The notes below the pieces were generated by a model that was not told where the DNA came from, searched no databases, and saw nothing but the letters and a program-made list of their open reading frames with translations. A stretch of DNA of 64,000 nt from Lyngbya sp. CCAP 1446/10 (GTDB lineage: Bacteria; Cyanobacteriota; Cyanobacteriia; Cyanobacteriales; Microcoleaceae), in assembly GCF_026130175.1 (NCBI RefSeq), contig NZ_JAIGNI010000001.1, positions 62,001-126,000 of the forward strand, given 5' to 3'. The position numbers and the translations under genes are program-made. The first letter of the stretch is position 1, and every line of letters begins with the position of its first letter. Of the stretch, positions 1-64,000 are shown one piece after another.

Positions 1-83
1 GGTTTTAATCGGCGAATCATAAAGGGGTAGGTAACTCGGATTTAGTATTAGAAGCAATCCGCGAATTGCTCCTACCCATTTAA
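1..83 (+). other. Possible 3' tail of an upstream gene
   Basis: A short open frame from base 9 to the TAA at 81-83 would encode a tail ending in ELLLPI. It is preceded in frame by a stop at 6-8, so it is a very short unit, a frameshifted tail or chance. I cannot assign a family. Confidence 0.15.
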
Positions 84-130
84 TCAGAAAACTGTAAACT
101 TGTGTTATGTACAGTTCTACTTGTGAATTT

Positions 131-682
131 ATGATTTCCCGGCGCAAATTTTTTAGCACTTTATTGGTAATTTGTCTAGCCTTTGTGAGTTTCAATGTTG
201 CTCCTCCAGCCTTTGCCCTCGGTGGCAAACTGCCGGCAGTGAATCAAGCCGCACCAGATTTTAGTTTACCGACAAACAGCGGCGACGGGCAAGTCTCGCT
301 GTCCGATTATCGCGGTAAGTGGCTGGTAGTCTACTTCTATCCCAAAGATTTTACATCCGGTTGTACGATCGAAGCACGTCGATTCCAGCAAGACTTGCCG
401 AAATACTTAGCAAAAAACACTCAAATCATCGGCATCAGTGCTGATGATGTCAACTCCCACGCGGAATTTTGCGACTCAGAAGGTTTGAAATTTCCGCTGT
501 TAGCCGATACCGACGGCCAAGTCAGTAAAGCTTACGGTTCTTGGATGAGTTTTATCTCGTCCCGGCACAGTTTTATTATTGACCCTGAGGGGATTTTGCG
601 GGAAACTTTTGTCAAAGTTAATCCGGCGATTCACTCCAAAGAAGTCTTGGCTCGTTTAGGCGAATTGCAGACTAACAGCTAA
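131..682 (+). CDS. Exported PrxQ/BCP-type peroxiredoxin
   Basis: Thiol peroxidase of the AhpC/TSA superfamily, expected to reduce hydroperoxides outside the cytoplasm. I start at the ATG at 131, not the one at 107, because 131 begins directly with a signal peptide: SRRKFF resembles a Tat motif, followed by a hydrophobic stretch and APPAFA as a likely cleavage site near residue 29. The peroxidatic cysteine is Cys78 in PKDFTSGCT. The resolving cysteine that PrxQ enzymes usually carry five residues later is absent (Arg there). The only other mature-domain cysteine is Cys114, so this may be a 1-Cys or atypical 2-Cys enzyme. Length 183 aa is normal for an exported member. Confidence 0.85.
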   Translation: MISRRKFFSTLLVICLAFVSFNVAPPAFALGGKLPAVNQAAPDFSLPTNSGDGQVSLSDYRGKWLVVYFYPKDFTSGCTIEARRFQQDLPKYLAKNTQIIGISADDVNSHAEFCDSEGLKFPLLADTDGQVSKAYGSWMSFISSRHSFIIDPEGILRETFVKVNPAIHSKEVLARLGELQTNS

Positions 683-876
683 TATTATCTCACCTAAATA
701 ACCGCAATCAAATAGGTTCGTAGTGAGGACTTTAGCCTTTATTCAGGATTTTAAATCCGACTAAAAACCCCACTACAAACCTGATATTAATTTAATTATT
801 TTACGACACTTGATACCTGGTAACGAGACAAGCTATAAAGTCAATTTCAAATCGAAAATTGCCTATCCCGCCATAT
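683..876. repeat. Diverged GTAGTGAGGA hairpin repeat
   Basis: After the peroxiredoxin, TTCGTAGTGAGGACT (from about 716) is followed by a degenerate complementary arm ending in CACTACAAAC near 780. Better preserved relatives lie at 2421-2455 and 29205-29255. The rest of the gap shows nothing recognisable. Confidence 0.5.
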
Positions 877-1416
877 TCAGTGAGAATTGAACTTACTATT
901 TACGGCAACAGGCTCTGAAGAAGATTCCGGCTCTGACAGATTTCTTTTTCGGCTAGCAAAACGGCGTTCCGGGTCAATCCCCTCAAAAGTTGGCGGCAAC
1001 CAAACTCGGATGACCAACAATATTCCCAAAACCAGCAAAAATCCACCTGTTGATAATATTTGAACCCAGGGAGTTTCCAGCACACCCCGCACAATAACTT
1101 CTCGCAAAACTGAAACAATACAAACTTCAACCGCCACGCCGATAGAAACGCGCTGCTCTTGCAAATAAATAATCAGTAGCCGAAACAATTCCACCAAAAC
1201 CAAGAGAAAGAGAATATCAGCAGTCACTTCCTGAAAATTCAAAGGAGGCAACAGCGAGAAAAACATTTCTCGCAGTTCGAGTACCATGAAACAGAACAAA
1301 CCAATACACAAAGAAATTACAATTAAGTCTTGAACAGTTTCCAGACCGCTGACTATTAGTTTCAAATTTAACCATTTAGGAGGGGAATTGGTCTGGTTAT
1401 TTGAACGGTTTTCCAT
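877..1416 (-). CDS. PsiE-like four-helix membrane protein
   Basis: A 179-aa integral membrane protein with four hydrophobic segments at roughly residues 31-48, 66-85, 94-109 and 120-141. It has a polar N-terminus and a basic/acidic C-terminal tail. This layout and the spacing between helices 2 and 3 fit the PsiE (phosphate-starvation-inducible) family, whose biochemical role is unknown. The assignment is by topology and general resemblance. No Pho box was identified upstream. It stands alone between a forward peroxiredoxin and a forward superoxide dismutase. Confidence 0.6.
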   Translation of the reverse strand: MENRSNNQTNSPPKWLNLKLIVSGLETVQDLIVISLCIGLFCFMVLELREMFFSLLPPLNFQEVTADILFLLVLVELFRLLIIYLQEQRVSIGVAVEVCIVSVLREVIVRGVLETPWVQILSTGGFLLVLGILLVIRVWLPPTFEGIDPERRFASRKRNLSEPESSSEPVAVNSKFNSH

Positions 1417-1792
1417 TGACTGCTCCGGGAATCTGTTGGACTTGCTTACAGCTTAAGTTAAATTGAGCTGATCTTTGACAAAAAACAGGTTTAATTTATT
1501 TATAACCATCATCAAACTTCTGTCTGTTGAGAATTTTCCACAAACTTTTATTTATCACGCAGGCGGGTTGACTTGTTGCCAATGTTTGTGCTATGTGAAA
1601 TCTGGTATTAGTAAATTTGGTGAAAATCATAATTCAAAATCCTAAAATGCTGTAACTGAGATAAAATATAAAAATTGTAAAGAATTATTTACGACAGCTT
1701 GATCAACTCAAGCTAGGAACTTTAGGCTCGAATCAACGAAAAGCCGGAAAGTCAACCGAAAAACAACAGCCACCTAGAGAGGATTGAACACA
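1417..1792. other. Intergenic region upstream of sodB
   Basis: About 375 bases of AT-rich DNA between the divergently transcribed PsiE-like gene and sodB. It probably holds both promoters. I see no confident -35/-10 pair or operator. A good ribosome binding site (AGAGAGGA, about 1776-1783) sits before the sodB ATG. Confidence 0.4.
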
Positions 1793-2395
1793 ATGGCATT
1801 TACACTCGCACCATTACCCTTCGCCGCTGACGCATTAGAGTCAGGTCATATGTCGGCCAACACGTTTTCGTTCCACCACGACAAACACCACGCTGCTTAC
1901 GTGACCAATCTCAACAAACTGATTGAAGGCACCGAACTAGCCAGCAAATCCCTCGAAGAAATTGTGATGGCATCTGCTAAAGACCCATCAAAAGCCGGCA
2001 TCTTCAACAATGCAGGTCAAGTTTGGAACCACAATTTCTTTTGGAATTCCCTCAAAGCGGGTGGCGGCGGCACTCCGACAGGAGCTTTAGCTAATAAAAT
2101 CAATGCCGACTTCGGCAGCTTCGACAAATTCAAAGAAGAATTCAAGGCTGCTGCGACAACTCAGTTCGGCAGCGGCTGGGCTTGGCTGGTTTTGGATAAC
2201 GGTACTTTGAAAGTTACCAAAACAGCTAATGCTGACACCCCGCTAGCACATGGCCAAACTGCGTTGCTGACTTTGGATGTGTGGGAACACGCTTATTATT
2301 TGGATTTCCAAAACCGCCGTCCCGACTACATTACTAATTTCTTGGATAATTTGGCTAACTGGGATTTCGCAGCAGCAAATTTGGCTGCGGCTTAG
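1793..2395 (+). CDS. sodB: Iron superoxide dismutase
   Basis: Converts superoxide to oxygen and hydrogen peroxide in the cytoplasm. The 200-aa protein starts at ATG 1793; a TTG three codons earlier is in frame, but AGAGAGGA is correctly spaced for 1793. Metal ligands by motif are His28 (FHHDKHHAAYV), His80 (VWNHNFFW), Asp162 and His166 (DVWEHAYYLDFQNRRPDY). Gln76 just before the second ligand and the AGQVWNH context mark the Fe rather than Mn subtype. A strong hairpin follows (2421-2455). Confidence 0.97.
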   Translation: MAFTLAPLPFAADALESGHMSANTFSFHHDKHHAAYVTNLNKLIEGTELASKSLEEIVMASAKDPSKAGIFNNAGQVWNHNFFWNSLKAGGGGTPTGALANKINADFGSFDKFKEEFKAAATTQFGSGWAWLVLDNGTLKVTKTANADTPLAHGQTALLTLDVWEHAYYLDFQNRRPDYITNFLDNLANWDFAAANLAAA

Positions 2396-2420
2396 TAGCA
2401 CCTGATTTTTAGGATTGAAG

Positions 2421-2460
2421 TCCTCACTACGAATCTATTAAGTTTGTAGTGAGGATTTTA
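2421..2460 (+). terminator. Hairpin repeat and likely sodB terminator
   Basis: TCCTCACTAC (2421-2430) and GTAGTGAGGA (2446-2455) form a perfect 10-bp stem followed by TTTTATTG, which suits rho-independent termination. The stem sequence recurs elsewhere, so this is also a member of a dispersed hairpin repeat. A weaker relative follows at about 2472-2510. Confidence 0.65.
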
Positions 2461-2896
2461 TTGTTTATTTCCGAGGACTGAAGTTCTGACTACTAGCTTA
2501 ATAGGTTCGCTTAAGTAGGTCGGCGCTGTAAAACGCAAATATGTAAACGATTGTAAAGTATTCAAATGCACATCTAGCAACACTCGTTAGCCTTGTTTAC
2601 ATATTTTTATATTGTGAAGTTTAATATCGCCTACAACTTAAGTGGATGTAAGAATAGGTGTGGTAGTTTGGGAACTTCCACTGCCTCACACGGTATCTAA
2701 TTTGTGAAGATTTATAAACCCATTTGTAGCGAGGAAAGGATAGTAGAACTCTCCAATCCTCGCAAAATCGGGACGTTTCCCCTTGCTATAGCAATGTTGT
2801 TGTGATAGATAGAGTTCTGGACAGATAGATGTCTGAGAGATAGATTGTTAATATTGGAGGCAGCGACATTTAACACAACCTTTTGGAGTATAGAAA
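2461..2896. other. Intergenic region upstream of the GT2/NRPS gene
   Basis: AT-rich DNA with a decayed hairpin repeat at the left and several GATA tetranucleotides near 2806-2850. GGAG at about 2884 is a ribosome binding site for the ATG at 2897. No promoter is confidently visible. Confidence 0.35.
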
Positions 2897-5800
2897 ATGA
2901 CAAAAAATGTATCAGTAGTGATTCCATCTTATAACAGCGCCCAATTTTTACCGGAAGCAATAGAGAGCATACTTGAGCAGACTCTACCCGTATTTGAGAT
3001 TATTGTCGTAGATGATGGTTCTACTGATGAAACGAAAGAAATCTGCGATCGCTACCCAGCAGTAAAATACGTCTATCAAAACAACCAAGGCGTTGCTGCT
3101 GCACGCAATACTGGTCTGGGGGTTAGTACAGGAGAGTATATTGTTTTCCTGGATAGTGATGACTGCCTTTTACCTGAAGCGATCGAGATTGGAGTCAAGC
3201 ACATCAACGCCCTACCAGAGGTGGGCTTTGTATTTGGTCGTTATTTCTTCTATTCCATTCAACCTGATGGCTCATACAAAGTAGAAGAAAAATATGAGGA
3301 TCAGCCTGAAGTTGCTAATTATCAAACCATTTTAGCCACCCAGCATAAGATTCAATGCGGTTGTATTATGTTTCGGCGTGTTGCTCTGGAGTCCGTCTCT
3401 ATTGAGTCTGTTGGTGCATTTGACCCAAGTCTTGTGCCGATGGAAGATATCAATTTGTTCCTGCGGGTAGCCCGTGATTTTCCGATCTATTTCCACGGTG
3501 AAGTCGTTTCTAAATATCGCTACACTGGCAATAACCTATCCAGTAAATCGGCAAAAATGCTGATCCAGGCAAGACTATCTCATGGTCGGCAATGGAGTTA
3601 CATTCAACAGACTGGAAAAGAAGAATATATAGCGGCTTACGAACAAGGAAAAAGGTCTTGGACTAAGCTTTTTGCCGATCGATTGCCTTACGAAATCCTG
3701 AGATATATACGAGCTAAACAATGGGTTGCAGCGTTGGGTATTCTGAGATTGATCTTGTATTACGATCCTAAATTGCAGTGTATCGATCGGGAAATCTACG
3801 AAATATCCTATACAACTCTGATGTCAGAGCTACGCAAGCTCCCCCTTCAAGACTCCTTAGCGTATTGGCAAAAACAACTTGCGGGAGCCACCCCTTTATT
3901 ACCCCTACCCACTGACCGGCCACGTCCCCCAGAGCAATCCCTCCAGGCAGCTTCTCTGTCTTTTGGCATTTCTGGGGAAATCACCACGGCCCTGGGTCGA
4001 TTGGGCGGGCAGGAAGGCGTCGCCCTATCCACAACCCTGTTAGCCGCGTTTAATATCTTGCTCTATCGCTATACAGGTACGGAAGATGTGATTGTTGGCT
4101 CCCCCTTTGTGGGCCGTGTGAATTCAGAAAATTTCGTGAATGCTGTCCCCCTTCGTACAGATATGTCGGGTAATCCCACGTTCCCAGAGTTTCTGGGACG
4201 AATGCGGAAAGTTGTTTTGTTAGGGCAAGCCTATCAAGATGTGCCCTATTGCTTATTGGTCGATCAATTTTGTCCCCAGCCCGACTTAAGCTATTCCCCT
4301 CTGTTTCAAGTGACGTTTGTCTTTGAGGAAAATATTCCCTTCCAAAGGATCGATCTGTCAAGATTAACAGCCAGTCCGTGGGTGATTGAAAATAACGAGG
4401 GGAAGTTTGACTTAACTTTATTCTTAAAACCAACCAGCGCAGGATTGGAGGGGAGTTGGTACTACAGCACGGATTTGTTTGATGCAGAAACTATTGAACG
4501 AATGAACGAGCATTTCCAGATTTTGTTGTCTGGGATTGTGGCTCATCCAGAACAATCGATTTCTGCCTTGCCGCTGTTGCCAGACCAAGAGAAAAATCTG
4601 TTGCTTGTGGAATGGAATCAGACTCAAAAAGATGAGTCGCAAGATCTATGCCTGCACCAGTTAATAGCTCAACAAGCAGAAGTAACTCCAGATAAAATTG
4701 CGGTTTCCTTTGAAGGTCAAACATTGACTTACGAAGAACTACATCAACGCTCTAATCAACTGGCCAACTATTTGCAACAAAGAGGGGTGAAGCCGGATGA
4801 TTTAGTGGGCATTTGTGTCGATCGCTCTCTGGAAATGCTGGTGGGATTATTAGGTGTGCTGAAGGCGGGCGGAGCCTATGTTCCCATAGACCCCAACTAC
4901 CCTCCCGATCGCGTGGAATACATGATCGAGAATTCCCAAGCCAAAGTATTGTTAACACAACAGCAGCTTGTGAAGAGCCTACCTACGGAAGAATCATTGG
5001 TCATCTGTTTGGATACGGATTGGCCACTGATTGCTCAAGAGAGTCAGGAAATGCCGATCGCCAGTGTTACGCCAGAAAATATGGCCTATGTCATTTATAC
5101 ATCTGGTTCCACGGGTAAGCCCAAAGGTGTACAAGTTCTCCACCGTGGCGCAGTCAATTTTTTAAAGTCGATGCGCGAGCAACCGGGGATCAGTGCGACG
5201 GATATTTTGCTATCTGTCACAACACTTTCTTTTGATATTGCAGTCTTAGAACTGTTTTTACCCCTGACTGTGGGAGCGCAGGTTGTGATCCTGAGTCGGG
5301 AAGCTGCGATGGATGGCAGAAAGTTATTAAGGACGATCGCCCAATTAGGCATTACGATCCTGCAAGCAACTCCAGTGACTTGGCGATTATTGCTGGAATC
5401 GGGCTGGGAAGGTCAGTCCCCGATGAAAATGCTCTCCGGTGGGGAAGCCATACCGAAAGAATTAGCTGCTCAATTGTTAACCAAAGGTACGGAACTTTGG
5501 AATATGTACGGGCCAACGGAAACAACAGTTTGGTCAACGGTTTATCAAATCAAAGACCCCGAACAGCGAATTTTAATTGGTAAGCCGATCGCCAACACCG
5601 ATATCTACATCTTAGATTCTCTCCTGCAACCCGTTCCCGTTGGGGTGGCTGGGGAATTACATATTGGTGGTTCAGGATTAGCGCGAGGCTATTTGCAACG
5701 TGACGATTTAACCACTGAGAGATTTATTCCTAATCCCTTTCGAGAAACCGAACGAATATATAAGACGGGGGACTTAGCACGTTATTTGCCAGATGGAAAT

Positions 5801-7234
5801 ATTGAGTGTTTAGGTCGCCTAGATTTTCAAGTCAAAATTCGCGGTTTTCGGATCGAACTCGGTGAAATCGAGTCTGTTTTGGTCAAACATTCCAACGTGC
5901 AGCAGGCAGTGGTCATCGTCAGGGAAGATTTTCCTGGCGACAAGCGTCTAGTGGGTTATATTGTCGCTCTCAACAATCAGAACCCAAGCATCCAAGAACT
6001 GCGAAGTCTGCTCAAGGAGTATGTACCAGAATATATGGTGCCGTCTATCTTTGTTTTCTTGGAAGCTCTACCCCTAACACCGAATGGTAAGGTAGATCGT
6101 AAAGCTCTACCTGTACCTGAACAATCTCGCGAAGCAGCAATCATACCCGCCACTCAAAAGGCTCTAGATTTGCCCGCCCCTACACCTCAAGAAAATCCAG
6201 AACAGCCAGGAGAATTTGCCAGTCCCCAGGATGATTTGGAAGTTCAACTCATCAATATTTGGGAACAAGTATTGAATATTTCATCCATCAGTACGACAGA
6301 TAATTTCTTCGAGATGGGAGGACATTCCCTATTAGCGATATCCCTAATGCGTGAAATAGAGAAAACCTACAAGAAAGAGCTACCTTTACCTATCCTTTTC
6401 CAATCACCAACGATTCACCAGTTGGCTCACACCCTTCGTAAACAAAGATTATCGTCTTCTTCGCAGGCTTTAGTCACGATTCAGAAAGGTAGTTCCAAAC
6501 TGCCTTTATTCTTTATTTACGGCATCTTCCTTTACTATAACTTATCAAGACACCTGGGCAAAGACCAAACCTGTTATGGAGTCTATGTCAAAGAGGAAGT
6601 CAATATGTTCCAAAAGAATAAACTTGACCAATCACCAACCCCTTCAGTGAGTATTCCAGAGCTGGCCACTCGCTACCTCAAAGAAATACAAAAACATCAG
6701 CCTAAAGGCCCTTACCTCCTAGCGGGTGAGTCATTAGGTGGCTTAGTAGCATTTGAAATGGCACATCAACTTCGTTTACAAGGTGAAGAAGTAGCTTTAC
6801 TTTGCCTTTTGGATAGTGCGATTCCAGGAAAAAATCAACTGTCATTGAGTCAGAAGCTGGCTTTTCATATCAAAAAGCTGCGCCAAAAAGGGCTTTCATA
6901 TTTGCTTCAAAAGATAGTAGAATCGAAGACTAAATCGACTCCTGATATTAACATTAATAATGTTAATAGTAATCCGGTAGATCCTCGATTACAGTTTCGG
7001 GAGTACGCTTTTAATAGTTACAAGCCACAGCCTTACCAAGGCAGGGCAGTTTTGTTCCGGGCGAAGGAGGAAAGTCACTTTAGCACTTTGGAAAACTGGA
7101 AGGAACTGTTGCTTGAAGGATTAGATATATATGATATCCCTGGAGATCATCTAAGTATCCTTCAAGAACCCAATGTCCCTCTCTTAGCCGAAAAAATGAG
7201 AGTGCATATCGATCAAGCTTTAGCAAAACTTTAG
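2897..7234 (+). CDS. GT2 glycosyltransferase / truncated C-A-PCP-TE NRPS chimera
   Basis: A 1445-aa protein. Residues 1 to about 290 are a GT-A fold family 2 glycosyltransferase (VVIPSYNSAQFL at the start, VVDDGSTD 37-44, DSDD 86-89, ED 183-184). Residues about 316-560 are only the C-terminal half of a condensation domain (AYWQKQLAG, LPTDRPRP, SYSPLFQVTFVF); the N-terminal half with HHxxxDG is absent. Residues about 585-1075 are a complete adenylation domain (IYTSGSTGKPKG 733-744, YGPTETT 871-877, YKTGDLARYLPDG, NGKVDRKAL). Read against GrsA, the specificity residues are D780 I781 L784 Q823 L846 G848 M870 V878 W879 K1065, very close to glycine codes. The carrier Ser is S1144 (GGHSLL). A type I thioesterase ends the protein (GESLGG S1279, D1306, GDH H1418). 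Product unknown. No partner module or Sfp-type phosphopantetheinyl transferase lies in the window. Confidence 0.9.
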   Translation: MTKNVSVVIPSYNSAQFLPEAIESILEQTLPVFEIIVVDDGSTDETKEICDRYPAVKYVYQNNQGVAAARNTGLGVSTGEYIVFLDSDDCLLPEAIEIGVKHINALPEVGFVFGRYFFYSIQPDGSYKVEEKYEDQPEVANYQTILATQHKIQCGCIMFRRVALESVSIESVGAFDPSLVPMEDINLFLRVARDFPIYFHGEVVSKYRYTGNNLSSKSAKMLIQARLSHGRQWSYIQQTGKEEYIAAYEQGKRSWTKLFADRLPYEILRYIRAKQWVAALGILRLILYYDPKLQCIDREIYEISYTTLMSELRKLPLQDSLAYWQKQLAGATPLLPLPTDRPRPPEQSLQAASLSFGISGEITTALGRLGGQEGVALSTTLLAAFNILLYRYTGTEDVIVGSPFVGRVNSENFVNAVPLRTDMSGNPTFPEFLGRMRKVVLLGQAYQDVPYCLLVDQFCPQPDLSYSPLFQVTFVFEENIPFQRIDLSRLTASPWVIENNEGKFDLTLFLKPTSAGLEGSWYYSTDLFDAETIERMNEHFQILLSGIVAHPEQSISALPLLPDQEKNLLLVEWNQTQKDESQDLCLHQLIAQQAEVTPDKIAVSFEGQTLTYEELHQRSNQLANYLQQRGVKPDDLVGICVDRSLEMLVGLLGVLKAGGAYVPIDPNYPPDRVEYMIENSQAKVLLTQQQLVKSLPTEESLVICLDTDWPLIAQESQEMPIASVTPENMAYVIYTSGSTGKPKGVQVLHRGAVNFLKSMREQPGISATDILLSVTTLSFDIAVLELFLPLTVGAQVVILSREAAMDGRKLLRTIAQLGITILQATPVTWRLLLESGWEGQSPMKMLSGGEAIPKELAAQLLTKGTELWNMYGPTETTVWSTVYQIKDPEQRILIGKPIANTDIYILDSLLQPVPVGVAGELHIGGSGLARGYLQRDDLTTERFIPNPFRETERIYKTGDLARYLPDGNIECLGRLDFQVKIRGFRIELGEIESVLVKHSNVQQAVVIVREDFPGDKRLVGYIVALNNQNPSIQELRSLLKEYVPEYMVPSIFVFLEALPLTPNGKVDRKALPVPEQSREAAIIPATQKALDLPAPTPQENPEQPGEFASPQDDLEVQLINIWEQVLNISSISTTDNFFEMGGHSLLAISLMREIEKTYKKELPLPILFQSPTIHQLAHTLRKQRLSSSSQALVTIQKGSSKLPLFFIYGIFLYYNLSRHLGKDQTCYGVYVKEEVNMFQKNKLDQSPTPSVSIPELATRYLKEIQKHQPKGPYLLAGESLGGLVAFEMAHQLRLQGEEVALLCLLDSAIPGKNQLSLSQKLAFHIKKLRQKGLSYLLQKIVESKTKSTPDININNVNSNPVDPRLQFREYAFNSYKPQPYQGRAVLFRAKEESHFSTLENWKELLLEGLDIYDIPGDHLSILQEPNVPLLAEKMRVHIDQALAKL

Positions 7235-7242
7235 GCTGTTGA

Positions 7243-7377
7243 GTTGAACGACTTATACAAGCGATTCAACAAGCTATTACAGATCAAACAATGCGTCAAC
7301 GCGCCGCCAGATTGGCGGCGCACATCCAAGGTGAAGATGGTATTATCAAGGCAGTTGCTATCGTACAGGAAATCTAA
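7243..7377 (+). pseudogene. C-terminal remnant of a family 1/28-type glycosyltransferase
   Basis: Starting 8 bases after the NRPS stop, 44 codons read as ERLIQAIQQAITD, then RQRAARLAAHIQGEDG and IKAVAIVQEI, then TAA. This matches the C-terminal helix pattern of MGT-like UDP-sugar glycosyltransferases (AI..A..D, RAA.L...I..EDG, AV..I). The frame is blocked upstream by TGA at 7240-7242 and has no start, so only the last part of the gene survives. I infer that a deletion between the NRPS gene and this gene removed the rest. Confidence 0.65.
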
Positions 7378-7456
7378 AATTGTGGGACTGTTTACGGATA
7401 ACCCGTATTCTACTGGAGGAATTCAAAGAACCTTAAGTTAATCGTACTTATACCCA

Positions 7457-7842
7457 AATACGGTTTACTTAAGTTATAGAACCCATTTGATATCTATTCT
7501 GCGTAAATCTCAGAAACCGGGTTGAGCTCTATATTTCTCGTCACCCAACTAAAAACTCGTAGAAACCCGGTTTCTCGCCCCTTGCGTAAATCTCAGAAAC
7601 CAGTTTCTCTCTATATTTATCGTCACCCAACCCAAAAACTCAAAGATTTCAAATGGGTTCTATAAGGATTGTGAATTAAATAATTTCCATTTTTCTTCTG
7701 GCCCATCCCACAACAATCAAATTTGGAAGTTATTTAATTCTCATTTCTAAGTTGTAGGGTGCGTCGCTCGTTTAATCTGGCGTTCCAGGGCGAGAGTTGT
7801 TTTTGGCGACGCAGCCTACGTTGACTTAAGTGAACCGTATTG
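7457..7842. mobile_element. Nested inverted-repeat (MITE-like) element
   Basis: Outer 18-base inverted repeats at 7457-7474 and 7825-7842 (AATACGGTTTACTTAAGT against its complement, one mismatch) enclose a second element with perfect 16-base ends, TATAGAACCCATTTGA (7475-7490) and its complement (7649-7664). Inside the inner element a GAAACCGGGTTT-type hairpin unit is tandemly duplicated. To its right is an imperfect GTAGGGTGCGTCG / CGACGCAGCCTAC arm pair (about 7755-7820). There is no open frame. It ends one base before the stop of the SGNH hydrolase. Confidence 0.7.
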
Positions 7843-7843
7843 G

Positions 7844-8587
7844 TTATCCCCCCTTCAGTATTTTTAATAAGGCTCTTCGATAAATCTGTCTGCCTTCTGA
7901 GTCAAGGTGAACGCCATCTGTTGTGACCTTATCTTTCAATACTGTCCCTTCGTACAGGGGCTGAATTTCTTTTTCTACTATCAATAACTTATCTGTCGCT
8001 GCCACTTGACGAGTCAAGGCTTGAATGGTTTTCACTCTTTCCAAAGGGCCCGCTAGTGTGATATCATGGCTGGCTTCAATCGTTGAGTAAAAAGCAGGGA
8101 TTAACACTACTTTTTTGGTGTTCATTTTTGTTCTGACAGTGTGGATAATTTCCTGCATATTGTTAACAAATTGTGGATCATTTATCCGATAACCCGCATC
8201 ATTAGTACCGATCGCAATAATTGCTGTATTACATTTAACGTTAGCAGCAGTTAATAGTTTTAGCTGGTCGATCAGAGAAATTGTTGACATTCCGGGCAAG
8301 GCAAAATTAAAAGTATCTTTACCCATTGTATTTCCCAGCCCAGAAGTGATAGAATCGCCCCAAATGCAAGCATTGATTTGAGTATTTTTAGTCAGATATA
8401 GTTGATAATCAACTTCATCTAGCCACCAAGAATTAGAACTTAGGGTGTCTGTCGATAATTCGATAGAATTTGCATTCAACATGACTAAAAATCTACCTAA
8501 ATACCCCCTCTTCATCGTAAACTCTAAAATCCCTGTTAAGAGAATGACATTCAATAGCAGTGAAATGGTCGCGATATGTTTTTTCAT
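7844..8587 (-). CDS. Membrane-anchored or exported SGNH (GDSL) hydrolase
   Basis: A 247-aa esterase/lipase-like protein. An N-terminal hydrophobic helix (about residues 6-23) anchors or exports it. Block I is GDSI with Ser79, block III GTND with Asn129, and block V DGVHLD with Asp224 and His227, so the triad looks intact; Gly99 in FALPGMS is the probable block II glycine. Related enzymes deacylate or deacetylate polysaccharides, lipids or secondary metabolites. It converges with the GT2/NRPS gene and sits in the same repeat-rich island. A role in tailoring that product is possible but unproven. Confidence 0.82.
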   Translation of the reverse strand: MKKHIATISLLLNVILLTGILEFTMKRGYLGRFLVMLNANSIELSTDTLSSNSWWLDEVDYQLYLTKNTQINACIWGDSITSGLGNTMGKDTFNFALPGMSTISLIDQLKLLTAANVKCNTAIIAIGTNDAGYRINDPQFVNNMQEIIHTVRTKMNTKKVVLIPAFYSTIEASHDITLAGPLERVKTIQALTRQVAATDKLLIVEKEIQPLYEGTVLKDKVTTDGVHLDSEGRQIYRRALLKILKGG

Positions 8588-8623
8588 TCAGGTATGAGCA
8601 AGCAAACTAACAGAAATTATCAA

Positions 8624-8749
8624 TAGACCTCTTGCAAAAGTCCTTTTAATCCAATTGTGGAACAGGCTTTCCGGCCTGTTGCACGATAAACATTTTTTAT
8701 TGTGGAACGGGCCGGAGAACCCGTCCTAGTTATTTTTGCAAGAGGTCTA
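8624..8749. mobile_element. MITE with TAGACCTCTTGCAAAA ends
   Basis: A perfect 16-base terminal inverted repeat, TAGACCTCTTGCAAAA (8624-8639) and its complement (8734-8749), bounds 126 bases. The interior holds palindromic GGAACAGGC..GCCTGTT and GAACGGGCC..GGAGAACCCGT segments. There is no coding frame. Relatives lie at 15097-15218 and, as one end only, at 59183-59200. The remaining 8750-8877 shows nothing notable. Confidence 0.75.
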
Positions 8750-8877
8750 ATCACTACACTACCAAAAAGTAATTCACAATTATAATCAGTTTGTCAGATC
8801 GCGAATTATGAATTAAGCGATCGCACTGCTCCATCTTGTTTGAGATCGAATAGAGTGTGCGCGTAAGACTGGATTAG

Positions 8878-11610
8878 CTAGCAGACTAAAACAGCTTTTA
8901 ACATTCCTTCGCCTTGGTCTAGTTGGAACTCAAATCCTAATTTTTTACAGAGACTCTGCATCTTGTAGTTGCTAGTGAGAATGTAACCGACGATCGCATT
9001 TAACTTCTCTTCCCGACCAATTTGCAGCAGCCGCCTCAATAATTCTGTTCCCAAACCGCGCTGCTGATAGCTATCGCTGACGATGAGCGCAAATTCGGCT
9101 TCGTTTGTGCCGTGGAGTTTGCTGAGACGTGCTACTCCCAAAATCCGGTGTTCTAAGGTTTCCGGGTCTTTGCGATCGGCTACTAACAGCATTTCCCGAT
9201 CGTAGTCAATAAAACAAATCCGGGTCAAACGTTCGTGAGCGATGCGGTGCTTTAACTTTACCATGTGAGCGTAGCGCAAATACACGCTTTCTTCGGAAAG
9301 CTCTTGATGAAACAGCACCATCAGCGGCTCATCTTCTGGGCGAATCGGACGGATCATGATGGGATGATCTGTCAGAGTTGACCATTCTTGAACGTATTGC
9401 ATAGGATAGGGGCGAATCGCGGGTAAAATGGCGTTTTCGGCAGAGTGGAGAACAACGCGGGCATCGAGGGCGATCGCACCTTCTGGAGAAACCAACAGCG
9501 GATTAATATCTATCTCGGCAATCTGAGGTTGCTCGACAATTAGTTGACTAAAACGAACTAATAACTGTTCGAGTTTTTCTAGGTCAATTGCCGATCGCCC
9601 GCGCACTCCTTGCAAAGCTTTATAGATGCGCGTTTGCTCCATCATCCGCCGCGCCAGGGTAGTATTTAAAGGCGGCAGTGCGAGCGATCGATCCTGAAAC
9701 ACTTCCACCAATTGTCCGCCGGAACCAAACAGCATTACTGGCCCAAATTGAGGGTCAATACTGCTACCCAAAATTAGTTCATAGCCTTCCAAATGCACCA
9801 TTTGCTGCACAGTCACGCCGAGAAACGCTGCGGGATCGATCGCCCGTACCCGCTGGGCGATCGCTTCAAAGGCACTAATTACAGCCTTAGCATCGCCTAA
9901 ATTTAGTTGTACGCCCCCCACATCGGTCTTGTGAGTAATCGTCTCAGAATGCAGTTTTAGCACCACTGGATAACCGAGGCGATCGGCAATTTCCACAGAT
10001 TCGGCTGGGCTGAGGGCAATTTCGGTGGCTACAGTGGGAATTCCATAGGCTGCGAGTAACTGCTTTGATTCGTATTCTGTGAGCAAAGTGCGATCGCTTT
10101 TGACAACAGAAGTCAAAATATTTGTGGCCGCCGATCGATCGCAAGTCGGGATTTCCGCAGCGGAGAGAGCAGGCGTTTCGTAGATAGAGCGCAGGTTGTA
10201 GCTGTACCGCCACATATAATTAAACAACCTGACTGCGGTATCGGGATAGGGGAAAGTCGGAATATTTGCCTGATTCAGAATTTCCGTTGCCGCTAACACT
10301 CCCGCACCGCCCATCCAGCTTGTTAATAAGGGCTTTCCGAGTTGGCTGTAGGACTTGAGTAGTTCTGCGGTTTGGGTGGGATTTGTCATCGCTTGGGGTG
10401 TGAGGATGACCAGCAATCCGTCACTATTGCGATCGGGAGCGACTACTTCTAGAGTTTTGGCGTAGCGATCGCTACCAGCATCGCCCAAAATATCGATCGG
10501 GTTTTGATGGCTCCACTGAGGGGGTAAAAACTCATCAAGCTGTTGCAGCGTCTCCGGTGCAAGCTCTGCGAGGGCACCGCCGCCGCTAATTAAGGCATCA
10601 GTGGCGATCGCCCCTGGGCCTCCGGCATTGGTGACGATCGATAGGCGGTTCCCCTGGGGTCGCGGTTGCTTTGCCAGAATTTCTGCCATGTCGAACAAAT
10701 CGGAAATTGTGTGTACGCGCAACGCGCCACAGCGCCGGAAAGCAGCGTTGAGCACGTCATCGCTGCCGGTCAAAGCTCCCGTATGGGAAGCGGCGGCTTT
10801 CGCGGCGGCGGCGGTACGTCCCACCTTGAGAATGATGATCGGTTTGTCGATCGCCACTGGGCGGGCGGCGGAGAGGAACGATCGAGCATCACCCATCGAT
10901 TCCATGTACAAAACGATACTGTGGGTGTGGGGATCGTCGCCGAAATAATGAATCAGATCGCCCCAACCGACATCGAGCATGGAGCCGATCGACACAAAAG
11001 CGCTAAAACCGACATTTTCGCCCAAACTCCAGTCTAGAATCGAAGTACAGAGGGCGCCGCTTTGACTGATGAAGGCGACATTACCCGGACGGGCGATCGA
11101 GCCTGCAAAAGTAGCATTCAGCCCCAGCACAGGATTCATCACGCCGAGACAATTCGGGCCGATAATCCGCATTTCGCCCAGACGCGCTTCGGCCAGAATT
11201 TGCTGTTCTAAAGCAACTCCCGCCGGCCCAATTTCTTTAAAACCAGCCGAAACAATAACTGCTCCTTTCACCCCAGCAGCGATACATTCGCGGATCACTT
11301 GCGGCACACTAGCCGCCGGCGTAGCAATCACCGCGAGATCCACTATTTCCTGGACGCTAGCAATGTCAGGATAGGACTTGAGTCCCAAGACGCTGCGGCG
11401 CTGTGGATTCACCGGAAAAACCGTTCCGCCAAAGGGATTGCGAATCAAGTTCCACAGGAGAGTACGTCCGACGCTTCCTGCTCTCTCTGTTGCGCCGATT
11501 ACAGCCACGGAGCGAGGATGAAAAATGTGATCGAGCGGATGACGCTGTTCTTTCCAAATATCGTGAGCCGGATCGCTCGCAGTGCTTTGAGTTCTTGAAT
11601 TTATCTGCAT
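8878..11610 (-). CDS. Pat-like NDP-forming acyl-CoA ligase / GNAT acetyltransferase
   Basis: A 910-aa multidomain enzyme. An N-terminal CoA-binding Rossmann domain (about 27-125, [16 protein letters not shown]) is followed by the succinyl-CoA-ligase-like domain ([25 protein letters not shown]) and an ATP-grasp domain (about 500-715, [21 protein letters not shown]). A C-terminal GNAT domain follows (about 740-905, [25 protein letters not shown] as the acetyl-CoA loop). This is the arrangement of protein lysine acetyltransferase Pat/YfiQ, which acetylates acyl-CoA synthetases. In enterobacterial Pat the ligase half is inactive; I cannot tell here. The gene is monocistronic, and the next gene upstream diverges. 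Confidence 0.88.
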
Positions 11611-12033
11611 AATACCCTACTTCAATTAATCAGCAATTAATATTGATCTGCTTTCGATAACAATTACCGCATCCAATCCAAACTATTTTTAGGCTCTTTT
11701 TCGGCTTTTTATTCATCTTCTTCGGATGTTCGCGGTTCCTGACCAAAAAATCTCATTGCGCGTTTCCGACCGACCCCTCTTAAACAACATTTTCGTTGTC
11801 CAACAGTTAGTTCGGAATCCCATTTTATTATAGCTTCCTCACAAATTACAGAGGATGTTCTGCATACTATCTATTTTAATTCTTCCCACCGAATTAGTAA
11901 GTCAATTTTTGTAACAAATAGCGAACAGAGTATTTAAAATATTGAGATTAAATATATGCTAGATATAGCGGTCGGAGAAGAAAAAATCGCTCGCTAACAA
12001 AAAATAAGGTGAAAGCAAGCTATATTAGTAGAA
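11611..12033. other. AT-rich gap before the pflB remnant
   Basis: About 420 bases with no recognisable gene. It should contain the Pat promoter and whatever is left of the pflB promoter and first codons. No clear signal is visible. Confidence 0.35.
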
Positions 12034-12036
12034 TAG

Positions 12037-13739
12037 CACGGCTTTACTGAAGGCAACTCGACAAAGGAAGTCAACGTCAGAGACTTCATCCAAAAGAATT
12101 ACACCCCCTACGAAGGGAATGCAGAATTTATCGCAGCACCAACAGAAAAAAACCAGCAACTTTGGCGCGCAGTTCTGGAACTAATGAAACAAGAGCGCGA
12201 AAAAGGTGTGTTGGATGTTGATACAAAAGTACCCACATCGATCGTCGCTCATGCTGCGGGATACATCGATCGCGATTTAGAAAAAATAGTAGGTTTGCAA
12301 ACCGATCGACCTTTGATACGCGCGATTATGCCCTTCGGCGGAATTCGCGTGGTCAAGACAGGTTTAGAAGCTTACGGTTATCAACTCGATCCACAAACAC
12401 AAGAAATATTTACGAAATATCGCAAAACACACAACGATGGTGTCTTCGATGTTTACACCCGCTCCATGCGTTTGGCGAGACGTTCTGGTATCATCACAGG
12501 TTTGCCAGATGCCTACGGACGCGGGCGCATCATCGGTGACTACCGGCGGGTTGCTCTGTACGGTGTCGATCGCCTGATTGACGATAAGAAACAACAGCAA
12601 GAATCGCTCGAACTAGAGGCGATGGAAGAGGGAACAATTCGTTTGCGCGAAGAGTTATCCGAGCAAATTCGCGCATTGTTGGAGTTGAAAGAAATGGCTG
12701 CTAACTACGGCTTTGATATTTGCAAGCCGGCGGCCAATGCACGAGAAGCTGTCCAGTGGCTGTATTTTGGCTACTTGGGAGCAGTGAAAGAACAAAACGG
12801 GGCGGCGATGTCTCTCGGTCGTGTATCGACGTTTTTAGACATTTATTTCGATCGCGATTTGCAAAGTGGCGCGAGTTCAGAACTGGAATTGCAAGAACTG
12901 ATCGACCATTTTGTCATGAAACTCCGCATGGTGCGGTTTTTGCGAACTCCCGACTATAACCAACTGTTCTCTGGCGATCCAACTTGGGTAACAGAGGCGA
13001 TCGGTGGTATGAGCAATGACGGGAGAACCTTGGTAACTCCCAACAGTTTCCGATTCCTCCACACTCTCTCAAACCTCGATACTGCACCAGAACCGAACCT
13101 CACCGTTTTGTGGTCGGAAAACTTGCCGGAAAGCTTCAAGGAATTCTGTGCAAAAATATCCAGCGATACGAGTTCGATTCAGTACGAAAACGACGATTTT
13201 ATCCGTCATGGTTACGGCGATGATTATGCGATCGTTCGTTGCGTATCCGCCATGCGAATTGGTAAGCAAATGCAGTTTTTCGGGGCGCGAGTTAACTTAG
13301 CTAAGACTTTGCTCTATGCGATTAACGGCGGTATAAATGAGAAGTCCGGCGACCAAATCGCGCCGCAGTTTCCACCAATTACTTCCGAATATCTCGATTA
13401 TGACGAGGTAAAAGCGCGGTTCCATGACATAATGGCGTGGTTAGCAAAAACCTATATCAATACGCTGAATGTCATTCACTATATGCACGATAAATACTGC
13501 TACGAGCGGCTAGAAATGGCATTGCACGATGCACGATTCAGGAGGCGATCGCCAGTCAGGGAATTAGCGATGATTTCTTTTTTGCTCGTGTTGAGGAAAT
13601 GGCCGATCGCGCTTTTGACGATCAGTGCACCGGGGCTAACCCCCGCTACCCGCTGATTGAAGATTTAAAGCAGCTTCTGCTGCAAGCCTACTCTGACACC
13701 AACACTTCTGGGGTAGATCGAGAGTTAACTGTAGTTTGA
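12037..13739 (+). pseudogene. pflB/adhE remnant: Collapsed pflB-adhE locus (pyruvate formate-lyase joined to AdhE tail)
   Basis: From 12037 the frame reads HGFTEGN, then [17 protein letters not shown], the PflB N-terminus, but the preceding codon is TAG (12034-12036) where PflB normally has Trp, and no start is visible. The frame then runs through PflB landmarks ([22 protein letters not shown], here split as two motifs; [20 protein letters not shown]). The catalytic Cys-Cys pair reads Arg-Cys (IVRCVSAM). Homology stops at about 13530 and the open frame runs to 13656 in unrelated sequence. From about 13536 another frame reads [15 protein letters not shown] to TGA 13737-13739, which is the extreme C-terminus of AdhE. 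The glycyl-radical half of PflB and nearly all of AdhE are missing. Confidence 0.88.
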
Positions 13740-13769
13740 TAAGCTGTACTGCATCTAACGAGTAGCCAG

Positions 13770-13836
13770 AAACCGGGTTTTTCAACTAAAATCGTGGGTA
13801 GAAACCCTCAATTTCCTGAAAACCCGGTTTCTTTGT
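13770..13836. repeat. GAAACCGGGTTT hairpin repeat
   Basis: AGAAACCGGGTTTT near 13771 and AAAACCCGGTTTCT near 13822 form an inverted repeat with a middle GAAACCCTCAA segment. The same family occurs at about 7510-7640, 30165-30275 and 60415-60492. Confidence 0.6.
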
Positions 13837-13982
13837 CCTCAAATCTAAAAATCTAAACATCGCCCTCGAAAATCGCCAAAGTCGATCTATTTGCCATAGG
13901 CGGTTTAAAAATTCAGAAATTGTGATATAGTTGAAAAGGTAACTGTTTTAAGAATTTTGTAATTTTAGTGGCTGTTCGCGCG

Positions 13983-14276
13983 ATGACCTCTTCACCAACC
14001 ATAGCACCCGTTCGATCGAGTCAAGTTACCCGCAAGTCTTATCCCAACTATCGGGTAATAGTCCTCAACGACGATTTCAACACATTTCAGCACGTCGTGG
14101 AATGTTTGACGAAATACATTCCAGGGATGACGAGCGATCAAGCTTGGAAACTAGCCGACCAAATCCACAACGAAGGCCAGGCCACCGTCTGGGTTGGGCC
14201 GCAAGAACAAGCAGAACTTTATCATATGCAATTGAGCCGTGCTGGACTGACAATGGCTCCGCTAGAGTCTACTTAA
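13983..14276 (+). CDS. clpS: ATP-dependent Clp protease adaptor ClpS
   Basis: Adaptor that binds N-degron substrates and delivers them to ClpAP/ClpCP. About 97 aa from the ATG at 13983; an in-frame GTG at 13968 would add five residues (MAVRA). The start MTSSPT followed by RSSQVTRKSYPNY matches the shorter form of the family. Core motifs are VIVLNDDFNTFQHVVECL and YIPGM, with the Asp-Asp and Thr that contact the substrate N-terminus, and a conserved end LTMAPLE. No obvious Shine-Dalgarno precedes either start. It stands alone between two pseudogenes. Confidence 0.93.
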   Translation: MTSSPTIAPVRSSQVTRKSYPNYRVIVLNDDFNTFQHVVECLTKYIPGMTSDQAWKLADQIHNEGQATVWVGPQEQAELYHMQLSRAGLTMAPLEST

Positions 14277-14321
14277 CCGGTATTTACGTCTTGGCGACCT
14301 GACACCGAGGTCGGATGCTTG

Positions 14322-15046
14322 ATGCTACCGTCTGGTCGTCGCTTGAATCTCGAAGATATTCACAGTGTGTTTTGGCGTAATTTCTCCGGTGTTTCCGTTC
14401 CACCTTTAAAAGATTTCAACCAACAGCAGGTCGCATTTAATGATTCAATGAGTACAGGTTGATCGAACTCGCTGGGTCAATTCCTGGCGTACCAATTTCA
14501 CAAAGAAAAACCCCGACAACTGACTAAGGCAAAACAAATAGGTGTGACGATTCCTGCAACTTTAATCAGTAACGATGCAGCGGAAGTTAGGGAATTTATC
14601 AAAGCTTATCAAAAAGCAATTTTCAAGCCTGTTTATGGTGGTGCTCATAACAAGTTTATGACAGAGGCGCATTTAGAACTTAATCGGTTGAACATGGCTT
14701 TGAGTATTTCTTCAGTCACAATCCAAGAGTATATTTCTGGGACAAATATTCGCAGTTATGTGATTAGTGAATTAGTCTATACTGCCGAAATTCGGAGTCC
14801 AGCTTTGGACTTTCGGGAAGATTTGGACGCTGAGCTAATTCCGATAGATTTGCCAGAAGCAGTTCACAAACAATGTTTGGCAATATCCCAGGCATTTATG
14901 GTAGAGTGGACTGCGATTATTGGCGTGTCAAGCCAACGGGTGAGTATGTATTTTTAGAGGCAAATCCTAGTCCGATGTTTGTACATTTTGAGCGTCAGAC
15001 TGGTTTTCCTATTACACAAGAATTGGTCAAGCTCTTAATGGATTAA
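14322..15046 (+). pseudogene. Degraded RimK-like ATP-grasp ligase
   Basis: One frame reads MLPSGRRLNLEDIHSVFWRN from 14322 to a TGA at 14460-14462. It continues in the same frame with AYQFHKEKPRQL, IGVTIPATLISND and IFKPVYGG (ATP-grasp central region) to about 14910. There a frameshift moves the homology to another frame reading WRVKPTGEYVFLEANPSPMF, HFERQTGFPI and KLLMD, ending with TAA 15044-15046. FLEANPSP carries the Mg-binding Glu/Asn of ATP-grasp enzymes. Some residues also seem lost around the TGA. Relatives ligate amino acids to peptides or proteins (RimK, microviridin ligases). The substrate here is unknown. Confidence 0.75.
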
Positions 15047-15496
15047 CTGGCGTTAAGAGGCGATCGCACGGGCTCTCGTGCCCATCCTACAATTATGAGA
15101 CTTGAATTGCAAAAGTCCTTTTAATCAAATTTTCGGACGATGCTCAAAGCCCATCCCACAAGAAAAAAATGTGGGATAGGCTTTGAGCATCGTCCTAGCT
15201 ATTTTTGCAAGAAGTCTACGATCGCCCTTTGCACTCTCAACCAGTCGATCGCGCTCAAATCTCAAATCTTAAACCGAAGCTGCCCGCATCTGTTACAATT
15301 TTCAACATAGCCAGAACAGCACGCCCGCCGGAACTCACCTGCATAGGGATACCAGCCCGCGATAGGAGTCGTGGAGATTGAAAAAAATTAGATATTTAGT
15401 TTCAGCTTCCAGATTCATCCGTGGAGTCAATCTAAAATCTAAAATCGACTGTGGAGTCAATCTAAAAATCTAAAATCTAAAATCTAAAATCGACTG
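15047..15496. other. Intergenic region with MITE and heptamer repeat
   Basis: Contains the MITE-like copy (15097-15218) and, abutting ccdA, a TCTAAAA-type heptamer tract (about 15429-15496) with a duplicated GTGGAGTCAATCTAAAA unit. No gene or clear promoter is visible. Confidence 0.5.
15097..15218. mobile_element. Second MITE copy with a different core
   Basis: Shares TTGCAAAAGTCCTTTTAATC at the left and CCTAG.TATTTTTGCAAGA.GTCTA at the right with the element at 8624-8749. Its core is instead a long inverted repeat (GGACGATGCTCAAAGCC / GGCTTTGAGCATCGTCC). The left terminal repeat is eroded (AGACTTGAATTGCAAAA). Confidence 0.65.
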
Positions 15497-16228
15497 ATGG
15501 AAACCCTGCAAACCCAACTTTACGAACTCGCACAATTTGCTAATAATTTAGTCAACACTCAACTGACACACCTGAGTTTAGTCAGCGTGGGAGTGATTTT
15601 TCTGGCAGGATTGCTAACTAGCTTGACGCCCTGTATGCTTTCCATGTTGCCGATCACGATCGGCTACATCGGCGGATACGAAGCAAAAAGCCGTCTTCAA
15701 GCTGCCGCCCAGTCGGCGTGGTTTTCTCTGGGACTAGCCACAACCCTCGCGGGTTTAGGCATTGTAGCATCATTTGCGGGTCAAGTTTATGGCAAAATTG
15801 GTCTGGGTTTGCCGATCGTTGTCAGCATAATCGCGATTTTAATGGGGCTGAATTTACTCGAAGCTTTACCCTTACAAATGCCGTCTTTCGATGCTGTGGG
15901 GTGGGTGCCGAAGAATTTGCCTGCGGGCGTGCGATCGTACTTATTGGGCTTAACTTTTGGTTTAGTAGCATCTCCGTGCAGCACTCCGGTTTTAGCTACG
16001 CTCTTAGCTTGGGTTTCCAAAACGGGAGATACCGTTTTAGGTGGTGTATTGCTGCTGTTTTATGCTGCTGGTTATGTCGCTCCGCTAATTATAGCAGGTA
16101 CTTTTACCGCGAGCATTAAAAAGTTGTTAGAATTACGCAGGTGGTCGAGTTGGATCACGCCTGTTAGCGGCGTTTTGCTAGTAGGATTTGGGGTTTTTTC
16201 CCTACTTTCCCGCATACTTCCCGCCTAA
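15497..16228 (+). CDS. ccdA: Cytochrome c biogenesis thiol transporter CcdA
   Basis: A 243-aa membrane protein of the DsbD/CcdA family. It moves reducing equivalents across the thylakoid or plasma membrane to keep apocytochrome c haem-binding cysteines reduced. About six hydrophobic helices are visible. The redox pair is Cys46 (LTSLTPCMLSMLP) and Cys161 (LVASPCSTPVLA), each beside a proline as in the family. It lies upstream of ccs1 on the same strand, so both system II components sit together. The start ATG at 15497 directly follows a repeat tract and no Shine-Dalgarno is evident. Confidence 0.93.
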   Translation: METLQTQLYELAQFANNLVNTQLTHLSLVSVGVIFLAGLLTSLTPCMLSMLPITIGYIGGYEAKSRLQAAAQSAWFSLGLATTLAGLGIVASFAGQVYGKIGLGLPIVVSIIAILMGLNLLEALPLQMPSFDAVGWVPKNLPAGVRSYLLGLTFGLVASPCSTPVLATLLAWVSKTGDTVLGGVLLLFYAAGYVAPLIIAGTFTASIKKLLELRRWSSWITPVSGVLLVGFGVFSLLSRILPA

Positions 16229-16413
16229 GGTTCGATCGTTCGGACTTCAGTTCTTATTTGAAGATATAGCAATCATTACAGGATTCGAGAACTATTTTTT
16301 TTGAATGAACCGCGTTGGCGTAGCCTGCGCGAAGCGCTTAGACGCTAAGAACACGAAGGAAGAAAAAGAAACAATTCACAATTGATTGAGAATTGCTAGA
16401 TAAAGATAATATT

Positions 16414-16480
16414 TTCTTCCTTCTTCCCTCTTCCCTCTTCCCTCTTCCTTCTTCCCTCTTCCCTCTTCCTTCTTCCTTCC
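16414..16480 (+). repeat. TTCCTTC/TTCCCTC heptamer tract abutting ccs1
   Basis: An uninterrupted pyrimidine tract of TTCCTTC and TTCCCTC heptamers about 67 bases long, ending one base before the ccs1 ATG. It occupies the whole ribosome-binding-site position. Confidence 0.9.
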
Positions 16481-16481
16481 T

Positions 16482-17894
16482 ATGACATCAAAAGAAGTAT
16501 TTCTATCCAAACTATCAGACTGGGCGACTGCACCTCAAAAGTTCTTCAAGCGGGAAATATTGCCGGTGCTGGCAGATTTGCGGCTGGCAATTATCTTGCT
16601 GCTGGCGATCGCACTTTTCAGCATTTCCGGCACCGTCATCGAACAAGGCCAATCGGTAGAGTTTTACCAATCCAACTATCCAGAACACCCAGCCCTTTTC
16701 GGTTTCTTAACTTGGAAAGTTGTGATCATTGCAGGACTAGACCACGTTTACCGCACTTGGTGGTTTTTGTCAATCCTAATTTTGTTCGGCAGCAGCTTGA
16801 CAGCTTGCACTTTTACTCGACAATTTCCCGCATTAAAATCGGCCCGCCGCTGGAAATTTTATGAGGAACCGAAGCAGTTTGAAAAATTAGCTCTCAGTGC
16901 GGAATTAGCAACAGTTGATTTAACTTCGTTAGAACAACTTCTACAGCAAAAAAACTACCGCATCTTCCGAGAAGGCGAAAAAGTTTATGCTCGTAAAGGC
17001 ATAATTGGTAAAATTGGCCCGATTATTGTTCACGCCAGTATGCTAATTATTTTAGCTGGGTCGATATTGGGCTCGATGACTGGTTTTATGGGTCAAGAAA
17101 TGGTTCCTAGCGGTGAAACGTTTCGGGTGCAGAATATCACGGATGCGGGGCCTTGGGCTGGGCCGCAAATACCGAAGGATTGGTCGATGCGTGTGAATCG
17201 GTTCTGGATCGATTATAGTCCGAGCGGGGCGATCGACCAATTTTACTCTGATTTGTCGGTTTTGGACAAAACAGGCCAAGAGGTCGATCGCAAAACCATT
17301 CACGTTAACGAGCCGCTGAGATACCGAGGAGTCACCTTTTATCAAGCAGATTGGGCCCTAGCCGCCGTGCGAGTTCGCCTCAACAAAAGCCCGGTTTTAC
17401 AATTGCCAATGGCTCAGTTAGACACCCAGGGTAAAGGCAGAATTTGGGGTGCTTGGATTCCAACAAAACCCGATTTAAGTGCGGGAGTTTCTTTGCTAGC
17501 AAAGGACTTGCAAGGCACGATGTTAGTCTACGGTACGGATGGCAAATTGTTAACTACTGTTCGCGCCGGCAGCGCAGTCGAAGTTAACGGAGTGATGTTG
17601 GCAATTGACGAAGTTGTCGGGAGCACGGGATTGCAAATTAAAGCCGATCCGGGAATTCCGCTAGTTTATACGGGCTTTGGGTTGCTGATGCTTAGCGTGA
17701 TGATGAGCTATCTATCTCACTCGCAGATTTGGGCTTTGGAAAAGGAAGGCAAACTCTATGTTGGCGGGCGCACTAATCGCGCTCAGGTGATATTTGAAAG
17801 AGAAGTTGTGGAGATTTTGGACAAGTTGGCAGAATTGAAAACAGCAGATGCAAAAAGTGCGATATCCCCGACTTCTGTTGCTAGTCAAACCTAA
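16482..17894 (+). CDS. ccs1: Cytochrome c synthase subunit Ccs1 (ResB/CcsB family)
   Basis: Membrane component of the system II haem-ligation complex, working with CcsA to attach haem to lumenal apocytochromes. In the 470-aa protein, helices lie near residues 36-58 ([22 protein letters not shown]), 92-110 and 176-195. A large lumenal domain follows, then a final helix around 385-410 ([20 protein letters not shown]). Two family marks are [14 protein letters not shown] and [13 protein letters not shown]. The cytoplasmic tail is short. It lies 253 bases after ccdA. The start is set by an ATG directly after a pyrimidine repeat. Confidence 0.93.
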
Positions 17895-17895
17895 C

Positions 17896-17925
17896 CGTAG
17901 GGTGCGCACTGCGCACCTTACACCA
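17896..17925. repeat. TAGGGTGCGCACTGCGCACC hairpin, copy 1
   Basis: GGTGCGCA and TGCGCACC form a tight hairpin just after ccs1 and may serve as its terminator. An almost identical copy, including the flanking TTACACCAAT, lies at 18430-18461 after the DUF2283 gene. Confidence 0.7.
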
Positions 17926-17947
17926 ATGGATAAAACGAAAAATAAAT

Positions 17948-18209
17948 GTGGATAAAAAAATAGAATTTAGTCAACACGCCTTGCTGAAAATAGAAATTCT
18001 TGAAAGTCACGGGGTTACAATTTCAACATATTTAATTTCCGAAACTGTTTAGAATGCCTAGTAAGATAGAAGCAAGTGGTGAAGGGAAGTTTATTTGTCA
18101 AAAGAGATTGAATGGACTTGTCCTAAGAGTGGTTTACCAAGAATATCTCGATCGAATTTTAGTAATTACTGCTTATCCTGGTAAGAGGTCAAGATATGAA
18201 AAAGATTAG
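17948..18209 (+). pseudogene. Broken DUF4258 toxin-like gene
   Basis: A frame from GTG 17948 encodes a DUF4258-like start (IEFSQHALLKIEILESHGV) to TAG 18048-18050. The rest of the domain is in another frame, from ATG 18054 (MPSKIEASGEGKFICQKR, VVYQEYLDRILVITAYPGKR) to TAG 18207-18209. DUF4258 proteins are small putative toxins with a conserved His in SQHAL and a C-terminal ITAY block. One frameshift plus a stop separates the halves, so full-length toxin is not expected. A 52-aa C-terminal piece could still be translated. Its last 14 bases overlap the next gene. Confidence 0.7.
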
Positions 18210-18393
18210 ATACAGCCCGGATGTAGATGCGATGCTGATCGAAATTTGCGATCGCCCGATCGCCTATGCCGAAGATGAAGGGCAAATTATTCTACACTAT
18301 TCTAGCAGTGGAGAACTGGTATTGATCGAAATATTAGATGTCAAACAATTCATCTCATTAGAATCTGTCTCCGATCAAATACCTGCCCGCTAA
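18196..18393 (+). CDS. DUF2283 protein, probable antitoxin partner
   Basis: A 65-aa protein with the DUF2283 pattern: IRYSPDVDAMLIEI near the start, a central acidic turn, then IILHYSSSGELVLIEILD. DUF2283 genes are commonly found next to DUF4258 genes and are thought to be cognate antitoxins. Here it overlaps the DUF4258 remnant by 14 bases, the usual translational coupling. It appears intact although its toxin is broken, as expected if toxin loss is tolerated. Confidence 0.8.
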   Translation: MKKIRYSPDVDAMLIEICDRPIAYAEDEGQIILHYSSSGELVLIEILDVKQFISLESVSDQIPAR

Positions 18394-18429
18394 AGCAGTC
18401 CATCCTCAAAATCAACTACTACAACGAAC

Positions 18430-18461
18430 CGTAGGGTGCGCACTGCGCACCTTACACCAAT
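18430..18461. repeat. TAGGGTGCGCACTGCGCACC hairpin, copy 2
   Basis: Near-identical to the hairpin at 17896-17925. The two copies bracket the DUF4258/DUF2283 pair. Confidence 0.7.
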
Positions 18462-18506
18462 TCCTAGGGCGATGTACAGCGCACCTGACTACAACTAATA
18501 CTAGCC

Positions 18507-18926
18507 CTACTTCTCGTGCCGCACCTCAACCACAGTGTGCACGTTCCCCCGTGGCAAAAAATCGCCCTTAATTGTCACTTCCAGTGGCGCGCAAGCTGCG
18601 ACAAAATCGTCTAAAATTTGATTGATCGATTCTTCGTGAGAAATGTAGCGATCGCGATAACTGTTAACGTACAGCTTCATCGCCTTTAACTCCACCACCC
18701 GCTCGTCGGGCACGTAAGTAACGTGAATCGTGGCAAAATCGGGATAGCCCGAAAACGGACACTTGCAAGTAAACTCTGGCAAAGTAATGTTAATCGTGTA
18801 ACGCCGCCCGACTCGCGGGTTCGGGAAAGTAATTAACTCCCCGTCCAAAATCTCGCGTTCGCCATATTTCATTGCCTCGGTACTTGACTTTGGCGACACA
18901 TCTTGTTCGGTTGGGTGGTTGTTCAT
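18507..18926 (-). CDS. queF: NADPH-dependent 7-cyano-7-deazaguanine reductase
   Basis: Reduces preQ0 to preQ1 in queuosine biosynthesis (tRNA wobble modification). At 139 aa it is the short unimodular form. Cys56 in CKCPFSGYPDFA is the thioimide nucleophile and Asp63 the proton donor; their seven-residue spacing matches the family. VVELKAMKLYVNSYRDR followed by SHEESINQI is the NADPH-binding QueF signature. It is monocistronic. I looked upstream for a preQ1 riboswitch and did not see one. Confidence 0.95.
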   Translation of the reverse strand: MNNHPTEQDVSPKSSTEAMKYGEREILDGELITFPNPRVGRRYTINITLPEFTCKCPFSGYPDFATIHVTYVPDERVVELKAMKLYVNSYRDRYISHEESINQILDDFVAACAPLEVTIKGDFLPRGNVHTVVEVRHEK

Positions 18927-19071
18927 AGCGATCGACTGAAAACTTCTAACATTTAACTAAACTCACTATTAATATTTTTAACAAATATATTGACGAATTG
19001 TGTTGCGATCGATCTAATTGCAAATACTCTCAGGCTAAACTTAAAAAAGTTCACCCTCGCCATCTACAATT

Positions 19072-19668
19072 ATGCAAAATACTACCTTATCTGACAATAC
19101 ATCCCCTGAAAACTCAAATACTTACTCTCCATCGGTACCAATTTCCCTCTATCGAGAAGTCACCGCCGAATTGCAAGCCGCCCAAGCGATGCTCGACTCC
19201 CTCAAAACCCACAACCAGCAATTAGTCCAACAAAATCAACAACTGCGGCGAGAAGTAGAAACAGTAGTTCAAGTATCCCAGCAGCTACAGCAAGTCGTCA
19301 ACTCAGCTCAGACTGTCACCCTGACTGGGATGCCCCAAATGCCCTCAGTCAAATTCAATTTCAGCGTTGAACCGGAGCCCCCAGCACCTGTCACCTCGCG
19401 GACTAACTCTACCATACCTCAACCACCTCAGACAGTGGCTTTCCCTTTCCCTCTACCGGAAGCGGAGCCCACAGCCCCCCGGATGCCTGACACACTTCCA
19501 CAAAAATCATTTACAGAAGTGCCAGAAACTCCTTACCGTGTGCGATCTCAACCCAAAAAAGCCTCAGACTTAAACGGATTATGGTTGATGATCGCAATTT
19601 TTCTGATAGTCATTTCCGCCTTCGGCGCAGGTTATTTAGTTGTTCGTCCTTTATTAATGAAAAAGTAA
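19072..19668 (+). CDS. Tail-anchored coiled-coil protein, unknown function
   Basis: A 198-aa protein I do not recognise. Residues about 25-80 form a Gln-rich coiled coil (LYREVTAELQAAQAML, QQLVQQNQQLRREVE). Residues about 85-160 are Pro/Thr/Ser-rich and probably disordered. Residues about 170-190 are a single hydrophobic helix (LMIAIFLIVISAFGAGYLVV) followed by a short basic tail (RPLLMKK), consistent with C-terminal membrane insertion. The gene has its own terminator at 19680-19708. Confidence 0.65.
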   Translation: MQNTTLSDNTSPENSNTYSPSVPISLYREVTAELQAAQAMLDSLKTHNQQLVQQNQQLRREVETVVQVSQQLQQVVNSAQTVTLTGMPQMPSVKFNFSVEPEPPAPVTSRTNSTIPQPPQTVAFPFPLPEAEPTAPRMPDTLPQKSFTEVPETPYRVRSQPKKASDLNGLWLMIAIFLIVISAFGAGYLVVRPLLMKK

Positions 19669-19679
19669 ATTCCAACAAG

Positions 19680-19708
19680 AATCCCACGACCTGAGCCGTG
19701 GGATTTTA
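19680..19708 (+). terminator. Rho-independent terminator
   Basis: AATCCCACG (19680-19688) pairs with CGTGGGATT (19697-19705), a 9-bp stem with an 8-base loop, followed by TTT. It lies 12 bases after the coiled-coil gene. It may also serve the convergent speD gene. Confidence 0.7.
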
Positions 19709-19752
19709 ACCGAAACCTAGCATAAAATGTTCAAAGTTACGCTAATTGGTCA

Positions 19753-20175
19753 CTATACTCTGACGGCACTCGTTTCTACTGCACGAGGCGCATACTGCTC
19801 TTCACAAGCAGAACCTAGGCTGCCCACCCCGGGCTCGAAACCGCGCGTGAACTCAGTGAGTTTTACCTGTTTAGCTTCCAGAGCTGTTTGTAGCACCTTC
19901 ATGGCTCGGTGAGGATCGCCGGCTCCGCAGAAAAATAAGTCTGCGGCAAAATAACCGTGTTCAGGCCAAGTATGGATTGCTATATGAGACTCTGCCAAAG
20001 TTGCAGTAGCCGTCACTCCGTGAGGACTAAACTGGTGTACGCACAAATCGATGAGAGTAGCTCCTCCGGCTTCGATCGCATCGAGTATGGCGCGGCGGAT
20101 ACGTTCAGGATCGTTGAGGATGTCTCCAGGAGACTCCCAAGCATCAGCGACCAGATGGGTTCCCAATTGTTTCAT
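19753..20175 (-). CDS. speD: S-adenosylmethionine decarboxylase proenzyme
   Basis: Makes decarboxylated SAM for polyamine synthesis. In the 140-aa class 1B proenzyme, self-cleavage between Glu62 and Ser63 (LAESHIAIHTWPE) generates the pyruvoyl group. His68 and Cys83 (ADLFFCGAG) sit at the positions known from the Thermotoga enzyme. The C-terminus is slightly longer than in many homologues. It converges with the gene at 19072. Confidence 0.95.
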   Translation of the reverse strand: MKQLGTHLVADAWESPGDILNDPERIRRAILDAIEAGGATLIDLCVHQFSPHGVTATATLAESHIAIHTWPEHGYFAADLFFCGAGDPHRAMKVLQTALEAKQVKLTEFTRGFEPGVGSLGSACEEQYAPRAVETSAVRV

Positions 20176-20412
20176 TCTGCGGGGTTTTACCTTTAATTGT
20201 AGTGTTCCAAACCTTTTGACGATAGCACAGAGTCAAGAAATTTTGCAAGTAAATTTCCAAAAATAAATCAGAAATAGCGGCGAGTTCTCTGGGCGGCAGC
20301 ATACCACTGCAAAAAAAACGAAGGTAGTGAAGCTTTTTTTACTTTACTACGATCGCACGTTCCTGCGTTTAGCTCGTTCCCGACTGACAAGAACGACGTT
20401 ATGAATATAGTA

Positions 20413-21474
20413 TTAATCCCGGCTATGAGTAGCTCCATTCGGCAAAATAGCCCCGCTCAAAGCCGCTTCATTCAAATTAGCAACATTCAAGCTCGCTCCA
20501 ATCAGATTCGCCTCCGACAGATTAGTTCCTGTCAAATTTGCCCCTGTCAGAGAACTCAGCAACAAACCCGCACCCGACAAATTGGCGTGACTCAGGTTCG
20601 CCCCACGCAAATCTGCTTCCAGCAAGCTAGCACCAGACAAATTTGCACCGCTCAAATCTGCTCCCCGCAAAGAAGCTTTATTTAAATTCGCAGCCCTCAA
20701 ATCAGCATGGTGCAGAATCAAACCATTCAAATTGGCTTTACTTAAATTAGCTCCTTGCAAGTCAGCACCGCTCAAATTAGAGCCATTTAAATTAGCTCCT
20801 TTTAAGTCAGCACCGCTCAAGTCAGCATTGCTCAAATTAGCAGCGCAAATACAAGCCTCCCGCAGACTTGCTTCGCTCAAAATCGCCCCAACCAAATTAA
20901 CACCGCTGAGATTTCCGCGATTGAGATAAGCCCGAATTAGAATTGCTCCGCTCAGGTTAGCCCCGTTCAAATCTACCTCGCTAAGAATCGCTCTAGTTAG
21001 ATTTGCTCTGCTTAAATCAACTCCGCTCATAATGGCTCGGCTCAGCGTCGCGCCACTCAAATTGGCCTCAGTTAGTTTCGAGCCGCTGAGCAAACAAGCT
21101 CCTACTAAACTCGCTCCAGTCATCACAGCTTTGCTCAAGTCAGCGCGAGACAATATTGCTCCGCTGAGATTGGCTCCGCTAAAATCTGCTCCGATCGCCA
21201 CCGTTCCAGTTAAACTAGAACTGCCGAGGTTAGCTTCAATTAATTTCGCCTTAGATAAATTAGCCCCGCTCAAGTCGGCACTGTTTAAATTAGCTCCAAT
21301 TAGTTTGCTTCTAATTAAGTTAGCACCTTTTAAGTTAGCGCTGCTCAAATTTGTGCGACTGAGATTAGCTTCAATCAAATGAGCTGCAATGAGGTTAGCT
21401 CCTCGAAAATCTCGTTCCCCATTTCTATGTCTAGTTAAAAGTTCATCAGCACTTAAAAGCTCAGTGAAATTCAT
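20413..21474 (-). CDS. Pentapeptide-repeat protein
   Basis: A 353-aa protein made almost entirely of A(D/N)LXX pentapeptides from about residue 22 onward, predicted to fold as a right-handed quadrilateral beta-helix of roughly 16 coils. The first 20 residues (MNFTELLSADELLTRHR) are the usual non-repeat cap of cyanobacterial members. There is no signal peptide or membrane helix. Function is unknown; related proteins include DNA mimics and scaffold proteins. The repeated codons make the gene a candidate for slippage or recombination. Confidence 0.9.
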   Translation of the reverse strand: MNFTELLSADELLTRHRNGERDFRGANLIAAHLIEANLSRTNLSSANLKGANLIRSKLIGANLNSADLSGANLSKAKLIEANLGSSSLTGTVAIGADFSGANLSGAILSRADLSKAVMTGASLVGACLLSGSKLTEANLSGATLSRAIMSGVDLSRANLTRAILSEVDLNGANLSGAILIRAYLNRGNLSGVNLVGAILSEASLREACICAANLSNADLSGADLKGANLNGSNLSGADLQGANLSKANLNGLILHHADLRAANLNKASLRGADLSGANLSGASLLEADLRGANLSHANLSGAGLLLSSLTGANLTGTNLSEANLIGASLNVANLNEAALSGAILPNGATHSRD

Positions 21475-22797
21475 AAAAAAATTGAGTGAGTTTCCTTAAT
21501 TTCTCGATGTTCTATGTTGTCTGAAAATTTGTATGTTCGTGTTTGCTAGTCAGGCTTTCAACCAATACTGCCACATTAACAATTATCAAAAGTGGTTGAT
21601 TACTAGCGCTACCTTATTAACCTAGTTATAACTTACGCAAATTAACCAGGCTTTTCGGAGAAGATTTTGGGTTTGACCAGCGCAGTCATGAAGAAACAGA
21701 GTTTCTCGCCCGCGCGTGTAAGTTGTGTAAGTTTTATTTTGCTAGTAGTTAGTTATGGCTGATGTTAGTTGTTAATTGTTAGTTGTATTTATACTAACTG
21801 CTAATCACTAACTATTCACTACTCACTATTTACCAAAATACAGAGAATTTGTCGATCGCACTTCTGGTCAAGGTCGATCGCCGATTTGACCTATTGCTGG
21901 CGGCATCCGGGCCACATTCTGACCCGAAAAATTGCTGATACAGGCGATCGCATTTATTAGTGTCAGAAAGAAATAAGAACTCGAAGCTTCAACACCGAAT
22001 GTCTTCTACTTTCTGCCTGTGCGATCGCCCATAAAAGCAGAGCCCGGTCAGCTCAGCTAGTGTCACCTCCCCCCACTGTGCTTGATGCCAGTGAAATCCA
22101 ACAGGAAGGCTGTTTCCCTCTGAGTTCTGAACGGCTCACGGGCGAAGAAAGCAACACGCTATCACTCGTCTGCGATTTCCCAAAAAAGTGATCCGCGAGC
22201 CATTCCCGTGCTCCCGCGCTGCTGTGTTTGCTGTTAATGTTGATTCGATCCATGAGCGCTTGCGGTTCTAATTAACAGAAGACCCGACACCTGACGCACT
22301 CTCGGAGATCATAGCTGTTCCTGGGCTTCTCAAATGCTTCGCTGAGGCCTTCCCAGAAAAAATGTATTTCTGTAGCAGGTCTTACCGAGGGCAATTCTGC
22401 TACAGCCAACCAATGACTAGCCTAAGTCTTCCCCGAAGGCGACGACAATATTATTCTACTAATAGTTGCCGACCACCGCAGGCCATACTCGGTGCGCGGG
22501 ACTGGCTACTTCACCTATACTGGTAAGTTGCATAAGTTGCTGAAATTAGCGGCCCCATAATTAAAGATAGTCGTTCTTTGACTAACTGGGCAATCTTTGC
22601 TGCAATTTAGGCCATCTAATTTGATAATACTGCGGAGTTTGCAATCGAGCAGTAGTGAGTGTTACAGACTCCAAAAGCGCTGCGGATTTAGGGTATCAAA
22701 ATTAAGGGCGCCGATCGAGCTTCCAGCAAAAAGCCCAGCTCGCCAATCAAAATTAAACTTTTAACAAATCGCTTTTTTTAAACTTTCCAGGACAAAA
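21475..22797. other. 1.3 kb gene-poor region with RNA-like hairpins
   Basis: No convincing gene. The right two thirds (about 22020-22720) are less AT-rich than the other gaps and hold many short palindromes: TGTAGCAG (22371-22378) with CTGCTACA (22397-22404), CACTG/CAGTG (22074-22093), AACAG/CTGTT (22100-22114) and an imperfect CTGGG..CCCAG arm pair (22321-22356). A 66-codon minus-strand frame (22053-22253) lacks a Shine-Dalgarno and resembles nothing I know. It does not match what I remember of cyanobacterial rnpB or tmRNA. It may be a structured RNA or a decayed locus. Confidence 0.4.
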
Positions 22798-22840
22798 CAA
22801 AAGCCGGCTTTCACAGAAAAAGCCGACTTTTGAGATAATT
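22798..22840 (-). terminator. Terminator of the YflT-domain gene
   Basis: CAAAAGCCGGCTTT (22798-22811) and AAAGCCGACTTTTG (22819-22832) form a strong stem. On the minus strand it is followed by a T-rich stretch. It lies about 110 bases downstream of the two-domain stress protein gene. Confidence 0.7.
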
Positions 22841-22944
22841 TTACCGACATGGCGCTCAAGGCCTACGGCTTCGACAATCCAAGTGCGCCAGTGCGTCCAT
22901 CCCTACGGGAAGTAGAAACAATAGCCAAACCAAACCTCAACTAT

Positions 22945-24153
22945 CTAAACCCGACGGTGGCCCGTAACGCCCTGATTGGGGTCGTAAATATCAGCCGTAG
23001 TATCAACGCCCGGAGTGCCGGGAGCGCCGTAATCTGCGCGAGCGGTATCCACGCTGGGGTAGTCGTAGGTGTTCCAATGCTGAACGCCTCCGCGGCTCAT
23101 AATTGCTTCAGCCTTAGCGACTTCTGCTTCGCTACCATCAAGCAGCACCAAGTAATCTCCTCTCGCGACTCGATCGTTATAAGCTCTGGCTTCCTCTTCG
23201 GGAATTCCCAAACCGACTAAAGCTCCGATCAAGCTGCCGGCAGCCGCACCCAAAGCAGTACCCGCGAGTGTAGTGGCGATCGTCGTAGCCGCAGCTCCAG
23301 CCAGCATAATCGGCCCGATACCCGGAATTGCCAGCGCGCCCAGGCCTACCAACAAGCCAGTCAAACCGCCCAGCGTGCCGCCTGTGAGCGCGCCCTTGGT
23401 CGCCCCTTCATCGGCTTTGTTGTCCGCGCTTTCCTGCACGTCAATCCCCGCGATATCCGCTTTAGAGTCGGCATCCTTCGCGATGACCGAAACCCGATCC
23501 ATGTCGAAACCCGCAGTTCTCAGTTCTGCCAGCGCGTGTTCCGTCTCGCGGCGGGTAGAAAACACGCCCACAGCGCGCTTGTGGCGATCCATAGATCTGC
23601 GGCCAGTGTCTGCCGGCACATCATAAATGCCCCAATCCTGAATGCCCCGCACGCTCATAATTCCTTCGGCGGTAGCAAGTTCGGCATCCGTTCCTTCGAC
23701 GAATACCAAATATTCTCCGCGCGAGATGCGATCGCTATAAATTTTAGCTTTGGCTTCGGGAACACCCAAACCGACCAAACCGCCCACCAAACCGCCCGCT
23801 GCTGCCCCAATCGCGCCTCCGACAACAGTGTCAGCCAGCAGAGTGGCGATCGCGCCCCCCGCCATCACCGGGCCAACTCCCGGAATCGCCAGCGCCCCAA
23901 TGCTGCCCAGCAAGCCAATCAAACCGCCCGTCACTACTCCCGCCGTCGCGCCAGCTTTCGCGCCACCGCCCACTTTCTCGTCGGTACTCTTAGCAGTTGT
24001 AGCGCCCGCAATTTCGCTGCCATTGAGACTTTCCCCAACTACCGAAACTTTATTCATCGGAAAGCCAGCACTTTGCAGTTCCATCAAGGCTAGTTCCGTA
24101 TCGCGGTAATTAGAAAACGATCCTACAGCTCGCTTGTATTGACCTAAAGACAT
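22945..24153 (-). CDS. Tandem YflT-type (GsiB/17M-like) stress protein with glycine-rich membrane segments
   Basis: A 402-aa protein built from two similar halves. Each begins with a YflT-like alpha/beta domain (KRAVGSFSNYRDTELAL from residue 8; KRAVGVFSTRRETEHAL from about 191). Each continues with a long Gly/Ala-rich hydrophobic segment (LLGSIGALAIPGVGPVMAGG; LLVGLGALAIPGIGPIMLAG) that looks like a membrane-inserting glycine-zipper hairpin. Each ends with GEYLVFVEG or GDYLVLLDG and an IMS.RG sequence. The halves clearly arose by internal duplication. Related Bacillus proteins are general stress proteins. Molecular role unknown. Confidence 0.75.
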   Translation of the reverse strand: MSLGQYKRAVGSFSNYRDTELALMELQSAGFPMNKVSVVGESLNGSEIAGATTAKSTDEKVGGGAKAGATAGVVTGGLIGLLGSIGALAIPGVGPVMAGGAIATLLADTVVGGAIGAAAGGLVGGLVGLGVPEAKAKIYSDRISRGEYLVFVEGTDAELATAEGIMSVRGIQDWGIYDVPADTGRRSMDRHKRAVGVFSTRRETEHALAELRTAGFDMDRVSVIAKDADSKADIAGIDVQESADNKADEGATKGALTGGTLGGLTGLLVGLGALAIPGIGPIMLAGAAATTIATTLAGTALGAAAGSLIGALVGLGIPEEEARAYNDRVARGDYLVLLDGSEAEVAKAEAIMSRGGVQHWNTYDYPSVDTARADYGAPGTPGVDTTADIYDPNQGVTGHRRV

Positions 24154-24477
24154 TTTTTTTCTCCTTCAAAATAAACTACTTTTACACAGCTACAGAATTT
24201 ATGCTCTGCTTGCTGCCATCAATCACATTTACTCATTTTTTCCCAACATTTTTCATCGGTCGCTGGGAATAAATTCAGTCTCTATCTTCAGGCTAATTTT
24301 CCACTCATTATCAGAAATTAGTCGGAAATTGGTAATGGGAATTTCAGGTATTAGTCGAGTTTTGAGTTGGGAGTTTTGATTGCATGAATCTTAAACTCTT
24401 CAACTTAAACCCCCGCTACCCGGAAGAGTCACGTAGGCGTTGCGATCAGCTTTATAGCCAATTTTAACAAGCCTAAC
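24154..24477. other. Upstream region of the YflT-domain gene
   Basis: AT-rich. A ribosome binding site (GAAGGAG on the minus strand, about 24162-24168) precedes the start. Nothing else is recognisable before the heptamer tract at 24478. Confidence 0.35.
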
Positions 24478-24520
24478 TTTCCTTCTTCCTTCTTCCTTCT
24501 TCCTTCTTCCTTCTTCCTTC
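24478..24520. repeat. TTCTTCC heptamer tract
   Basis: Six uninterrupted copies of a seven-base CCTTCTT unit, ending eight bases before the stop codon of the BON-domain lipoprotein gene. Confidence 0.9.
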
Positions 24521-24527
24521 AAATTTA

Positions 24528-25004
24528 TCACTTGCTAGGCGATGCGGGTGCTGCGGGAGCGACAACAGCCGTAACATTCACCGTTTTTACACCCTTAATC
24601 TCTTTAGCTAGGGGTTCAATTTTAGCTAAATCAGTTTGACTGGGAACTGTGCCACCTACGGTAACAGCCCCGTCTTTGGCGTCAACAGTTAGCTGACCTT
24701 TAGTGATGTTCACTTCCAACTTAGAACGAACTTCACTTTTGAGGTCACCATCGGCTCTCATTGCATCGCCGCCCGTCACGTTGTTGCGCTGTTCTCTGGC
24801 CCTAATATCAGAATTTGCTTGGTTTTGGCGAATCTGGCTAGTGGCGTCGCCCTGAGTTTTTTGAATATTCTCGGCTGGGGGCGGGCTCTTGACATTTTCT
24901 GTGGTAGAATTAGGAGCATCAGCGCTAGTTTTAGCGTCGCCAGTGCAAGCAGCAGCTCCAAATAATAGGAGACCGCTGATGAGAATAGGTGTTAATTTGT
25001 TCAT
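24528..25004 (-). CDS. BON-domain lipoprotein
   Basis: A 158-aa probable lipoprotein. The signal sequence ends in a lipobox-like LLFGAAAC with Cys20 as the lipidated residue. A Gln/Asn/Thr-rich linker (about 25-85) follows, then a single BON domain (about 87-148, LKSEVRSKLEVN, VTVGGTVPSQTDLAKIEPLAKEIKGVKTV). BON domains bind phospholipid and are typical of OsmY-like envelope stress proteins. It lies on the same strand as the YflT-type gene, but the 374-base gap suggests separate transcription. Confidence 0.85.
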   Translation of the reverse strand: MNKLTPILISGLLLFGAAACTGDAKTSADAPNSTTENVKSPPPAENIQKTQGDATSQIRQNQANSDIRAREQRNNVTGGDAMRADGDLKSEVRSKLEVNITKGQLTVDAKDGAVTVGGTVPSQTDLAKIEPLAKEIKGVKTVNVTAVVAPAAPASPSK

Positions 25005-25638
25005 GATATATTAGTACCCTCCGGGTAAGCTTTCGATGAGCCAGACTTCGTGGAAGTAAATTAAGCCACACAAAAATTTATGTGGTGCTTTCTACGATCT
25101 AAAAAGCGTTATATCAAATATATAAAATTGAGGAAGCTGCTACATCGCTCCACAGGTGTAACTTTTACCTCTATCGTTAGATAGAGTACAAAAAACAAAT
25201 AAGGCCTTATGCGATTTGCGATTGGGCATGATCTACTGAATATGGGTTTGAATCTGACCTACAGTTGTATTCTTTTTGGAAAGTGGTATTAGATTAAATT
25301 TAACTTAATTATTCTGGGACGGACTATTCATCATAAATCAGGTTGATTCCGATATTTTTAGTTGCCAAAGCTAATATTTTCAGAGACACCAAGTTCAAAA
25401 ATGTATAGCCTTTCTCAGAAAGATCAGGTACGCTTCCAGAATAGGGCAAACCGGGCATGGGGCATAGGGCATGAGGCTCTCCTCACTTTTTTGAGAACCG
25501 CTATAAGTTGTATTAATAGATCAGCTCGCCACTCAAAACTATTTTTTCCTAATGACTAATGACTAATGACTAATGACTGATGACTAATGACTGATGACTG
25601 ATGACTGATGACTGACATCCCTTGCCGAACTTCCTGCT
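25005..25638. other. Intergenic region ending in a TGACTAA/TGACTGA tract
   Basis: About 630 bases without a supportable gene. The right end (25551-25616) is a heptamer tract of TGACTAA and TGACTGA repeats. It is followed by TTGCCGAACTTCCTGCTTC, a sequence also found at 47919-47937. The left part is plain AT-rich DNA. Confidence 0.5.
25551..25616. repeat. AATGACT/GATGACT heptamer tract
   Basis: Nine or more copies of a seven-base TGACTAA or TGACTGA unit. The same unit recurs at 40190-40205, 48952-48975 and 50041-50063. Confidence 0.9.
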
Positions 25639-26184
25639 TCAATACAAACGAAAAGAGTCGAGAAATTTTTGAGCATTTTCTGGTTCTGGGGTAGTAGTAA
25701 GCAGCCCGTAAATGCGGGTTTCCACCAAAAAAACTTGACCTACACCTACAGGTTGTTTGGGGGAAAGTGGCTGAAACTCAAACTCTTTTCCCGGATAGCC
25801 ACCCAGCGAAATATCCCGTACTTGCAGCAATTTAGCATTCGCAGCCACGACAAAAAAATCCACGGCATTATTTAAAGTAATTTTGATATTATTGTTGCTG
25901 ATCCGAAAATCTAGGTCAAAGTATTGAAGTAAATAAGTTTCTTGGTTTTTTAAGATCGATCTGTATGTATGAGTGGTAATTTGAGTTGAAAAAGTTTCAG
26001 TATTAATTTTGGGAGTTCCCGGCATATCGATCGCAAATTGACCCATCGCCGAGCAAAACGGGTGCCACTCCGGCTGAGGAAGTGCCGTCCGCAGCGGGGC
26101 AACTTCAGCTTTTGCCGGACTGGTAAACTTGAGGGCCGAGACGAGTAATGTAGCAGTAACTAGGATGATATACAGAAATTTCAT
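25639..26184 (-). CDS. Secreted protein of unknown function
   Basis: 181 aa from ATG 26184. A longer reading to 26301 is possible but would place 39 non-signal residues before a perfect signal peptide (MKFLYIILVTATLLVSALKF, cleavage near SPAKAEV). The mature part has beta-rich patterns (GQFAIDMPGTPK, LKNQETYLLQYFDLDF, GGYPGKEFEFQP) and ends FLDSFRLY. The KFLDSFRL ending occurs in cyanobacterial secreted proteins of unknown function. It diverges from the SLH lipoprotein gene, with 69 bases between starts. Confidence 0.65.
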   Translation of the reverse strand: MKFLYIILVTATLLVSALKFTSPAKAEVAPLRTALPQPEWHPFCSAMGQFAIDMPGTPKINTETFSTQITTHTYRSILKNQETYLLQYFDLDFRISNNNIKITLNNAVDFFVVAANAKLLQVRDISLGGYPGKEFEFQPLSPKQPVGVGQVFLVETRIYGLLTTTPEPENAQKFLDSFRLY

Positions 26185-26253
26185 TTCGGTAAAAATTATA
26201 TTTGTCCGATCGATCTGCGCTAGCCTAGAAATATATCCGCAAACGAGGGATTT

Positions 26254-27654
26254 ATGCTGAATACTATATTTACTCAACGGCAACGCAACTCGATGGGGCA
26301 AGCTAAAACCAGTAAAACCAATAAAACTAATATACTCGCTGCTGTAAATACTTGGCTAGCTATGTGTCTGCTGGCTGCTGTCACAGCTTGCGCAAACAGC
26401 CCCAACAGTAAAGCCCTCGAAGAATCCATAGCCGCCGATCCCAAATTACAACAAAATCCAGCGGTTTTATCTTCCCCGTCACCAGCGACAGCAGTTGAAA
26501 CCAGCACAACCGCCAGACTCCCGGACGATTTCCCGACAGAAATTCCACTCTATCCTAATGCTCAGTTGGTCGAAGTTGGTGCGCCAACCGATGCTTCGCC
26601 AAAAAATGTGCGGCTGCGTTGGGAAAGCACAGATCCGGTTAATTCGGTTCAAAACTTTTATCAGACAGAGTTTGGACGGCGCAATTGGCAAATAGTCAGC
26701 CGCCCAACCACCGAAGGACAAGGTTCTTTGGTAGCAACCAGAGATAAATTGCGGGTAACAGTGTCGCTTTCTCCGACTCAAAAAGTAGGGGGTTCTACAG
26801 AATTTGCGATCGACTATAGCAAAGACAGCCCAGAAATTGCAGCCAGTCCCCAACCTGACAATTCCGAGTCTACCGCATCTCCAACCGCTTCACCAACTCC
26901 ATCGAATTCAGAGGGAACTACTCCCACGCCATCTCCTTCGCCCAAATCAGCAAAAGTTAGCCAGCTAGACACCAAAATTCCTCAACAGTTGCAGCAGTAT
27001 GTGGCAGATTTGGCTCAGTTGGAAGTGCTGAAAGTGCGATTAAAAAGCGGTGCTAATTTAGAAACTGACAACACTTTACCCGAACCCAACAAAATTGTCA
27101 CCCGCCGCGAATACGCCCGCTGGTTAGTAGCAGCAAACAATCAGATTTATACCAGCCGTCAAGCCAAACAAATTAGATTAGCAGTAGAATCTAGCGAACC
27201 GGCATTTTCCGACATACCCAAAACAGACCCAGATTTTTCAGCAATTCAAGGTTTAGCAGAAGCCGGTTTAATTCCGAGTTCGCTTTCTGGAGAAACGAAA
27301 GATCTGAAATTTCGTCCCGATGCACCTTTAACCCGCGAAACAATGATTCTCTGGAAAGTACCATTAGATACTCGTCAACTTTTACCCACAGCAAACATTG
27401 AGGGAGTGAAAGAAAAATGGGGTTTTCAAGATGCTTCTAAGATTGATTCCCAGTCGTCGCGGGCAGTTTTAGCTGATTTTAACAATGGAGACTTGGCGAA
27501 TATTCGTCGCGTTTTTGGTTTTACAACTCTGTTTCAGCCCAAGAAATCCGTGACTCGCGCCGAAGCTGCTGCTAGTTTGTGGTATTTTGGCATTCAAGAT
27601 CAGGGATTGTCGGCTGAAGATGCTCTCCAAGCCAAATCTCAACCAGCCCAGTAA
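26254..27654 (+). CDS. SLH-domain lipoprotein
   Basis: 466 aa; an in-frame ATG at 26293 is an alternative start. The signal helix (TWLAMCLLAAVTAC) ends in a lipobox-like VTAC. Residues about 90-200 form a globular domain (LPDDFPTEIPLYPNAQLVEV, NFYQTEFGRRNWQIV) seen in cyanobacterial envelope proteins. A Pro/Ser/Thr linker (about 205-235) is followed by SLH-like motifs from about 285 (VTRREYARWLVAANN; FSDIPKTDPDFSAIQGLAEAG; LTRETMILW; VTRAEAAASLWYFG). It probably ties the outer membrane or S-layer to peptidoglycan. Confidence 0.82.
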   Translation: MLNTIFTQRQRNSMGQAKTSKTNKTNILAAVNTWLAMCLLAAVTACANSPNSKALEESIAADPKLQQNPAVLSSPSPATAVETSTTARLPDDFPTEIPLYPNAQLVEVGAPTDASPKNVRLRWESTDPVNSVQNFYQTEFGRRNWQIVSRPTTEGQGSLVATRDKLRVTVSLSPTQKVGGSTEFAIDYSKDSPEIAASPQPDNSESTASPTASPTPSNSEGTTPTPSPSPKSAKVSQLDTKIPQQLQQYVADLAQLEVLKVRLKSGANLETDNTLPEPNKIVTRREYARWLVAANNQIYTSRQAKQIRLAVESSEPAFSDIPKTDPDFSAIQGLAEAGLIPSSLSGETKDLKFRPDAPLTRETMILWKVPLDTRQLLPTANIEGVKEKWGFQDASKIDSQSSRAVLADFNNGDLANIRRVFGFTTLFQPKKSVTRAEAAASLWYFGIQDQGLSAEDALQAKSQPAQ

Positions 27655-28143
27655 AGTTGTTTGGGGCGGTAAACAGCATCGGAACTATTTATTTGTAGGG
27701 TGCGTGAGAACTAGAAATCATTAAATCCACACGCATGAGACTATTTACACTCACGCACCTGATCAAGAATTGAATAATACCGATGCTACCGGAAACGATA
27801 TTACCCAGAAACCTAGTTCGACGCACGAAAACTCGCCGTAACAGCCGAGGGATAGTAGTAGAAAAGTCCCGTTTCTTAAATTTCTCTGCGCGAGTCAGCG
27901 TCAAAAATCCTTTCAAACACCATACACCAGCCTCTGTGTCCGCCAAGGCGCTCCTAAGCGATAGATTTTTTCTATTACCTAGTCTTAATTTCTGTATTAT
28001 TCCGCACAATCGCTGCATTTTCCTGACCAATTTTGTACATATTTTAACCAACACTTTTCAAAACTCTCAGTATGATTCCGGATGGGGTAACGGACTTAAG
28101 GATAAATGAAAAAGAGTGTTTGAGTCTGGGAGAGCGTTTTTCA
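27655..28143. other. Intergenic region with GGTGCGTGAG hairpin
   Basis: GGTGCGTGAG (27699-27708) and CTCACGCACC (27750-27759) form a perfect 10-bp inverted repeat 45 bases after the SLH lipoprotein gene; it could fold as a terminator. The rest has no supportable gene. Confidence 0.45.
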
Positions 28144-29178
28144 ATGTACGATATTAGCCTATTTACCCCGCAAGACATCGCGAAATGCAGTTTAGTCCTG
28201 CGCCAGTTCGGTAGAAATTCTGCTAGTATGGAAGCCAGCAGCGAGAAAATTGTCAAGTATATTTACCAACATTTTTGCGATTCACAAACAGGAGAAAATA
28301 GCTGTGTTTTGGTGCGTTTGTTCAAGACTCATCCCTACGGGGAATTAGAAGACTCATTGCAACAATCCGCCCGCCGCTTAATGAACGGCAAATCCCCAGC
28401 AGCCGACATGAAATGCTGGACTTTGTTAGCAGCAGCAGGCGCAGACCCGCACTGGAATTCTCGGCACACAGCAGCAGAAAATATAGCTATTCCATTAGTT
28501 AGTACCGAATTAGTAGATAAAATGCCTGCGATTTCAGAAACAATCAAACAGTTCGGTTTAGACATTCCTACAGTGATCGGAATTGAGCCAGAAAGATTCC
28601 GGCAATTAGAACCCGCAGTATTAAATATTTTTCACGTATCCGAGGCAAAAGGCAGCCCTTTTATTCCCGAACAAGATTCCTTAATTATTCCCTACGGAGT
28701 CAAGTCTGTCTTGGCATTTGGGGGACTGCTAGAGTCGGGAAGTTTGTTTATTGTAGTCATTTTTATCAAAGTAAAAATTCCTGCAAGCACAGCCCAACTG
28801 TTTAAACATTTGGCACTTAGTGTCAAAACAGCCCTGTCTCTTTTCGACGAAAAAGATATTTTCACTTGTTCAAAAACATCGGAAAACATTGTACAATCTC
28901 ACAATGTTTATGAAAATCAATTACTTGAACATCAGGTTGCTAACCTGATTCAATTGCTAGATTTTTCTGAACAGGAAATGCTCAAGCAAGCAGCTCGTTT
29001 TCAACAAATAATTGATAAGTTGCAGCGCGAAATTGCCGATCGCAAAAACAAGGAACAAGCTTTGCCACAAAGTCAAGAACCATCCACAGGTATCCTCAAT
29101 ATTCCCGAAGATACTATTGCGCACGTCGAGAAAAATCAAGGAATTCACCATTTCAATCAAGGTGAAGAACAGATTTAA
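28144..29178 (+). CDS. Stand-alone sensor module of a cyanobacterial histidine kinase type, kinase absent
   Basis: 344 aa from ATG 28144, preceded by GGGAG; an in-frame ATG at 28072 would add 24 unremarkable residues. Residues 1-240 (MYDISLFTPQDIAKCSLVLRQ, VKYIYQHFCDSQTGENSC, VRLFKTHPYGEL) look like the N-terminal input domain of certain large cyanobacterial sensor kinases. A coiled coil (about 250-300, QLLEHQVANLIQLLDFSEQE) follows, where those proteins continue into HisKA and HATPase domains. Here the protein ends after a short acidic tail. It is either a truncated kinase or a free sensor partner. Family assignment rests on recalled similarity. Confidence 0.55.
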   Translation: MYDISLFTPQDIAKCSLVLRQFGRNSASMEASSEKIVKYIYQHFCDSQTGENSCVLVRLFKTHPYGELEDSLQQSARRLMNGKSPAADMKCWTLLAAAGADPHWNSRHTAAENIAIPLVSTELVDKMPAISETIKQFGLDIPTVIGIEPERFRQLEPAVLNIFHVSEAKGSPFIPEQDSLIIPYGVKSVLAFGGLLESGSLFIVVIFIKVKIPASTAQLFKHLALSVKTALSLFDEKDIFTCSKTSENIVQSHNVYENQLLEHQVANLIQLLDFSEQEMLKQAARFQQIIDKLQREIADRKNKEQALPQSQEPSTGILNIPEDTIAHVEKNQGIHHFNQGEEQI

Positions 29179-29204
29179 CCCAACTCCTGTTAAAATTGGT
29201 TCGT

Positions 29205-29255
29205 AGTGAGGACATCAGTCATTCTAAAACTTGGAGGACTGAAGTCCTCACTACA
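29205..29255. repeat. GTAGTGAGGAC hairpin repeat
   Basis: GTAGTGAGGAC and GTCCTCACTAC flank a short spacer, the best preserved member of the dispersed family also seen near 716 and 2421. It follows the sensor-module gene and could act as a terminator. Confidence 0.7.
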
Positions 29256-29257
29256 AA

Positions 29258-29347
29258 CCTTCTTCCTTATTCTTTCTTCTTGCTTCTTCCTTCTTCCTTC
29301 TTCCTTATTCTTCCTTCTTGCTTCTTCCTTCTTGCTTCTTCCTTCTG
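29258..29347. repeat. TTCTTCC/TTCTTGC heptamer tract
   Basis: About 90 bases of imperfect pyrimidine heptamers, ending just before the stop codon of the FkbM methyltransferase gene on the opposite strand. Confidence 0.85.
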
Positions 29348-29352
29348 CTATA

Positions 29353-30099
29353 TTATTGAGGGTTGTGGGTTCGGGATGCTAAGATTAAGCCGTACCATTT
29401 ATCTATTGGTATTTGTTTTCTGACCTCAAATCCTAAATTTTCAATAATTTGTCGGGTTTCGGCGTGAGTGTGACCAGACCACAAGTGATATTCTAAAGAC
29501 AGGTTTTGCACGAGTTGCCAAGAATCTCGGTCTTCCAATAACAGCCATTCTGCACCTTCGCAGTCTACTTTGGCTAAATCGACGCTGCCGCCCATTCGCT
29601 CGATCGCCCTTTTCAACGATACCATCGGTATGTCGCCGTTTTCGCTGACAGTCGATCGCGTTTTTCCCGATACTTCCCGAATATCCAGCACTACTTTACC
29701 ATCTCGGTCTCCTAAAGCTTCCATAAAATACGTAAAATTTGCGATTTCAGATTGATGTTTGAGGTAAATTTCTAAGTTGGGATTAGCTTCGTAGGCGTGA
29801 ATCACCGCCTGGGGAAACCTATTCCTCGCCGCAATCGGAAATAACCCGACATTCGCTCCAACATCAATAATTGTCCTCAGCGATTGAGATAATTGTTCGA
29901 CTCCGTAGCAGTCGTCTAAAAGCACTTCTATAAATTCTCCGTCCATACCTTTCTCTGAAGGCACGTTGACTTGATGACGCTTTCCTTGGACAAGCAAATT
30001 ATCGGGTAATTGAAAGCTAGCAACTCTGTTAAATTCTATGCCTAACTTTTTTGCTCTAATTTTGCGCTGCATCAGTTGCTGAAGTTTATGGAAAAACAT
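29353..30099 (-). CDS. FkbM-family SAM-dependent methyltransferase
   Basis: A 248-aa class I methyltransferase. SAM motif I is TIIDVGANVGLFPIAA, followed by VIHAYEANPNLEIYL (motif II acidic residue) and VDLAKVDCEGAEWLLLED, the FkbM signature. Such enzymes O-methylate sugars or secondary metabolites. There is no signal peptide and no glycan cluster nearby. The ribosome binding site AAGAAA is weak. Confidence 0.88.
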   Translation of the reverse strand: MFFHKLQQLMQRKIRAKKLGIEFNRVASFQLPDNLLVQGKRHQVNVPSEKGMDGEFIEVLLDDCYGVEQLSQSLRTIIDVGANVGLFPIAARNRFPQAVIHAYEANPNLEIYLKHQSEIANFTYFMEALGDRDGKVVLDIREVSGKTRSTVSENGDIPMVSLKRAIERMGGSVDLAKVDCEGAEWLLLEDRDSWQLVQNLSLEYHLWSGHTHAETRQIIENLGFEVRKQIPIDKWYGLILASRTHNPQ

Positions 30100-30421
30100 A
30101 GAAAGAAATTAATATTTTTTCAAGTTTATGATAACAATATTTCGGACTATATTTGACCTAGGGACGAAAAACCTGGTTTCTACGAATTTTAGGTTTGGTG
30201 ACGAGAAGAATCGCAAGAAACCCGGTTTATGAGGTCAGCGCGCAAAGGTATCGGAAACCCAGTTTCTTTGGTGGCGAAGGTGTGTCAATGTTTAAACATC
30301 CCTCTGCGGTCTCTGTTGTTAATAAAAAAAAATCGGGTTCACTTCAGAAAATAGGATTGCTAGACAGAATAAATCTGCTTTAAAATATGTCAAAATACGC
30401 TCGAAAAGACGAGAATCAAAA
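30100..30421. repeat. Intergenic region with AAACCCGGTTT hairpins
   Basis: Three diverged GAAACCTGGTTTC/GAAACCCGGTTTA/GAAACCCAGTTTC units around 30165-30275 belong to the family at 13770 and 60415. No gene is visible. Confidence 0.5.
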
Positions 30422-31468
30422 ATGTTAGAGTTCGATCGCCTATTCCAAACAATCGAAGAGTTAGTCATGCTACACTCACCCAGCGGTGCGGAGTCGGAAA
30501 TTAACCAGCGGTTGATGGAAAAATTCGCAGCCCTGGGAGTGAATGCTTGGATCGATCGCGCGGATAATGCGATCGCCCTAATTAAAGGCCGCAATCCCGA
30601 AAAGTCGATCGCCATTACCGCCCACAAAGACGAAATTGGCGCCCTAGTTAAAACCATAGGCGATCGTGGCCGCGTTGAAGTTCGCAGGTTGGGCGGCGCC
30701 TTTCCTTGGGTTTATGGCGAAGGTGTTGTCGATTTGTTGGGAGACAAGCAAACAATTAGCGGCATTCTCAGCTTCGGGAGTCGCCACGTTTCTCACGAAT
30801 CTCCTCAAAAAGCTCAGCAGGAAGATGCTGCTGTCAAGTGGGAAAATGCCTGGATTGAAACCAAGTGTACCGCCGAGGAATTGGCCGAGGCCGGAATTCG
30901 ATCGGGCACGCGGATGGTGGTGGGAAAGCACCGCAAGCGCCCGCTGCGGTTGAAAGATTGGATCGCAAGCTACACCCTGGACAACAAGGCTTCAGTGGCG
31001 ATTTTGCTGGCTCTGGCGGAATGTTTGACAGAGCCTGCGGTGAATGTTTATTTGGTGGCTTCGGCGAAGGAGGAGGTTGGGGCGATCGGAGCTTTGTATT
31101 TCACGCAGCGCCAGCCTTTGGAGGCGCTGATTGCTTTGGAAATTTGCCCTCTGGCTGCGGAATACCCGATCGACGACGGCGAAAACCCGGTTTTGCTGGT
31201 TCAGGACGGCTACGGAGTCTACGATGAAGGATTGAACGCCCAATTGCGCGCCGCAGCCACAGCAGCCAGCAAACAGGTGCAGTTGGCTGTGATTAGCGGT
31301 TTTGGGAGCGATGCTTCGATCGCCATGAAGTTCGGCCATGTAGCCCGCGCCGCTTGTTTGGCTTTCCCCACGCAGAACACCCACGGCTTTGAGATTGCTC
31401 ACTTGGGGGCGATCGGCAACTGCGCCGCCATCCTCAAAGCCTACTGTGAGCAGCTTTCGGATGACTAG
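30422..31468 (+). CDS. M42-family metallo-aminopeptidase
   Basis: A 348-aa cytoplasmic dinuclear-metal peptidase of the FrvX/glutamyl aminopeptidase type. Metal and catalytic motifs are ITAHKDEIG (His and Asp), YTLDNKASVA (bridging Asp), SAKEEVGAIGA (catalytic Glu pair) and LALEICPLA; the final metal His is in NTHGFEIAHLG. These enzymes form tetrahedral dodecamers that trim oligopeptides. The tRNA-Glu gene follows about 90 bases later but has its own promoter-like sequence. Confidence 0.88.
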   Translation: MLEFDRLFQTIEELVMLHSPSGAESEINQRLMEKFAALGVNAWIDRADNAIALIKGRNPEKSIAITAHKDEIGALVKTIGDRGRVEVRRLGGAFPWVYGEGVVDLLGDKQTISGILSFGSRHVSHESPQKAQQEDAAVKWENAWIETKCTAEELAEAGIRSGTRMVVGKHRKRPLRLKDWIASYTLDNKASVAILLALAECLTEPAVNVYLVASAKEEVGAIGALYFTQRQPLEALIALEICPLAAEYPIDDGENPVLLVQDGYGVYDEGLNAQLRAAATAASKQVQLAVISGFGSDASIAMKFGHVARAACLAFPTQNTHGFEIAHLGAIGNCAAILKAYCEQLSDD

Positions 31469-31490
31469 AAAAAAAACTTTCGCAAAGTAG

Positions 31491-31519
31491 TTGACAAATT
31501 CAGAAAGATTAGTTAAGGT
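31491..31519 (+). promoter_or_regulatory. Candidate sigma-70-type promoter of tRNA-Glu
   Basis: A perfect TTGACA (31491-31496) is followed after 17 bases by TAAGGT (31514-31519), a 3 of 6 match to TATAAT. It lies about 40 bases upstream of the tRNA, a sensible distance. Confidence 0.5.
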
Positions 31520-31559
31520 AATAAAGGTGCGGAACACAAGCAAACGCAACGCAAAACGC

Positions 31560-31632
31560 GCCCCCATCGTCTAGAGGCCTAGGACACATCCCTTTCACGG
31601 ATGCGACGGGGATTCGAATTCCCCTGGGGGTA
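31560..31632 (+). tRNA. trnE: tRNA-Glu (anticodon UUC)
   Basis: Complete 73-base cloverleaf. Acceptor arm GCCCCCA (31560-31566) pairs with TGGGGGT (31625-31631, with a closing G-U); A31632 is the discriminator. The anticodon loop CTTTCAC carries TTC, and the T arm is CGGGGATTCGAATTCCCCT. CCA is not encoded. In cyanobacteria this tRNA also supplies glutamyl-tRNA for tetrapyrrole synthesis. The D-loop TCTAGAGGCCTAGGA is typical. Confidence 0.97.
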
Positions 31633-31932
31633 TTGAAAAATACAATTTTGATATCAAAATGATATCTAGCAACTGGTAAAGGCAACAAGCCCAACCCACA
31701 CGCTAGGTATCATTTTTGTTTTGGCGATCGGCTTCAAGCTCCTCCCATGTTGGATAATTAATGAATTCTGTTGAAACTTTTTCTTAAACTTCGGATATTT
31801 ACCCGTACCTTTGAAAAAGCGATCGCACTTTCTAATTCTTTTTATGCTTGGAGACTTGTGACTTGCGTTCGGGCGATCGCCTAACGTGCGGTATAATTAT
31901 TCACAGTTACAACCAATATCGTAAGGATTGTT
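31633..31932. other. Gap after tRNA-Glu
   Basis: About 300 bases with no gene. TTTTGATATCAAAA (31646-31659) just after the tRNA is a perfect 14-base palindrome. Nothing else stands out. Confidence 0.4.
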
Positions 31933-32139
31933 TTAACTGCTTTGGAGTAGCTGGGCATAAACATCATCCTCGGTATTATCCCAAATTTCATCTAGGGATA
32001 CTCGGCTTGTCTGAAGCCAAAATTCAGATTCATCATCAGGCAGGAATGTTACCAGAATCCTTGCACCTTCGGGAATTTTGGCTGCTTCCAACAATTCAAT
32101 TTTGCCTTGGCGAACGATCGCCCAAAGTGTCTTTATCAT
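31933..32139 (-). CDS. Small antitoxin-like protein
   Basis: 68 aa. The pattern MIKTLWAIVRQGKIELLE, PEGARILVTFLPDD, then SRVSLDEIWDNTEDDVYAQLL resembles short cyanobacterial proteins annotated as antitoxins (DUF104/AF2212-like beta-barrel N-terminus and acidic C-terminal tail that would bind a PIN or RelE-type toxin). No toxin gene is adjacent on the same strand. An orphan antitoxin or regulator is possible. Confidence 0.5.
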   Translation of the reverse strand: MIKTLWAIVRQGKIELLEAAKIPEGARILVTFLPDDESEFWLQTSRVSLDEIWDNTEDDVYAQLLQSS

Positions 32140-32371
32140 AGGGTAAGTCCAAAATCCTTCGGGTCGTATCTCAGTATATCGGATTGGTTGAGGACTTGCC
32201 CAATCATGACTGATAGTTCGATCGGGCGATCGTCCTCAGTGCGATTCCCTACGGGATAGCTTAGCCGCGCGTGTTTTGTGTTGGTTGGGAATTGACGAAA
32301 AGGCGATCGCACTTCAACAGCCTTTTTGCAGGCAATAAGACAACGTGGGGAAGAAGTGAGGAGAGAAGTGC

Positions 32372-32719
32372 TTAATCCCCAGAAACCTCAGCCGCCGCCG
32401 CGAATCTATCCGCCACAGCTCTGCCAATTAGCGCCACTTGACCCAGAGGCAAAAACTGGATTTTTTCGACAATATCGTTGATTTCTGGAGCTTCTGAAAC
32501 TGCCTTGCCATCCAACAATCTCAGAAATTCTTCCAGCGTATAACCCGATCTCGCAGCGAGCTTAGCCAAGTTGTCCGTATCGGGAACCGTATCGCCTCTT
32601 TCCCAAAGCTGAACAGCAGTAGCGGAAACGCCCAAAAGCTTACCAAACGCTCGCTGACTCATTGTTCCGCGCGCTTTTCTGATAATTTCACTAAGTTTTT
32701 GTCTATTTTCGATATTCAC
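32372..32719 (-). CDS. XRE-family regulator, copy 3 of a tandem triplet
   Basis: 115 aa. The helix-turn-helix is at about 18-62 (MSQRAFGKLLGVSATAVQLWERGDTVPDTDNLAKLA), followed by YTLEEFLRLLDGKA and a C-terminal helix (GRAVADRFAAAAEVSG). This is the most diverged member of three tandem paralogues. Cro/CI-type repressors of this size usually bind as dimers. What the triplet regulates is unknown. Confidence 0.82.
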   Translation of the reverse strand: MNIENRQKLSEIIRKARGTMSQRAFGKLLGVSATAVQLWERGDTVPDTDNLAKLAARSGYTLEEFLRLLDGKAVSEAPEINDIVEKIQFLPLGQVALIGRAVADRFAAAAEVSGD

Positions 32720-32770
32720 GGCTCAAAGGTTACTCAACCGTCTCTACCAGTCTACTTGCCAACTGATACA

Positions 32771-33136
32771 TCAACTATATTTTCCAGACGACTCAGCCGC
32801 AGCCGCGAGTCTATCCATCACCGCTCTACCAACCACGGCTAACTCACTGATAGGTATACATTGAATTTTTTTCAGCAGATCGTTAGTATCTACGGGCTCA
32901 CGCATGGGCTTGCCTTCCAGATGAGCAAGCAACTCTTCAAGTGTAAACCCTGCCCTCACGGCAATCTGAGCCAAATTTTCTGTATCTGGGATACTCTGAC
33001 CTTTTTCCCACAACTGAACCGCAGTCGCAGATACCCCAAGAAGCTTGCCAAATCCACGCTGACTCATAGAACCGCGAGCTAGTTTGACAATCTCGATTAA
33101 TTTTTTCTTAGCTTCTGCGTTCACAACTGCCGTCAC
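32771..33136 (-). CDS. XRE-family regulator, copy 2 of a tandem triplet
   Basis: 121 aa, closely related to the copy at 33187-33546. The HTH region is MSQRGFGKLLGVSATAVQLW. The C-terminal part LLKKIQCIPISELAVVGRAV is almost the same as in that copy. Gaps of 51 and 50 bases separate the three genes, so co-transcription is likely. Confidence 0.82.
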   Translation of the reverse strand: MTAVVNAEAKKKLIEIVKLARGSMSQRGFGKLLGVSATAVQLWEKGQSIPDTENLAQIAVRAGFTLEELLAHLEGKPMREPVDTNDLLKKIQCIPISELAVVGRAVMDRLAAAAESSGKYS

Positions 33137-33186
33137 CAGATAAACAGAACTCCCAGTTTACCGCCCAATTGACTTGGACTCCAGCC

Positions 33187-33546
33187 CTAATTCCCAGAAA
33201 CCTCAGCAGCAGCAGCCAACCGCTCCACACCGGCTCGAACAACCACGGCTAACTCACTAATCGGCATACATTGAATTTTCTTAAGCAGGTCGTTGGTATT
33301 GACAGGTTCCGGCATTGGCTTGCCTTCGAGATGGGCCATCAATTCTTCCATTGTAAAGCCCGCTCTTGCTGCAATCTGAGTCAAATTTTTCGTATCCGGG
33401 AGTACCTGTCCCTTCTCCCAATACTGAACAGCAGACCCAGAGACTCCCAATAGCCTACCAAAAGCGCTAAAACTCATGGAGCCACGGGCTAGCTTCACAA
33501 CCTCAACCAGTTTTTTCCTAGCTTCTGCGTCCACAGTATTAGTCAC
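33187..33546 (-). CDS. XRE-family regulator, first gene of a tandem triplet
   Basis: 119 aa. The HTH region is MSFSAFGRLLGVSGSAVQYW; the recognition-helix residues differ from copies 2 and 3 (SGSAVQY against SATAVQL), so operators may differ. The end SELAVVVRAGVERLAAAAEVSGN is shared apart from substitutions. It diverges from the gene at 33683, with about 135 bases between them. Confidence 0.82.
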   Translation of the reverse strand: MTNTVDAEARKKLVEVVKLARGSMSFSAFGRLLGVSGSAVQYWEKGQVLPDTKNLTQIAARAGFTMEELMAHLEGKPMPEPVNTNDLLKKIQCMPISELAVVVRAGVERLAAAAEVSGN

Positions 33547-33682
33547 CAGATCAACACAACTCCTAGTTTACTTATCTACCAAAAAAATTGTCTTTCTTGC
33601 TTGACAGCAAAAATTTTACCTGTTAATCTGTAAATAGATTTGTGATAATAATTCTATTTGTATAAATTCAGGGGAAGCAAAA

Positions 33683-34120
33683 ATGACCAAAAGACGCAGC
33701 CAAAACACCCACAACTCACGTCGCAACCGTCAAAGCCTCACCGCCTCCGGTTGGCTCAAACCCCAGTGCTGGCAAATTTCCAAAACGGAAGCCGCCGAAG
33801 CCCTGAAAATGCCCGTCAACCGCATAGTCAAAGTCTACCCCAAACAACATCAAGTAATAGTCGTTTATCTGAACAAGAAAGGGCAAAAATGCAGTTCCTT
33901 TTTCAGCTACAGACTATTTGCCAGATGGGAGAAAGAGACGATCGCAGCGATCGCCAGTTGTAGAAACCAGCAAACCCTAGCGCCCCTAGAAATCATTGTA
34001 CAATACGACCTCGAACATTTCAAATATCCCGTCCAGAGCGCCGACGCAATTTGGGACACCCTACTCAACCACATCCGCCAAGTCATCACAGAACAAAGGC
34101 TCAGCCTAGCTTGCGCCTAG
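33683..34120 (+). CDS. Unknown basic protein, intact copy of a duplicated family
   Basis: 145 aa with a strongly basic N-terminus (MTKRRSQNTHNSRRNRQ) and no membrane segment. A central block (AEALKMPVNRIVKVY, QVIVVYLNKKGQKCSSFF) is followed by a C-terminal helical part (YRLFARWEKETIAAIAS, IVQYDLEHFKY, DTLLNHIRQVITEQRL). I do not recognise the family. A decayed copy of the C-terminal half lies at 36674-36896 on the same strand, so a duplication is certain. The gene diverges from the XRE triplet. Confidence 0.65.
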   Translation: MTKRRSQNTHNSRRNRQSLTASGWLKPQCWQISKTEAAEALKMPVNRIVKVYPKQHQVIVVYLNKKGQKCSSFFSYRLFARWEKETIAAIASCRNQQTLAPLEIIVQYDLEHFKYPVQSADAIWDTLLNHIRQVITEQRLSLACA

Positions 34121-34153
34121 TCCCCCATTAACCCCCACCTATGTTGATCATGG

Positions 34154-34642
34154 TTAATGCTTGGGAAAATCAATTCCTGAAATAGATATTCCTTGCATCT
34201 TCTGTACATATCGTCCTTGAGCCGCTACACACTCTGCCATTTTTTGAGCCTGTATAGGCTGACTCCTGGGATCTGGTGAGGTGCCTCTATACTCCCATAC
34301 ACCACCACGACCACTATTTATTACTTTTCCATTTTTTTCTAAGATTAACTCTTCTCCGGTAGCATCAATATAGAATTTCCCCTTTTGAAAAGACACGCTG
34401 CTAATTGTGATATCTTCCACTCCCTTGTAAGGATTTGCAGGGCCCTTGACAATCTTAATACAGATTCTATTGTTTTTATGTGCAATTTCTCTTCGGGAAT
34501 TATTGAACATGGTTCCTTGAGAGTAGTAAGTTCCTGTGGGCAGAATTGTAGAACCTTGTTGATTACTTTGAGCAGATGACAAGGATGAAATTGATAAAAG
34601 AATAGAACTAGCAATTAGTGTTTCGAGTACCCTAAATTTCAT
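34154..34642 (-). CDS. Secreted protein of unknown function
   Basis: 162 aa. A signal peptide (VLETLIASSILLSISSLSSAQ, cleavage near residue 24) is followed by a small beta-rich domain (GTYYSQGTM, NRICIKIVKGPANPY, FYIDATGEELILEKNGKV) and a C-terminal segment with a cysteine (KMAECVAAQGRYV). It is probably periplasmic or lumenal. It lies 46 bases downstream of the HicA-like fusion gene on the same strand, so the two may share a transcript. Confidence 0.65.
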   Translation of the reverse strand: MKFRVLETLIASSILLSISSLSSAQSNQQGSTILPTGTYYSQGTMFNNSRREIAHKNNRICIKIVKGPANPYKGVEDITISSVSFQKGKFYIDATGEELILEKNGKVINSGRGGVWEYRGTSPDPRSQPIQAQKMAECVAAQGRYVQKMQGISISGIDFPKH

Positions 34643-34688
34643 TTTCTATTAAACTCCATTAAAATTAATTTTTTCAGATTCAACATGG

Positions 34689-36107
34689 TCATAAATTATT
34701 TTTAAACTCCTCTAGGGTGACATTTGCTTGGCCAAGAATATTAGCTAATGTCCCAGAAGCTAATTCATCATGGAGTGGCACATTACAACTATCTATTTGC
34801 TGTACAACCCGAACCCGTTTGAGAACAACGTGACTGCCACCCCCCCTATCTTGCCTGATGAATCCCAAACGTTCTAAAGACCCGATAGCTCTTCTGCCTG
34901 AAATTCTTGGCAATTGATTCCAAGGTATACCTGAATGGGAATTTTGCGACAGATTTTGAAGCTGAACGTTTAGATGTTCAATAGTATTTTCTAATGTTTG
35001 AGTGTTCTCTTGGGCTGCACTGAGTTGCCTTTTTAACTGCCTCTTTCGATCTTCTAAGAACTGAGTTCTGCTTTTAGATGTATCTAATTCGCTGTTTAAC
35101 TGGACTTTTTCGCTGTTTAGCTGGACTTTTTCTTTTTCTAACCTATCAATTTCTTCCACATAATAATTTTCCCCATCTCTTGACTGTTCCTTACTCCGAT
35201 CTAATTCTGCCCTAGCTCCTTCTAGTGCGGCGGTGAGTTCATTAATATTAGGTATTTCTTCTAACTGTTGCTCTAGCTGACGAGATTGCTGTTGTCTTAA
35301 ATCTAGATCGCGCTTCAAATCAACTATTTTCTGATTGAGTTCTTCACTCTGCTGCTTTGCTTTAGATTCTCGCTGAGACGTTTTTTGCAACTTTTGCCGT
35401 AGTAATTGCAATTCTTTTGAAGTTTGAGCAGCTTTTTGCTGTTGCTGTTCTTTAAAAGCCAGTTCGCTTTCATAAGATGCAATTTGATTTTCCAGTTCTC
35501 TCTTATTTTGCTCCTGTTCTTGCCGGTAAGATTCCAGTTCAGCAAGACCTCTATCTCGCTGGTCAATTAATTCGATAGTTTGCTGGTTTTTTTCTTCTAA
35601 TTGCAGCTTAATTTCCTGCTTTACTTCAGATTCTCGCTGAGACGTTTCTTGCAACTTTTGCCGTAGTAATTGCAAGTATTCTAAAGTTTGAGCAGTTTCT
35701 TGCTGTTGTTGTTCTTTAAAAGCCAGTTCGCTTTCATAATATGCAATTTGATTTTCCAGTTCTCTCTTATTTTGCTCCTGTTTTTGCCGATCAGATTCCA
35801 GTTCAGCAAGACCTCTCTCTCGCTGCTTAATTAATTCGATAGTTTGCTGGTTTTTATCTTCTAATTGCCGCTTAATCTGTTGAATTTCCCGTTGCAATTG
35901 TTCCTGTTGTTGCTGTGCAAGACGCTGCTCATTCCGTTTGGCAGATAAAACCACCTCAATAATTATCCACGCGCTCAAACCACTAACGAAAAATAAAGCA
36001 ACTGTCGATGTGTAAAGACTCCGGGAACCTGTTACTTTAAATGGATCTTTAATCCAATTATTAGAATCTTCAATAAATGTCGGCGGTACTCCCCGGACAT
36101 AGTACAC
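34689..36107 (-). CDS. Membrane-anchored coiled-coil protein with C-terminal HicA-like domain
   Basis: 472 aa from GTG 36107. Residues 33-55 are a transmembrane helix (YTSTVALFFVSGLSAWIII). Residues about 56-390 are a long Gln/Glu-rich coiled coil containing an 88-residue tandem duplication (units about 81-168 and 169-256). Residues 392-472 match the HicA/YcfA fold: LPRISGRRAIGSLERLGFI, GGGSHVVLKR with the catalytic-type His426, VPLHDEL, SGTLANILGQANVTLEEF. HicA toxins are ribosome-independent mRNA interferases. No HicB-like antitoxin is adjacent. The frame continues upstream without a stop for 46 codons to a single TAA, beyond which lies a membrane protein in the same frame (36246-36641). 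Confidence 0.72.
   Translation of the reverse strand: MYYVRGVPPTFIEDSNNWIKDPFKVTGSRSLYTSTVALFFVSGLSAWIIIEVVLSAKRNEQRLAQQQQEQLQREIQQIKRQLEDKNQQTIELIKQRERGLAELESDRQKQEQNKRELENQIAYYESELAFKEQQQQETAQTLEYLQLLRQKLQETSQRESEVKQEIKLQLEEKNQQTIELIDQRDRGLAELESYRQEQEQNKRELENQIASYESELAFKEQQQQKAAQTSKELQLLRQKLQKTSQRESKAKQQSEELNQKIVDLKRDLDLRQQQSRQLEQQLEEIPNINELTAALEGARAELDRSKEQSRDGENYYVEEIDRLEKEKVQLNSEKVQLNSELDTSKSRTQFLEDRKRQLKRQLSAAQENTQTLENTIEHLNVQLQNLSQNSHSGIPWNQLPRISGRRAIGSLERLGFIRQDRGGGSHVVLKRVRVVQQIDSCNVPLHDELASGTLANILGQANVTLEEFKNNL
35340..35867 (-). repeat. 264-bp tandem duplication inside the coiled coil
   Basis: Two adjacent units (35604-35867 and 35340-35603) encode near-identical 88-residue blocks beginning around NQQTIELI(K/D)QR and ending around KLQ(E/K)TSQRES. 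DNA identity is high, so the duplication is fairly recent. Confidence 0.85.
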
Positions 36108-36245
36108 ACGACCGATTATTTCTCCTGAGTTAACTCTACCAGTAGGGATGGGTTTAATATCACGAGGTTTAGCATATTGCCGCTCTGCTTGCAGCGGAGG
36201 TGGACTTTGTAGTAAGTCGTATGGATGATTTGATAAAGTTGCTAA

Positions 36246-36641
36246 TTAAATTTCCTTTGTCCACCTAAAAGAAGATTTGGATTGATAAAGAATTTGCTCG
36301 GATAGGCAATCTTTGGCAGCCATTTTGCAATCAGTAACAATCAGTCCAAATAATCCATAGTTACTGTCTAAAGTTCGTTGTAATTCTTCTATATTTCCTT
36401 GCAATAAGGTATAGAATAGTTTTCCTGGCAAAGTATGAGATAACATATTGAAATCAACTGTTTGCACAGCAAAAATTGTGCCATGCCAATATTTTTTATA
36501 ATGTTCCCAGTTTTTTAAAGTCGCCAGACCCAAAGAAAATGTCGCGATCAGGGTAAATCGACCCAAACTCTTAATCAGCGTAGTCGGGTTGATCCGGGGA
36601 AGTTTTTGCTTCATAATGTGCTTCATAAGGTAAACAGCCAA
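36246..36641 (-). CDS. N-terminal sensor segment, in frame with the HicA-like gene
   Basis: 131 aa. A short basic cytoplasmic start (KHIMKQKLPRI) is followed by a hydrophobic helix at about 28-42 (RFTLIATFSLGLATL) and an extracytoplasmic segment (FNMLSHTLPGKLFYTLLQGN, LQRTLDSNYGLFGLIVTDC). It ends WTKEI-TAA. The same frame then reads LATLSNHPYDLLQSPPPL on to the GTG at 36107. Joined, the two would make a two-helix sensor of about 650 aa with a roughly 165-residue outer domain. It is either a nonsense-mutated gene or two coupled genes. Starts at Met6 or Met10 are possible. Confidence 0.55.
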   Translation of the reverse strand: MAVYLMKHIMKQKLPRINPTTLIKSLGRFTLIATFSLGLATLKNWEHYKKYWHGTIFAVQTVDFNMLSHTLPGKLFYTLLQGNIEELQRTLDSNYGLFGLIVTDCKMAAKDCLSEQILYQSKSSFRWTKEI

Positions 36642-36673
36642 ATGAATCTGAGAAAGGCTATATCTAATATAAC

Positions 36674-36896
36674 TTCAGCTACAGATTATTTGCCCGTTGG
36701 CAACAAGAGGCGATCGCAGCGATAAAAACCCGCCGAAACCAGCAAACCTTACAAGCACTAGAAGAAGTTGTACAATACGACCTCGAACATTTCAACTATC
36801 TGATCGCGTAGTCATAGCCAGCCGTAGGCATCGCCAACCAAATTTTGGACACCCTACTCCACCACATCCGCCGAGCCATCACAGAACAAAGGCACA
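36674..36896 (+). pseudogene. Decayed copy of the 33683 gene family
   Basis: From 36674 the frame reads FSYRLFARWQQEAIAAI, RRNQQTLQALEEVVQYDL and EHFNYLIA, then TAG (36806-36808). After a short disrupted stretch it reads NQILDTLLHHIRRAITEQR. It matches the C-terminal half of the protein at 33683-34120, with small insertions and stops. The N-terminal half is missing. Confidence 0.8.
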
Positions 36897-36911
36897 CCCC
36901 AAGATGTGCCT
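36890..36911 (-). terminator. prfA terminator
   Basis: AGGCACA (36890-36896) pairs with TGTGCCT (36905-36911). On the minus strand the stem is followed by TTGTT. It sits 12 bases past the prfA stop and would end the ribosomal superoperon transcript. Confidence 0.6.
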
Positions 36912-36923
36912 TCCATCGCTCCA

Positions 36924-38018
36924 TCAATTAATAGAAGCAGCCAACTCAGCCAAACGATCCTGCTGATCCTGAGAAATGCAAGTCTGAATAATCTCCTCAA
37001 TATCCCCTTCCAAAACACTATTGAGCGAGAAATTCTCCCCCAAACGGTGGTCAGTAGCCCGATTATCCTTATAGTTGTAAGTGCGAATCTTCTCCGATCG
37101 CGAACCAGTACCAACCTGAGCCAAACGCCGCGACTTCACCTCATCCTGCTGCTCCCGCAACTTAATGTCATAGAGCTTCGCGCGCAAAATCTGCATCGCC
37201 CGCTCCTTATTCTGCAACTGACTGCGCTCCTCAGTACAGAAAATCCGAATACCCGTCGGCTTGTGAAACAAATCCGCAGCAGTTTCCACCTTGTTCACAT
37301 TTTGGCCGCCAGCACCGCCCGATCGAGCCGTACTCATCTCAATATCCTTCGGATCGATATGAATCTCCACATCATCAACTTCCGGCATCACAGCCACCGT
37401 CGCCGTCGAAGTATGAATCCGACCACTAGCCTCAGTCATCGGCACTCGCTGCACCCGGTGCACCCCAGCCTCAAACTTCAGCTTGCTATAAACGCTATCG
37501 CCCGTAATTTCCAGAATCACCTCTTTAAAGCCGCCCATGTCCGCCAGTGACTCGCTCACCAACTTCACCTGCCAGCCTTCAGTTTGAGCGTAGCGCGAAT
37601 ACAACCGCAGCAAATCACCCGCCCAAATACTAGCCTCATCTCCGCCAGTACCCGCCCGAATTTCCAGCATAATATTCTTGTCATCGTTCGGATCGCGCGG
37701 TAGCAGCAACACCTTCAAACGACTTTCCAAATTCTCCAGCTTCGACTCAAGTTCCTCAACTTCCATCCCGGCCATAAGCTGCATTTCTCGATCGCCCGCA
37801 GCTTCCTTGAGCACCTGTCGCGCGCCCACCAAATCTTCCTGAGTCGTTTTCCACAGATCAAAAGTATCTACCACTTCCTCCAAGGACGATCGAGCTTTTG
37901 CCACCCGTTGAAACTCATAATTGTCCCTAGCCACATCCGGGTCAGCCATGCGGCGAGTCAACTCATGAAAAGTTTGCTCCACCGACTTCAATTTATCCAG
38001 CAAATAAGATTCAGCCAT
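36924..38018 (-). CDS. prfA: Peptide chain release factor 1
   Basis: Recognises UAA and UAG and triggers peptide release. 364 aa from ATG 38018 ([17 protein letters not shown]); an in-frame reading nine codons longer is less likely. The universal GGQ tripeptide is in [15 protein letters not shown] and the glutamine is a methylation target. [16 protein letters not shown] and [16 protein letters not shown] are RF1-type. It is the last gene of the superoperon, about 210 bases after rpmE. Confidence 0.97.
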
Positions 38019-38045
38019 TGTCAAATGTCCTCCGTCAGTTGTCAA

Positions 38046-38098
38046 TCGATTTTAGATTTTAGATTTTAGATTTTAGACTTTAGATTTGAATAGCAGTT
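38046..38098. repeat. TTTTAGA heptamer tract before prfA
   Basis: Copies of GATTTTA/TTTTAGA, the complement of the TCTAAAA unit found before ccdA and in the rplB/rplW gap. Confidence 0.85.
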
Positions 38099-38226
38099 GG
38101 AGTAGAATCGCGATCGAACTCAACTGCCGCATTGCAACTCTTCAATCTAAAATCTAAAACCCGAGGGTGGCAAGTTGTCGTCAGCAAAAACTACTTTCAA
38201 CAAACTGCGGACAATTGACAATCCGG

Positions 38227-38523
38227 CTACTTCTTCTTTTTGCCTTTAGCAGCATCTGATTTGGTTTCTTCCATTTTCAGAGGCCCAGAGGAAGCATCTG
38301 CCTGCGGCATTTCTACATCTGTCATGCCATATTTCCGCATAAAGCGTTCCACACGACCTTCAGTATCAATAATCTTCTGAGTGCCAGTATAAAAAGGATG
38401 ATTCCCCGACCAAACATCAACTTGAAGCTTTGGTCTAGTCGAACCAACCGTCATCACGTGTTCCCCGTTGCAAAAAACCTGAGATTCGGGATACCACTCA
38501 GGGTGAATGCCAGCTTTCGCCAT
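38227..38523 (-). CDS. rpmE: 50S ribosomal protein L31
   Basis: 98 aa. MAKAGIHPEWYPESQVFCNG, then VDVWSGNHPFYTGTQKIIDT and VERFMRKYG mark L31. The zinc-type CxxC is not present; one Cys remains. The C-terminal tail (about residues 72-98) is rich in Lys/Glu/Ala and longer than in the 66-80 aa bacterial forms. Located between rpsI and prfA as in other cyanobacteria. Confidence 0.95.
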   Translation of the reverse strand: MAKAGIHPEWYPESQVFCNGEHVMTVGSTRPKLQVDVWSGNHPFYTGTQKIIDTEGRVERFMRKYGMTDVEMPQADASSGPLKMEETKSDAAKGKKKK

Positions 38524-39111
38524 TTTTTTTACTCTCTAATTTTTGACTTTACAACCATTTTAGCTTTGACATCCTCTCCGGGCTAAAGCCACAGAGATTC
38601 CTCACCACGCCACAACCTACGAACAGGATGCGGTCGCTGAATGGGGTTGACGCTTCATCAAGCACAGCCTCCAAAGAGGTCTTACACGCTCTCAACGTCC
38701 ATTTTGAGTCTCGAACTGCCCGCCCGCGACTAATGAAACACCATGCAATTAACTGTTTTTTTGCTTTCAGGCTGCAACGCATTGCCCTTCGGCTTCCCGG
38801 TCTTCAGAAGTCCACTCTCTACTTCGGTCTTGCAACGTACTGGAGCCTTCACTGTCCGGTGGGGGTTATGGATTAGTCCCACCCACATCGTATCAGAAAG
38901 CCGTGCTAGAAGCACGGGGCTTGAGTCCCATTTATTTGGTCATCGGACTTGCGTACTAACAACACCAGGAATTTTGTTGCCTTATATCTTTCGGAATCAG
39001 CAATCAGAAAGAGAATTGAAAAAAAAAGGAAGATAAAATCTGGATAATTTTGCCTTCTTCCTTCTTCCTTTTTCGGTTCCTGAGTGTAGTCGAACGGCTT
39101 TCTTCCTTCGA
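38524..39111. other. Gap with IS200/IS605-derived remnant
   Basis: The rpsI-rpmE gap is 588 bases. It holds an IS200/IS605-like non-coding remnant (38568-38932) and a short TTCTTCC tract (39051-39071). No intact gene is present. Confidence 0.5.
38568..38932 (-). mobile_element. Non-autonomous IS200/IS605-like element or remnant
   Basis: At one end CCGTGC-TAGAA-GCACGG (38901-38917) is a subterminal hairpin of the kind seen at IS605-family ends, flanked by GGGCTTGAGTCCCA. At the other end CTCTCCGGGCTAAAGCCACAGAG (split: 38574-38581 and 38582-38596) folds around GGC-TAAA-GCC next to GACATCCTCTCC, resembling the opposite end. The 330 bases between have no intact tnpA or tnpB. The minus-strand frame near the second end (VRNLCGFSPERMSK) may be a tnpB tail. 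Confidence 0.5.
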
Positions 39112-39525
39112 TTACCGTTTCGAGTATTGAGGAGCTTTCCGAGCTTTCCGCAAACCGTACTTTTTGCGTTCTTTAGCCCGTGGGTCACGAGTCAAATAGC
39201 CTTCAGTCTTCAGAGGCTTCCGGTTGTCCGGGTCTAATTGACAAAGCGCTCTAGCGACACCCAAGCGAATCGAGTCAGCCTGACCTGTCAGCCCGCCGCC
39301 TTCGACTTTGACCAAAATATCATACTCATTTTCCAGACCCAAAGTTTCCAGAGGAGCCTTAGCAAGAGCCAAATAAGTAGGGTTGAATTGCAGGTACAAA
39401 TCCCCCTCTTTACCATTGACAGTCAGTATGCCAGTGCCGGGAACCAAACGTACCCGCGCTACGGAACACTTGCGGCGACCGGTACCCCAGTACACAGCGC
39501 GGCCGGATGTATCTGTTGCTTGCAT
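39112..39525 (-). CDS. rpsI: 30S ribosomal protein S9
   Basis: 137 aa. [19 protein letters not shown] at the start, [17 protein letters not shown] in the middle and the invariant C-terminal KAPQYSKR that reaches the P-site tRNA. Its ATG overlaps the rplM stop (TAATG), so the pair is translationally coupled. Confidence 0.97.
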
Positions 39526-39980
39526 TAGTCATTTCCTCCCGGAATCGTGTGAATAATTAACTCTTCTGGTTGTTGAGCTTGGTGCGGGTGGTTAGGGCCA
39601 GCGTACACCTTCAGCTTCGTAAACAGTTGTCTGCCCAGAGAAGTGTGAGGCAGCATTCCTCGGATAGCTTCTTCAACAATTCTTTCGGGCAAACGTGCTT
39701 GCAATTTTGCAAAAGTTTCTGTTTTCATACCGCCCGGTCTACCAGAGTGGCGGCGGTAGATTTTCTGGGTACGTTTTTTCCCAGTAACAGCAATTTTGTC
39801 AGCATTGATGACAATTACGAAGTCGCCGGTATCCATTGAAGGAGTGTAAGTGGGTTTGTGTTTCCCCCGGAGGTGCGTGGCAACTTCAGTTGCCAGACGG
39901 CCCAGCCGCTGATCGGCGGCATCGACCACGTACCACTTGTGCTCTAGGGAGTCTTTAGTAGGGACGTAAGTTTTGTTCAT
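39525..39980 (-). CDS. rplM: 50S ribosomal protein L13
   Basis: 151 aa. [37 protein letters not shown] and [22 protein letters not shown] are family signatures. It is paired with rpsI, as in nearly all bacteria. The gap to truA is filled with repeats. Confidence 0.97.
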
Positions 39981-40205
39981 TGGTAATTGTTAGTTGTTAG
40001 TTGGCAGTTGGCAGTTGGCAGTGGTCAGTTGTTAGTTGTTAGGTGGCAATTGTCAGTTGTTATCAATTGTTAGTTGTTATCAATTGTTAGTTGTCAGTTG
40101 GCAATTGTCAGTAATTAGTTTTTTATTTTTCGTAGTTACCCACTGACCACTGACCACTGACCACTGACTACTGACCACTGACTACTGACTACTGACTAAT
40201 GACTA
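39981..40205. repeat. Heptamer tracts between truA and rplM
   Basis: Left part: AGTTGTT/AGTTGGC/AGTTGTC heptamers (39990-40110). Right part: ACTGACC/ACTGACT/AATGACT heptamers (40138-40205). The right tract extends into the 3' end of truA, supplying its stop codon. Confidence 0.9.
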
Positions 40206-40989
40206 ATTTTGGCTGAGTGTCGTACCAAACATCTGGGGGAAAGGGAAATTCTGAATAGCCAACCCGCAGCAGGCATAAACCTTGAGCGGGAGCGGCGTAT
40301 TTTACCATTTCTCGGCGTTCGTTGACCCAGATATCTGTGAAATTGTCGATCGGTCTTTCCCCCCGACCCACCTGCACCAGCAACCCCACCAGCAGCCGCA
40401 TCATCCCGTACAGAAACCCGCTCGCCTGAACCTCAATATAGATAAGAGGCCCAGAACGGTGACACTCTGCTGCTTGTACGTCCACCCAAGAATGGGGGCG
40501 GGCAGACCCCGCGCGGTGGAAAGCCGCCAAGTGATGCCGCCCGATTAGCGGTGTCAAAGCGGCCTGAATCAAAGATTCGTCCACAGGCGCGTGGTAGCAG
40601 TGCCAAGCATAAGGACGCACAAACAAATTAGGAATCGGGTCTGTATAAAGGGTGTAGCGATAGCGCCGCCAACTGGCTGAGAACCGAGCGTGCCAGGTAG
40701 GTTCCACCTTTGCCGAAGCTCGAATTAAAATATCTTTTGCCAGTCGAGAGTTGAGAACGCTTGCCCAGCGGTGAGCCGGAATTGGGCCATCAGCATCAAA
40801 ATGGGCTACTTGAGCAGCGGCGTGAACTCCCGCATCAGTTCTCCCGGCGGCGTACAGCGTTACCGGCCGTTCCAGCACATTCGATATTGTTGTTTCAATT
40901 TCTTCTTGTACTGTACGCTGGTTCGGCTGTCGCTGCCAACCGTGAAAGTCAGTGCCGAGGTATTGGATCACCAGAGCAACGCGCTGCAT
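40189..40989 (-). CDS. truA: tRNA pseudouridine(38-40) synthase
   Basis: Modifies uridines 38-40 of the tRNA anticodon arm. 266 aa from ATG 40989 (MQRVALVIQYLGTDFHGWQR); an upstream in-frame ATG at 41031 adds 14 low-complexity residues. The catalytic Asp is in AAGRTDAGVHA. YRYTLYTDP and ASGFLYGMMRLLVGLL are typical. The last residues (LVISQ) and stop codon are encoded by a heptamer repeat, so the natural C-terminus has been replaced or extended. Confidence 0.95.
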   Translation of the reverse strand: MQRVALVIQYLGTDFHGWQRQPNQRTVQEEIETTISNVLERPVTLYAAGRTDAGVHAAAQVAHFDADGPIPAHRWASVLNSRLAKDILIRASAKVEPTWHARFSASWRRYRYTLYTDPIPNLFVRPYAWHCYHAPVDESLIQAALTPLIGRHHLAAFHRAGSARPHSWVDVQAAECHRSGPLIYIEVQASGFLYGMMRLLVGLLVQVGRGERPIDNFTDIWVNERREMVKYAAPAQGLCLLRVGYSEFPFPPDVWYDTQPKLVISQ

Positions 40990-41060
40990 CGATCGGGGAT
41001 TTTCGATTGGGGATTTTGGATTGTTAGTCATGAATCAAAAATCTCCAACCCAAAATTGCA

Positions 41061-41411
41061 TTAAACCAGTTCAACGATCGCCATTTCGGAATTGTCTCCT
41101 TGACGGGGGACAGTTCGCACTACACGGGTATAGCCCCCATTGCGCGAGCCGTACCGTTCTTGGGCAGCCTCAAACAAGGCGTGCACCAACTGTTTGTCAT
41201 AGATATAGCCCATAGCTTGCCGACGAGCGGCCAAGGAGCCATCTTTGGCCAAAGTAATCATCCTGTCCGCCTCTGAGCGCAGCGCTTTAGCGCGGGCAAG
41301 AGTAGTAGTGATTTTACCGTGGCGGATTAATTCGGTAGTCAGCGAACGCAGTAGGGCGCGGCGCTGGTCAGCCGGTTTGCTAAGTTGAGGAACGCGACAG
41401 CGGTGGCGCAT
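41061..41411 (-). CDS. rplQ: 50S ribosomal protein L17
   Basis: 116 aa. [20 protein letters not shown] and [20 protein letters not shown] are diagnostic; it ends with the family's [14 protein letters not shown]. It follows rpoA as in most bacteria. A TTGGTAA heptamer tract (41412-41441) abuts its start. Confidence 0.97.
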
Positions 41412-41536
41412 AGCAGTTAGTAATTGGTAATTGGTAATTGGGCGTAGGGATAGTCCGCGAGTTTTGAGCCGTGAATTCTTGAACCCAAGAACTCACCCAC
41501 TTAAAATTCCGAACAGCTTTACCCGTTACCCGTTGA

Positions 41537-42481
41537 TTAACTTTTAGCTGATTTTTCCTGAGGCAAAGTTATGCCCAAGCGTTTTTGTAAAGCTTCAATC
41601 ACTTCCTCTGCGGATTTCTGCCCGAAGTTCTTAATCTCGAGCAAGTCTTCTTGGGTATAATCCAATAAGTCTGCAACTGAATTAATCTGAGCCCGCTTGA
41701 GACAGTTGTAAGCCCGGACAGACAACTGTAATTCCTCGATCGGGATTTGGCTCGTAGGATCGGCCTCACCTGGGTACTCTGGTTTCAGAGAATCTTGGGT
41801 GATATCTTTGAGAGGAGCAAACAAATCTACCAAGATATGGGCAGACTGACTCAGAGCTTCTTGAGGAGTCACACTGCCATCAGTCCAGATTTCCATCACC
41901 AATCGATCTTTCTCGACAGTGCCGCCCAGCCGAGCATCTTCAACACTGTAGTTAACCTTGCGAATCGGCATAAAGATAGCGTCAATTTGGAGAAAATCCA
42001 AAGCCGACCCATCATCGCGAGTGCGGTCTACCGCTCGGTATCCGATGCCTTTTTCAATTCTGAATTCCATTTCCAGAACAGAACCCGGAGAGAGAGTCGC
42101 AATATACTGCGATTTATCGATCAATTCCACCTCAGAGGGCAAATCGAATCGATCGGCAGTAACTGTGACTGGCCCCTCAATCCGCAACCTGCCGATTTGC
42201 GGCTGCTGAGAATGAGTTTTGAGAACAACCTCCTTCATGTTCAGGAGAATTTCCAGAACATCCTCACGTACCCCTTCGATCGTGGCAAACTCGTGATTGA
42301 CACCCGCGATACGCACTGAAGTTACTGCCGTTCCTTCCAGATTTGACATCAGGACTCGCCGAAGCGCGTTCCCGACAGTTGTTCCTTGACCGCGATCGAG
42401 CGGTTCCAGGACAAATTTACCGTACTGACTCCGGTCTTTGTCAGTATTAGACTCTATACATTCAATCTGAAACTGCGCCAC
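41537..42481 (-). CDS. rpoA: RNA polymerase subunit alpha
   Basis: 314 aa from GTG 42481 (VAQFQIECIES), preceded by GGGAGGT at the right distance. In-frame codons further upstream up to 42592 are low-complexity repeat translation. The N-terminal dimerisation domain (about 1-230, LDRGQGTTVGNALRRVLMSNLEG) and C-terminal domain (about 245-305, LSVRAYNCLKRAQINSVADLL, NFGQKSAEEVIEALQKRLG) that contacts UP elements and activators are complete. Confidence 0.97.
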   Translation of the reverse strand: MAQFQIECIESNTDKDRSQYGKFVLEPLDRGQGTTVGNALRRVLMSNLEGTAVTSVRIAGVNHEFATIEGVREDVLEILLNMKEVVLKTHSQQPQIGRLRIEGPVTVTADRFDLPSEVELIDKSQYIATLSPGSVLEMEFRIEKGIGYRAVDRTRDDGSALDFLQIDAIFMPIRKVNYSVEDARLGGTVEKDRLVMEIWTDGSVTPQEALSQSAHILVDLFAPLKDITQDSLKPEYPGEADPTSQIPIEELQLSVRAYNCLKRAQINSVADLLDYTQEDLLEIKNFGQKSAEEVIEALQKRLGITLPQEKSAKS

Positions 42482-42603
42482 AGAGTGACCTCCCTTTTCC
42501 ACTTTGGATTTTTGATTTTGGATTTTAGATTGCAGAGCATACCCCTGAACGGATTTCGGATTTTGGATGGACGGGGCAACAGTTAGAAGCATTATTTTTT
42601 CAC

Positions 42604-42655
42604 TTTAAGCAGTTAGCCATTATCCAAAATCTAAAATCTAAAATCTCAAATCGTT
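42604..42655. repeat. TCTAAAA heptamer tract between rpoA and rpsK
   Basis: ATCCAAAATCTAAAATCTAA-type heptamers directly before the rpsK stop. Confidence 0.8.
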
Positions 42656-43057
42656 TTAGACTCTACGCCGCTTGGGAGGGCGACAGCCGTTGTGAGGAAT
42701 TGGGGTAACATCTCTAATCAGGGTAATTTCTAGTCCCGCCCCTTGCAGCGCCCGAATTGCAGTTTCTCGACCTGCTCCGGGCCCGCTCACCATTACTTCT
42801 ATTTGACGCATTCCCTGGTCATTGGCTCTGCGGGCTGCACTTTCTGCTGCTGTTTGAGCTGCAAAGGGAGTACCTTTTTTAGCTCCTTTAAAACCGCTGG
42901 AACCTGCTGATGCCCAGGATATTACTTCGCCGTTAAGGTCGGTAATAGTTACGATCGTATTGTTAAAGGTAGACTGGATGTAGCCTACCCCATTCGGTAC
43001 GTTACGTTTTTGCTTTTTTGCACCAGATTTCTTGCCTGTCTGTTGTCGTGGCGGCAT
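42656..43057 (-). CDS. rpsK: 30S ribosomal protein S11
   Basis: 133 aa. [39 protein letters not shown] and the C-terminal [20 protein letters not shown] are classic S11. It lies between rpsM and rpoA. As in other cyanobacteria there is no rpsD between rpsK and rpoA. Confidence 0.98.
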
Positions 43058-43144
43058 ATTAGTCTCTTTATCGTTTTCATTGAATTAGTCTCCCCAAAGG
43101 CGAGGAAACAGTCGGCAGGAACATAAATTTCCTGCAAACTGCTG

Positions 43145-43528
43145 TTATTTCTTGGACGGTGCTTTTTTCTTGCCCGCCACTGTACGGCGGACGCCTCGAC
43201 GGGTTCTGGCGTTGGTACGGGTTCGTTGACCCCGCACCGGCAGACCCAAACGGTGACGGCGACCGCGGTAAGTCCCGATATCCATCAGGCGCTTGATGTT
43301 CATTGACTCCCAGCGCCGGAGGTCTCCTTCGATTTGGTAGGTGCTTTCTACGTGAGCCCGTAGAATGGTCACGTCGGCCTCTGTTAAATCCTTGACGCGA
43401 GTGTCAGGATTGACGCCTGTTGCAGCGATAATTTTTTGGGCCCGCGACAGGCCTATTCCGTAAATGTATGTCAGACCTATTTCGACGCGCTTATCGCGTG
43501 GAAGGTCTACCCCGGCAATCCGTGCCAC
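43145..43528 (-). CDS. rpsM: 30S ribosomal protein S13
   Basis: 127 aa. [31 protein letters not shown] and the helix-two-turn tail [20 protein letters not shown]. The basic tail (KKKAPSKK) contacts P-site tRNA. Confidence 0.98.
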
Positions 43529-43611
43529 ACTTTTTGTCTCCCTAGTTTTCCTGTTTGGCTACAATGTTGAATTAGGCAGCACCTGTGTGCAGATCCCAAT
43601 CTTCCTGTTTT

Positions 43612-43725
43612 CTAACCTTGGCGCTGTTTGTGTTTCGGGTTAGTGCATATCACCATCACTCGACCGCGACGGCGGATGACGCGACATTTTTCACAAATTT
43701 TTTTGACAGATGCTCGAACTTTCAT
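43612..43725 (-). CDS. rpmJ: 50S ribosomal protein L36
   Basis: A 37-aa gene: [20 protein letters not shown], then [17 protein letters not shown] and stop. The zinc ligands Cys11, Cys14, Cys27 and His32 (CxxC...C....H) are intact. The ATG is at 43725 and the stop at 43612-43614. It lies 83 bases upstream of rpsM. Confidence 0.95.
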
Positions 43726-44087
43726 CTTTCTTCCTGCCTGGAGAACCCCGCTCTACCGGAGAGCAGGCACGCTGGCCCGTAGAGCGGTGGGAGGAGAGGC
43801 TGGGCAAGGTGTAGACCTCTCCTCGATTAAATTGTATAAAGTGCGGGTTGTTTTATGAAGGAGCTCGCTTGCACCCACTCCCATTGCTGGGTAAAGTTCG
43901 CCTGCACAAAAATGTGGACGAGCGATACTTAAACGGCGTAGCAATGACTTAACCCGGTACGCCGCTGGGTTGTTGACGGCCTTCTCGGCAACACTACAAA
44001 CGTAGCATTATAGCATAAATTTGAAGCTTTTTACCAAATTCTCTCTAATTAAACTTAGAATTAGTTTTTAGAAAGTTTTATCTAAGC
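43726..44087. promoter_or_regulatory. Gap with 9-bp inverted repeat in the rpmJ-rpoA leader
   Basis: The infA-rpmJ gap is 362 bases. CCGCTCTAC (43748-43756) and GTAGAGCGG (43779-43787) form a perfect 9-bp hairpin about 25-60 bases upstream of the rpmJ start. It could be a leader structure, attenuator or r-protein target for the rpmJ-rpsM-rpsK-rpoA-rplQ set. Unlike most larger gaps in this operon it has no heptamer tract, so a second promoter may lie here. Confidence 0.4.
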
Positions 44088-44312
44088 CTATTTTTTCCGA
44101 AGGCGATAAGTAATCCTGCCTTTGGTCAAGTCGTAGGGAGTTAATTCAACTTTGACGCGATCGCCAGGCAGAATTTTGATGTAGTTGCGGCGGATCTTAC
44201 CGGAAATGTGAGCTAGAACGTTAAACCCATTATCTAGGTCAACGCGAAACATCGCATTCGGCAGTGATTCCGTCACTGTCCCTTCCATTTCAATTAAATC
44301 TTGCTTAGACAA
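44088..44312 (-). CDS. infA: Translation initiation factor IF-1
   Basis: 74 aa, a single OB-fold that binds the 30S A site. [40 protein letters not shown] and [14 protein letters not shown] are the complete family sequence. Placed after adk as in many bacteria. Confidence 0.98.
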
Positions 44313-44604
44313 TTTGGTATTTACCTCAACTCTACATTTGATTAACTAGGAGTGTCCCGGCGTTTGCTTCAAAACCTATTTACAAAGCAGGAGTCGAAGG
44401 GGCACGGGGCAATAATTCGGGTAACTCGATCGACTGCTTGACTTAATTAACCGATCGCTTCAGCTTTACTGGAGTAAAGTTGTGGCAAGTAGTATCGAGT
44501 TCAATCCTGTTTCTAGCAACCCTCACCAAACCCTATAGCACAAAAAGCTCCTAGTTAACACATCTTAGCAAAAGCTTGTAAGTAACAAGCCCTATTGAGA
44601 GGGT
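44313..44604. other. adk-infA gap
   Basis: About 290 bases with no gene, no heptamer tract and no clear promoter. The sequence is moderately AT-rich. Confidence 0.35.
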
Positions 44605-45186
44605 TCAAGAGTCGCCAGAGAGAGCTTGTTGCAGTTCTGCGGTGACTACTTCCATATCGCGATCGCCATCAACCGCAACCAACTGTTCGCGGGCGCGGTA
44701 AAAAGCAATTAAAGGCTCAGTTTGCTCGCGATAAACTTGCAACCGACGGCGGATCGTCTCCTCATTGTCATCCTGGCGCCCCCGCGACAGCAGGCGAGCC
44801 ACCAAAATGTCGTCAGGTACGTCCAAATTGACAGCTCTGAGAGCGCAGTCCTTACCAGACGTTCCCCCAGCACCGCTAACATCACAGAGTAGTTTGTCAA
44901 AAAACGCTGCTTGTGGCACAGTGCGGGGAAATCCGTCTAGAATCCAGCCAGAACTAGCATCTGGTTGATTCATGCGTTCTTGTACGATATCCATCAATAA
45001 CTGGTCGGGAACCAAATCACCAGCATCCATGTAGGCTTGGGCTTTTAAACCCAAGGGAGTTTTCGCTACCACGCAGGCGCGGAGGATGTCACCCGTAGAA
45101 ATGTGGGGTATTTTCCAGAGAGCTGCTAAAACCTGAGCCTGAGTTCCCTTTCCTGCCCCTGGAGGCCCCATAAAAATCAGTTGCAT
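44605..45186 (-). CDS. adk: Adenylate kinase
   Basis: 193 aa. P-loop GPPGAGKGTQA, NMP-binding region STGDILRACV and WILDGFPRTVPQA, then LLSRGRQDDNEETIRRRL with a short LID lacking zinc cysteines. It is separated from secY by only five bases, so translation is coupled. Interconverts ATP, ADP and AMP. Confidence 0.97.
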   Translation of the reverse strand: MQLIFMGPPGAGKGTQAQVLAALWKIPHISTGDILRACVVAKTPLGLKAQAYMDAGDLVPDQLLMDIVQERMNQPDASSGWILDGFPRTVPQAAFFDKLLCDVSGAGGTSGKDCALRAVNLDVPDDILVARLLSRGRQDDNEETIRRRLQVYREQTEPLIAFYRAREQLVAVDGDRDMEVVTAELQQALSGDS

Positions 45187-45191
45187 TGCGA

Positions 45192-46496
45192 TTACTTCAC
45201 CATTCCTTCATATCGCTGGGAGATGACGTAAGTTTGAATTTGCTTAGCCGTTTCGATCGCCACACCCACTAGAATTAGTAGGGAAGTTGCACCAAACCCT
45301 CTAAAAGTTTGGACGCCGATCGCACTTTCTACAGCCGTTGGTACAATGGCCACCAGACCGAGAAAAATCGCTCCCAAGAAAGTCAAACGGTTCAAAACCT
45401 TCTCCACATAATCGCTGGTTTTCTGACCAGGACGAATTCCAGGGATGCTGGCGCCCATTTTCTTCAAGTTCTGAGACATATCTACGGGGTTGACAATCAA
45501 CGAAGCGTAAAAATAGCTGAAGAACAGAATCAAAGTCAGATAAAACAGCGCGTAAGCCCAAGGCGCCGGGCCGTTCGGACTCAACACATTAGCAACTTGA
45601 ACCAAAAACGGCTGATTGAGAGACTGAGCGAGGAAAGAAGGCACAATCAACACCGAAGATGCAAAAATAATCGGCATCACTCCGCCTTGATTTAAGCGCA
45701 GGGGTAGATAACTGCGACTCTCCCGATAAACCTTGCGACCGACTTGGCGACGGGCAGAAATAATCGGAATGCGACGAGTACCTTCCTGAACAAAAACAAT
45801 CCCGACAATCGTCACCAAAAAGACCAGCAGCAGAACCACTACACGGCCGACAACTTGCGTGTCGCCACTTTGAGCCAACTCAAACGTTTGTCCCAAAGAA
45901 CGCGGCAAAACCGACACAATGTTGATAAATATCAACAGCGAGGCTCCGTTCCCAATACCTCGTTCCGTCACCACTTCCGATATCCACATCACAAACATCG
46001 AGCCGGCTGTGAGAGCCAAAGCTGTTTGTGGGATGAAAAAAGGTCCCGGAGATTGAGCAAAAGGACTGACCCAAATCGCAATGCCAACGCTTTGCAGAAT
46101 AGCCCAGCCCAAAGAAACGTAGCGAGTAATTTGAGAAATCTTGCGTCGCCCTGCTTCTCCATCATTTTTCTGCATATCTTCTAAACTGGGCAGAGCCGCA
46201 GTTAGAAGTTGCACGATAATTGAAGCATTAATGTAGGGCAAAATCCCCAGCGCGAAAATCCCCAAAGCTGATAGCCCACCTCCTGAAAACAAGTCCAAAA
46301 AGCCAATTAAAGGGCTGTTTTGGACGTTTTGGGCAAAGGCGGCGCGATCGATGCCGGGGACTGGCAAGTGGACACCCAGGCGCACTAAAATCAATAAGCC
46401 AATGGTGACGAGGATGCGGCCCCGCAGACCAGCTGCTTGAGCCATCTGCATGAATGTCTCTTGTGCAGTTGGCGCTTTTTCTCTACTAACGTCCAT
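45192..46496 (-). CDS. secY: Preprotein translocase subunit SecY
   Basis: 434 aa, with ten hydrophobic helices as expected of the SecYEG channel. Landmarks are GRILVTIGLLILVRLGVHLP (helix 1), GIFALGILPYINASIIVQLL (plug and helix 2), GIVFVQEGTRRIPI and YVISQRYEGMVK at the end. It follows rplO with about 100 bases. It serves both plasma and thylakoid membranes in cyanobacteria. Confidence 0.98.
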   Translation of the reverse strand: MDVSREKAPTAQETFMQMAQAAGLRGRILVTIGLLILVRLGVHLPVPGIDRAAFAQNVQNSPLIGFLDLFSGGGLSALGIFALGILPYINASIIVQLLTAALPSLEDMQKNDGEAGRRKISQITRYVSLGWAILQSVGIAIWVSPFAQSPGPFFIPQTALALTAGSMFVMWISEVVTERGIGNGASLLIFINIVSVLPRSLGQTFELAQSGDTQVVGRVVVLLLVFLVTIVGIVFVQEGTRRIPIISARRQVGRKVYRESRSYLPLRLNQGGVMPIIFASSVLIVPSFLAQSLNQPFLVQVANVLSPNGPAPWAYALFYLTLILFFSYFYASLIVNPVDMSQNLKKMGASIPGIRPGQKTSDYVEKVLNRLTFLGAIFLGLVAIVPTAVESAIGVQTFRGFGATSLLILVGVAIETAKQIQTYVISQRYEGMVK

Positions 46497-46598
46497 AGTT
46501 ACGATTTTGGATTTTAGATTTGGGATTTTCGACTAAATGATTTTCTGATAGCCAGCTTGAGGATTTGAGATTTGGACATCTTCTCAAACCTCAAATCT

Positions 46599-47045
46599 TC
46601 ATGCAATTAATTCGCAACTTCCGCCGGCGGCTTCAATTTTGGTGCGAGCACCTGCGGTAAAAGCCTTGGCGCGCACTTGCAAGGCCACATTCAATTCGCC
46701 ATCTCCTAATATTTTCAGCGGCCCATCGTCTGTCGTGACAATTTTTGCTTGAATCAAAGAGGTGAGAGTAACTTCTGTGTTTGCTGGCAAGGATGCTAAT
46801 TTACTTACATTAATGATAGTGTACTCTTTGCGGTTCACTAAAGGGAAGCTTTTCAGCTTGGGCAGGCGACGATAAAGAGGATTTTGACCACCTTCAAAAC
46901 CGGGTCTAGTGCCACTACCGGCTCTAGCTTTTTGACCGCGCATCCCTTTACCGGAGCTCGCGCCTTGACCGGCAGAAATACCTCTGCCTAAGCGTCGGGG
47001 GCGCTTTTGGGAGCCTGCTTTGGGTCGGGCGTCTTGCAATCTCAT
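46599..47045 (-). CDS. rplO: 50S ribosomal protein L15
   Basis: 148 aa. [40 protein letters not shown] and the Gly-rich loop [19 protein letters not shown]. No rpmD (L30) precedes it, as usual in cyanobacteria. A TTGGTAA tract (47046-47077) abuts its start. Confidence 0.98.
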
Positions 47046-47189
47046 AGTTTTAGTAATTGGTAATTGGTAATTGGTATTTAGAGAGCGGGTGCGCAGTAGT
47101 TTTGAGTGCGTGAGTTTTGAGTTGCGGATTTTTGATTCTCAACGCCAGCACTTAACACTCAAAACTTACGGTTTCCCATGCTCTATGCC

Positions 47190-47738
47190 CTAACCGTAGA
47201 GGTTTTCTACTGGAATTCCGCGTTCTTGAGCAACTTCGGACAAGGTGCGGAGGGTTGAGAGAGCGTTGACTGCTGCTCTGGCGTTGTTTAAGGGATTTCC
47301 GGAACCTAGCTGTTTGGCTAAGATGTTGCGGACTCCTGCTAGTTCGAGAACAGTTCGCACTGCTCCCCCTGCAATTACGCCGGTTCCGGGTGCTGCCGGA
47401 CGCATCATTACTTTGGCTCCGCCACCTGCACCGTTGATCGGGTGAGGGATGGAGTTAGCTTTGGTGAGGGGGACTTCAATTAGGTGCTTTTTGCCGTCAG
47501 CAACGCCTTTTTTAACGGCACCGATTACGTCGCTAGCTTTGCCGACTCCCACTCCAACTTGACCGCGTTCGTTGCCGATGATGACTATGGCGCGGAAGCT
47601 GAGTTTTTTACCACCTTTGACTACTTTGGTAACGCGACGAATCTGAACAACTCGTTCTTGCCATTCGGATTCTTTTTCGCGCCCTTTGTTGTTACTGCTG
47701 CTTTTTTTCTTGTTGCGCTGTTCTTTTTGTTCTGCCAT
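47190..47738 (-). CDS. rpsE: 30S ribosomal protein S5
   Basis: 182 aa from ATG 47738 ([12 protein letters not shown]). A longer in-frame reading to 47798 would add residues from intergenic sequence. The basic N-terminus (about 1-25) is followed by the RNA-binding domain ([38 protein letters not shown]) and the C-terminal [20 protein letters not shown]. Confidence 0.97.
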
Positions 47739-47937
47739 AGTTTTGTGTTGTGGGAATTGAAGATTGCTAACTGGTTGTTGGCAAGTAGAAATTAACAATT
47801 AGGAATTCAGAATTTTGTTCTCGATTGTTTCTTCTTTCTTTATCTAAAAAAATAAGAATTTGATTCGAGATTCGAGATTCCTGATTCCTGCTATCCGTTA
47901 CATCCGTTACACAATCCGTTGCCGAACTTCCTGCTTC

Positions 47938-48300
47938 CTAAAATTCTAACCCGGCTTCGCGAGCTGCATCTGCGAGGGCTTTGACGCGACCGTGATAGAG
48001 GTTGCCTCCGCGATCGAAGACGACTTTAGCTATGCCAGCGCTGGAACAGCGTTTGGCAATCAACTGACCGACTTGGACGCTCGCGGAGCAGTTGCTGCCA
48101 GAACTGAGATCTGACTTCAGTTCTGGGTCGAGGGTTGACGCAGCAGCCAAAGTGTGCTGTGCCGTGTCGTCGATTACTTGAGCGTAGATGTGATTGGACG
48201 ATCGAAATACCGCTAATCTGGGACGTTCGGCGGTGCCGAATACCTTGCGCCGCACGCGGCGGTGTCTGCGGTGGACTGATTCTTTGCGAGTAAGCTTCAT
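47938..48300 (-). CDS. rplR: 50S ribosomal protein L18
   Basis: 120 aa, binds 5S r[40 protein letters not shown] and [20 protein letters not shown]. It lies two bases after rplF. The 200-base gap before rpsE contains no recognisable element except TTGCCGAACTTCCTGCTTC, shared with 25622-25640. Confidence 0.98.
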
Positions 48301-48302
48301 GT

Positions 48303-48851
48303 TTACTTCTTACCTGTTTTGCCTGTTTTACCAGCTTTGCGACGGACGACTTCGCCGCTGTAGCGAATGCCTTTGCCCTTGTAAACTTCGGGCGGACGCA
48401 CCGCGCGGATGCGGGCTGCTGTGTTGCCTACGAGTTCTTTGTCAATGCCGGAGACAATGACGTTGGTGTTGCCTTCAACTGCCACTGTGATGCCTTCTGG
48501 AGGGGGCATTTCAACTGGCTTACTGTAACCGACGTTTAAAATCAGGTTCCGTCCTTGAACCTGTGCCCGATAACCTGTGCCGATAATTTCTAGGCGACGC
48601 TGAAAACCTGCGGAGACACCTTCGACCATGTTGGCGACTAGGGTGCGGCAGAGGCCGTGCAGTTGTCTGGCGACGCGAGATTCGTCTCGGCGGGTAACGA
48701 GTAAAGTCTCACCTTCGAGTCCCATGACGATTTCGGCTGGGATTACTCGGGAAAGTTCACCTTTAGGGCCTTTGACGGCTACTTTTTGACCGTCTAGGGT
48801 GATGGTGACTTTGGTGGGGATGCTAATCGGACGCTTGCCAATTCGCGACAT
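48303..48851 (-). CDS. rplF: 50S ribosomal protein L6
   Basis: 182 aa, two related alpha/beta domains. [20 protein letters not shown] and the C-terminal RNA-binding [20 protein letters not shown] are diagnostic. It ends with a Lys/Gly/Thr tail (KTGKTGKK). Confidence 0.98.
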
Positions 48852-48973
48852 ATTTTTTTGTCCTTTGTTTTTAGTTATTAGTCCTTGATTATTAGCCTTT
48901 AGTTATTAGTCCTTAGTGATTGATTCTTGAGTCTGTTTCCAATGACCAGTGACTAATGACTAATGACTAATGA
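48852..48973. repeat. TTAGTCC and TGACTAA heptamer tracts between rpsH and rplF
   Basis: Irregular TTAGTTATTAGTCC units and a clean (A)ATGACT tract (48948-48975) fill the gap and run to the rpsH stop. Confidence 0.8.
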
Positions 48974-49378
48974 CTACCAAACATAACAAAGCACTTCACC
49001 GCCCAAACCTTGGCGTCGGGCTTCTCTATCGGTCATAATGCCGCTGGAGGTGGAGATAATGGCAATGCCAATTCCTCCTAATACTCTGGGCAGTTCTTTG
49101 CGGTTCGAGTAAACGCGAAGTCCTGGTTTGCTGACTCGCTTAAGTGCCGTGATAATGGGCTTGCGAGTTTTACCTTTGTACTTTAAAGAAAGCACTATAG
49201 TTCGCTTAATCCCTTCTGGTTCTGCTTCTTCAAATTCGCTGATAAAGCCTTCGTTTTTGAGAACTTGGGCGATGCTACGGGTCATTTTTGTAGCTGGAAT
49301 CTGTGTTGTTTGGTGGCGCGCCATGCAAGAATTGCGAATGCGCGTCAACATATCTGCTATGGTATCGTTAGCTGCCAT
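48974..49378 (-). CDS. rpsH: 30S ribosomal protein S8
   Basis: 134 aa. [39 protein letters not shown] and the conserved C-terminal [20 protein letters not shown]. Located directly after rplE; rpsN, present here in E. coli, is absent. Confidence 0.98.
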
Positions 49379-49400
49379 CTTTTGCTTCTTACTCTAGTGC

Positions 49401-49946
49401 TTAGTTGTCCCGGAACGGCATTCCCATTTCTTTAAGCAAGGCACGTCCTTCTTCGTCGGTATTTGCTGTGGTGATAATTGAAATGTCCATGCCTCGAATT
49501 TGATCGATGCGGTCATATTCTATTTCTGGAAAGATTAGCTGTTCTCTCAGACCCAAGCTGTAGTTGCCGCGCCCGTCAAAGCTTTTGGGACTGATGCCGC
49601 GGAAGTCGCGGATGCGGGGGAGTGCGAGGTTGATCAGCCGATCGAGAAAATCGTACATCCGATCGCCACGCAGCGTTACCATCACGCCGACTGGTACTCC
49701 TTTGCGGATTTTGAAGCCTGCGATCGCCTTTTTCGCCCGCGTCACCACGGGTTTTTGCCCGGTGATGATGGCAATTTCGCTGAGCGACGAATCGAGTGCC
49801 TTAGCATTTTGAGATGCTTCTCCCAAACCGCGGTTCACGGTAACTTTGACGAGTTTGGGAACCTGATGGATATTAGTATATTGAAACTGATCCATCAGTT
49901 TCGGAACGATTTTTCCTTGATAAAGAACTTTGAGTTTGTCCGGCAT
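49401..49946 (-). CDS. rplE: 50S ribosomal protein L5
   Basis: 181 aa, binds 5S rRNA and P-site t[43 protein letters not shown] and DRGNYSLG-type motif ([20 protein letters not shown]). It ends [17 protein letters not shown]. Confidence 0.98.
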
Positions 49947-50059
49947 AGTTTTTGTGTTTCGTTAACTGTCCCTGGGCTTGGTCAGGGAATTGTTCTTTGT
50001 CAGTTGTCAGTTGTTAGTTGCCAGTTGTTAGTTGCCAATTAATGACTAAGGACTAATGA
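49947..50059. repeat. Heptamer tracts between rplE and rplX
   Basis: TCAGTTGTCAGTTGTTAGTTGCC-type heptamers (from about 49999) followed by TGACTAAGGACTAATGACTA, reaching the rplX stop. Confidence 0.85.
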
Positions 50060-50422
50060 CTAATTATCCAGAATTTCTCCGGTTTTTTTGAGTTGTCGCA
50101 GTTTACGGCCATCCTCACTAAATGTATAGCAGACGCGGCTGGCGATTTTCTCTTTTTCGGAATAGTGCATCACATTTGAGCTGTGAATGGGAGCCTCAAA
50201 TGTGACGATTTTTCCCGATTCCCCTTCTTGTTGGGGCTTGACGTGCTTGGTTCTGATATTTACGCCTTTAACAATTACTTTGCTGACTTTAGGATATGTC
50301 TTTAAGATTTCTCCGACTTTTCCTTTCTCTTTGCCAGTAATTATTTGCACGGTGTCGCCTGCTTTGACGTGCATTCTGTAGCGCTGCGGCTCGCTAGTTG
50401 GTTTACCCTTTTTTCCGTACAT
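50060..50422 (-). CDS. rplX: 50S ribosomal protein L24
   Basis: 120 aa. The KOW motif [20 protein letters not shown] is followed by [20 protein letters not shown] and [16 protein letters not shown]. It has one base between it and rplN, so translation is coupled. Confidence 0.98.
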
Positions 50423-50423
50423 T

Positions 50424-50792
50424 TTAAAGTACCTCTGGGGCTAAGGAAACGATTTTAGTAAAGTTTTTGTCGCGGAGTTCGCGGGCGACTGGCCCGAAAA
50501 CGCGAGTGCCTTTGGGGTTGCCTTCGGGATTGATAATCACGGCGGCGTTGTCGTCAAAACGAATGCTCATGCCGCTGTCGCGACGTAAAGCTTTGCGGGT
50601 TCTGACAATGACGGCTCTGACGACATCGGATTTTTTGACTGCCATATTGGGGATGGCGTCTTTGACGACGGCAATGATGACATCGCCGACTCCGCCGTAG
50701 CGGCGGTTGCCGCCTCCCAATACGCGGATGCACATGAGCTTACGAGCTCCGCTATTGTCGGCGACATTGAGGTATGTCTGGGGTTGAATCAT
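50424..50792 (-). CDS. rplN: 50S ribosomal protein L14
   Basis: 122 aa. [40 protein letters not shown] and [20 protein letters not shown]; complete and typical. Confidence 0.98.
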
Positions 50793-50907
50793 GGTGATTG
50801 GGGAAAAGGTAATTTGATGCTTACTAACTGCTAACTGCTAATTGCTAATGGATGGTCGATCGCTGGAGAAAGCCGATCGCACTACGCGAGCAATTAGAAA
50901 TTAACTG

Positions 50908-51156
50908 TTAGCCATTTTTTGCACCGAAAATCTCAGCAACCATCCAGCGTTTGGTTTTGCTCAAGGGGCGAGTTTCGGTGATGCGGACGCGATCGCCCGA
51001 TTTGCACTTATTCTCTTCGTCGTGAGCTTTGTAGCGCTTGGTGCGGACTACAATTTTGCCGTATTTGGTGTGGGAAGAGCGGTTTTCGATTGCTACCACG
51101 ACGGTTTTATCCATCTTGTCGCTGACTACTACGCCAACTCGTTCTTTAACTGCCAT
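50908..51156 (-). CDS. rpsQ: 30S ribosomal protein S17
   Basis: 82 aa. [40 protein letters not shown] and [12 protein letters not shown]-fold protein that binds 16S rRNA early in assembly. Confidence 0.98.
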
Positions 51157-51198
51157 AGCTACCTATCTTTGTTGTGCGATTGAGTTTTTTTGAGCTGC

Positions 51199-51480
51199 TC
51201 ACTCTGGGCTGACTTCGGTTGGAGCTGCTTCTGCGGCTGCTTGAGATGCGGCTAATTTTTCAGCAGTAGCTTGTGCATCAGCAGCGACTTGGCGCTCGCG
51301 TTCAACTGTCATCAATTGAGCGACGCGGTGTTTGGCGTGCTTGAACAGGTGAGGCTTTTCCATGCGGCCAGTAGCTTGCTGAAGCCGCAATTCCATTAGT
51401 TGGCGCTTGACGGCTAAAATTTGCTCTGCTAGTGCTGCATCGCTTAATTCTCTAGCTTCTTTAATCTTGGGCAAAGACAT
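51199..51480 (-). CDS. rpmC: 50S ribosomal protein L29
   Basis: 93 aa. The two-helix core ends around residue 65 (ELSDAALAEQILAVKRQLME, RMEKPHLFKHAKHRVAQLMT). An Ala-rich C-terminal extension (about 66-93) makes it longer than the usual 60-75 aa. Confidence 0.95.
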   Translation of the reverse strand: MSLPKIKEARELSDAALAEQILAVKRQLMELRLQQATGRMEKPHLFKHAKHRVAQLMTVERERQVAADAQATAEKLAASQAAAEAAPTEVSPE

Positions 51481-51630
51481 AATTGTGTGCTTTCTCGTTA
51501 GCGGTCTAGTGACGACAGAATTGTCTAAATCCTGAAGGTCGAAGGACAGAAAAGTGATGAATGGCAGATTTTAAATTGCTGTAGCCCTTTAAAATTTTAA
51601 CCAATGCCGACCTAATTCTACCTTCGATTA

Positions 51631-52053
51631 TCACGATGACGGGTCTTCCGCGCGGGTGATGAACTTGGTTTTAATCGGTAATTTGAAAGATGCTAAACGC
51701 ATTGCTTCGCGGGCAATTTCTTCGGTTACACCACCAATTTCAAACATAATCCGGCCGGGTTTGACCACGGCTACCCAAAACTCAGGTGCGCCTTTACCGG
51801 AACCCATCCGGGTTTCTGCTGCGCGCTGGGTGACTGGTTTGTCGGGAAAAATGCGAATCCAGATTTTGCCGCCCCGGCGAATATAGCGGGTCATGGCGCG
51901 CCGTCCGGCTTCTATTTGGCGGGAAGTGATCCAGGCGGGTTCGATCGCTTGGAGTGCGAAGTCGCCAAAGCTAACTGAGTTGCCGCGGGTGGCAATACCG
52001 CTCATTCGCCCGCGCTGTTGTTTGCGGAATTTTGTTCTTTTAGGGCTTAACAT
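51631..52053 (-). CDS. rplP: 50S ribosomal protein L16
   Basis: 140 aa. [40 protein letters not shown] and [20 protein letters not shown]. It sits by the A-site tRNA elbow. It lies about 100 bases after rpsC. Confidence 0.98.
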
Positions 52054-52150
52054 GGCTAGGGAATTCAGTAATTGGTAATCGGTATAGCAGACAGCACGAA
52101 CTTACTCGCCCTTCGCTGTCAACTGTCAACTGTCAACTGTCAATTGACTG

Positions 52151-52879
52151 TTAGCCTTCGTTCGATCGATCTTCAAAGTTCTGACGGCGGCGCTTTTGTT
52201 TAGTCCGGGGCACTGCTGCATTCGGTGCGGATTCTTGTTCCTGTCCGGGAATAATTTCGCCTTTGAATACCCAAACTTTAATACCCAGAATACCGTAGAT
52301 GGTTTGAGCGGTGCAGTAGGAGTAGTCGATGTCGGCCCGCAGCGTGTGCAAGGGGACTCGGCCTTCGCGCGTCCATTCGGTACGGGCGATTTCTGCGCCG
52401 TTGAGGCGTCCGCTGACTTGAATTTTGATGCCTTGGACGCCGACTTTTTGAGCGCGGGTGATTGCTTGGCGGACTACTCGGCGGAAGGATACGCGCCGTT
52501 CTAGTTGCTGGGCGATGTATTCTGCGATCAGCGTGGCATCTGCATCTACTCGTTGAACTTCGACGACGTTGATGCGAATTTGGCGATTGCTGCCAAGTTG
52601 TTGTTGCAAACCGACGCGCAAGGTTTCGATACCTGCTCCGCCGCGGCCTACGACAACGCCCGGTCTGGCGGTGAATACTTCTAGGTCGATTTGATCGGCT
52701 TTGCGTTCAATTCTGACCGAAGAAATGCCAGCATTGCTGAGGGTTTTGCGGACGTACTTGCGAATTTTGAAGTCTTCTTGCAAGAGTTCTGGATAGTTTT
52801 TCGGGTCAGCAAACCAGCGAGAGCGGTGCTCTTGGGTAATGCCGAGGCGAAAACCAATTGGATGTATTTTTTGGCCCAT
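52151..52879 (-). CDS. rpsC: 30S ribosomal protein S3
   Basis: 242 aa from ATG 52879 ([20 protein letters not shown]). An in-frame extension to 52981 encodes only Ser/Leu/Phe repeat translation and is rejected. The KH domain is [20 protein letters not shown] and the C-terminal domain [17 protein letters not shown] ([20 protein letters not shown]). The charged tail ([19 protein letters not shown]) is somewhat long. Confidence 0.97.
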
Positions 52880-52886
52880 AATATTT

Positions 52887-52961
52887 GATGAGTTAATTGG
52901 TAATTGGTAATTGGTAACAGGGAAGGAAGAAGGAAGAAGGAAGAAGGAAGAAGAAAGAAGT
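52887..52961. repeat. TTGGTAA and GGAAGAA heptamer tracts upstream of rpsC
   Basis: Two adjoining tracts of different units: TTGGTAA (52893-52915) and GGAAGAA (52920-52961). They fill most of the rplV-rpsC gap. Confidence 0.9.
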
Positions 52962-53072
52962 AAAAAACAACTGTCTGCCACTCCGTGATTTCCGTGCCTT
53001 GAAGAAAAGTAATTGGTGATTACCTATTTTTTCTACTTTAAGCTGTTTATTACCTATTACGTTTTCCCTGGT

Positions 53073-53432
53073 TTAGTCTTCTGCGATCGGAGCAACTATT
53101 ACCGTAATGTGGCAAGTTGGCTTGCGGATTTGGTAGGCGCGACCTTGAGCGCGTGGTCTAAAGCGTTTGAGGACTGGGCCTTGGTCTGCGTAAGCTTGAG
53201 AGACTACGAGCTTGCTTTTGTCCAATCCTGCGTTGTGTTCGGCGTTGGCTACTGCCGATCGCAAAACTTTGACAATTGGTTCGCAGGCGCGGTAGGGCAT
53301 GAATTCGAGTAAAATCAGCGCTTCTTGGTAGCTTTTGCCGCGAATTTGGTCGAGGACTCGGCGCACTTTGAAGGGCGATGTTCGGATGTAACGGGCGATC
53401 GCCTTAATTTCGGATGTGGTATCTATAGCCAT
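53073..53432 (-). CDS. rplV: 50S ribosomal protein L22
   Basis: 119 aa. [20 protein letters not shown] and the extended hairpin [20 protein letters not shown] that lines the exit tunnel. Complete. Confidence 0.98.
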
Positions 53433-53437
53433 TTCGA

Positions 53438-53490
53438 TTTGGGTAATTGGTAAATGGTAATTGGGGAAAAGGTAATTGGTAATTGGGGAA
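53438..53490. repeat. TTGGTAA heptamer tract between rpsS and rplV
   Basis: ATTGGTAA/TTGGGGAAAAGG units fill the 97-base gap, which is purine-rich on the plus strand. Confidence 0.8.
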
Positions 53491-53529
53491 AAGTTTTTCC
53501 GCTTACCTATTACCTGTCACCTAATTAGG

Positions 53530-53811
53530 CTATCTTTTGGCCTTTTTATCACCACTTTTCGCGTGACCTCTAAAGGTGCGAGTGGGGGAGAATTCTCCGA
53601 GTTTGTGACCGACCATTTGGTCTGTCAGGTAGACTGGGACGTGCTGTTTGCCGTTGTGAACTGCGATCGTGTGACCTACCATTTGGGGCAGGATTGTGGA
53701 AGATCGCGACCAAGTTTTAATTACTTGTTTTTGGCCTGCGGCATTGAGCTTTTCGATCTTTGTCATCAGATGATCTGCGACAAACGGGCCTTTTTTTAAC
53801 GATCGAGACAT
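53530..53811 (-). CDS. rpsS: 30S ribosomal protein S19
   Basis: 93 aa. [40 protein letters not shown] and [19 protein letters not shown]. Complete. Confidence 0.98.
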
Positions 53812-53896
53812 GATTTTGGTAATTAGTAATTAGTAGTTGGAATTGAATTGGGAAGAAAGTTGCAGGAATAAAAGAGCACGGAAAACTTTTTCGTTG

Positions 53897-53945
53897 TTCC
53901 TTCTTCCTTCTTCCTTCTTCCTTCTTCCTTCTTCCTTCTTCCTTA
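53897..53945. repeat. TTCTTCC heptamer tract at the end of rplB
   Basis: Six perfect copies of CTTCTTC-type heptamers that run straight into the TAA stop of rplB (53943-53945). Confidence 0.9.
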
Positions 53946-54806
53946 ACTTTGTCTGCCGCCCTTGCCACGCTTGGAAGATTTGCGGCGGCGCCGAACGATT
54001 AAAGAGTCGCTGCGCTTGTTCTTGCTTCGAGTCTTGGCACCCAATGCTGGTTTTCCCCAAGGACTGACTGGCCCTGGACGCCCGATGGGCGCTCTGCCCT
54101 CGCCACCACCGTGCGGGTGATCTACCGGGTTCATGGCACTACCACGAACTGTTGGTCTGCGGCCTTTCCAGCGGGTGCGACCGGCTTTACCGAGGCTGAC
54201 GTTTCTCGCGTCTGTGTTGCCAACTTGACCGATCGTAGCGTAGCAGTCGGCGCGGACTTTGCGTTGTTCACCGGATGGCAGTTTGAGGGTGACGTAGGTA
54301 CCTTCTTTTGCCATTAGCTGAGCGCTGGAGCCTGCGGAACGGACGATTTGTCCGCCTTTACCTGGTACTAGCTCGACGTTGTGGATGCTGGTACCGAGGG
54401 GAATGTTTTTCAGGGGTAGGGCGTTGCCGATTTCGATCGGCGCGTCTGGGCCTGAGACAATTACTGTACCGACGTTTAAGTTGAGCGGGTGCAGAATGTA
54501 CCGTTTTTCGCCGTCTTTATAGAACAGGAGGGCGATGCGGGCGTTGCGGTTGGGGTCATACTCGATCGCCTTGACAGTAGCAGGAATGCTGTGTTTGTCG
54601 CGGCGGAAGTCGATCGTTCTATAAAGCCGTTTGTGACCGCCTCCCCGGTGGCGACAGGTAATGACGCCTCGGTTGTTGCGGCCTTGTTTGGTGTGCTTGT
54701 TGCTGGTTAGAGACTTTTCTGGTTCTGATCTCGTAATTTCAGCAAAGTCCGAGACGGTCTTTTCTCGGGTACTAGAGGTATAAGGTCGGTAAGAACGAAT
54801 GCCCAT
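53943..54806 (-). CDS. rplB: 50S ribosomal protein L2
   Basis: 287 aa. [40 protein letters not shown] and the catalytic-site loop [20 protein letters not shown] with the essential His. Lies close to the peptidyl-transferase centre. Complete. Confidence 0.98.
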
Positions 54807-54808
54807 AA

Positions 54809-54962
54809 TCGATTTTAGATTTTAGATTTTAGACTTGGGATTTTGGACTTTGCGGTTTTAGATTTTAGATTTGGGATTAATCAGTTAACTTGCCAGTTTC
54901 CTAGATGGGGAATTTGCACTAGCTAACTGCAATTCTTTAATCTAAAATCTAAAATCCAAAAT
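54809..54962. repeat. TTTTAGA heptamer tract between rplB and rplW
   Basis: ATTTTAGATTTTAGATTTTA units at both ends of a 159-base gap, with a short unique core (about 54880-54940). Confidence 0.85.
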
Positions 54963-54965
54963 TGG

Positions 54966-55274
54966 CTAAACTTCTGGGAATAGGAGTTTGCGGATCGAGT
55001 CTCCGTCTAGCAAAGTGACGGTTGCTCGCTTGTAACAAGGTTTAAAACCGACGAATTTACCAACTCGACGCTTTTTGCGCGGCGGGTTTTGGGTGTTGAC
55101 AGCGGTGACTTTAACCTTAAATAGCTCTTCGATTGCAGCTTTGATTTGAGGTTTGGTCGCTTTCGGGGCTACGTCGAATGTGAATTGATTTAATTCCATC
55201 ATTCGGGTAGCTTTCTCGGTGAGAATCGGACGCTGGATCAAATCTGCGTAGTCGCGGGGGTCGATTTTACTCAC
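54966..55274 (-). CDS. rplW: 50S ribosomal protein L23
   Basis: 102 aa. [40 protein letters not shown] and [20 protein letters not shown]. Trigger factor and SRP dock on this protein at the exit tunnel. It overlaps rplD by eight bases. Confidence 0.98.
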
Positions 55275-55899
55275 CGTAAATCTCCTGAATTTTAGCTATG
55301 GCTGTAGATGTAACGATAATTTTGTCAGCCGCAAGAACGTCGTAAACATTCAGGGAAGTTGCCAAGATGACGTTGACTAATTCGATGTTGCGTCCTGACA
55401 AGTAAACGTTGAGTTGCGGTTCTGGCAAGATTAACAGAACTTTTTTATTGGAGTCGATACCCCAACGGGCGATCGCACTCAGCAGTTCTTTGCTTTTCGG
55501 TCTCGGAAATTGCTCTGCAAATTCTTCAACCACAATCATGTCTTCGGTACGACTGAAGAATGCTGTCCGCAAAGCGAGACGGCGTTCCTTCTTGTTCATT
55601 TTGACTTCAAAGTCTCTCGGTTTTGGCCCGAAGATGACACCGCCGCCACGCCACAGTGGAGAACGGATCGAACCTGCTCTGGCTCGGCCGGTACCTTTTT
55701 GACGCCAGGGTTTGCGGCCACCGCCTCTGACTTCCGCTCTCGTTTTGGTGCAAGCATTGCCTTGACGGGCGTTATTCATTTGCCGCGTCAATGCTCTGTG
55801 AACAACGTGAGACGCATTTTCTTCTTTGGCTACGCGAAGCTCTAAAGTTGTTTCTCCAACTTCTTCGCCTTGCCAATTTCGCACTACACAGTTAACCAT
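55267..55899 (-). CDS. rplD: 50S ribosomal protein L4
   Basis: 210 aa. [40 protein letters not shown] and [19 protein letters not shown] form the tunnel loop. In E. coli L4 represses its own operon; no similar leader was identified here. Confidence 0.98.
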
Positions 55900-56100
55900 A
55901 TCTTTTGTCCTTTGTCGCTTTGTGTTTGTTGTCTGTTTTTGAGTTTTCTGTTGTCTGTTTTTAGTTGTCTGTTGTCTGTTGTCTGTTATTAGCTCTTAGT
56001 TTTCAGCTTTTAGTTCTTAGTTATTGCTGACTGCTAACCGCCAACTAATGACTACTGACTGCTGACTACTGACTACTGACTACTGACTACTGGCTACTGA
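55900..56100. repeat. Heptamer tracts between rplD and rplC
   Basis: TTGTCTG-type units (55925-55990) and CTACTGA units (56048-56102). The second tract includes the stop codon region of rplC. Confidence 0.9.
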
Positions 56101-56736
56101 CTAACGTCCTACTTTTTTCTCAGGCACAACATTGACTAAAGCGCCAGCTTTTCCGGGAACTGCTCCCTTAATTAGCAACAGATTCTGCTCTGTATCCACC
56201 CGGACAATTGTGAGTTTGCGGACGGTGACTTGAACGTTGCCCATACGTCCCGCCATTCTTTTACCGGGATAAACACGACCGGGAGTTGTTCCAGGCCCGA
56301 TCGATCCAGGTTCGCGGTGATTTTTAGAACCGTGAGACATGGGGCCTCGTTTAAAGTTGTGGCGCTTTTGAAAGCCTGCAAAACCTTTACCGATGCTTGT
56401 ACCGATGACATCTACTATCTGTCCCGGTGTAAAGGCATCAGCGTTTAGCTGTTGGCCTAATTCAAAGGAACTGGTGTCTTCCAAGCGGTATTCCTGCAAG
56501 TGGCGCAATGGATTCGCCCCCGACTTGGCAAGATGTCCCAATTCTGGCTTGTTGAGAGCCTTTGGTTTGACTTCACTGTATCCAATCTGAATGGCACCGT
56601 AGCCATCAGTTTGTTTTGTTTTGATTTGAGTTACTGTACAAGGCCCTGCTTGTATGACGGTGACGGGGATTGCTCTCCCTTCAGCGTCAAACACTTGAGT
56701 CATGCCTAGTTTAGTGCCAAGAATGCCTACAGACAC
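56101..56736 (-). CDS. rplC: 50S ribosomal protein L3
   Basis: 211 aa from GTG 56736 ([16 protein letters not shown]), with AGGAAG upstream. A longer in-frame reading to 56817 is possible but not conserved. [20 protein letters not shown] and [13 protein letters not shown] are diagnostic. It is the first gene of the superoperon; rpsJ is absent. The stop TAG begins a heptamer repeat. Confidence 0.97.
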
Positions 56737-57165
56737 GGATTTTTCTTCCTTTTGTTTACGCAAGAGGTTTCGGATTACGAAGTTTACGTCAATCCGCTTG
56801 CTCTTGTGCAGAAACATCTATTTCAGTGTTTCCGCAATTAACTGTTATCAACCAACAGCTTTCCTCGGTGTTTAAAATTTGAATTTTAAATTTGGGAGCT
56901 TGTGGAAGTCTTGCAAGGGTTGAGATTCGAGGCTTTTTGCCTGTTCTATCTCCGACTTTTATTTCGGTCTTGCTTGTTTGGGCTAGGACTTGAATAGTAA
57001 TCTACTCAGTATCCTTGACAGCGCCAACTAATAACACTACATGAAGTGTTTGCAGTTTGTCAAGGCCTATCTTGATAACTTTTCGCCTCAGCTTTAGCAT
57101 TTATAATACTTTAAGCTCGCTCTCCTGCGATCGACCAAATGTAAAACCACAGGCAAGACAAATTT
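56737..57165. promoter_or_regulatory. Divergent promoter region of the ribosomal operon and ndhN
   Basis: About 430 bases between divergent starts, so the main superoperon promoter should lie here. A TTGACA at 57015-57020 is followed after 17 bases by TACATG on the plus strand, a possible ndhN promoter with a poor -10. No confident minus-strand promoter or L4-type leader structure was recognised. Confidence 0.4.
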
Positions 57166-57642
57166 ATGGGACTGATTACCACTGGTGCGGATATGATTCG
57201 GGATTTGGAAAAGTCGGGGTCGCTGGCCCTGTACGTTCCTTTAGAGGGAGGATTTGAGGGGCGCTACCTGCGCAGGCTGAGGGCAAAAGGCTACGGTGCG
57301 TACACGATTACGGCGCGGGGCTTGGGCGATTTGGCGATGTATTTGACGGGGATTCATGGGGTGCGGCCGCCGCATTTGGGCAAGAAAACTACTGGCAACG
57401 AAGGGGCTGTGGGTTATACCTACTACGTGCCGCCGATGTTGCAAACTCAATTAGATAATTTGCCACCGAAAGCAAAAGGACTGGTACTCTGGATTATTGA
57501 AGGGCAGATTTTGTCTAGTCAGGAAGTTGAGTATTTGACTGTTTTGCCGACGCTAGAACCGCGAGTTAAAATAGCAGTAGAGATGGGGGGCGATCGCACT
57601 TTTACCTGGAAGCCGCTTAAAGATGCTTTAGTTGCAGCTTAA
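57166..57642 (+). CDS. ndhN: NAD(P)H-quinone oxidoreductase subunit N
   Basis: 158 aa. Cyanobacterial and chloroplast-specific subunit of the hydrophilic arm of photosynthetic complex I (NDH-1), which takes electrons from ferredoxin for cyclic flow. MGLITTGADMIRDLEKSGSL, VPLEGGFEGRYLRRLRAKGY and AEMGGDRTFTWKPL-like (VEMGGDRTFTWKPLKDAL) identify it. Monocistronic, with a terminator at 57680-57716. Confidence 0.95.
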   Translation: MGLITTGADMIRDLEKSGSLALYVPLEGGFEGRYLRRLRAKGYGAYTITARGLGDLAMYLTGIHGVRPPHLGKKTTGNEGAVGYTYYVPPMLQTQLDNLPPKAKGLVLWIIEGQILSSQEVEYLTVLPTLEPRVKIAVEMGGDRTFTWKPLKDALVAA

Positions 57643-57679
57643 ATTCCGGTATTGGCGATCGCACATCAACTAAAAAACG

Positions 57680-57730
57680 CAGCGAGCAAATCAAGCTCAA
57701 CAGCTTAGGCTCGCTGGTTTTGCTCTTTTT
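57680..57730 (+). terminator. ndhN terminator
   Basis: CAGCGAGC (57680-57687) and GCTCGCTG (57709-57716) form a perfect 8-bp stem with a 21-base loop, followed by GTTTTGCTCTTTTT. Confidence 0.7.
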
Positions 57731-57763
57731 GGGAAAAACTTCTTAATTAACAGGAAAAATAAT

Positions 57764-58369
57764 ATGCTTCAGAACCGCGATTATACAATAATCATTGACA
57801 AAAGCGGCAGTATGTACACGAAAGACCAAATGGGCGGGAAAAGTCGCTGGGCGCTGATGCAAGAATCGACGATCGCACTGGCGAATAAATGCGAAGAACT
57901 TGACCCTGATGGCATAACAGTTTATTTGTTTTCCGGTCGTTTCAAACGCTACGACAACGTAACAGCAGCTAAAGTCGTGCAAATATTCCTAGAAAACGAA
58001 CCTTCCGGGACTACAAATTTGGCGGCGGTTCTCCAAGACGCTCTGAACAGTTATTTTCAGCGCAAAGCATCCGGTAAGACTAAGCAAAATGGGAAAACAA
58101 TATTAGTGGTGACGGACGGGGAACCGGACGATCGCAAAGAAGTAATGAAAACGATTATAGAAGCATCGCGGAAGCTCGATCGAGATGAAGAGCTGGCGAT
58201 TTCCTTCATTCAAGTAGGGAATGCCCCAGAAGCTACTAAGTTTCTCAAGATATTGGATGACGAACTGCAAAGCGCCGGGGCTAAATTCGATATCGTTGAT
58301 ACTGTGACGATGGATGATATTGAAGGAATGACCCTGACGGAAGTATTGCTGAATGCAATAACTGATTGA
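57764..58369 (+). CDS. Cytoplasmic VWA-domain protein
   Basis: 201 aa, a single von Willebrand A domain. The MIDAS motif is DKSGSMYT (Asp12, Ser14, Ser16), with the threonine contact in SGTTNLAAVL and the Asp in VVTDGEPDD. No membrane helix. Related proteins pair with AAA ATPases or sit in tellurium/stress clusters, but no such partner is adjacent. Function unknown. Confidence 0.8.
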   Translation: MLQNRDYTIIIDKSGSMYTKDQMGGKSRWALMQESTIALANKCEELDPDGITVYLFSGRFKRYDNVTAAKVVQIFLENEPSGTTNLAAVLQDALNSYFQRKASGKTKQNGKTILVVTDGEPDDRKEVMKTIIEASRKLDRDEELAISFIQVGNAPEATKFLKILDDELQSAGAKFDIVDTVTMDDIEGMTLTEVLLNAITD

Positions 58370-58589
58370 GAAAGCGGTTTATTCAGTTGACAGTTGATAG
58401 TTGACAGTTGACAGTTGACAGCTTGAGGGCGACCTCTACCTAGAAGGAAGAGGATTGGAGTGATGTAATAGTCTGCTTTTAATTTCTCCCTACAAGGGTT
58501 CCGGCTTTAAACCAATTCTTTCTGGTCAACTTCGCGCGATTGTATTTGTGTTAGTTGGCGCAACAGCATTTTTTAGGGGGTTTTAAGTC

Positions 58590-59096
58590 ATGGAATCGAT
58601 CGATCGCCTGTTAGCTGAACTTAAGGCAGAATATCAAGCATCTCAAAAAAAAGCTGAGTTGAAAAATCAGCCACCAGTGCCAGCCCAAGCGCCTTTGCCA
58701 CCAGCAACAGTGCGGTCAAATCCAACAGTTAAAACATCAGATCTAAATTTGTATGCTGGTACTTTAGACAAGGATTTAGCCCAAATTAAGGCTGAGTACG
58801 AAGCACAAAATAAATCTCAGGAAGTGGCTGCACTGGAACCGCTTAAGCCTGAGCACGAAGCACAAAACAAAGCTCAGGAAGTGACTGCACTGGAACCGCG
58901 GCCAGCCGCAAAGGTTACGCAGCCGGAGTTGGAAGTACAAACGCACAGACAAAAAGTTAGGCAAGCTCAAGTTTGGCTGAAAAATTTGGATAAGAATTCC
59001 GATGAGAGATATTGGTTCGATCAGTTTGCTTTTAAGTATTCTTCCAGGATAGATGCGGCGATCGACTATTTGCAAGTTGTGAATGAGTTTGATTGA
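58590..59096 (+). CDS. Slr1339-like salt-stress-associated protein
   Basis: 168 aa. The N-terminal MESIDRLLAELKAEYQ is repeated in degenerate form (DKDLAQIKAEYEAQNK), with intervening Glu/Lys/Ala-rich duplications (EAQNK(S/A)QEV..ALEP twice). The C-terminal conserved block is AQVWLKNLDKNSDERYWFDQ followed by SRIDAAIDYL. This ending resembles proteins annotated as the Slr1339 salt-stress family; recall-based. Biochemical role unknown. ATG 58590 is preceded by AGGGGG. Confidence 0.7.
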   Translation: MESIDRLLAELKAEYQASQKKAELKNQPPVPAQAPLPPATVRSNPTVKTSDLNLYAGTLDKDLAQIKAEYEAQNKSQEVAALEPLKPEHEAQNKAQEVTALEPRPAAKVTQPELEVQTHRQKVRQAQVWLKNLDKNSDERYWFDQFAFKYSSRIDAAIDYLQVVNEFD

Positions 59097-59182
59097 GATG
59101 CAGACGGCGGTTTCAACCGCTTCTTATCAAACGATGTCCGCCTCCGCTGACTGAAGAAAATAACGTCATTTTAACCGTTGAG

Positions 59183-59200
59183 TAGACCTCTTGCAAAAGT
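59183..59200. mobile_element. Single end of the TAGACCTCTTGCAAAA MITE
   Basis: TAGACCTCTTGCAAAAGT matches the terminal repeat of the element at 8624-8749, but no opposing end is present nearby, so it is a remnant. Confidence 0.6.
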
Positions 59201-59268
59201 CGCAAACTATCTGCGTTAAATCTGCGGTTGACTGATCAATCAAAGATTTATACAATCTTGTCTAATCT

Positions 59269-59874
59269 TCAACCCGCGCACCATCCGGGTTTTGTTTGTA
59301 TAGACGCGGTTTCAACCGCCCGTTCTTCTTTTAGCACTGATGTAGGATTCAGTAGAAATAGAGCCCCCTTTTTTGCTGTATCTTCAGATAGCTTAATTTG
59401 TGTAAACTCAACAATACCTTCAGCGATAAAAGAATCTCTCAATTCAGCTTTTTCTCCGCTGTTAAAACCTGTTTCATAAAACACTTCCCGAATCCCAGCA
59501 GAAATGACTAATTTCAAACAATAAATGCAGGGTTCTAAGGTGACGTAAATGCTAGCACCAGCGGTAGATATGCCATGTTTTGCAGCAGCGGCGATCGCAT
59601 TTGCTTCAGCGTGAACCGCCCGCGACGGCAAAGTTTTACTAGCATCGCAACTGCTCAAACCGGGATAGCAGAAGCCTTGAGCCGTACAGTGTAAGGATCC
59701 TGACGGCGAACCGTTGTAACCCGTAGCTAGCACTTGCCTGTTTTTCGTGATTACCGCGCCGACGGGAAAAGCCAAACAAGTCGATCGAGTAGCAGCTAAT
59801 TTTGCTAACATTAAAAAATATTCGTCCCAATTTGGTCTGTGAGGTGGTTCGTAGTTGTCTGGTGTATTGTTCAT
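59269..59874 (-). CDS. dCMP deaminase (ComEB-type)
   Basis: Deaminates dCMP to dUMP. 201 aa. Zinc site HAEANAI (His and catalytic Glu) and EPCIYCLK (PCxxC), with GYNGSPSGSLHC and the allosteric-type loop (SCDASKTLPSRAVHAE). A C-terminal extension of about 40 residues is variable. It lies beside dut and thyX on the same strand: together the three would turn dCMP and dUTP into dUMP and then dTMP. Confidence 0.9.
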   Translation of the reverse strand: MNNTPDNYEPPHRPNWDEYFLMLAKLAATRSTCLAFPVGAVITKNRQVLATGYNGSPSGSLHCTAQGFCYPGLSSCDASKTLPSRAVHAEANAIAAAAKHGISTAGASIYVTLEPCIYCLKLVISAGIREVFYETGFNSGEKAELRDSFIAEGIVEFTQIKLSEDTAKKGALFLLNPTSVLKEERAVETASIQTKPGWCAG

Positions 59875-59917
59875 TTAAAATTTAGAATGAGAACTTTATC
59901 GCAACGAGAATTTATTG

Positions 59918-60346
59918 TCAGAGTCCAGTTGATCCAAATCCCTGATCTCCCCTAGAACTCGAACTTAACATTTTAATTTCTTCAATCTCAACGCGAATTA
60001 CTGGCGCTATTACCATTTGAGCAATTTTCATGCCTCTTGTCACCTTAAATGAAGTTTGACCGTGATTGATTAAGATCACTCCGATTTCGCCTCGATAGCC
60101 CTCATCTATTGTACCTGGTGCATTGAGCACAGTGATTTTGTGATTGAGAGCTAAACCACTTCGGGGACGAATTTGAGCCTCAGTTTTTTCAGGTAATTCT
60201 ATGGATATACCTGTATGAATTAACTTACTTTCTCCGGGATTAATTTCTAATTCATCTATAGAAAATAAGTCTAGTCCAGCATCAGATTCATGGGCGTATT
60301 GGGGAATTATCGCTAATTCATGGAGTTGCAGAATTTTTAATTTCAT
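59918..60346 (-). CDS. dut: Deoxyuridine 5'-triphosphate nucleotidohydrolase
   Basis: 142 aa trimeric dUTPase. Motifs in order: [10 protein letters not shown] (1), RPRSGLAL (2), [19 protein letters not shown] (3), [12 protein letters not shown] (4) and [10 protein letters not shown] (5, the P-loop-like C-terminal arm). All are intact. Removes dUTP and supplies dUMP to ThyX. Confidence 0.97.
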
Positions 60347-60409
60347 TTTGTTTGCTGTTTACTTGATTTTAGTCAACCTGAAATTTTCTTGTTTGAGATA
60401 CCCGACTTT

Positions 60410-60495
60410 TTACACACAAAGCTCAAGAAACCGGGTTTTTTACAGATATTGAGGGTTTTTAGCTAAATTTGCTTAAAAAACCCGGTTTCTGGCCT
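60410..60495. repeat. GAAACCGGGTTTTTT hairpin repeat
   Basis: AAGAAACCGGGTTTTTT (about 60412) and AAAAAACCCGGTTTCTGG (about 60476) form an inverted repeat around GAGGGTTTTTAGC. It lies between thyX and dut. Confidence 0.65.
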
Positions 60496-60523
60496 ACGCA
60501 ATTAGCCAGAAAAGGCAATCATC

Positions 60524-61246
60524 TTACGGGGCTAGCCTTGCTTTTCCCAGACGAGTAGCTGTGTACCACTTAGCTATGCCCGGAGCCCAACTTTCAAAAT
60601 GAGGCCACATCATTTCGCAGAGTTTTTGAATTTCAAGTTGAGCATTTTTCTTATTTCTCAAATCGGAAAAATGCAGAAAAGACCTTAAATTGAAACTGAC
60701 TACAAAATGCTGACGATAATCAAAGGGTAATTTACCTCTGGCGTGTTCCTCGGACATCCCACCATCGAAGTCAATTTTGTAACGTTTAGCAGCTTCTAGA
60801 CACCACTCTAAATCTTTTGCTCTTTGTTCAGGAGAATAGTAATATTTTTTGCCTTCCCGGTCAGTATAATAATCTACTGGACGCAGGTAAAAAATATCTT
60901 CGATATCTTTTTTGCCGACAGCGGCATCAAGAAATTGATTTCCCGTGTAGCGTAGAGATTGAACATCAAATGATACTCCGACACGATGAGTCCTCGCCTG
61001 CTGCATGACACTGTGAGGAAAATAGCCGCAATTAAAAATAATTTGGGGATGTTCTAAGGGGCCATAATGCCCACGATCGCCCGCCAGGAGCCTTTTAACA
61101 ATTACTTCGCCACATTCTGCCTCTGATGGCCACGAATCCCGTTCGTCAAATACAAAATTCTCAGTATAGTCTTGATGGAGTGCAGCATAAACTACTTGCT
61201 GAGGATTTGGTGTCTGAGAAATAACTTCTACTCTGAATCTGTCCAT
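60524..61246 (-). CDS. thyX: Flavin-dependent thymidylate synthase
   Basis: 240 aa. Methylates dUMP using methylene-THF and FAD. The ThyX motif is RTHRVGVSFDVQSLRYTG (consensus RHRxxSxNExSxR). HYGPLEHPQIIF and FDYRQHFVVSFNLRSFLHF hold nucleotide and flavin contacts. thyA is not in this window. Confidence 0.95.
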   Translation of the reverse strand: MDRFRVEVISQTPNPQQVVYAALHQDYTENFVFDERDSWPSEAECGEVIVKRLLAGDRGHYGPLEHPQIIFNCGYFPHSVMQQARTHRVGVSFDVQSLRYTGNQFLDAAVGKKDIEDIFYLRPVDYYTDREGKKYYYSPEQRAKDLEWCLEAAKRYKIDFDGGMSEEHARGKLPFDYRQHFVVSFNLRSFLHFSDLRNKKNAQLEIQKLCEMMWPHFESWAPGIAKWYTATRLGKARLAP

Positions 61247-61334
61247 GAGATTTTTATTTTTGATGCCAACTGTAGGTGGTTTGACATTACAACATCCTAG
61301 ATTGTTTCACAAAAGAGCATTTATGGCAAGTTAT

Positions 61335-61450
61335 TTTTACGCTAATAATTCGCCAACTGGGATGCTAAAACCTGCAAGTACAGCTTGGGTGTTTAGAACT
61401 TCATCCGTATTAAATAAACGCCAGCCTTGACTGCATTCACAAATGCGATC
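61335..61450 (-). pseudogene. C-terminal fragment of a Uma2-family gene
   Basis: About 38 codons ending at TAA (61335-61337) read CSQGWRLFNTDEVLNTQAVL then AGFSIPVGELLA. They match the C-terminus of the intact Uma2 protein at 62222-62809 with few differences at DNA level. The rest is missing. Its right edge meets the DUF5615 gene (61459). Confidence 0.85.
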
Positions 61451-61458
61451 GCACATTC

Positions 61459-61824
61459 TCATAAAACCCAGTCACTGAGAAATTCTAATTGTCCCTGCAT
61501 CTCGGCGGACGACTTAGTGTTGATCAACCTTAAAACTCCGCGCATTAAATCACCAATGCCGTATCGCTGCTGCGGAGCCAAAATAATTCCTGCATGAGAC
61601 AAATTTTGCTCCAGCAGAGTTGCGTGTAATCGGTAAAAGTCTCTAGTGTTGAAACTAAAGATAACCCGACCATGTTCTCTTGCCCAATCTAGCTGCTCTT
61701 CATCGGATCGATGTAGCATTCCAACATCAGCAACCGTCAGTACATCCACATTACGCGATCTCAAGGCTTGTAAAAAGTCTTCATCCATTGAGTCTTCGTC
61801 AATGTACAGTAGTATTTTACTCAT
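61459..61824 (-). CDS. DUF5615 PIN-like toxin
   Basis: 121 aa from ATG 61824 (MSKILLYIDEDSMDEDFLQAL); two extra residues are possible. LYIDEDS carries the first acidic residue, VLTVADVGML the second region and FSFNTRDFYRL the third, the Mut7-C/PIN-like pattern of DUF5615. It lies five to eleven bases after the DUF433 gene, forming the well-known VapBC-like pair in reversed naming. Probably an RNase. Confidence 0.85.
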   Translation of the reverse strand: MSKILLYIDEDSMDEDFLQALRSRNVDVLTVADVGMLHRSDEEQLDWAREHGRVIFSFNTRDFYRLHATLLEQNLSHAGIILAPQQRYGIGDLMRGVLRLINTKSSAEMQGQLEFLSDWVL

Positions 61825-61835
61825 CTGCAAACCTG

Positions 61836-62120
61836 TTAAGCTTTGTTTTTGTGTAAGGTCGCCAGTCTCCAGTATTCAGCATCTTCCTCTGCTAAATCTG
61901 CCTCAATTTCATCACGATTAGCATGATAGTAAGCCAAAGCCGCATAAACTTGAGCAAGGCTCAGATGACTCATCCGACGGGCAATCTCTTCGGCTGCTGC
62001 GCCTTGTTTGTAAATAACTACTACTCTAGCAACAGAAGTTCTAGTCCCCGCAATCATTGGACGACTGCTAATCTCGGCAGAACGAGTTACTAATGTACCG
62101 ATGTCAGTTGCAGTTGGCAT
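61836..62120 (-). CDS. DUF433 antitoxin
   Basis: 94 aa from ATG 62120 (MPTATDIGTLVTRSAEISSR). GTRTSVARVVVIYKQGAAAEEIARRM is the DUF433 helix-turn-helix core; LAQVYAALAYYHANRDEIEA is the conserved C-terminal helix. It precedes its DUF5615 partner on the same transcript. Confidence 0.88.
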   Translation of the reverse strand: MPTATDIGTLVTRSAEISSRPMIAGTRTSVARVVVIYKQGAAAEEIARRMSHLSLAQVYAALAYYHANRDEIEADLAEEDAEYWRLATLHKNKA

Positions 62121-62221
62121 AATTTGCAAAGTCCTCAGCTATAGTTCAGTCGTTTCTAGTTTATCATTTTATTTTTCGGATCAACTGGGTTTTTGGGATT
62201 ATTCGCGATCGATTAAATTCC

Positions 62222-62809
62222 TCAAGCCAACAATTCACTAACTGCCATACTAAAACCTGCAAGTATAGTTTGAGTGTTAACTACTTCATCGGCATTAAAC
62301 AAACGCCAGCCTTGACCTGCATTCACAAATACTAATCTCGCTTCAGGAAATAGCAGCCAGATTTCCTGACAGCCAGATTCCAAATATTCCTGAGCTTTAG
62401 CAAACAATTCCTCGGCGCTATCTTCAGGCGAAGCAACTTCGGCAATTAGGGGAAAACTTTGGGAAAATGCTGTAAAATTGCCTGATGGTGGCAGCAGTTC
62501 GGGAGTGATGTAAGCGACATCGGGACGGCGGCCCTGTTTAGCTGTTCGGCACAGTATTTCGGTAAGAACTTCTCCTCCCTGTCCGCTGGAGTCTTTGTAA
62601 TTGCCCCAGTAACGGGCTAATTTAGATTGAGCCAGACTGTGTTTAAATGTCATGCCTGTTTTCTCCACTAAGTTACCGTCAACCCACTCCATTCTCTCCG
62701 GCGGCTTGACGAGAAATTCTTCCAAAGATATAATATTTTGGGGTTGTGTTTCAGTAAAATTTTCGGAGTTTTTTTGAGACATTTTTGATAAAATTAAAGT
62801 AGTTGTCAT
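62222..62809 (-). CDS. Uma2-family putative nuclease
   Basis: 195 aa. The PD-(D/E)XK-like Uma2 fold: MEWVDGNLVEKTGMTFKH, PDVAYITPELL, PLIAEVASPEDSAEELFAKA, YLESGCQEIWLLFPEARLV. The catalytic Asp/Glu residues are probably in PDVAYI and LIAEVASP. These proteins are greatly expanded in cyanobacteria and their function is unproven. An alternative start is Met10 at 62782. Confidence 0.85.
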   Translation of the reverse strand: MTTTLILSKMSQKNSENFTETQPQNIISLEEFLVKPPERMEWVDGNLVEKTGMTFKHSLAQSKLARYWGNYKDSSGQGGEVLTEILCRTAKQGRRPDVAYITPELLPPSGNFTAFSQSFPLIAEVASPEDSAEELFAKAQEYLESGCQEIWLLFPEARLVFVNAGQGWRLFNADEVVNTQTILAGFSMAVSELLA

Positions 62810-62874
62810 CGTGATTGCCTCGCTTTAGTCAAACATTCAAATCAATACTTTTACTCAACACATACTCTATTGCA

Positions 62875-63450
62875 ATGATACTCTCAAACCGTTTTTCTGA
62901 AGCCCTTATCTATGCAGCCGAATTGCACGCAACTCAAATCCGCAAAGGTTCCGGCGTTCCGTATATTGCTCATTTGTTAGGTACTGCTAGTATAGCTTTA
63001 GAGTATGGGGCTTCGGAAGATGAGGCGATCGCAGCTTTGCTTCACGATGCGATCGAAGATCAGGGCGGGCCCACCACTCGCGAAGCCATCCGCCGTCGGT
63101 TTGGCGATACCGTCACAGCGATTGTAGACGGCTGTACCGACAGCGACGAGACACCGAAACCCCCTTGGCGCGATCGCAAACAAGCTTATATCGATCGCCT
63201 TCTCACAGCTTCAGGTTCGGTCAGATTAGTCTCGGCGGCTGATAAACTTTATAATGTGCGATCGATCCTCAAAGATTCCCGTCAATTGGGCGACTCGGTT
63301 TGGGAACGCTTTAAAGGCGGCAAAGACGGTTCTCTCTGGTACTATCGTTCTTTGGTACAAGCATTCCGCAAAGCTGAATCAACGCCTCTAGTTGAAGAAT
63401 TAGACCGCACAGTTTTAGAATTAGAACAGTTTTCTGAAGGCAGAAGGTAA
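62875..63450 (+). CDS. HD-domain phosphohydrolase (SpoT/MESH-like)
   Basis: 191 aa from ATG 62875 (MILSNRFSEALIYAAELHAT); an upstream extension to 62815 is possible. HD motif: PYIAHLLGTASIA (His), AALLHDAIEDQGG (His-Asp) and ADKLYNVRSI (distal Asp). No synthetase domain, so it resembles small alarmone hydrolases. Substrate not shown. It diverges from the Uma2 gene. Confidence 0.82.
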   Translation: MILSNRFSEALIYAAELHATQIRKGSGVPYIAHLLGTASIALEYGASEDEAIAALLHDAIEDQGGPTTREAIRRRFGDTVTAIVDGCTDSDETPKPPWRDRKQAYIDRLLTASGSVRLVSAADKLYNVRSILKDSRQLGDSVWERFKGGKDGSLWYYRSLVQAFRKAESTPLVEELDRTVLELEQFSEGRR

Positions 63451-63451
63451 A

Positions 63452-63488
63452 AAACACTAATTACCAATTACCAATTACCAATTTACAA
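63452..63488. repeat. ATTACCA heptamer tract upstream of the ABC ATPase
   Basis: ATTACCAATTACCAATTACC heptamers (complement of TTGGTAA) run to within a few bases of the ATG at 63489, leaving no purine-rich ribosome binding site. Confidence 0.85.
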
Positions 63489-64000
63489 ATGGCAAATGTT
63501 CGCTTAGAAAATATTACCAGACGCTACCAAAACGTCACCGCGATCGAAAACATCAGTTTCAAAATCCCGGATGGGGAATTTTGGGTATTAGTCGGGCCTT
63601 CCGGCTGCGGAAAGTCTACAATTATGCGGACAATTGCAGGTTTGGAAACCGCAACTTCTGGTAATCTTTATATTGGAGATCATTTAGTTAACAACATTCC
63701 GGCGAGACAGCGGGATGTGGCAATGGTGTTTCAAAATTACGCGCTTTATCCGCACATGACTGTCGCAGAAAATTTGGCTTTTGGATTGCGGATGCGGAAT
63801 GTTGACTCGACTAAAATTCAAGAACGAGTTGAAACTGTAGCCCGATCGCTCTCGATCGACCACCTGCTCAAACGTAAGCCCAAACAGCTATCAGGCGGAC
63901 AACAGCAGCGGGTAGCACTCGGAAGGGCGATCGCCCGCGAACCCAAAGTTTTCCTACTAGATGAACCACTTTCCAACCTCGATGCTCAACTGCGAGACGA
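63489..64000 (+). CDS. ABC transporter ATP-binding protein, MalK/UgpC type (partial)
   Basis: First 170 codons only; the gene runs off the window. MANVRLENITRRYQN, Walker A GPSGCGKSTIMRTIAG, the Q-loop FQNYALYPHMTVAENLAFGL, signature LSGGQQQRVALGRA and Walker B VFLLDEPLSNLDAQLR. The sequence is of the MalK/UgpC group, which energises carbohydrate importers. The regulatory C-terminus is not visible. Confidence 0.93.
   Translation, partial: MANVRLENITRRYQNVTAIENISFKIPDGEFWVLVGPSGCGKSTIMRTIAGLETATSGNLYIGDHLVNNIPARQRDVAMVFQNYALYPHMTVAENLAFGLRMRNVDSTKIQERVETVARSLSIDHLLKRKPKQLSGGQQQRVALGRAIAREPKVFLLDEPLSNLDAQLRD

Follow-up and report, generated by a model that had tools for sequence, protein, structure and literature searches.

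Domain organization of the fused protein

The window (the whole 64,000-nucleotide stretch that was analysed) contains a forward-strand open reading frame, 2897–7234, that runs without a stop across 1445 codons and encodes a protein with the domain order GT2-C'-A-PCP-TE, where C' is only the C-terminal lobe of a condensation domain. Pfam placed Glycos_transf_2 (PF00535) at residues 6–166 (1.1e-38); Condensation (PF00668) at residues 317–570 (1.9e-48), covering only positions 191–456 of the 456-position profile; AMP-binding at residues 591–933 and AMP-binding_C at 990–1065; PP-binding at 1117–1179; and Thioesterase at 1213–1433. The GT2 part (2897–3841, residues 1–315) has a GT-A core, residues 1 to about 210, and then a helical tail. 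String searches found DD at 39–40, DSDD at 86–89 and ED at 183–184, and by sequence and fold matches this part is a GT-A fold with a DxD-type metal site and an acceptor-side ED. At about residue 316 (base ~3845) it runs into C' (3845–4606), followed by the adenylation domain (4652–6109) with a complete specificity code, the peptidyl carrier domain (6233–6442, Ser1144 in GGHSLL) and a type-I thioesterase domain (6509–7216, Ser1279 in GESLGG, and His1418), all on the forward strand. This architecture, described earlier from the DNA letters, is confirmed, as are the open frame and the lack of the condensation motif HHxxxDG, which occurs nowhere in the 1445 residues. The protein is not a canonical C-A-PCP-TE module with an active HHxxxDG condensation domain; it carries an extra enzyme domain N-terminal to its first A domain, as in modules of the F-A-PCP type.

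A confident structural model of GT2-C' predicts a polysaccharide-type GT2 joined to a C-lobe, and a model of residues 1–1182 (pLDDT 52.9) was set aside in its favour. The VIA rows mostly span 265–578 of the model and are not used to argue for the absence of anything. In a fold search the neighbours of the GT part were polysaccharide enzymes, e.g., K4 chondroitin polymerase and WrtF, and from C' onward the best PDB sequence match was LgrA (6mfz, 1.8e-277).

Conservation of the joint

Homologue searches listed 178 proteins, the query included. A GT2 lies ahead of the A domain in 83, and C' is also present, with the same joint, in 81; named carriers are Microcoleus, Oscillatoria PCC 7112, Rhizonema, Pseudanabaena and Chamaesiphon. 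HHxxxDG was absent from residues 1–700 of all 64 fused homologues tested. Three NRPSs whose C domain is complete by Pfam served as controls: L033 and L066 have the exact motif and L037 lacks it. It is also missing from two C'-only proteins (L036 and L014). D39, D40, D86, D88 and D89 are invariant across 62 aligned rows, E183/D184 are kept in at least 90%, and the catalytic motifs are retained in nearly all rows. In a phylum search that scored only 8 candidates per genome, 40 of 386 genomes reached the threshold; only 4 match across the whole joint, the remaining matches being to the C' end alone or the GT end alone.

The joint is preserved across proteins with differing A cores, TEs or PKS continuations. 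The C-lobe is retained in Microcoleus, in the Rhizonema type and in three Chamaesiphon genomes; another four Chamaesiphon-group genomes have a short remnant of the C domain or none. KS-AT or further modules follow the GT2-containing module in the Chamaesiphon group and in genomes G436, G437 and G525, and so the module opens an assembly line there. The front that heads a PKS/NRPS line is GT2-(C')-A-PCP, both in Chamaesiphon-group genomes and in another three from the Rhizonema family group.

Across six Microcoleus pairs, the GT2 core, C' and A had dN/dS values of 0.16–0.37 and so evolve under purifying selection; C' is about as constrained as A, and the TE value was likewise well below 1. Values above 1 for the linker and PCP in some pairs are based on 45 and 67 codons and were not taken as selection. 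That the joint is kept across such varied proteins, with C' constrained about as strongly as A, suggests a physical coupling that matters. The GC content is 0.42–0.43 in GT2 versus 0.48 in C', a slight difference of the kind sought across the joint, from which the recent origin entertained for the open frame does not follow.

These results bear on whether the gene is a recent recombination chimera or a decaying gene without function. It is accessory in Microcoleus (6 of 29 genomes), a frame change inside C' breaks one MAG copy in two, and differing A cores inside similar proteins show that recombination does occur. The recurrence of the joint, the dN/dS values for GT2 core, C', A and TE, and the retained catalytic motifs stand against this explanation and make it very improbable. 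A one-strain chimera is ruled out by the 81 proteins with the same joint, and among the 178 listed proteins we found neither a joint unique to one strain nor a family of full-C homologues that all lack GT2. Of the two possibilities raised in the preliminary description, the chimera left by recombination is rejected and the alternative of a productive GT-NRPS enzyme has such support as sequence can give; its interpretation overall is partly supported.

Adenylation specificity

Alignment gave the code D-I-L-Q-L-G-M-V-W-K (residues 780, 781, 784, 823, 846, 848, 870, 878, 879 and 1065), letter for letter the code previously read by eye. It differs by one conservative change from DILQLGMIWK, a glycine-activating code according to PMC12283262, and the A domain appears glycine-type, with glycine as the predicted substrate. 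The LgrA match was considered as a sign of glycine and dropped, both LgrA A domains matching about equally.

Gly and Thr are the common codes across relatives. In some pairs of proteins the A core differs while the GT is similar, yet the clades of the GT tree track the code in good part, with the Thr-coded rows clustering. Nearly all Chamaesiphon-group rows are Thr-coded, so that the amino acid cannot be treated as independent of the GT. Because 18 of the 48 inner branches are open, and because outgroup rows P0155 and P0161 (two of four intended) were placed within the family, on very long branches, only the starred pairs of the GT tree were used.

The main rival to the function proposed below is that GT2 glycosylates the PCP-bound amino acid, on N-alpha or on a Thr/Ser side chain, and that the glycosyl-amino acid then passes to the TE or next module, by analogy with formylation by the F domain in linear gramicidin synthetase. 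The listed fusions have GT2 before the first A, the position of the F domain in PMC8949500; the multimodular relatives place it at the start of a line; and Thr belongs to the two common codes, its rows being clustered in the GT tree. Glycine, the other common code, has only its amine to offer, however, and the pairs with similar GTs but different codes argue mildly against such a reaction, as do the polysaccharide enzymes among the fold neighbours, although fold says nothing of the acceptor. We consider this rival unlikely, though worth keeping in mind. We did not retain side-chain O-glycosylation as a general reaction, since glycine is common as a code and the code differs where the GT is similar.

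Gene neighbourhood

Two groups of relatives carry the module within Wzx/Wzy-type glycan clusters. Of 21 genomes, 11 had a PF02397 initiating sugar-phosphate transferase gene within 10 kb, against 0.34 expected, the clades with glycan context being few and not independent samples. Microcoleus is the genus to which the window belongs; in the five genomes of it that were tested, the window's included, the fusion had no PF02397 gene nearby. There the neighbours are a superoxide dismutase, a GDSL lipase and genes without evident link, and the fusion gene is an accessory orphan; in the window the Fe/Mn superoxide dismutase gene (1784–2395, forward strand) lies outside the enzyme and is the upstream border of the gene's variable block. 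G436, G437 and G387 have no initiator within 10 kb, and a reference scan (Pfam scan for G387) revealed neither Wzy-like nor Wzx-like genes. G525 has a Wzx-like neighbour, and its PF02397-like fragment is unsupported by Pfam. At the C144 match, a TGA precedes the ATG at 8094 of the NRPS there.

The orphan Microcoleus copy would suit two loosely coupled activities, GT2 making a glycoside and A-PCP-TE a free or ester-linked small glycine product, with fusion serving co-regulation only. Stand-alone single-module A-PCP-TE enzymes do exist, e.g., MysE of mycosporine synthesis. The persistence of the joint through differing A cores, TEs and PKS continuations, and the constraint on C', are against such loose coupling, which we regard as improbable.

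Proposed function

The genome context in the two groups points to a glycan as the amino acid's partner, more than to the release of a glycine-derived product that the preliminary description suggested, and the location of relatives in polysaccharide gene clusters suggests that such enzymes add amino acids to sugar chains. We tentatively favour, at slightly less than an even chance, a dual-function glycan-tailoring hybrid in which GT2 builds the sugar chain and the tethered module supplies an amino acid. GT2 would transfer a sugar during assembly of a probably polyprenyl-linked oligosaccharide; A would activate glycine and load PCP; and TE would hand on the aminoacyl group, the recipient being the glycan and not another amino acid; an amide formed on an amino sugar is the likeliest linkage. 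C' would have lost its condensation activity and may hold GT2 and A together as a structural platform. In Chamaesiphon-group genomes and the three from the Rhizonema family group, the GT2-(C')-A-PCP start may be extended by the PKS/NRPS line into a longer side chain, and the orphan Microcoleus copy might act in trans on a glycan, as the relatives presumably do. Weighing against the glycan proposal are the five Microcoleus genomes and the G436, G437 and G387 neighbourhoods without an initiator; a shared operon need not mean a shared product; the code is mirrored to a good extent by the GT clades; and no known TE turned up here that transfers an amino acid to a glycan.

More speculatively, and with appreciable doubt, these proteins may form an NRPS-derived enzyme class for bacterial polysaccharides. 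GT2 would add a sugar, and the same chain would mount an amino acid on the repeat unit, the codes indicating Gly, Thr, Ser or Gln; the Chamaesiphon group and certain other lines would instead mount a side chain of peptide-polyketide type. Recombination would swap cores and so re-decorate the surface glycan. If true, this would give a gene-level account of amino-acid-bearing amino sugars in surface glycans. Assembly-line enzymes would act on polysaccharides, the assembly-line and Wzx/Wzy worlds meeting in one polypeptide, and the relatives would offer a natural series of stepwise C-domain reduction, with A cores varying within otherwise similar enzymes. NRPS genes outside recognisable metabolite clusters may, as a warning, be glycan genes.

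Comparison with known systems

We found no description of a GT-NRPS fusion in the open-licence literature, most subscription papers lying outside that scope. The word glycosyltransferase occurs 0 times in the review PMC8949500, and PMC4558948 mentions one orphan cyanobacterial NRPS/PKS cluster in which a glycosyltransferase has a gene of its own.

The initiation module of LgrA, the linear gramicidin synthetase, is F-A-PCP, and is not known to have a C' between F and A or to belong to a glycan operon. It resembles the present protein in that a foreign tailoring domain opens the initiation module at its N terminus, F domains being located in initiation modules according to PMC8949500, and in being the best PDB match of the C'-onward portion. 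It differs in having F where GT2 is found here, and formylation of the PCP-bound amino acid is known for LgrA, whereas any such modification by GT2 would be conjectural.

The lincosamide and streptothricin synthetases attach an NRPS-type activated amino acid as an amide to an amino sugar, as described in PMC4351081. The likeness is to the activation and amide linkage proposed here; their products are small antibiotics, the lincosamide synthetase consists of split proteins with the amide bond most probably made by LmbE, and the streptothricin synthetase uses a C domain. To our knowledge neither has a fused GT2.

Polysaccharides with N-aminoacyl amino sugars are made by Wzx/Wzy-type pathways, and we know of no NRPS module assigned to that N-aminoacylation; none was found in the open-licence literature. 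Structures with Gly and Thr amides on amino sugars are reviewed in PMC3210612. The likeness here is in that amide chemistry, as proposed for the fusion, and in the operon partners of the relatives: initiator, Wzy and Wzx.

In the Dlt system (DltA/DltC D-alanylation) an A domain and carrier decorate an envelope polymer; unlike the fusion, Dlt consists of separate proteins with membrane-bound transfer and is not known to include a fused GT or TE. K4 chondroitin polymerase, WrtF and similar GT2 enzymes lack fused NRPS domains and share the fold of the GT part.

Architecture and homologues of the fusion protein

The open reading frame at 2897-7234 on the forward strand encodes 1445 amino acids, as the preliminary description had it. 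Pfam matches are to GT2 (residues 6-166), Condensation (317-570), AMP-binding (591-933), the AMP-binding C-terminal domain (990-1065), PP-binding (1117-1179) and Thioesterase (1213-1433). The Condensation match covers profile positions 191-456 only, and its start at residue 317 bears out the joint that had been placed near residue 316. The condensation active-site motif HHxxxDG was not found anywhere along the fusion protein, nor in residues 1-700 of any of 64 fused homologues; as a control, two of three full C domains contained the exact motif. The A-domain code read earlier, DILQLGMVWK, was also recovered. Glycine is the predicted and expected substrate, since DILQLGMIWK stands among the glycine codes in a passage of PMC12283262.

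Residues 1-700 gave 5598 matches in a homology search. By the precomputed Pfam annotation, 64 of the best 120 listed, query included, have GT2 together with Condensation and AMP-binding. When the query was instead residues 1-320 of the homologue P0039, 1181 matches were obtained, of which the best 120 were again listed. The listed matches of both searches comprised 178 distinct proteins, and our own domain scan placed GT2 upstream of the A domain in 83 of them. The orders were GT2-C'-A-PCP-TE (43), where C' is the C-lobe of a condensation domain, GT2-C'-A-PCP (31), GT2-C' with two A-like matches (4), GT2-C'-A (2), GT2-C'-A-PCP-KS-AT-PCP (1) and, without C', GT2-A-PCP-KS(-AT) (2). The scan did not see the GT2-before-A order in the other 95 listed proteins; their Pfam columns show either NRPSs lacking GT2 or proteins that contain several GT or other domains. 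Among the variants, the metagenome proteins P0043 and P0044 do not differ at all over residues 1-1050, beyond which they part into TE or KS-AT-PCP; this may reflect either module exchange or an assembly chimera. P0042, P0043, P0046, P0047 and P0048 have Cys rather than Ser at the TE nucleophile position (GWCY.G, GAYCYEG), and in P0049 (1985 aa) and P0056 (1933 aa) two A-like regions come after C', the code of the first being non-standard. A C-lobe remnant of the same type begins the NRPSs without GT2 at L066:8094-14879 (the window's own genome), L036:9876-13292 and L014:3836-7315, and C' starts are therefore not confined to the fusion.

Selective constraint

Nei-Gojobori dN/dS was calculated for six pairs of Microcoleus copies from five genomes. 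Values were 0.19-0.37 for the GT2 core (residues 1-210), 0.46-0.58 for the GT tail, 0.16-0.24 for C', 0.16-0.33 for A, 0.23-1.32 for PCP and 0.33-0.53 for TE; the short linker preceding PCP exceeded 1 in four of the six pairs. Thus C', despite having no condensation motif, is under roughly the same constraint as A. Across 62 aligned rows the GT metal-site residues D39, D40, D86, D88 and D89 are invariant and E183/D184 nearly so, the exact ED being missing in P0041, P0049, P0050 and P0056. At L011:970-5345, in a Microcoleus MAG, the fusion is broken within C' into ORFs of 396 and 1062 aa with a 4-base overlap, a split that would represent either decay or an assembly error.

Amino-acid code and sugar transferase

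Glycine-type codes lie behind the GT in the Microcoleus proteins, the Rhizonema-type proteins and genome G525. DVWHISLIDK and DAWQFGLIDK, which we take to be Ser-like and Gln-like, respectively, occur in one or two cases each, as do DALWLGGTFK, DATKIGEVGK and DVWCIAMVYK; in two proteins the code is non-standard. DFWNIGMVHK, which appears under threonine in a passage of PMC12283262, is the code in most of the Chamaesiphon group and also in Pseudanabaena, G436 and G437. Block by block, P0034 and P0028 are 82-96% identical over residues 1-350, 26-54% over 701-900 and 76-96% over 1101-1350, and the same dip at the A core is present in the pairs P0031/P0026 (GT identity 70-94%) and P0045/P0040 (58-84%). 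These alignments show that a code difference between relatives can be limited to the A core. In the GT tree, Ser-like P0031 groups with Gly-coded P0025 (support 98/92) and Thr-coded P0045 with Gly-coded P0043 (99/87); P0034 lies beside Gly-coded P0028 at an unresolved fork. These exceptions show that similar GTs can operate next to different amino acids, and they argue, without proof, against recognition of the amino acid by the GT. On the other side, almost every Chamaesiphon-group row is Thr-coded, and the majority of these rows cluster in the GT tree; the code therefore correlates with GT lineage as well.

Distribution and surroundings

Carriers of the fusion include Microcoleus, Oscillatoria nigro-viridis PCC 7112, Rhizonema and Chamaesiphon, with Pseudanabaena 'Roaring Creek' and Oscillatoriales MAGs accounting for seven of eight loci in a further set; the eighth, from Dysgonomonas, resembled the GT part weakly. 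The range is likely, from these matches, to be strictly cyanobacterial. Occurrence is uneven: the fusion is present in 6 of the 29 Microcoleus genomes, and matches were obtained in 8 of 217 genomes of the Rhizonema family group and in 1 of 38 of the Pseudanabaena order group, the Pseudanabaena genome itself. Among the family-level relatives of the Chamaesiphon genome G390, 8 of 11 genomes gave a match; it spans the whole joint in three, covers the GT end in four, where C' is shortened or missing, and stops at a contig end in G418. With eight candidates scored per genome, a phylum sample gave full-joint matches in 4 of 386 genomes, all of the window's genus.

In the window the fusion lies between a superoxide dismutase (SOD) gene and a GDSL lipase gene, and the nine other ORFs scanned in bases 107-19668 included no polysaccharide gene and no second NRPS gene. 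Across the genus, the block between SOD and a conserved stretch is variable. The sequence near base 13900 of the window closely trails SOD in 18 of 27 SOD loci, all from fusion-free genomes, and the order at L009 and L065 is SOD, fusion, base-13900 sequence. The variable block corresponds to window 2512-13900, and Microcoleus strains hold different pieces of it. In it, a 490-aa pyruvate formate lyase-like ORF at 12184-13656 matches profile positions 32-530 of 647, with no long downstream frame continuing it, and is possibly truncated. In PCC 7112 the fusion is at another location, and a GDSL gene lies some 1.5 kb from it.

Glycan-cluster context

In four Rhizonema-type genomes (G392, which is Rhizonema itself, G603, G604 and G621) co-directional genes run in the order PF02397 initiating sugar-phosphate transferase, methyltransferase, GT4, Wzy-like, GT1, GT2-C'-A(Gly)-PCP-TE and Wzx-like, with intergenic gaps of -26 to 207 bases, except that in three of these genomes the initiator is followed by a gap of 443-556. 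G602 has this order too, its contig being truncated at either end. The Chamaesiphon group comprises seven genomes of one family group: G389, G390 and G391, which are Chamaesiphon, and G416 (probably C. minutus PCC 6605), G417, G422 and G423. All seven have a PF02397 gene within 4 kb of the fusion and, no more than about 25 kb off, a Wzy-like or Wzx-like gene. There GT2-(C')-A-PCP leads into KS-AT-PCP-aminotransferase and then C-A-PCP modules with TE; in G416, G417, G422 and G423, little or nothing is left of C', and the A match begins 26-88 residues past the GT match. In G436, G437 and G525, of the Rhizonema family group, a single chain runs GT2-C'-A-PCP-KS-AT-...-A-PCP-TE, and a Wzx-like gene adjoins it in G525 only.

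Overall, PF02397 was within 10 kb of the fusion in 11 of 21 genomes, against an expectation of 0.34 calculated from genome sizes and the number of such genes. Because the genomes fall into few clades, these represent about two independent associations, not eleven. No PF02397 gene was within 10 kb in any of five Microcoleus genomes, in G436, G437 or G525, or in the one Pseudanabaena genome, which counts against a universal initiator rule. Near the Pseudanabaena fusion lie, among others, genes for a polysaccharide deacetylase and a GT2; also in Pseudanabaena, at L010:17817-20207, a DNA polymerase III gamma/tau gene carries an intein-type insertion.

Proposed function and comparison with known systems

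We favour the fusion being a glycan-tailoring enzyme, in which the GT2 domain would extend an oligosaccharide, the NRPS module would activate glycine and the TE would deliver it to the glycan. Chemical precedent comes from bacterial O-polysaccharides whose amino sugars bear amide-linked Gly or Thr, described in passages of PMC3210612, and from the joining of NRPS-activated amino acids to amino sugars, in a passage of PMC4351081. No description of this combination was found in the open-licence literature searched. The components, i.e., GT2 domains, NRPS initiation modules with N-terminal tailoring domains, and Wzx/Wzy pathways, are known, and their combination is new as far as that search went; should glycan aminoacylation prove true, the fusion would be more than a new combination of known parts.
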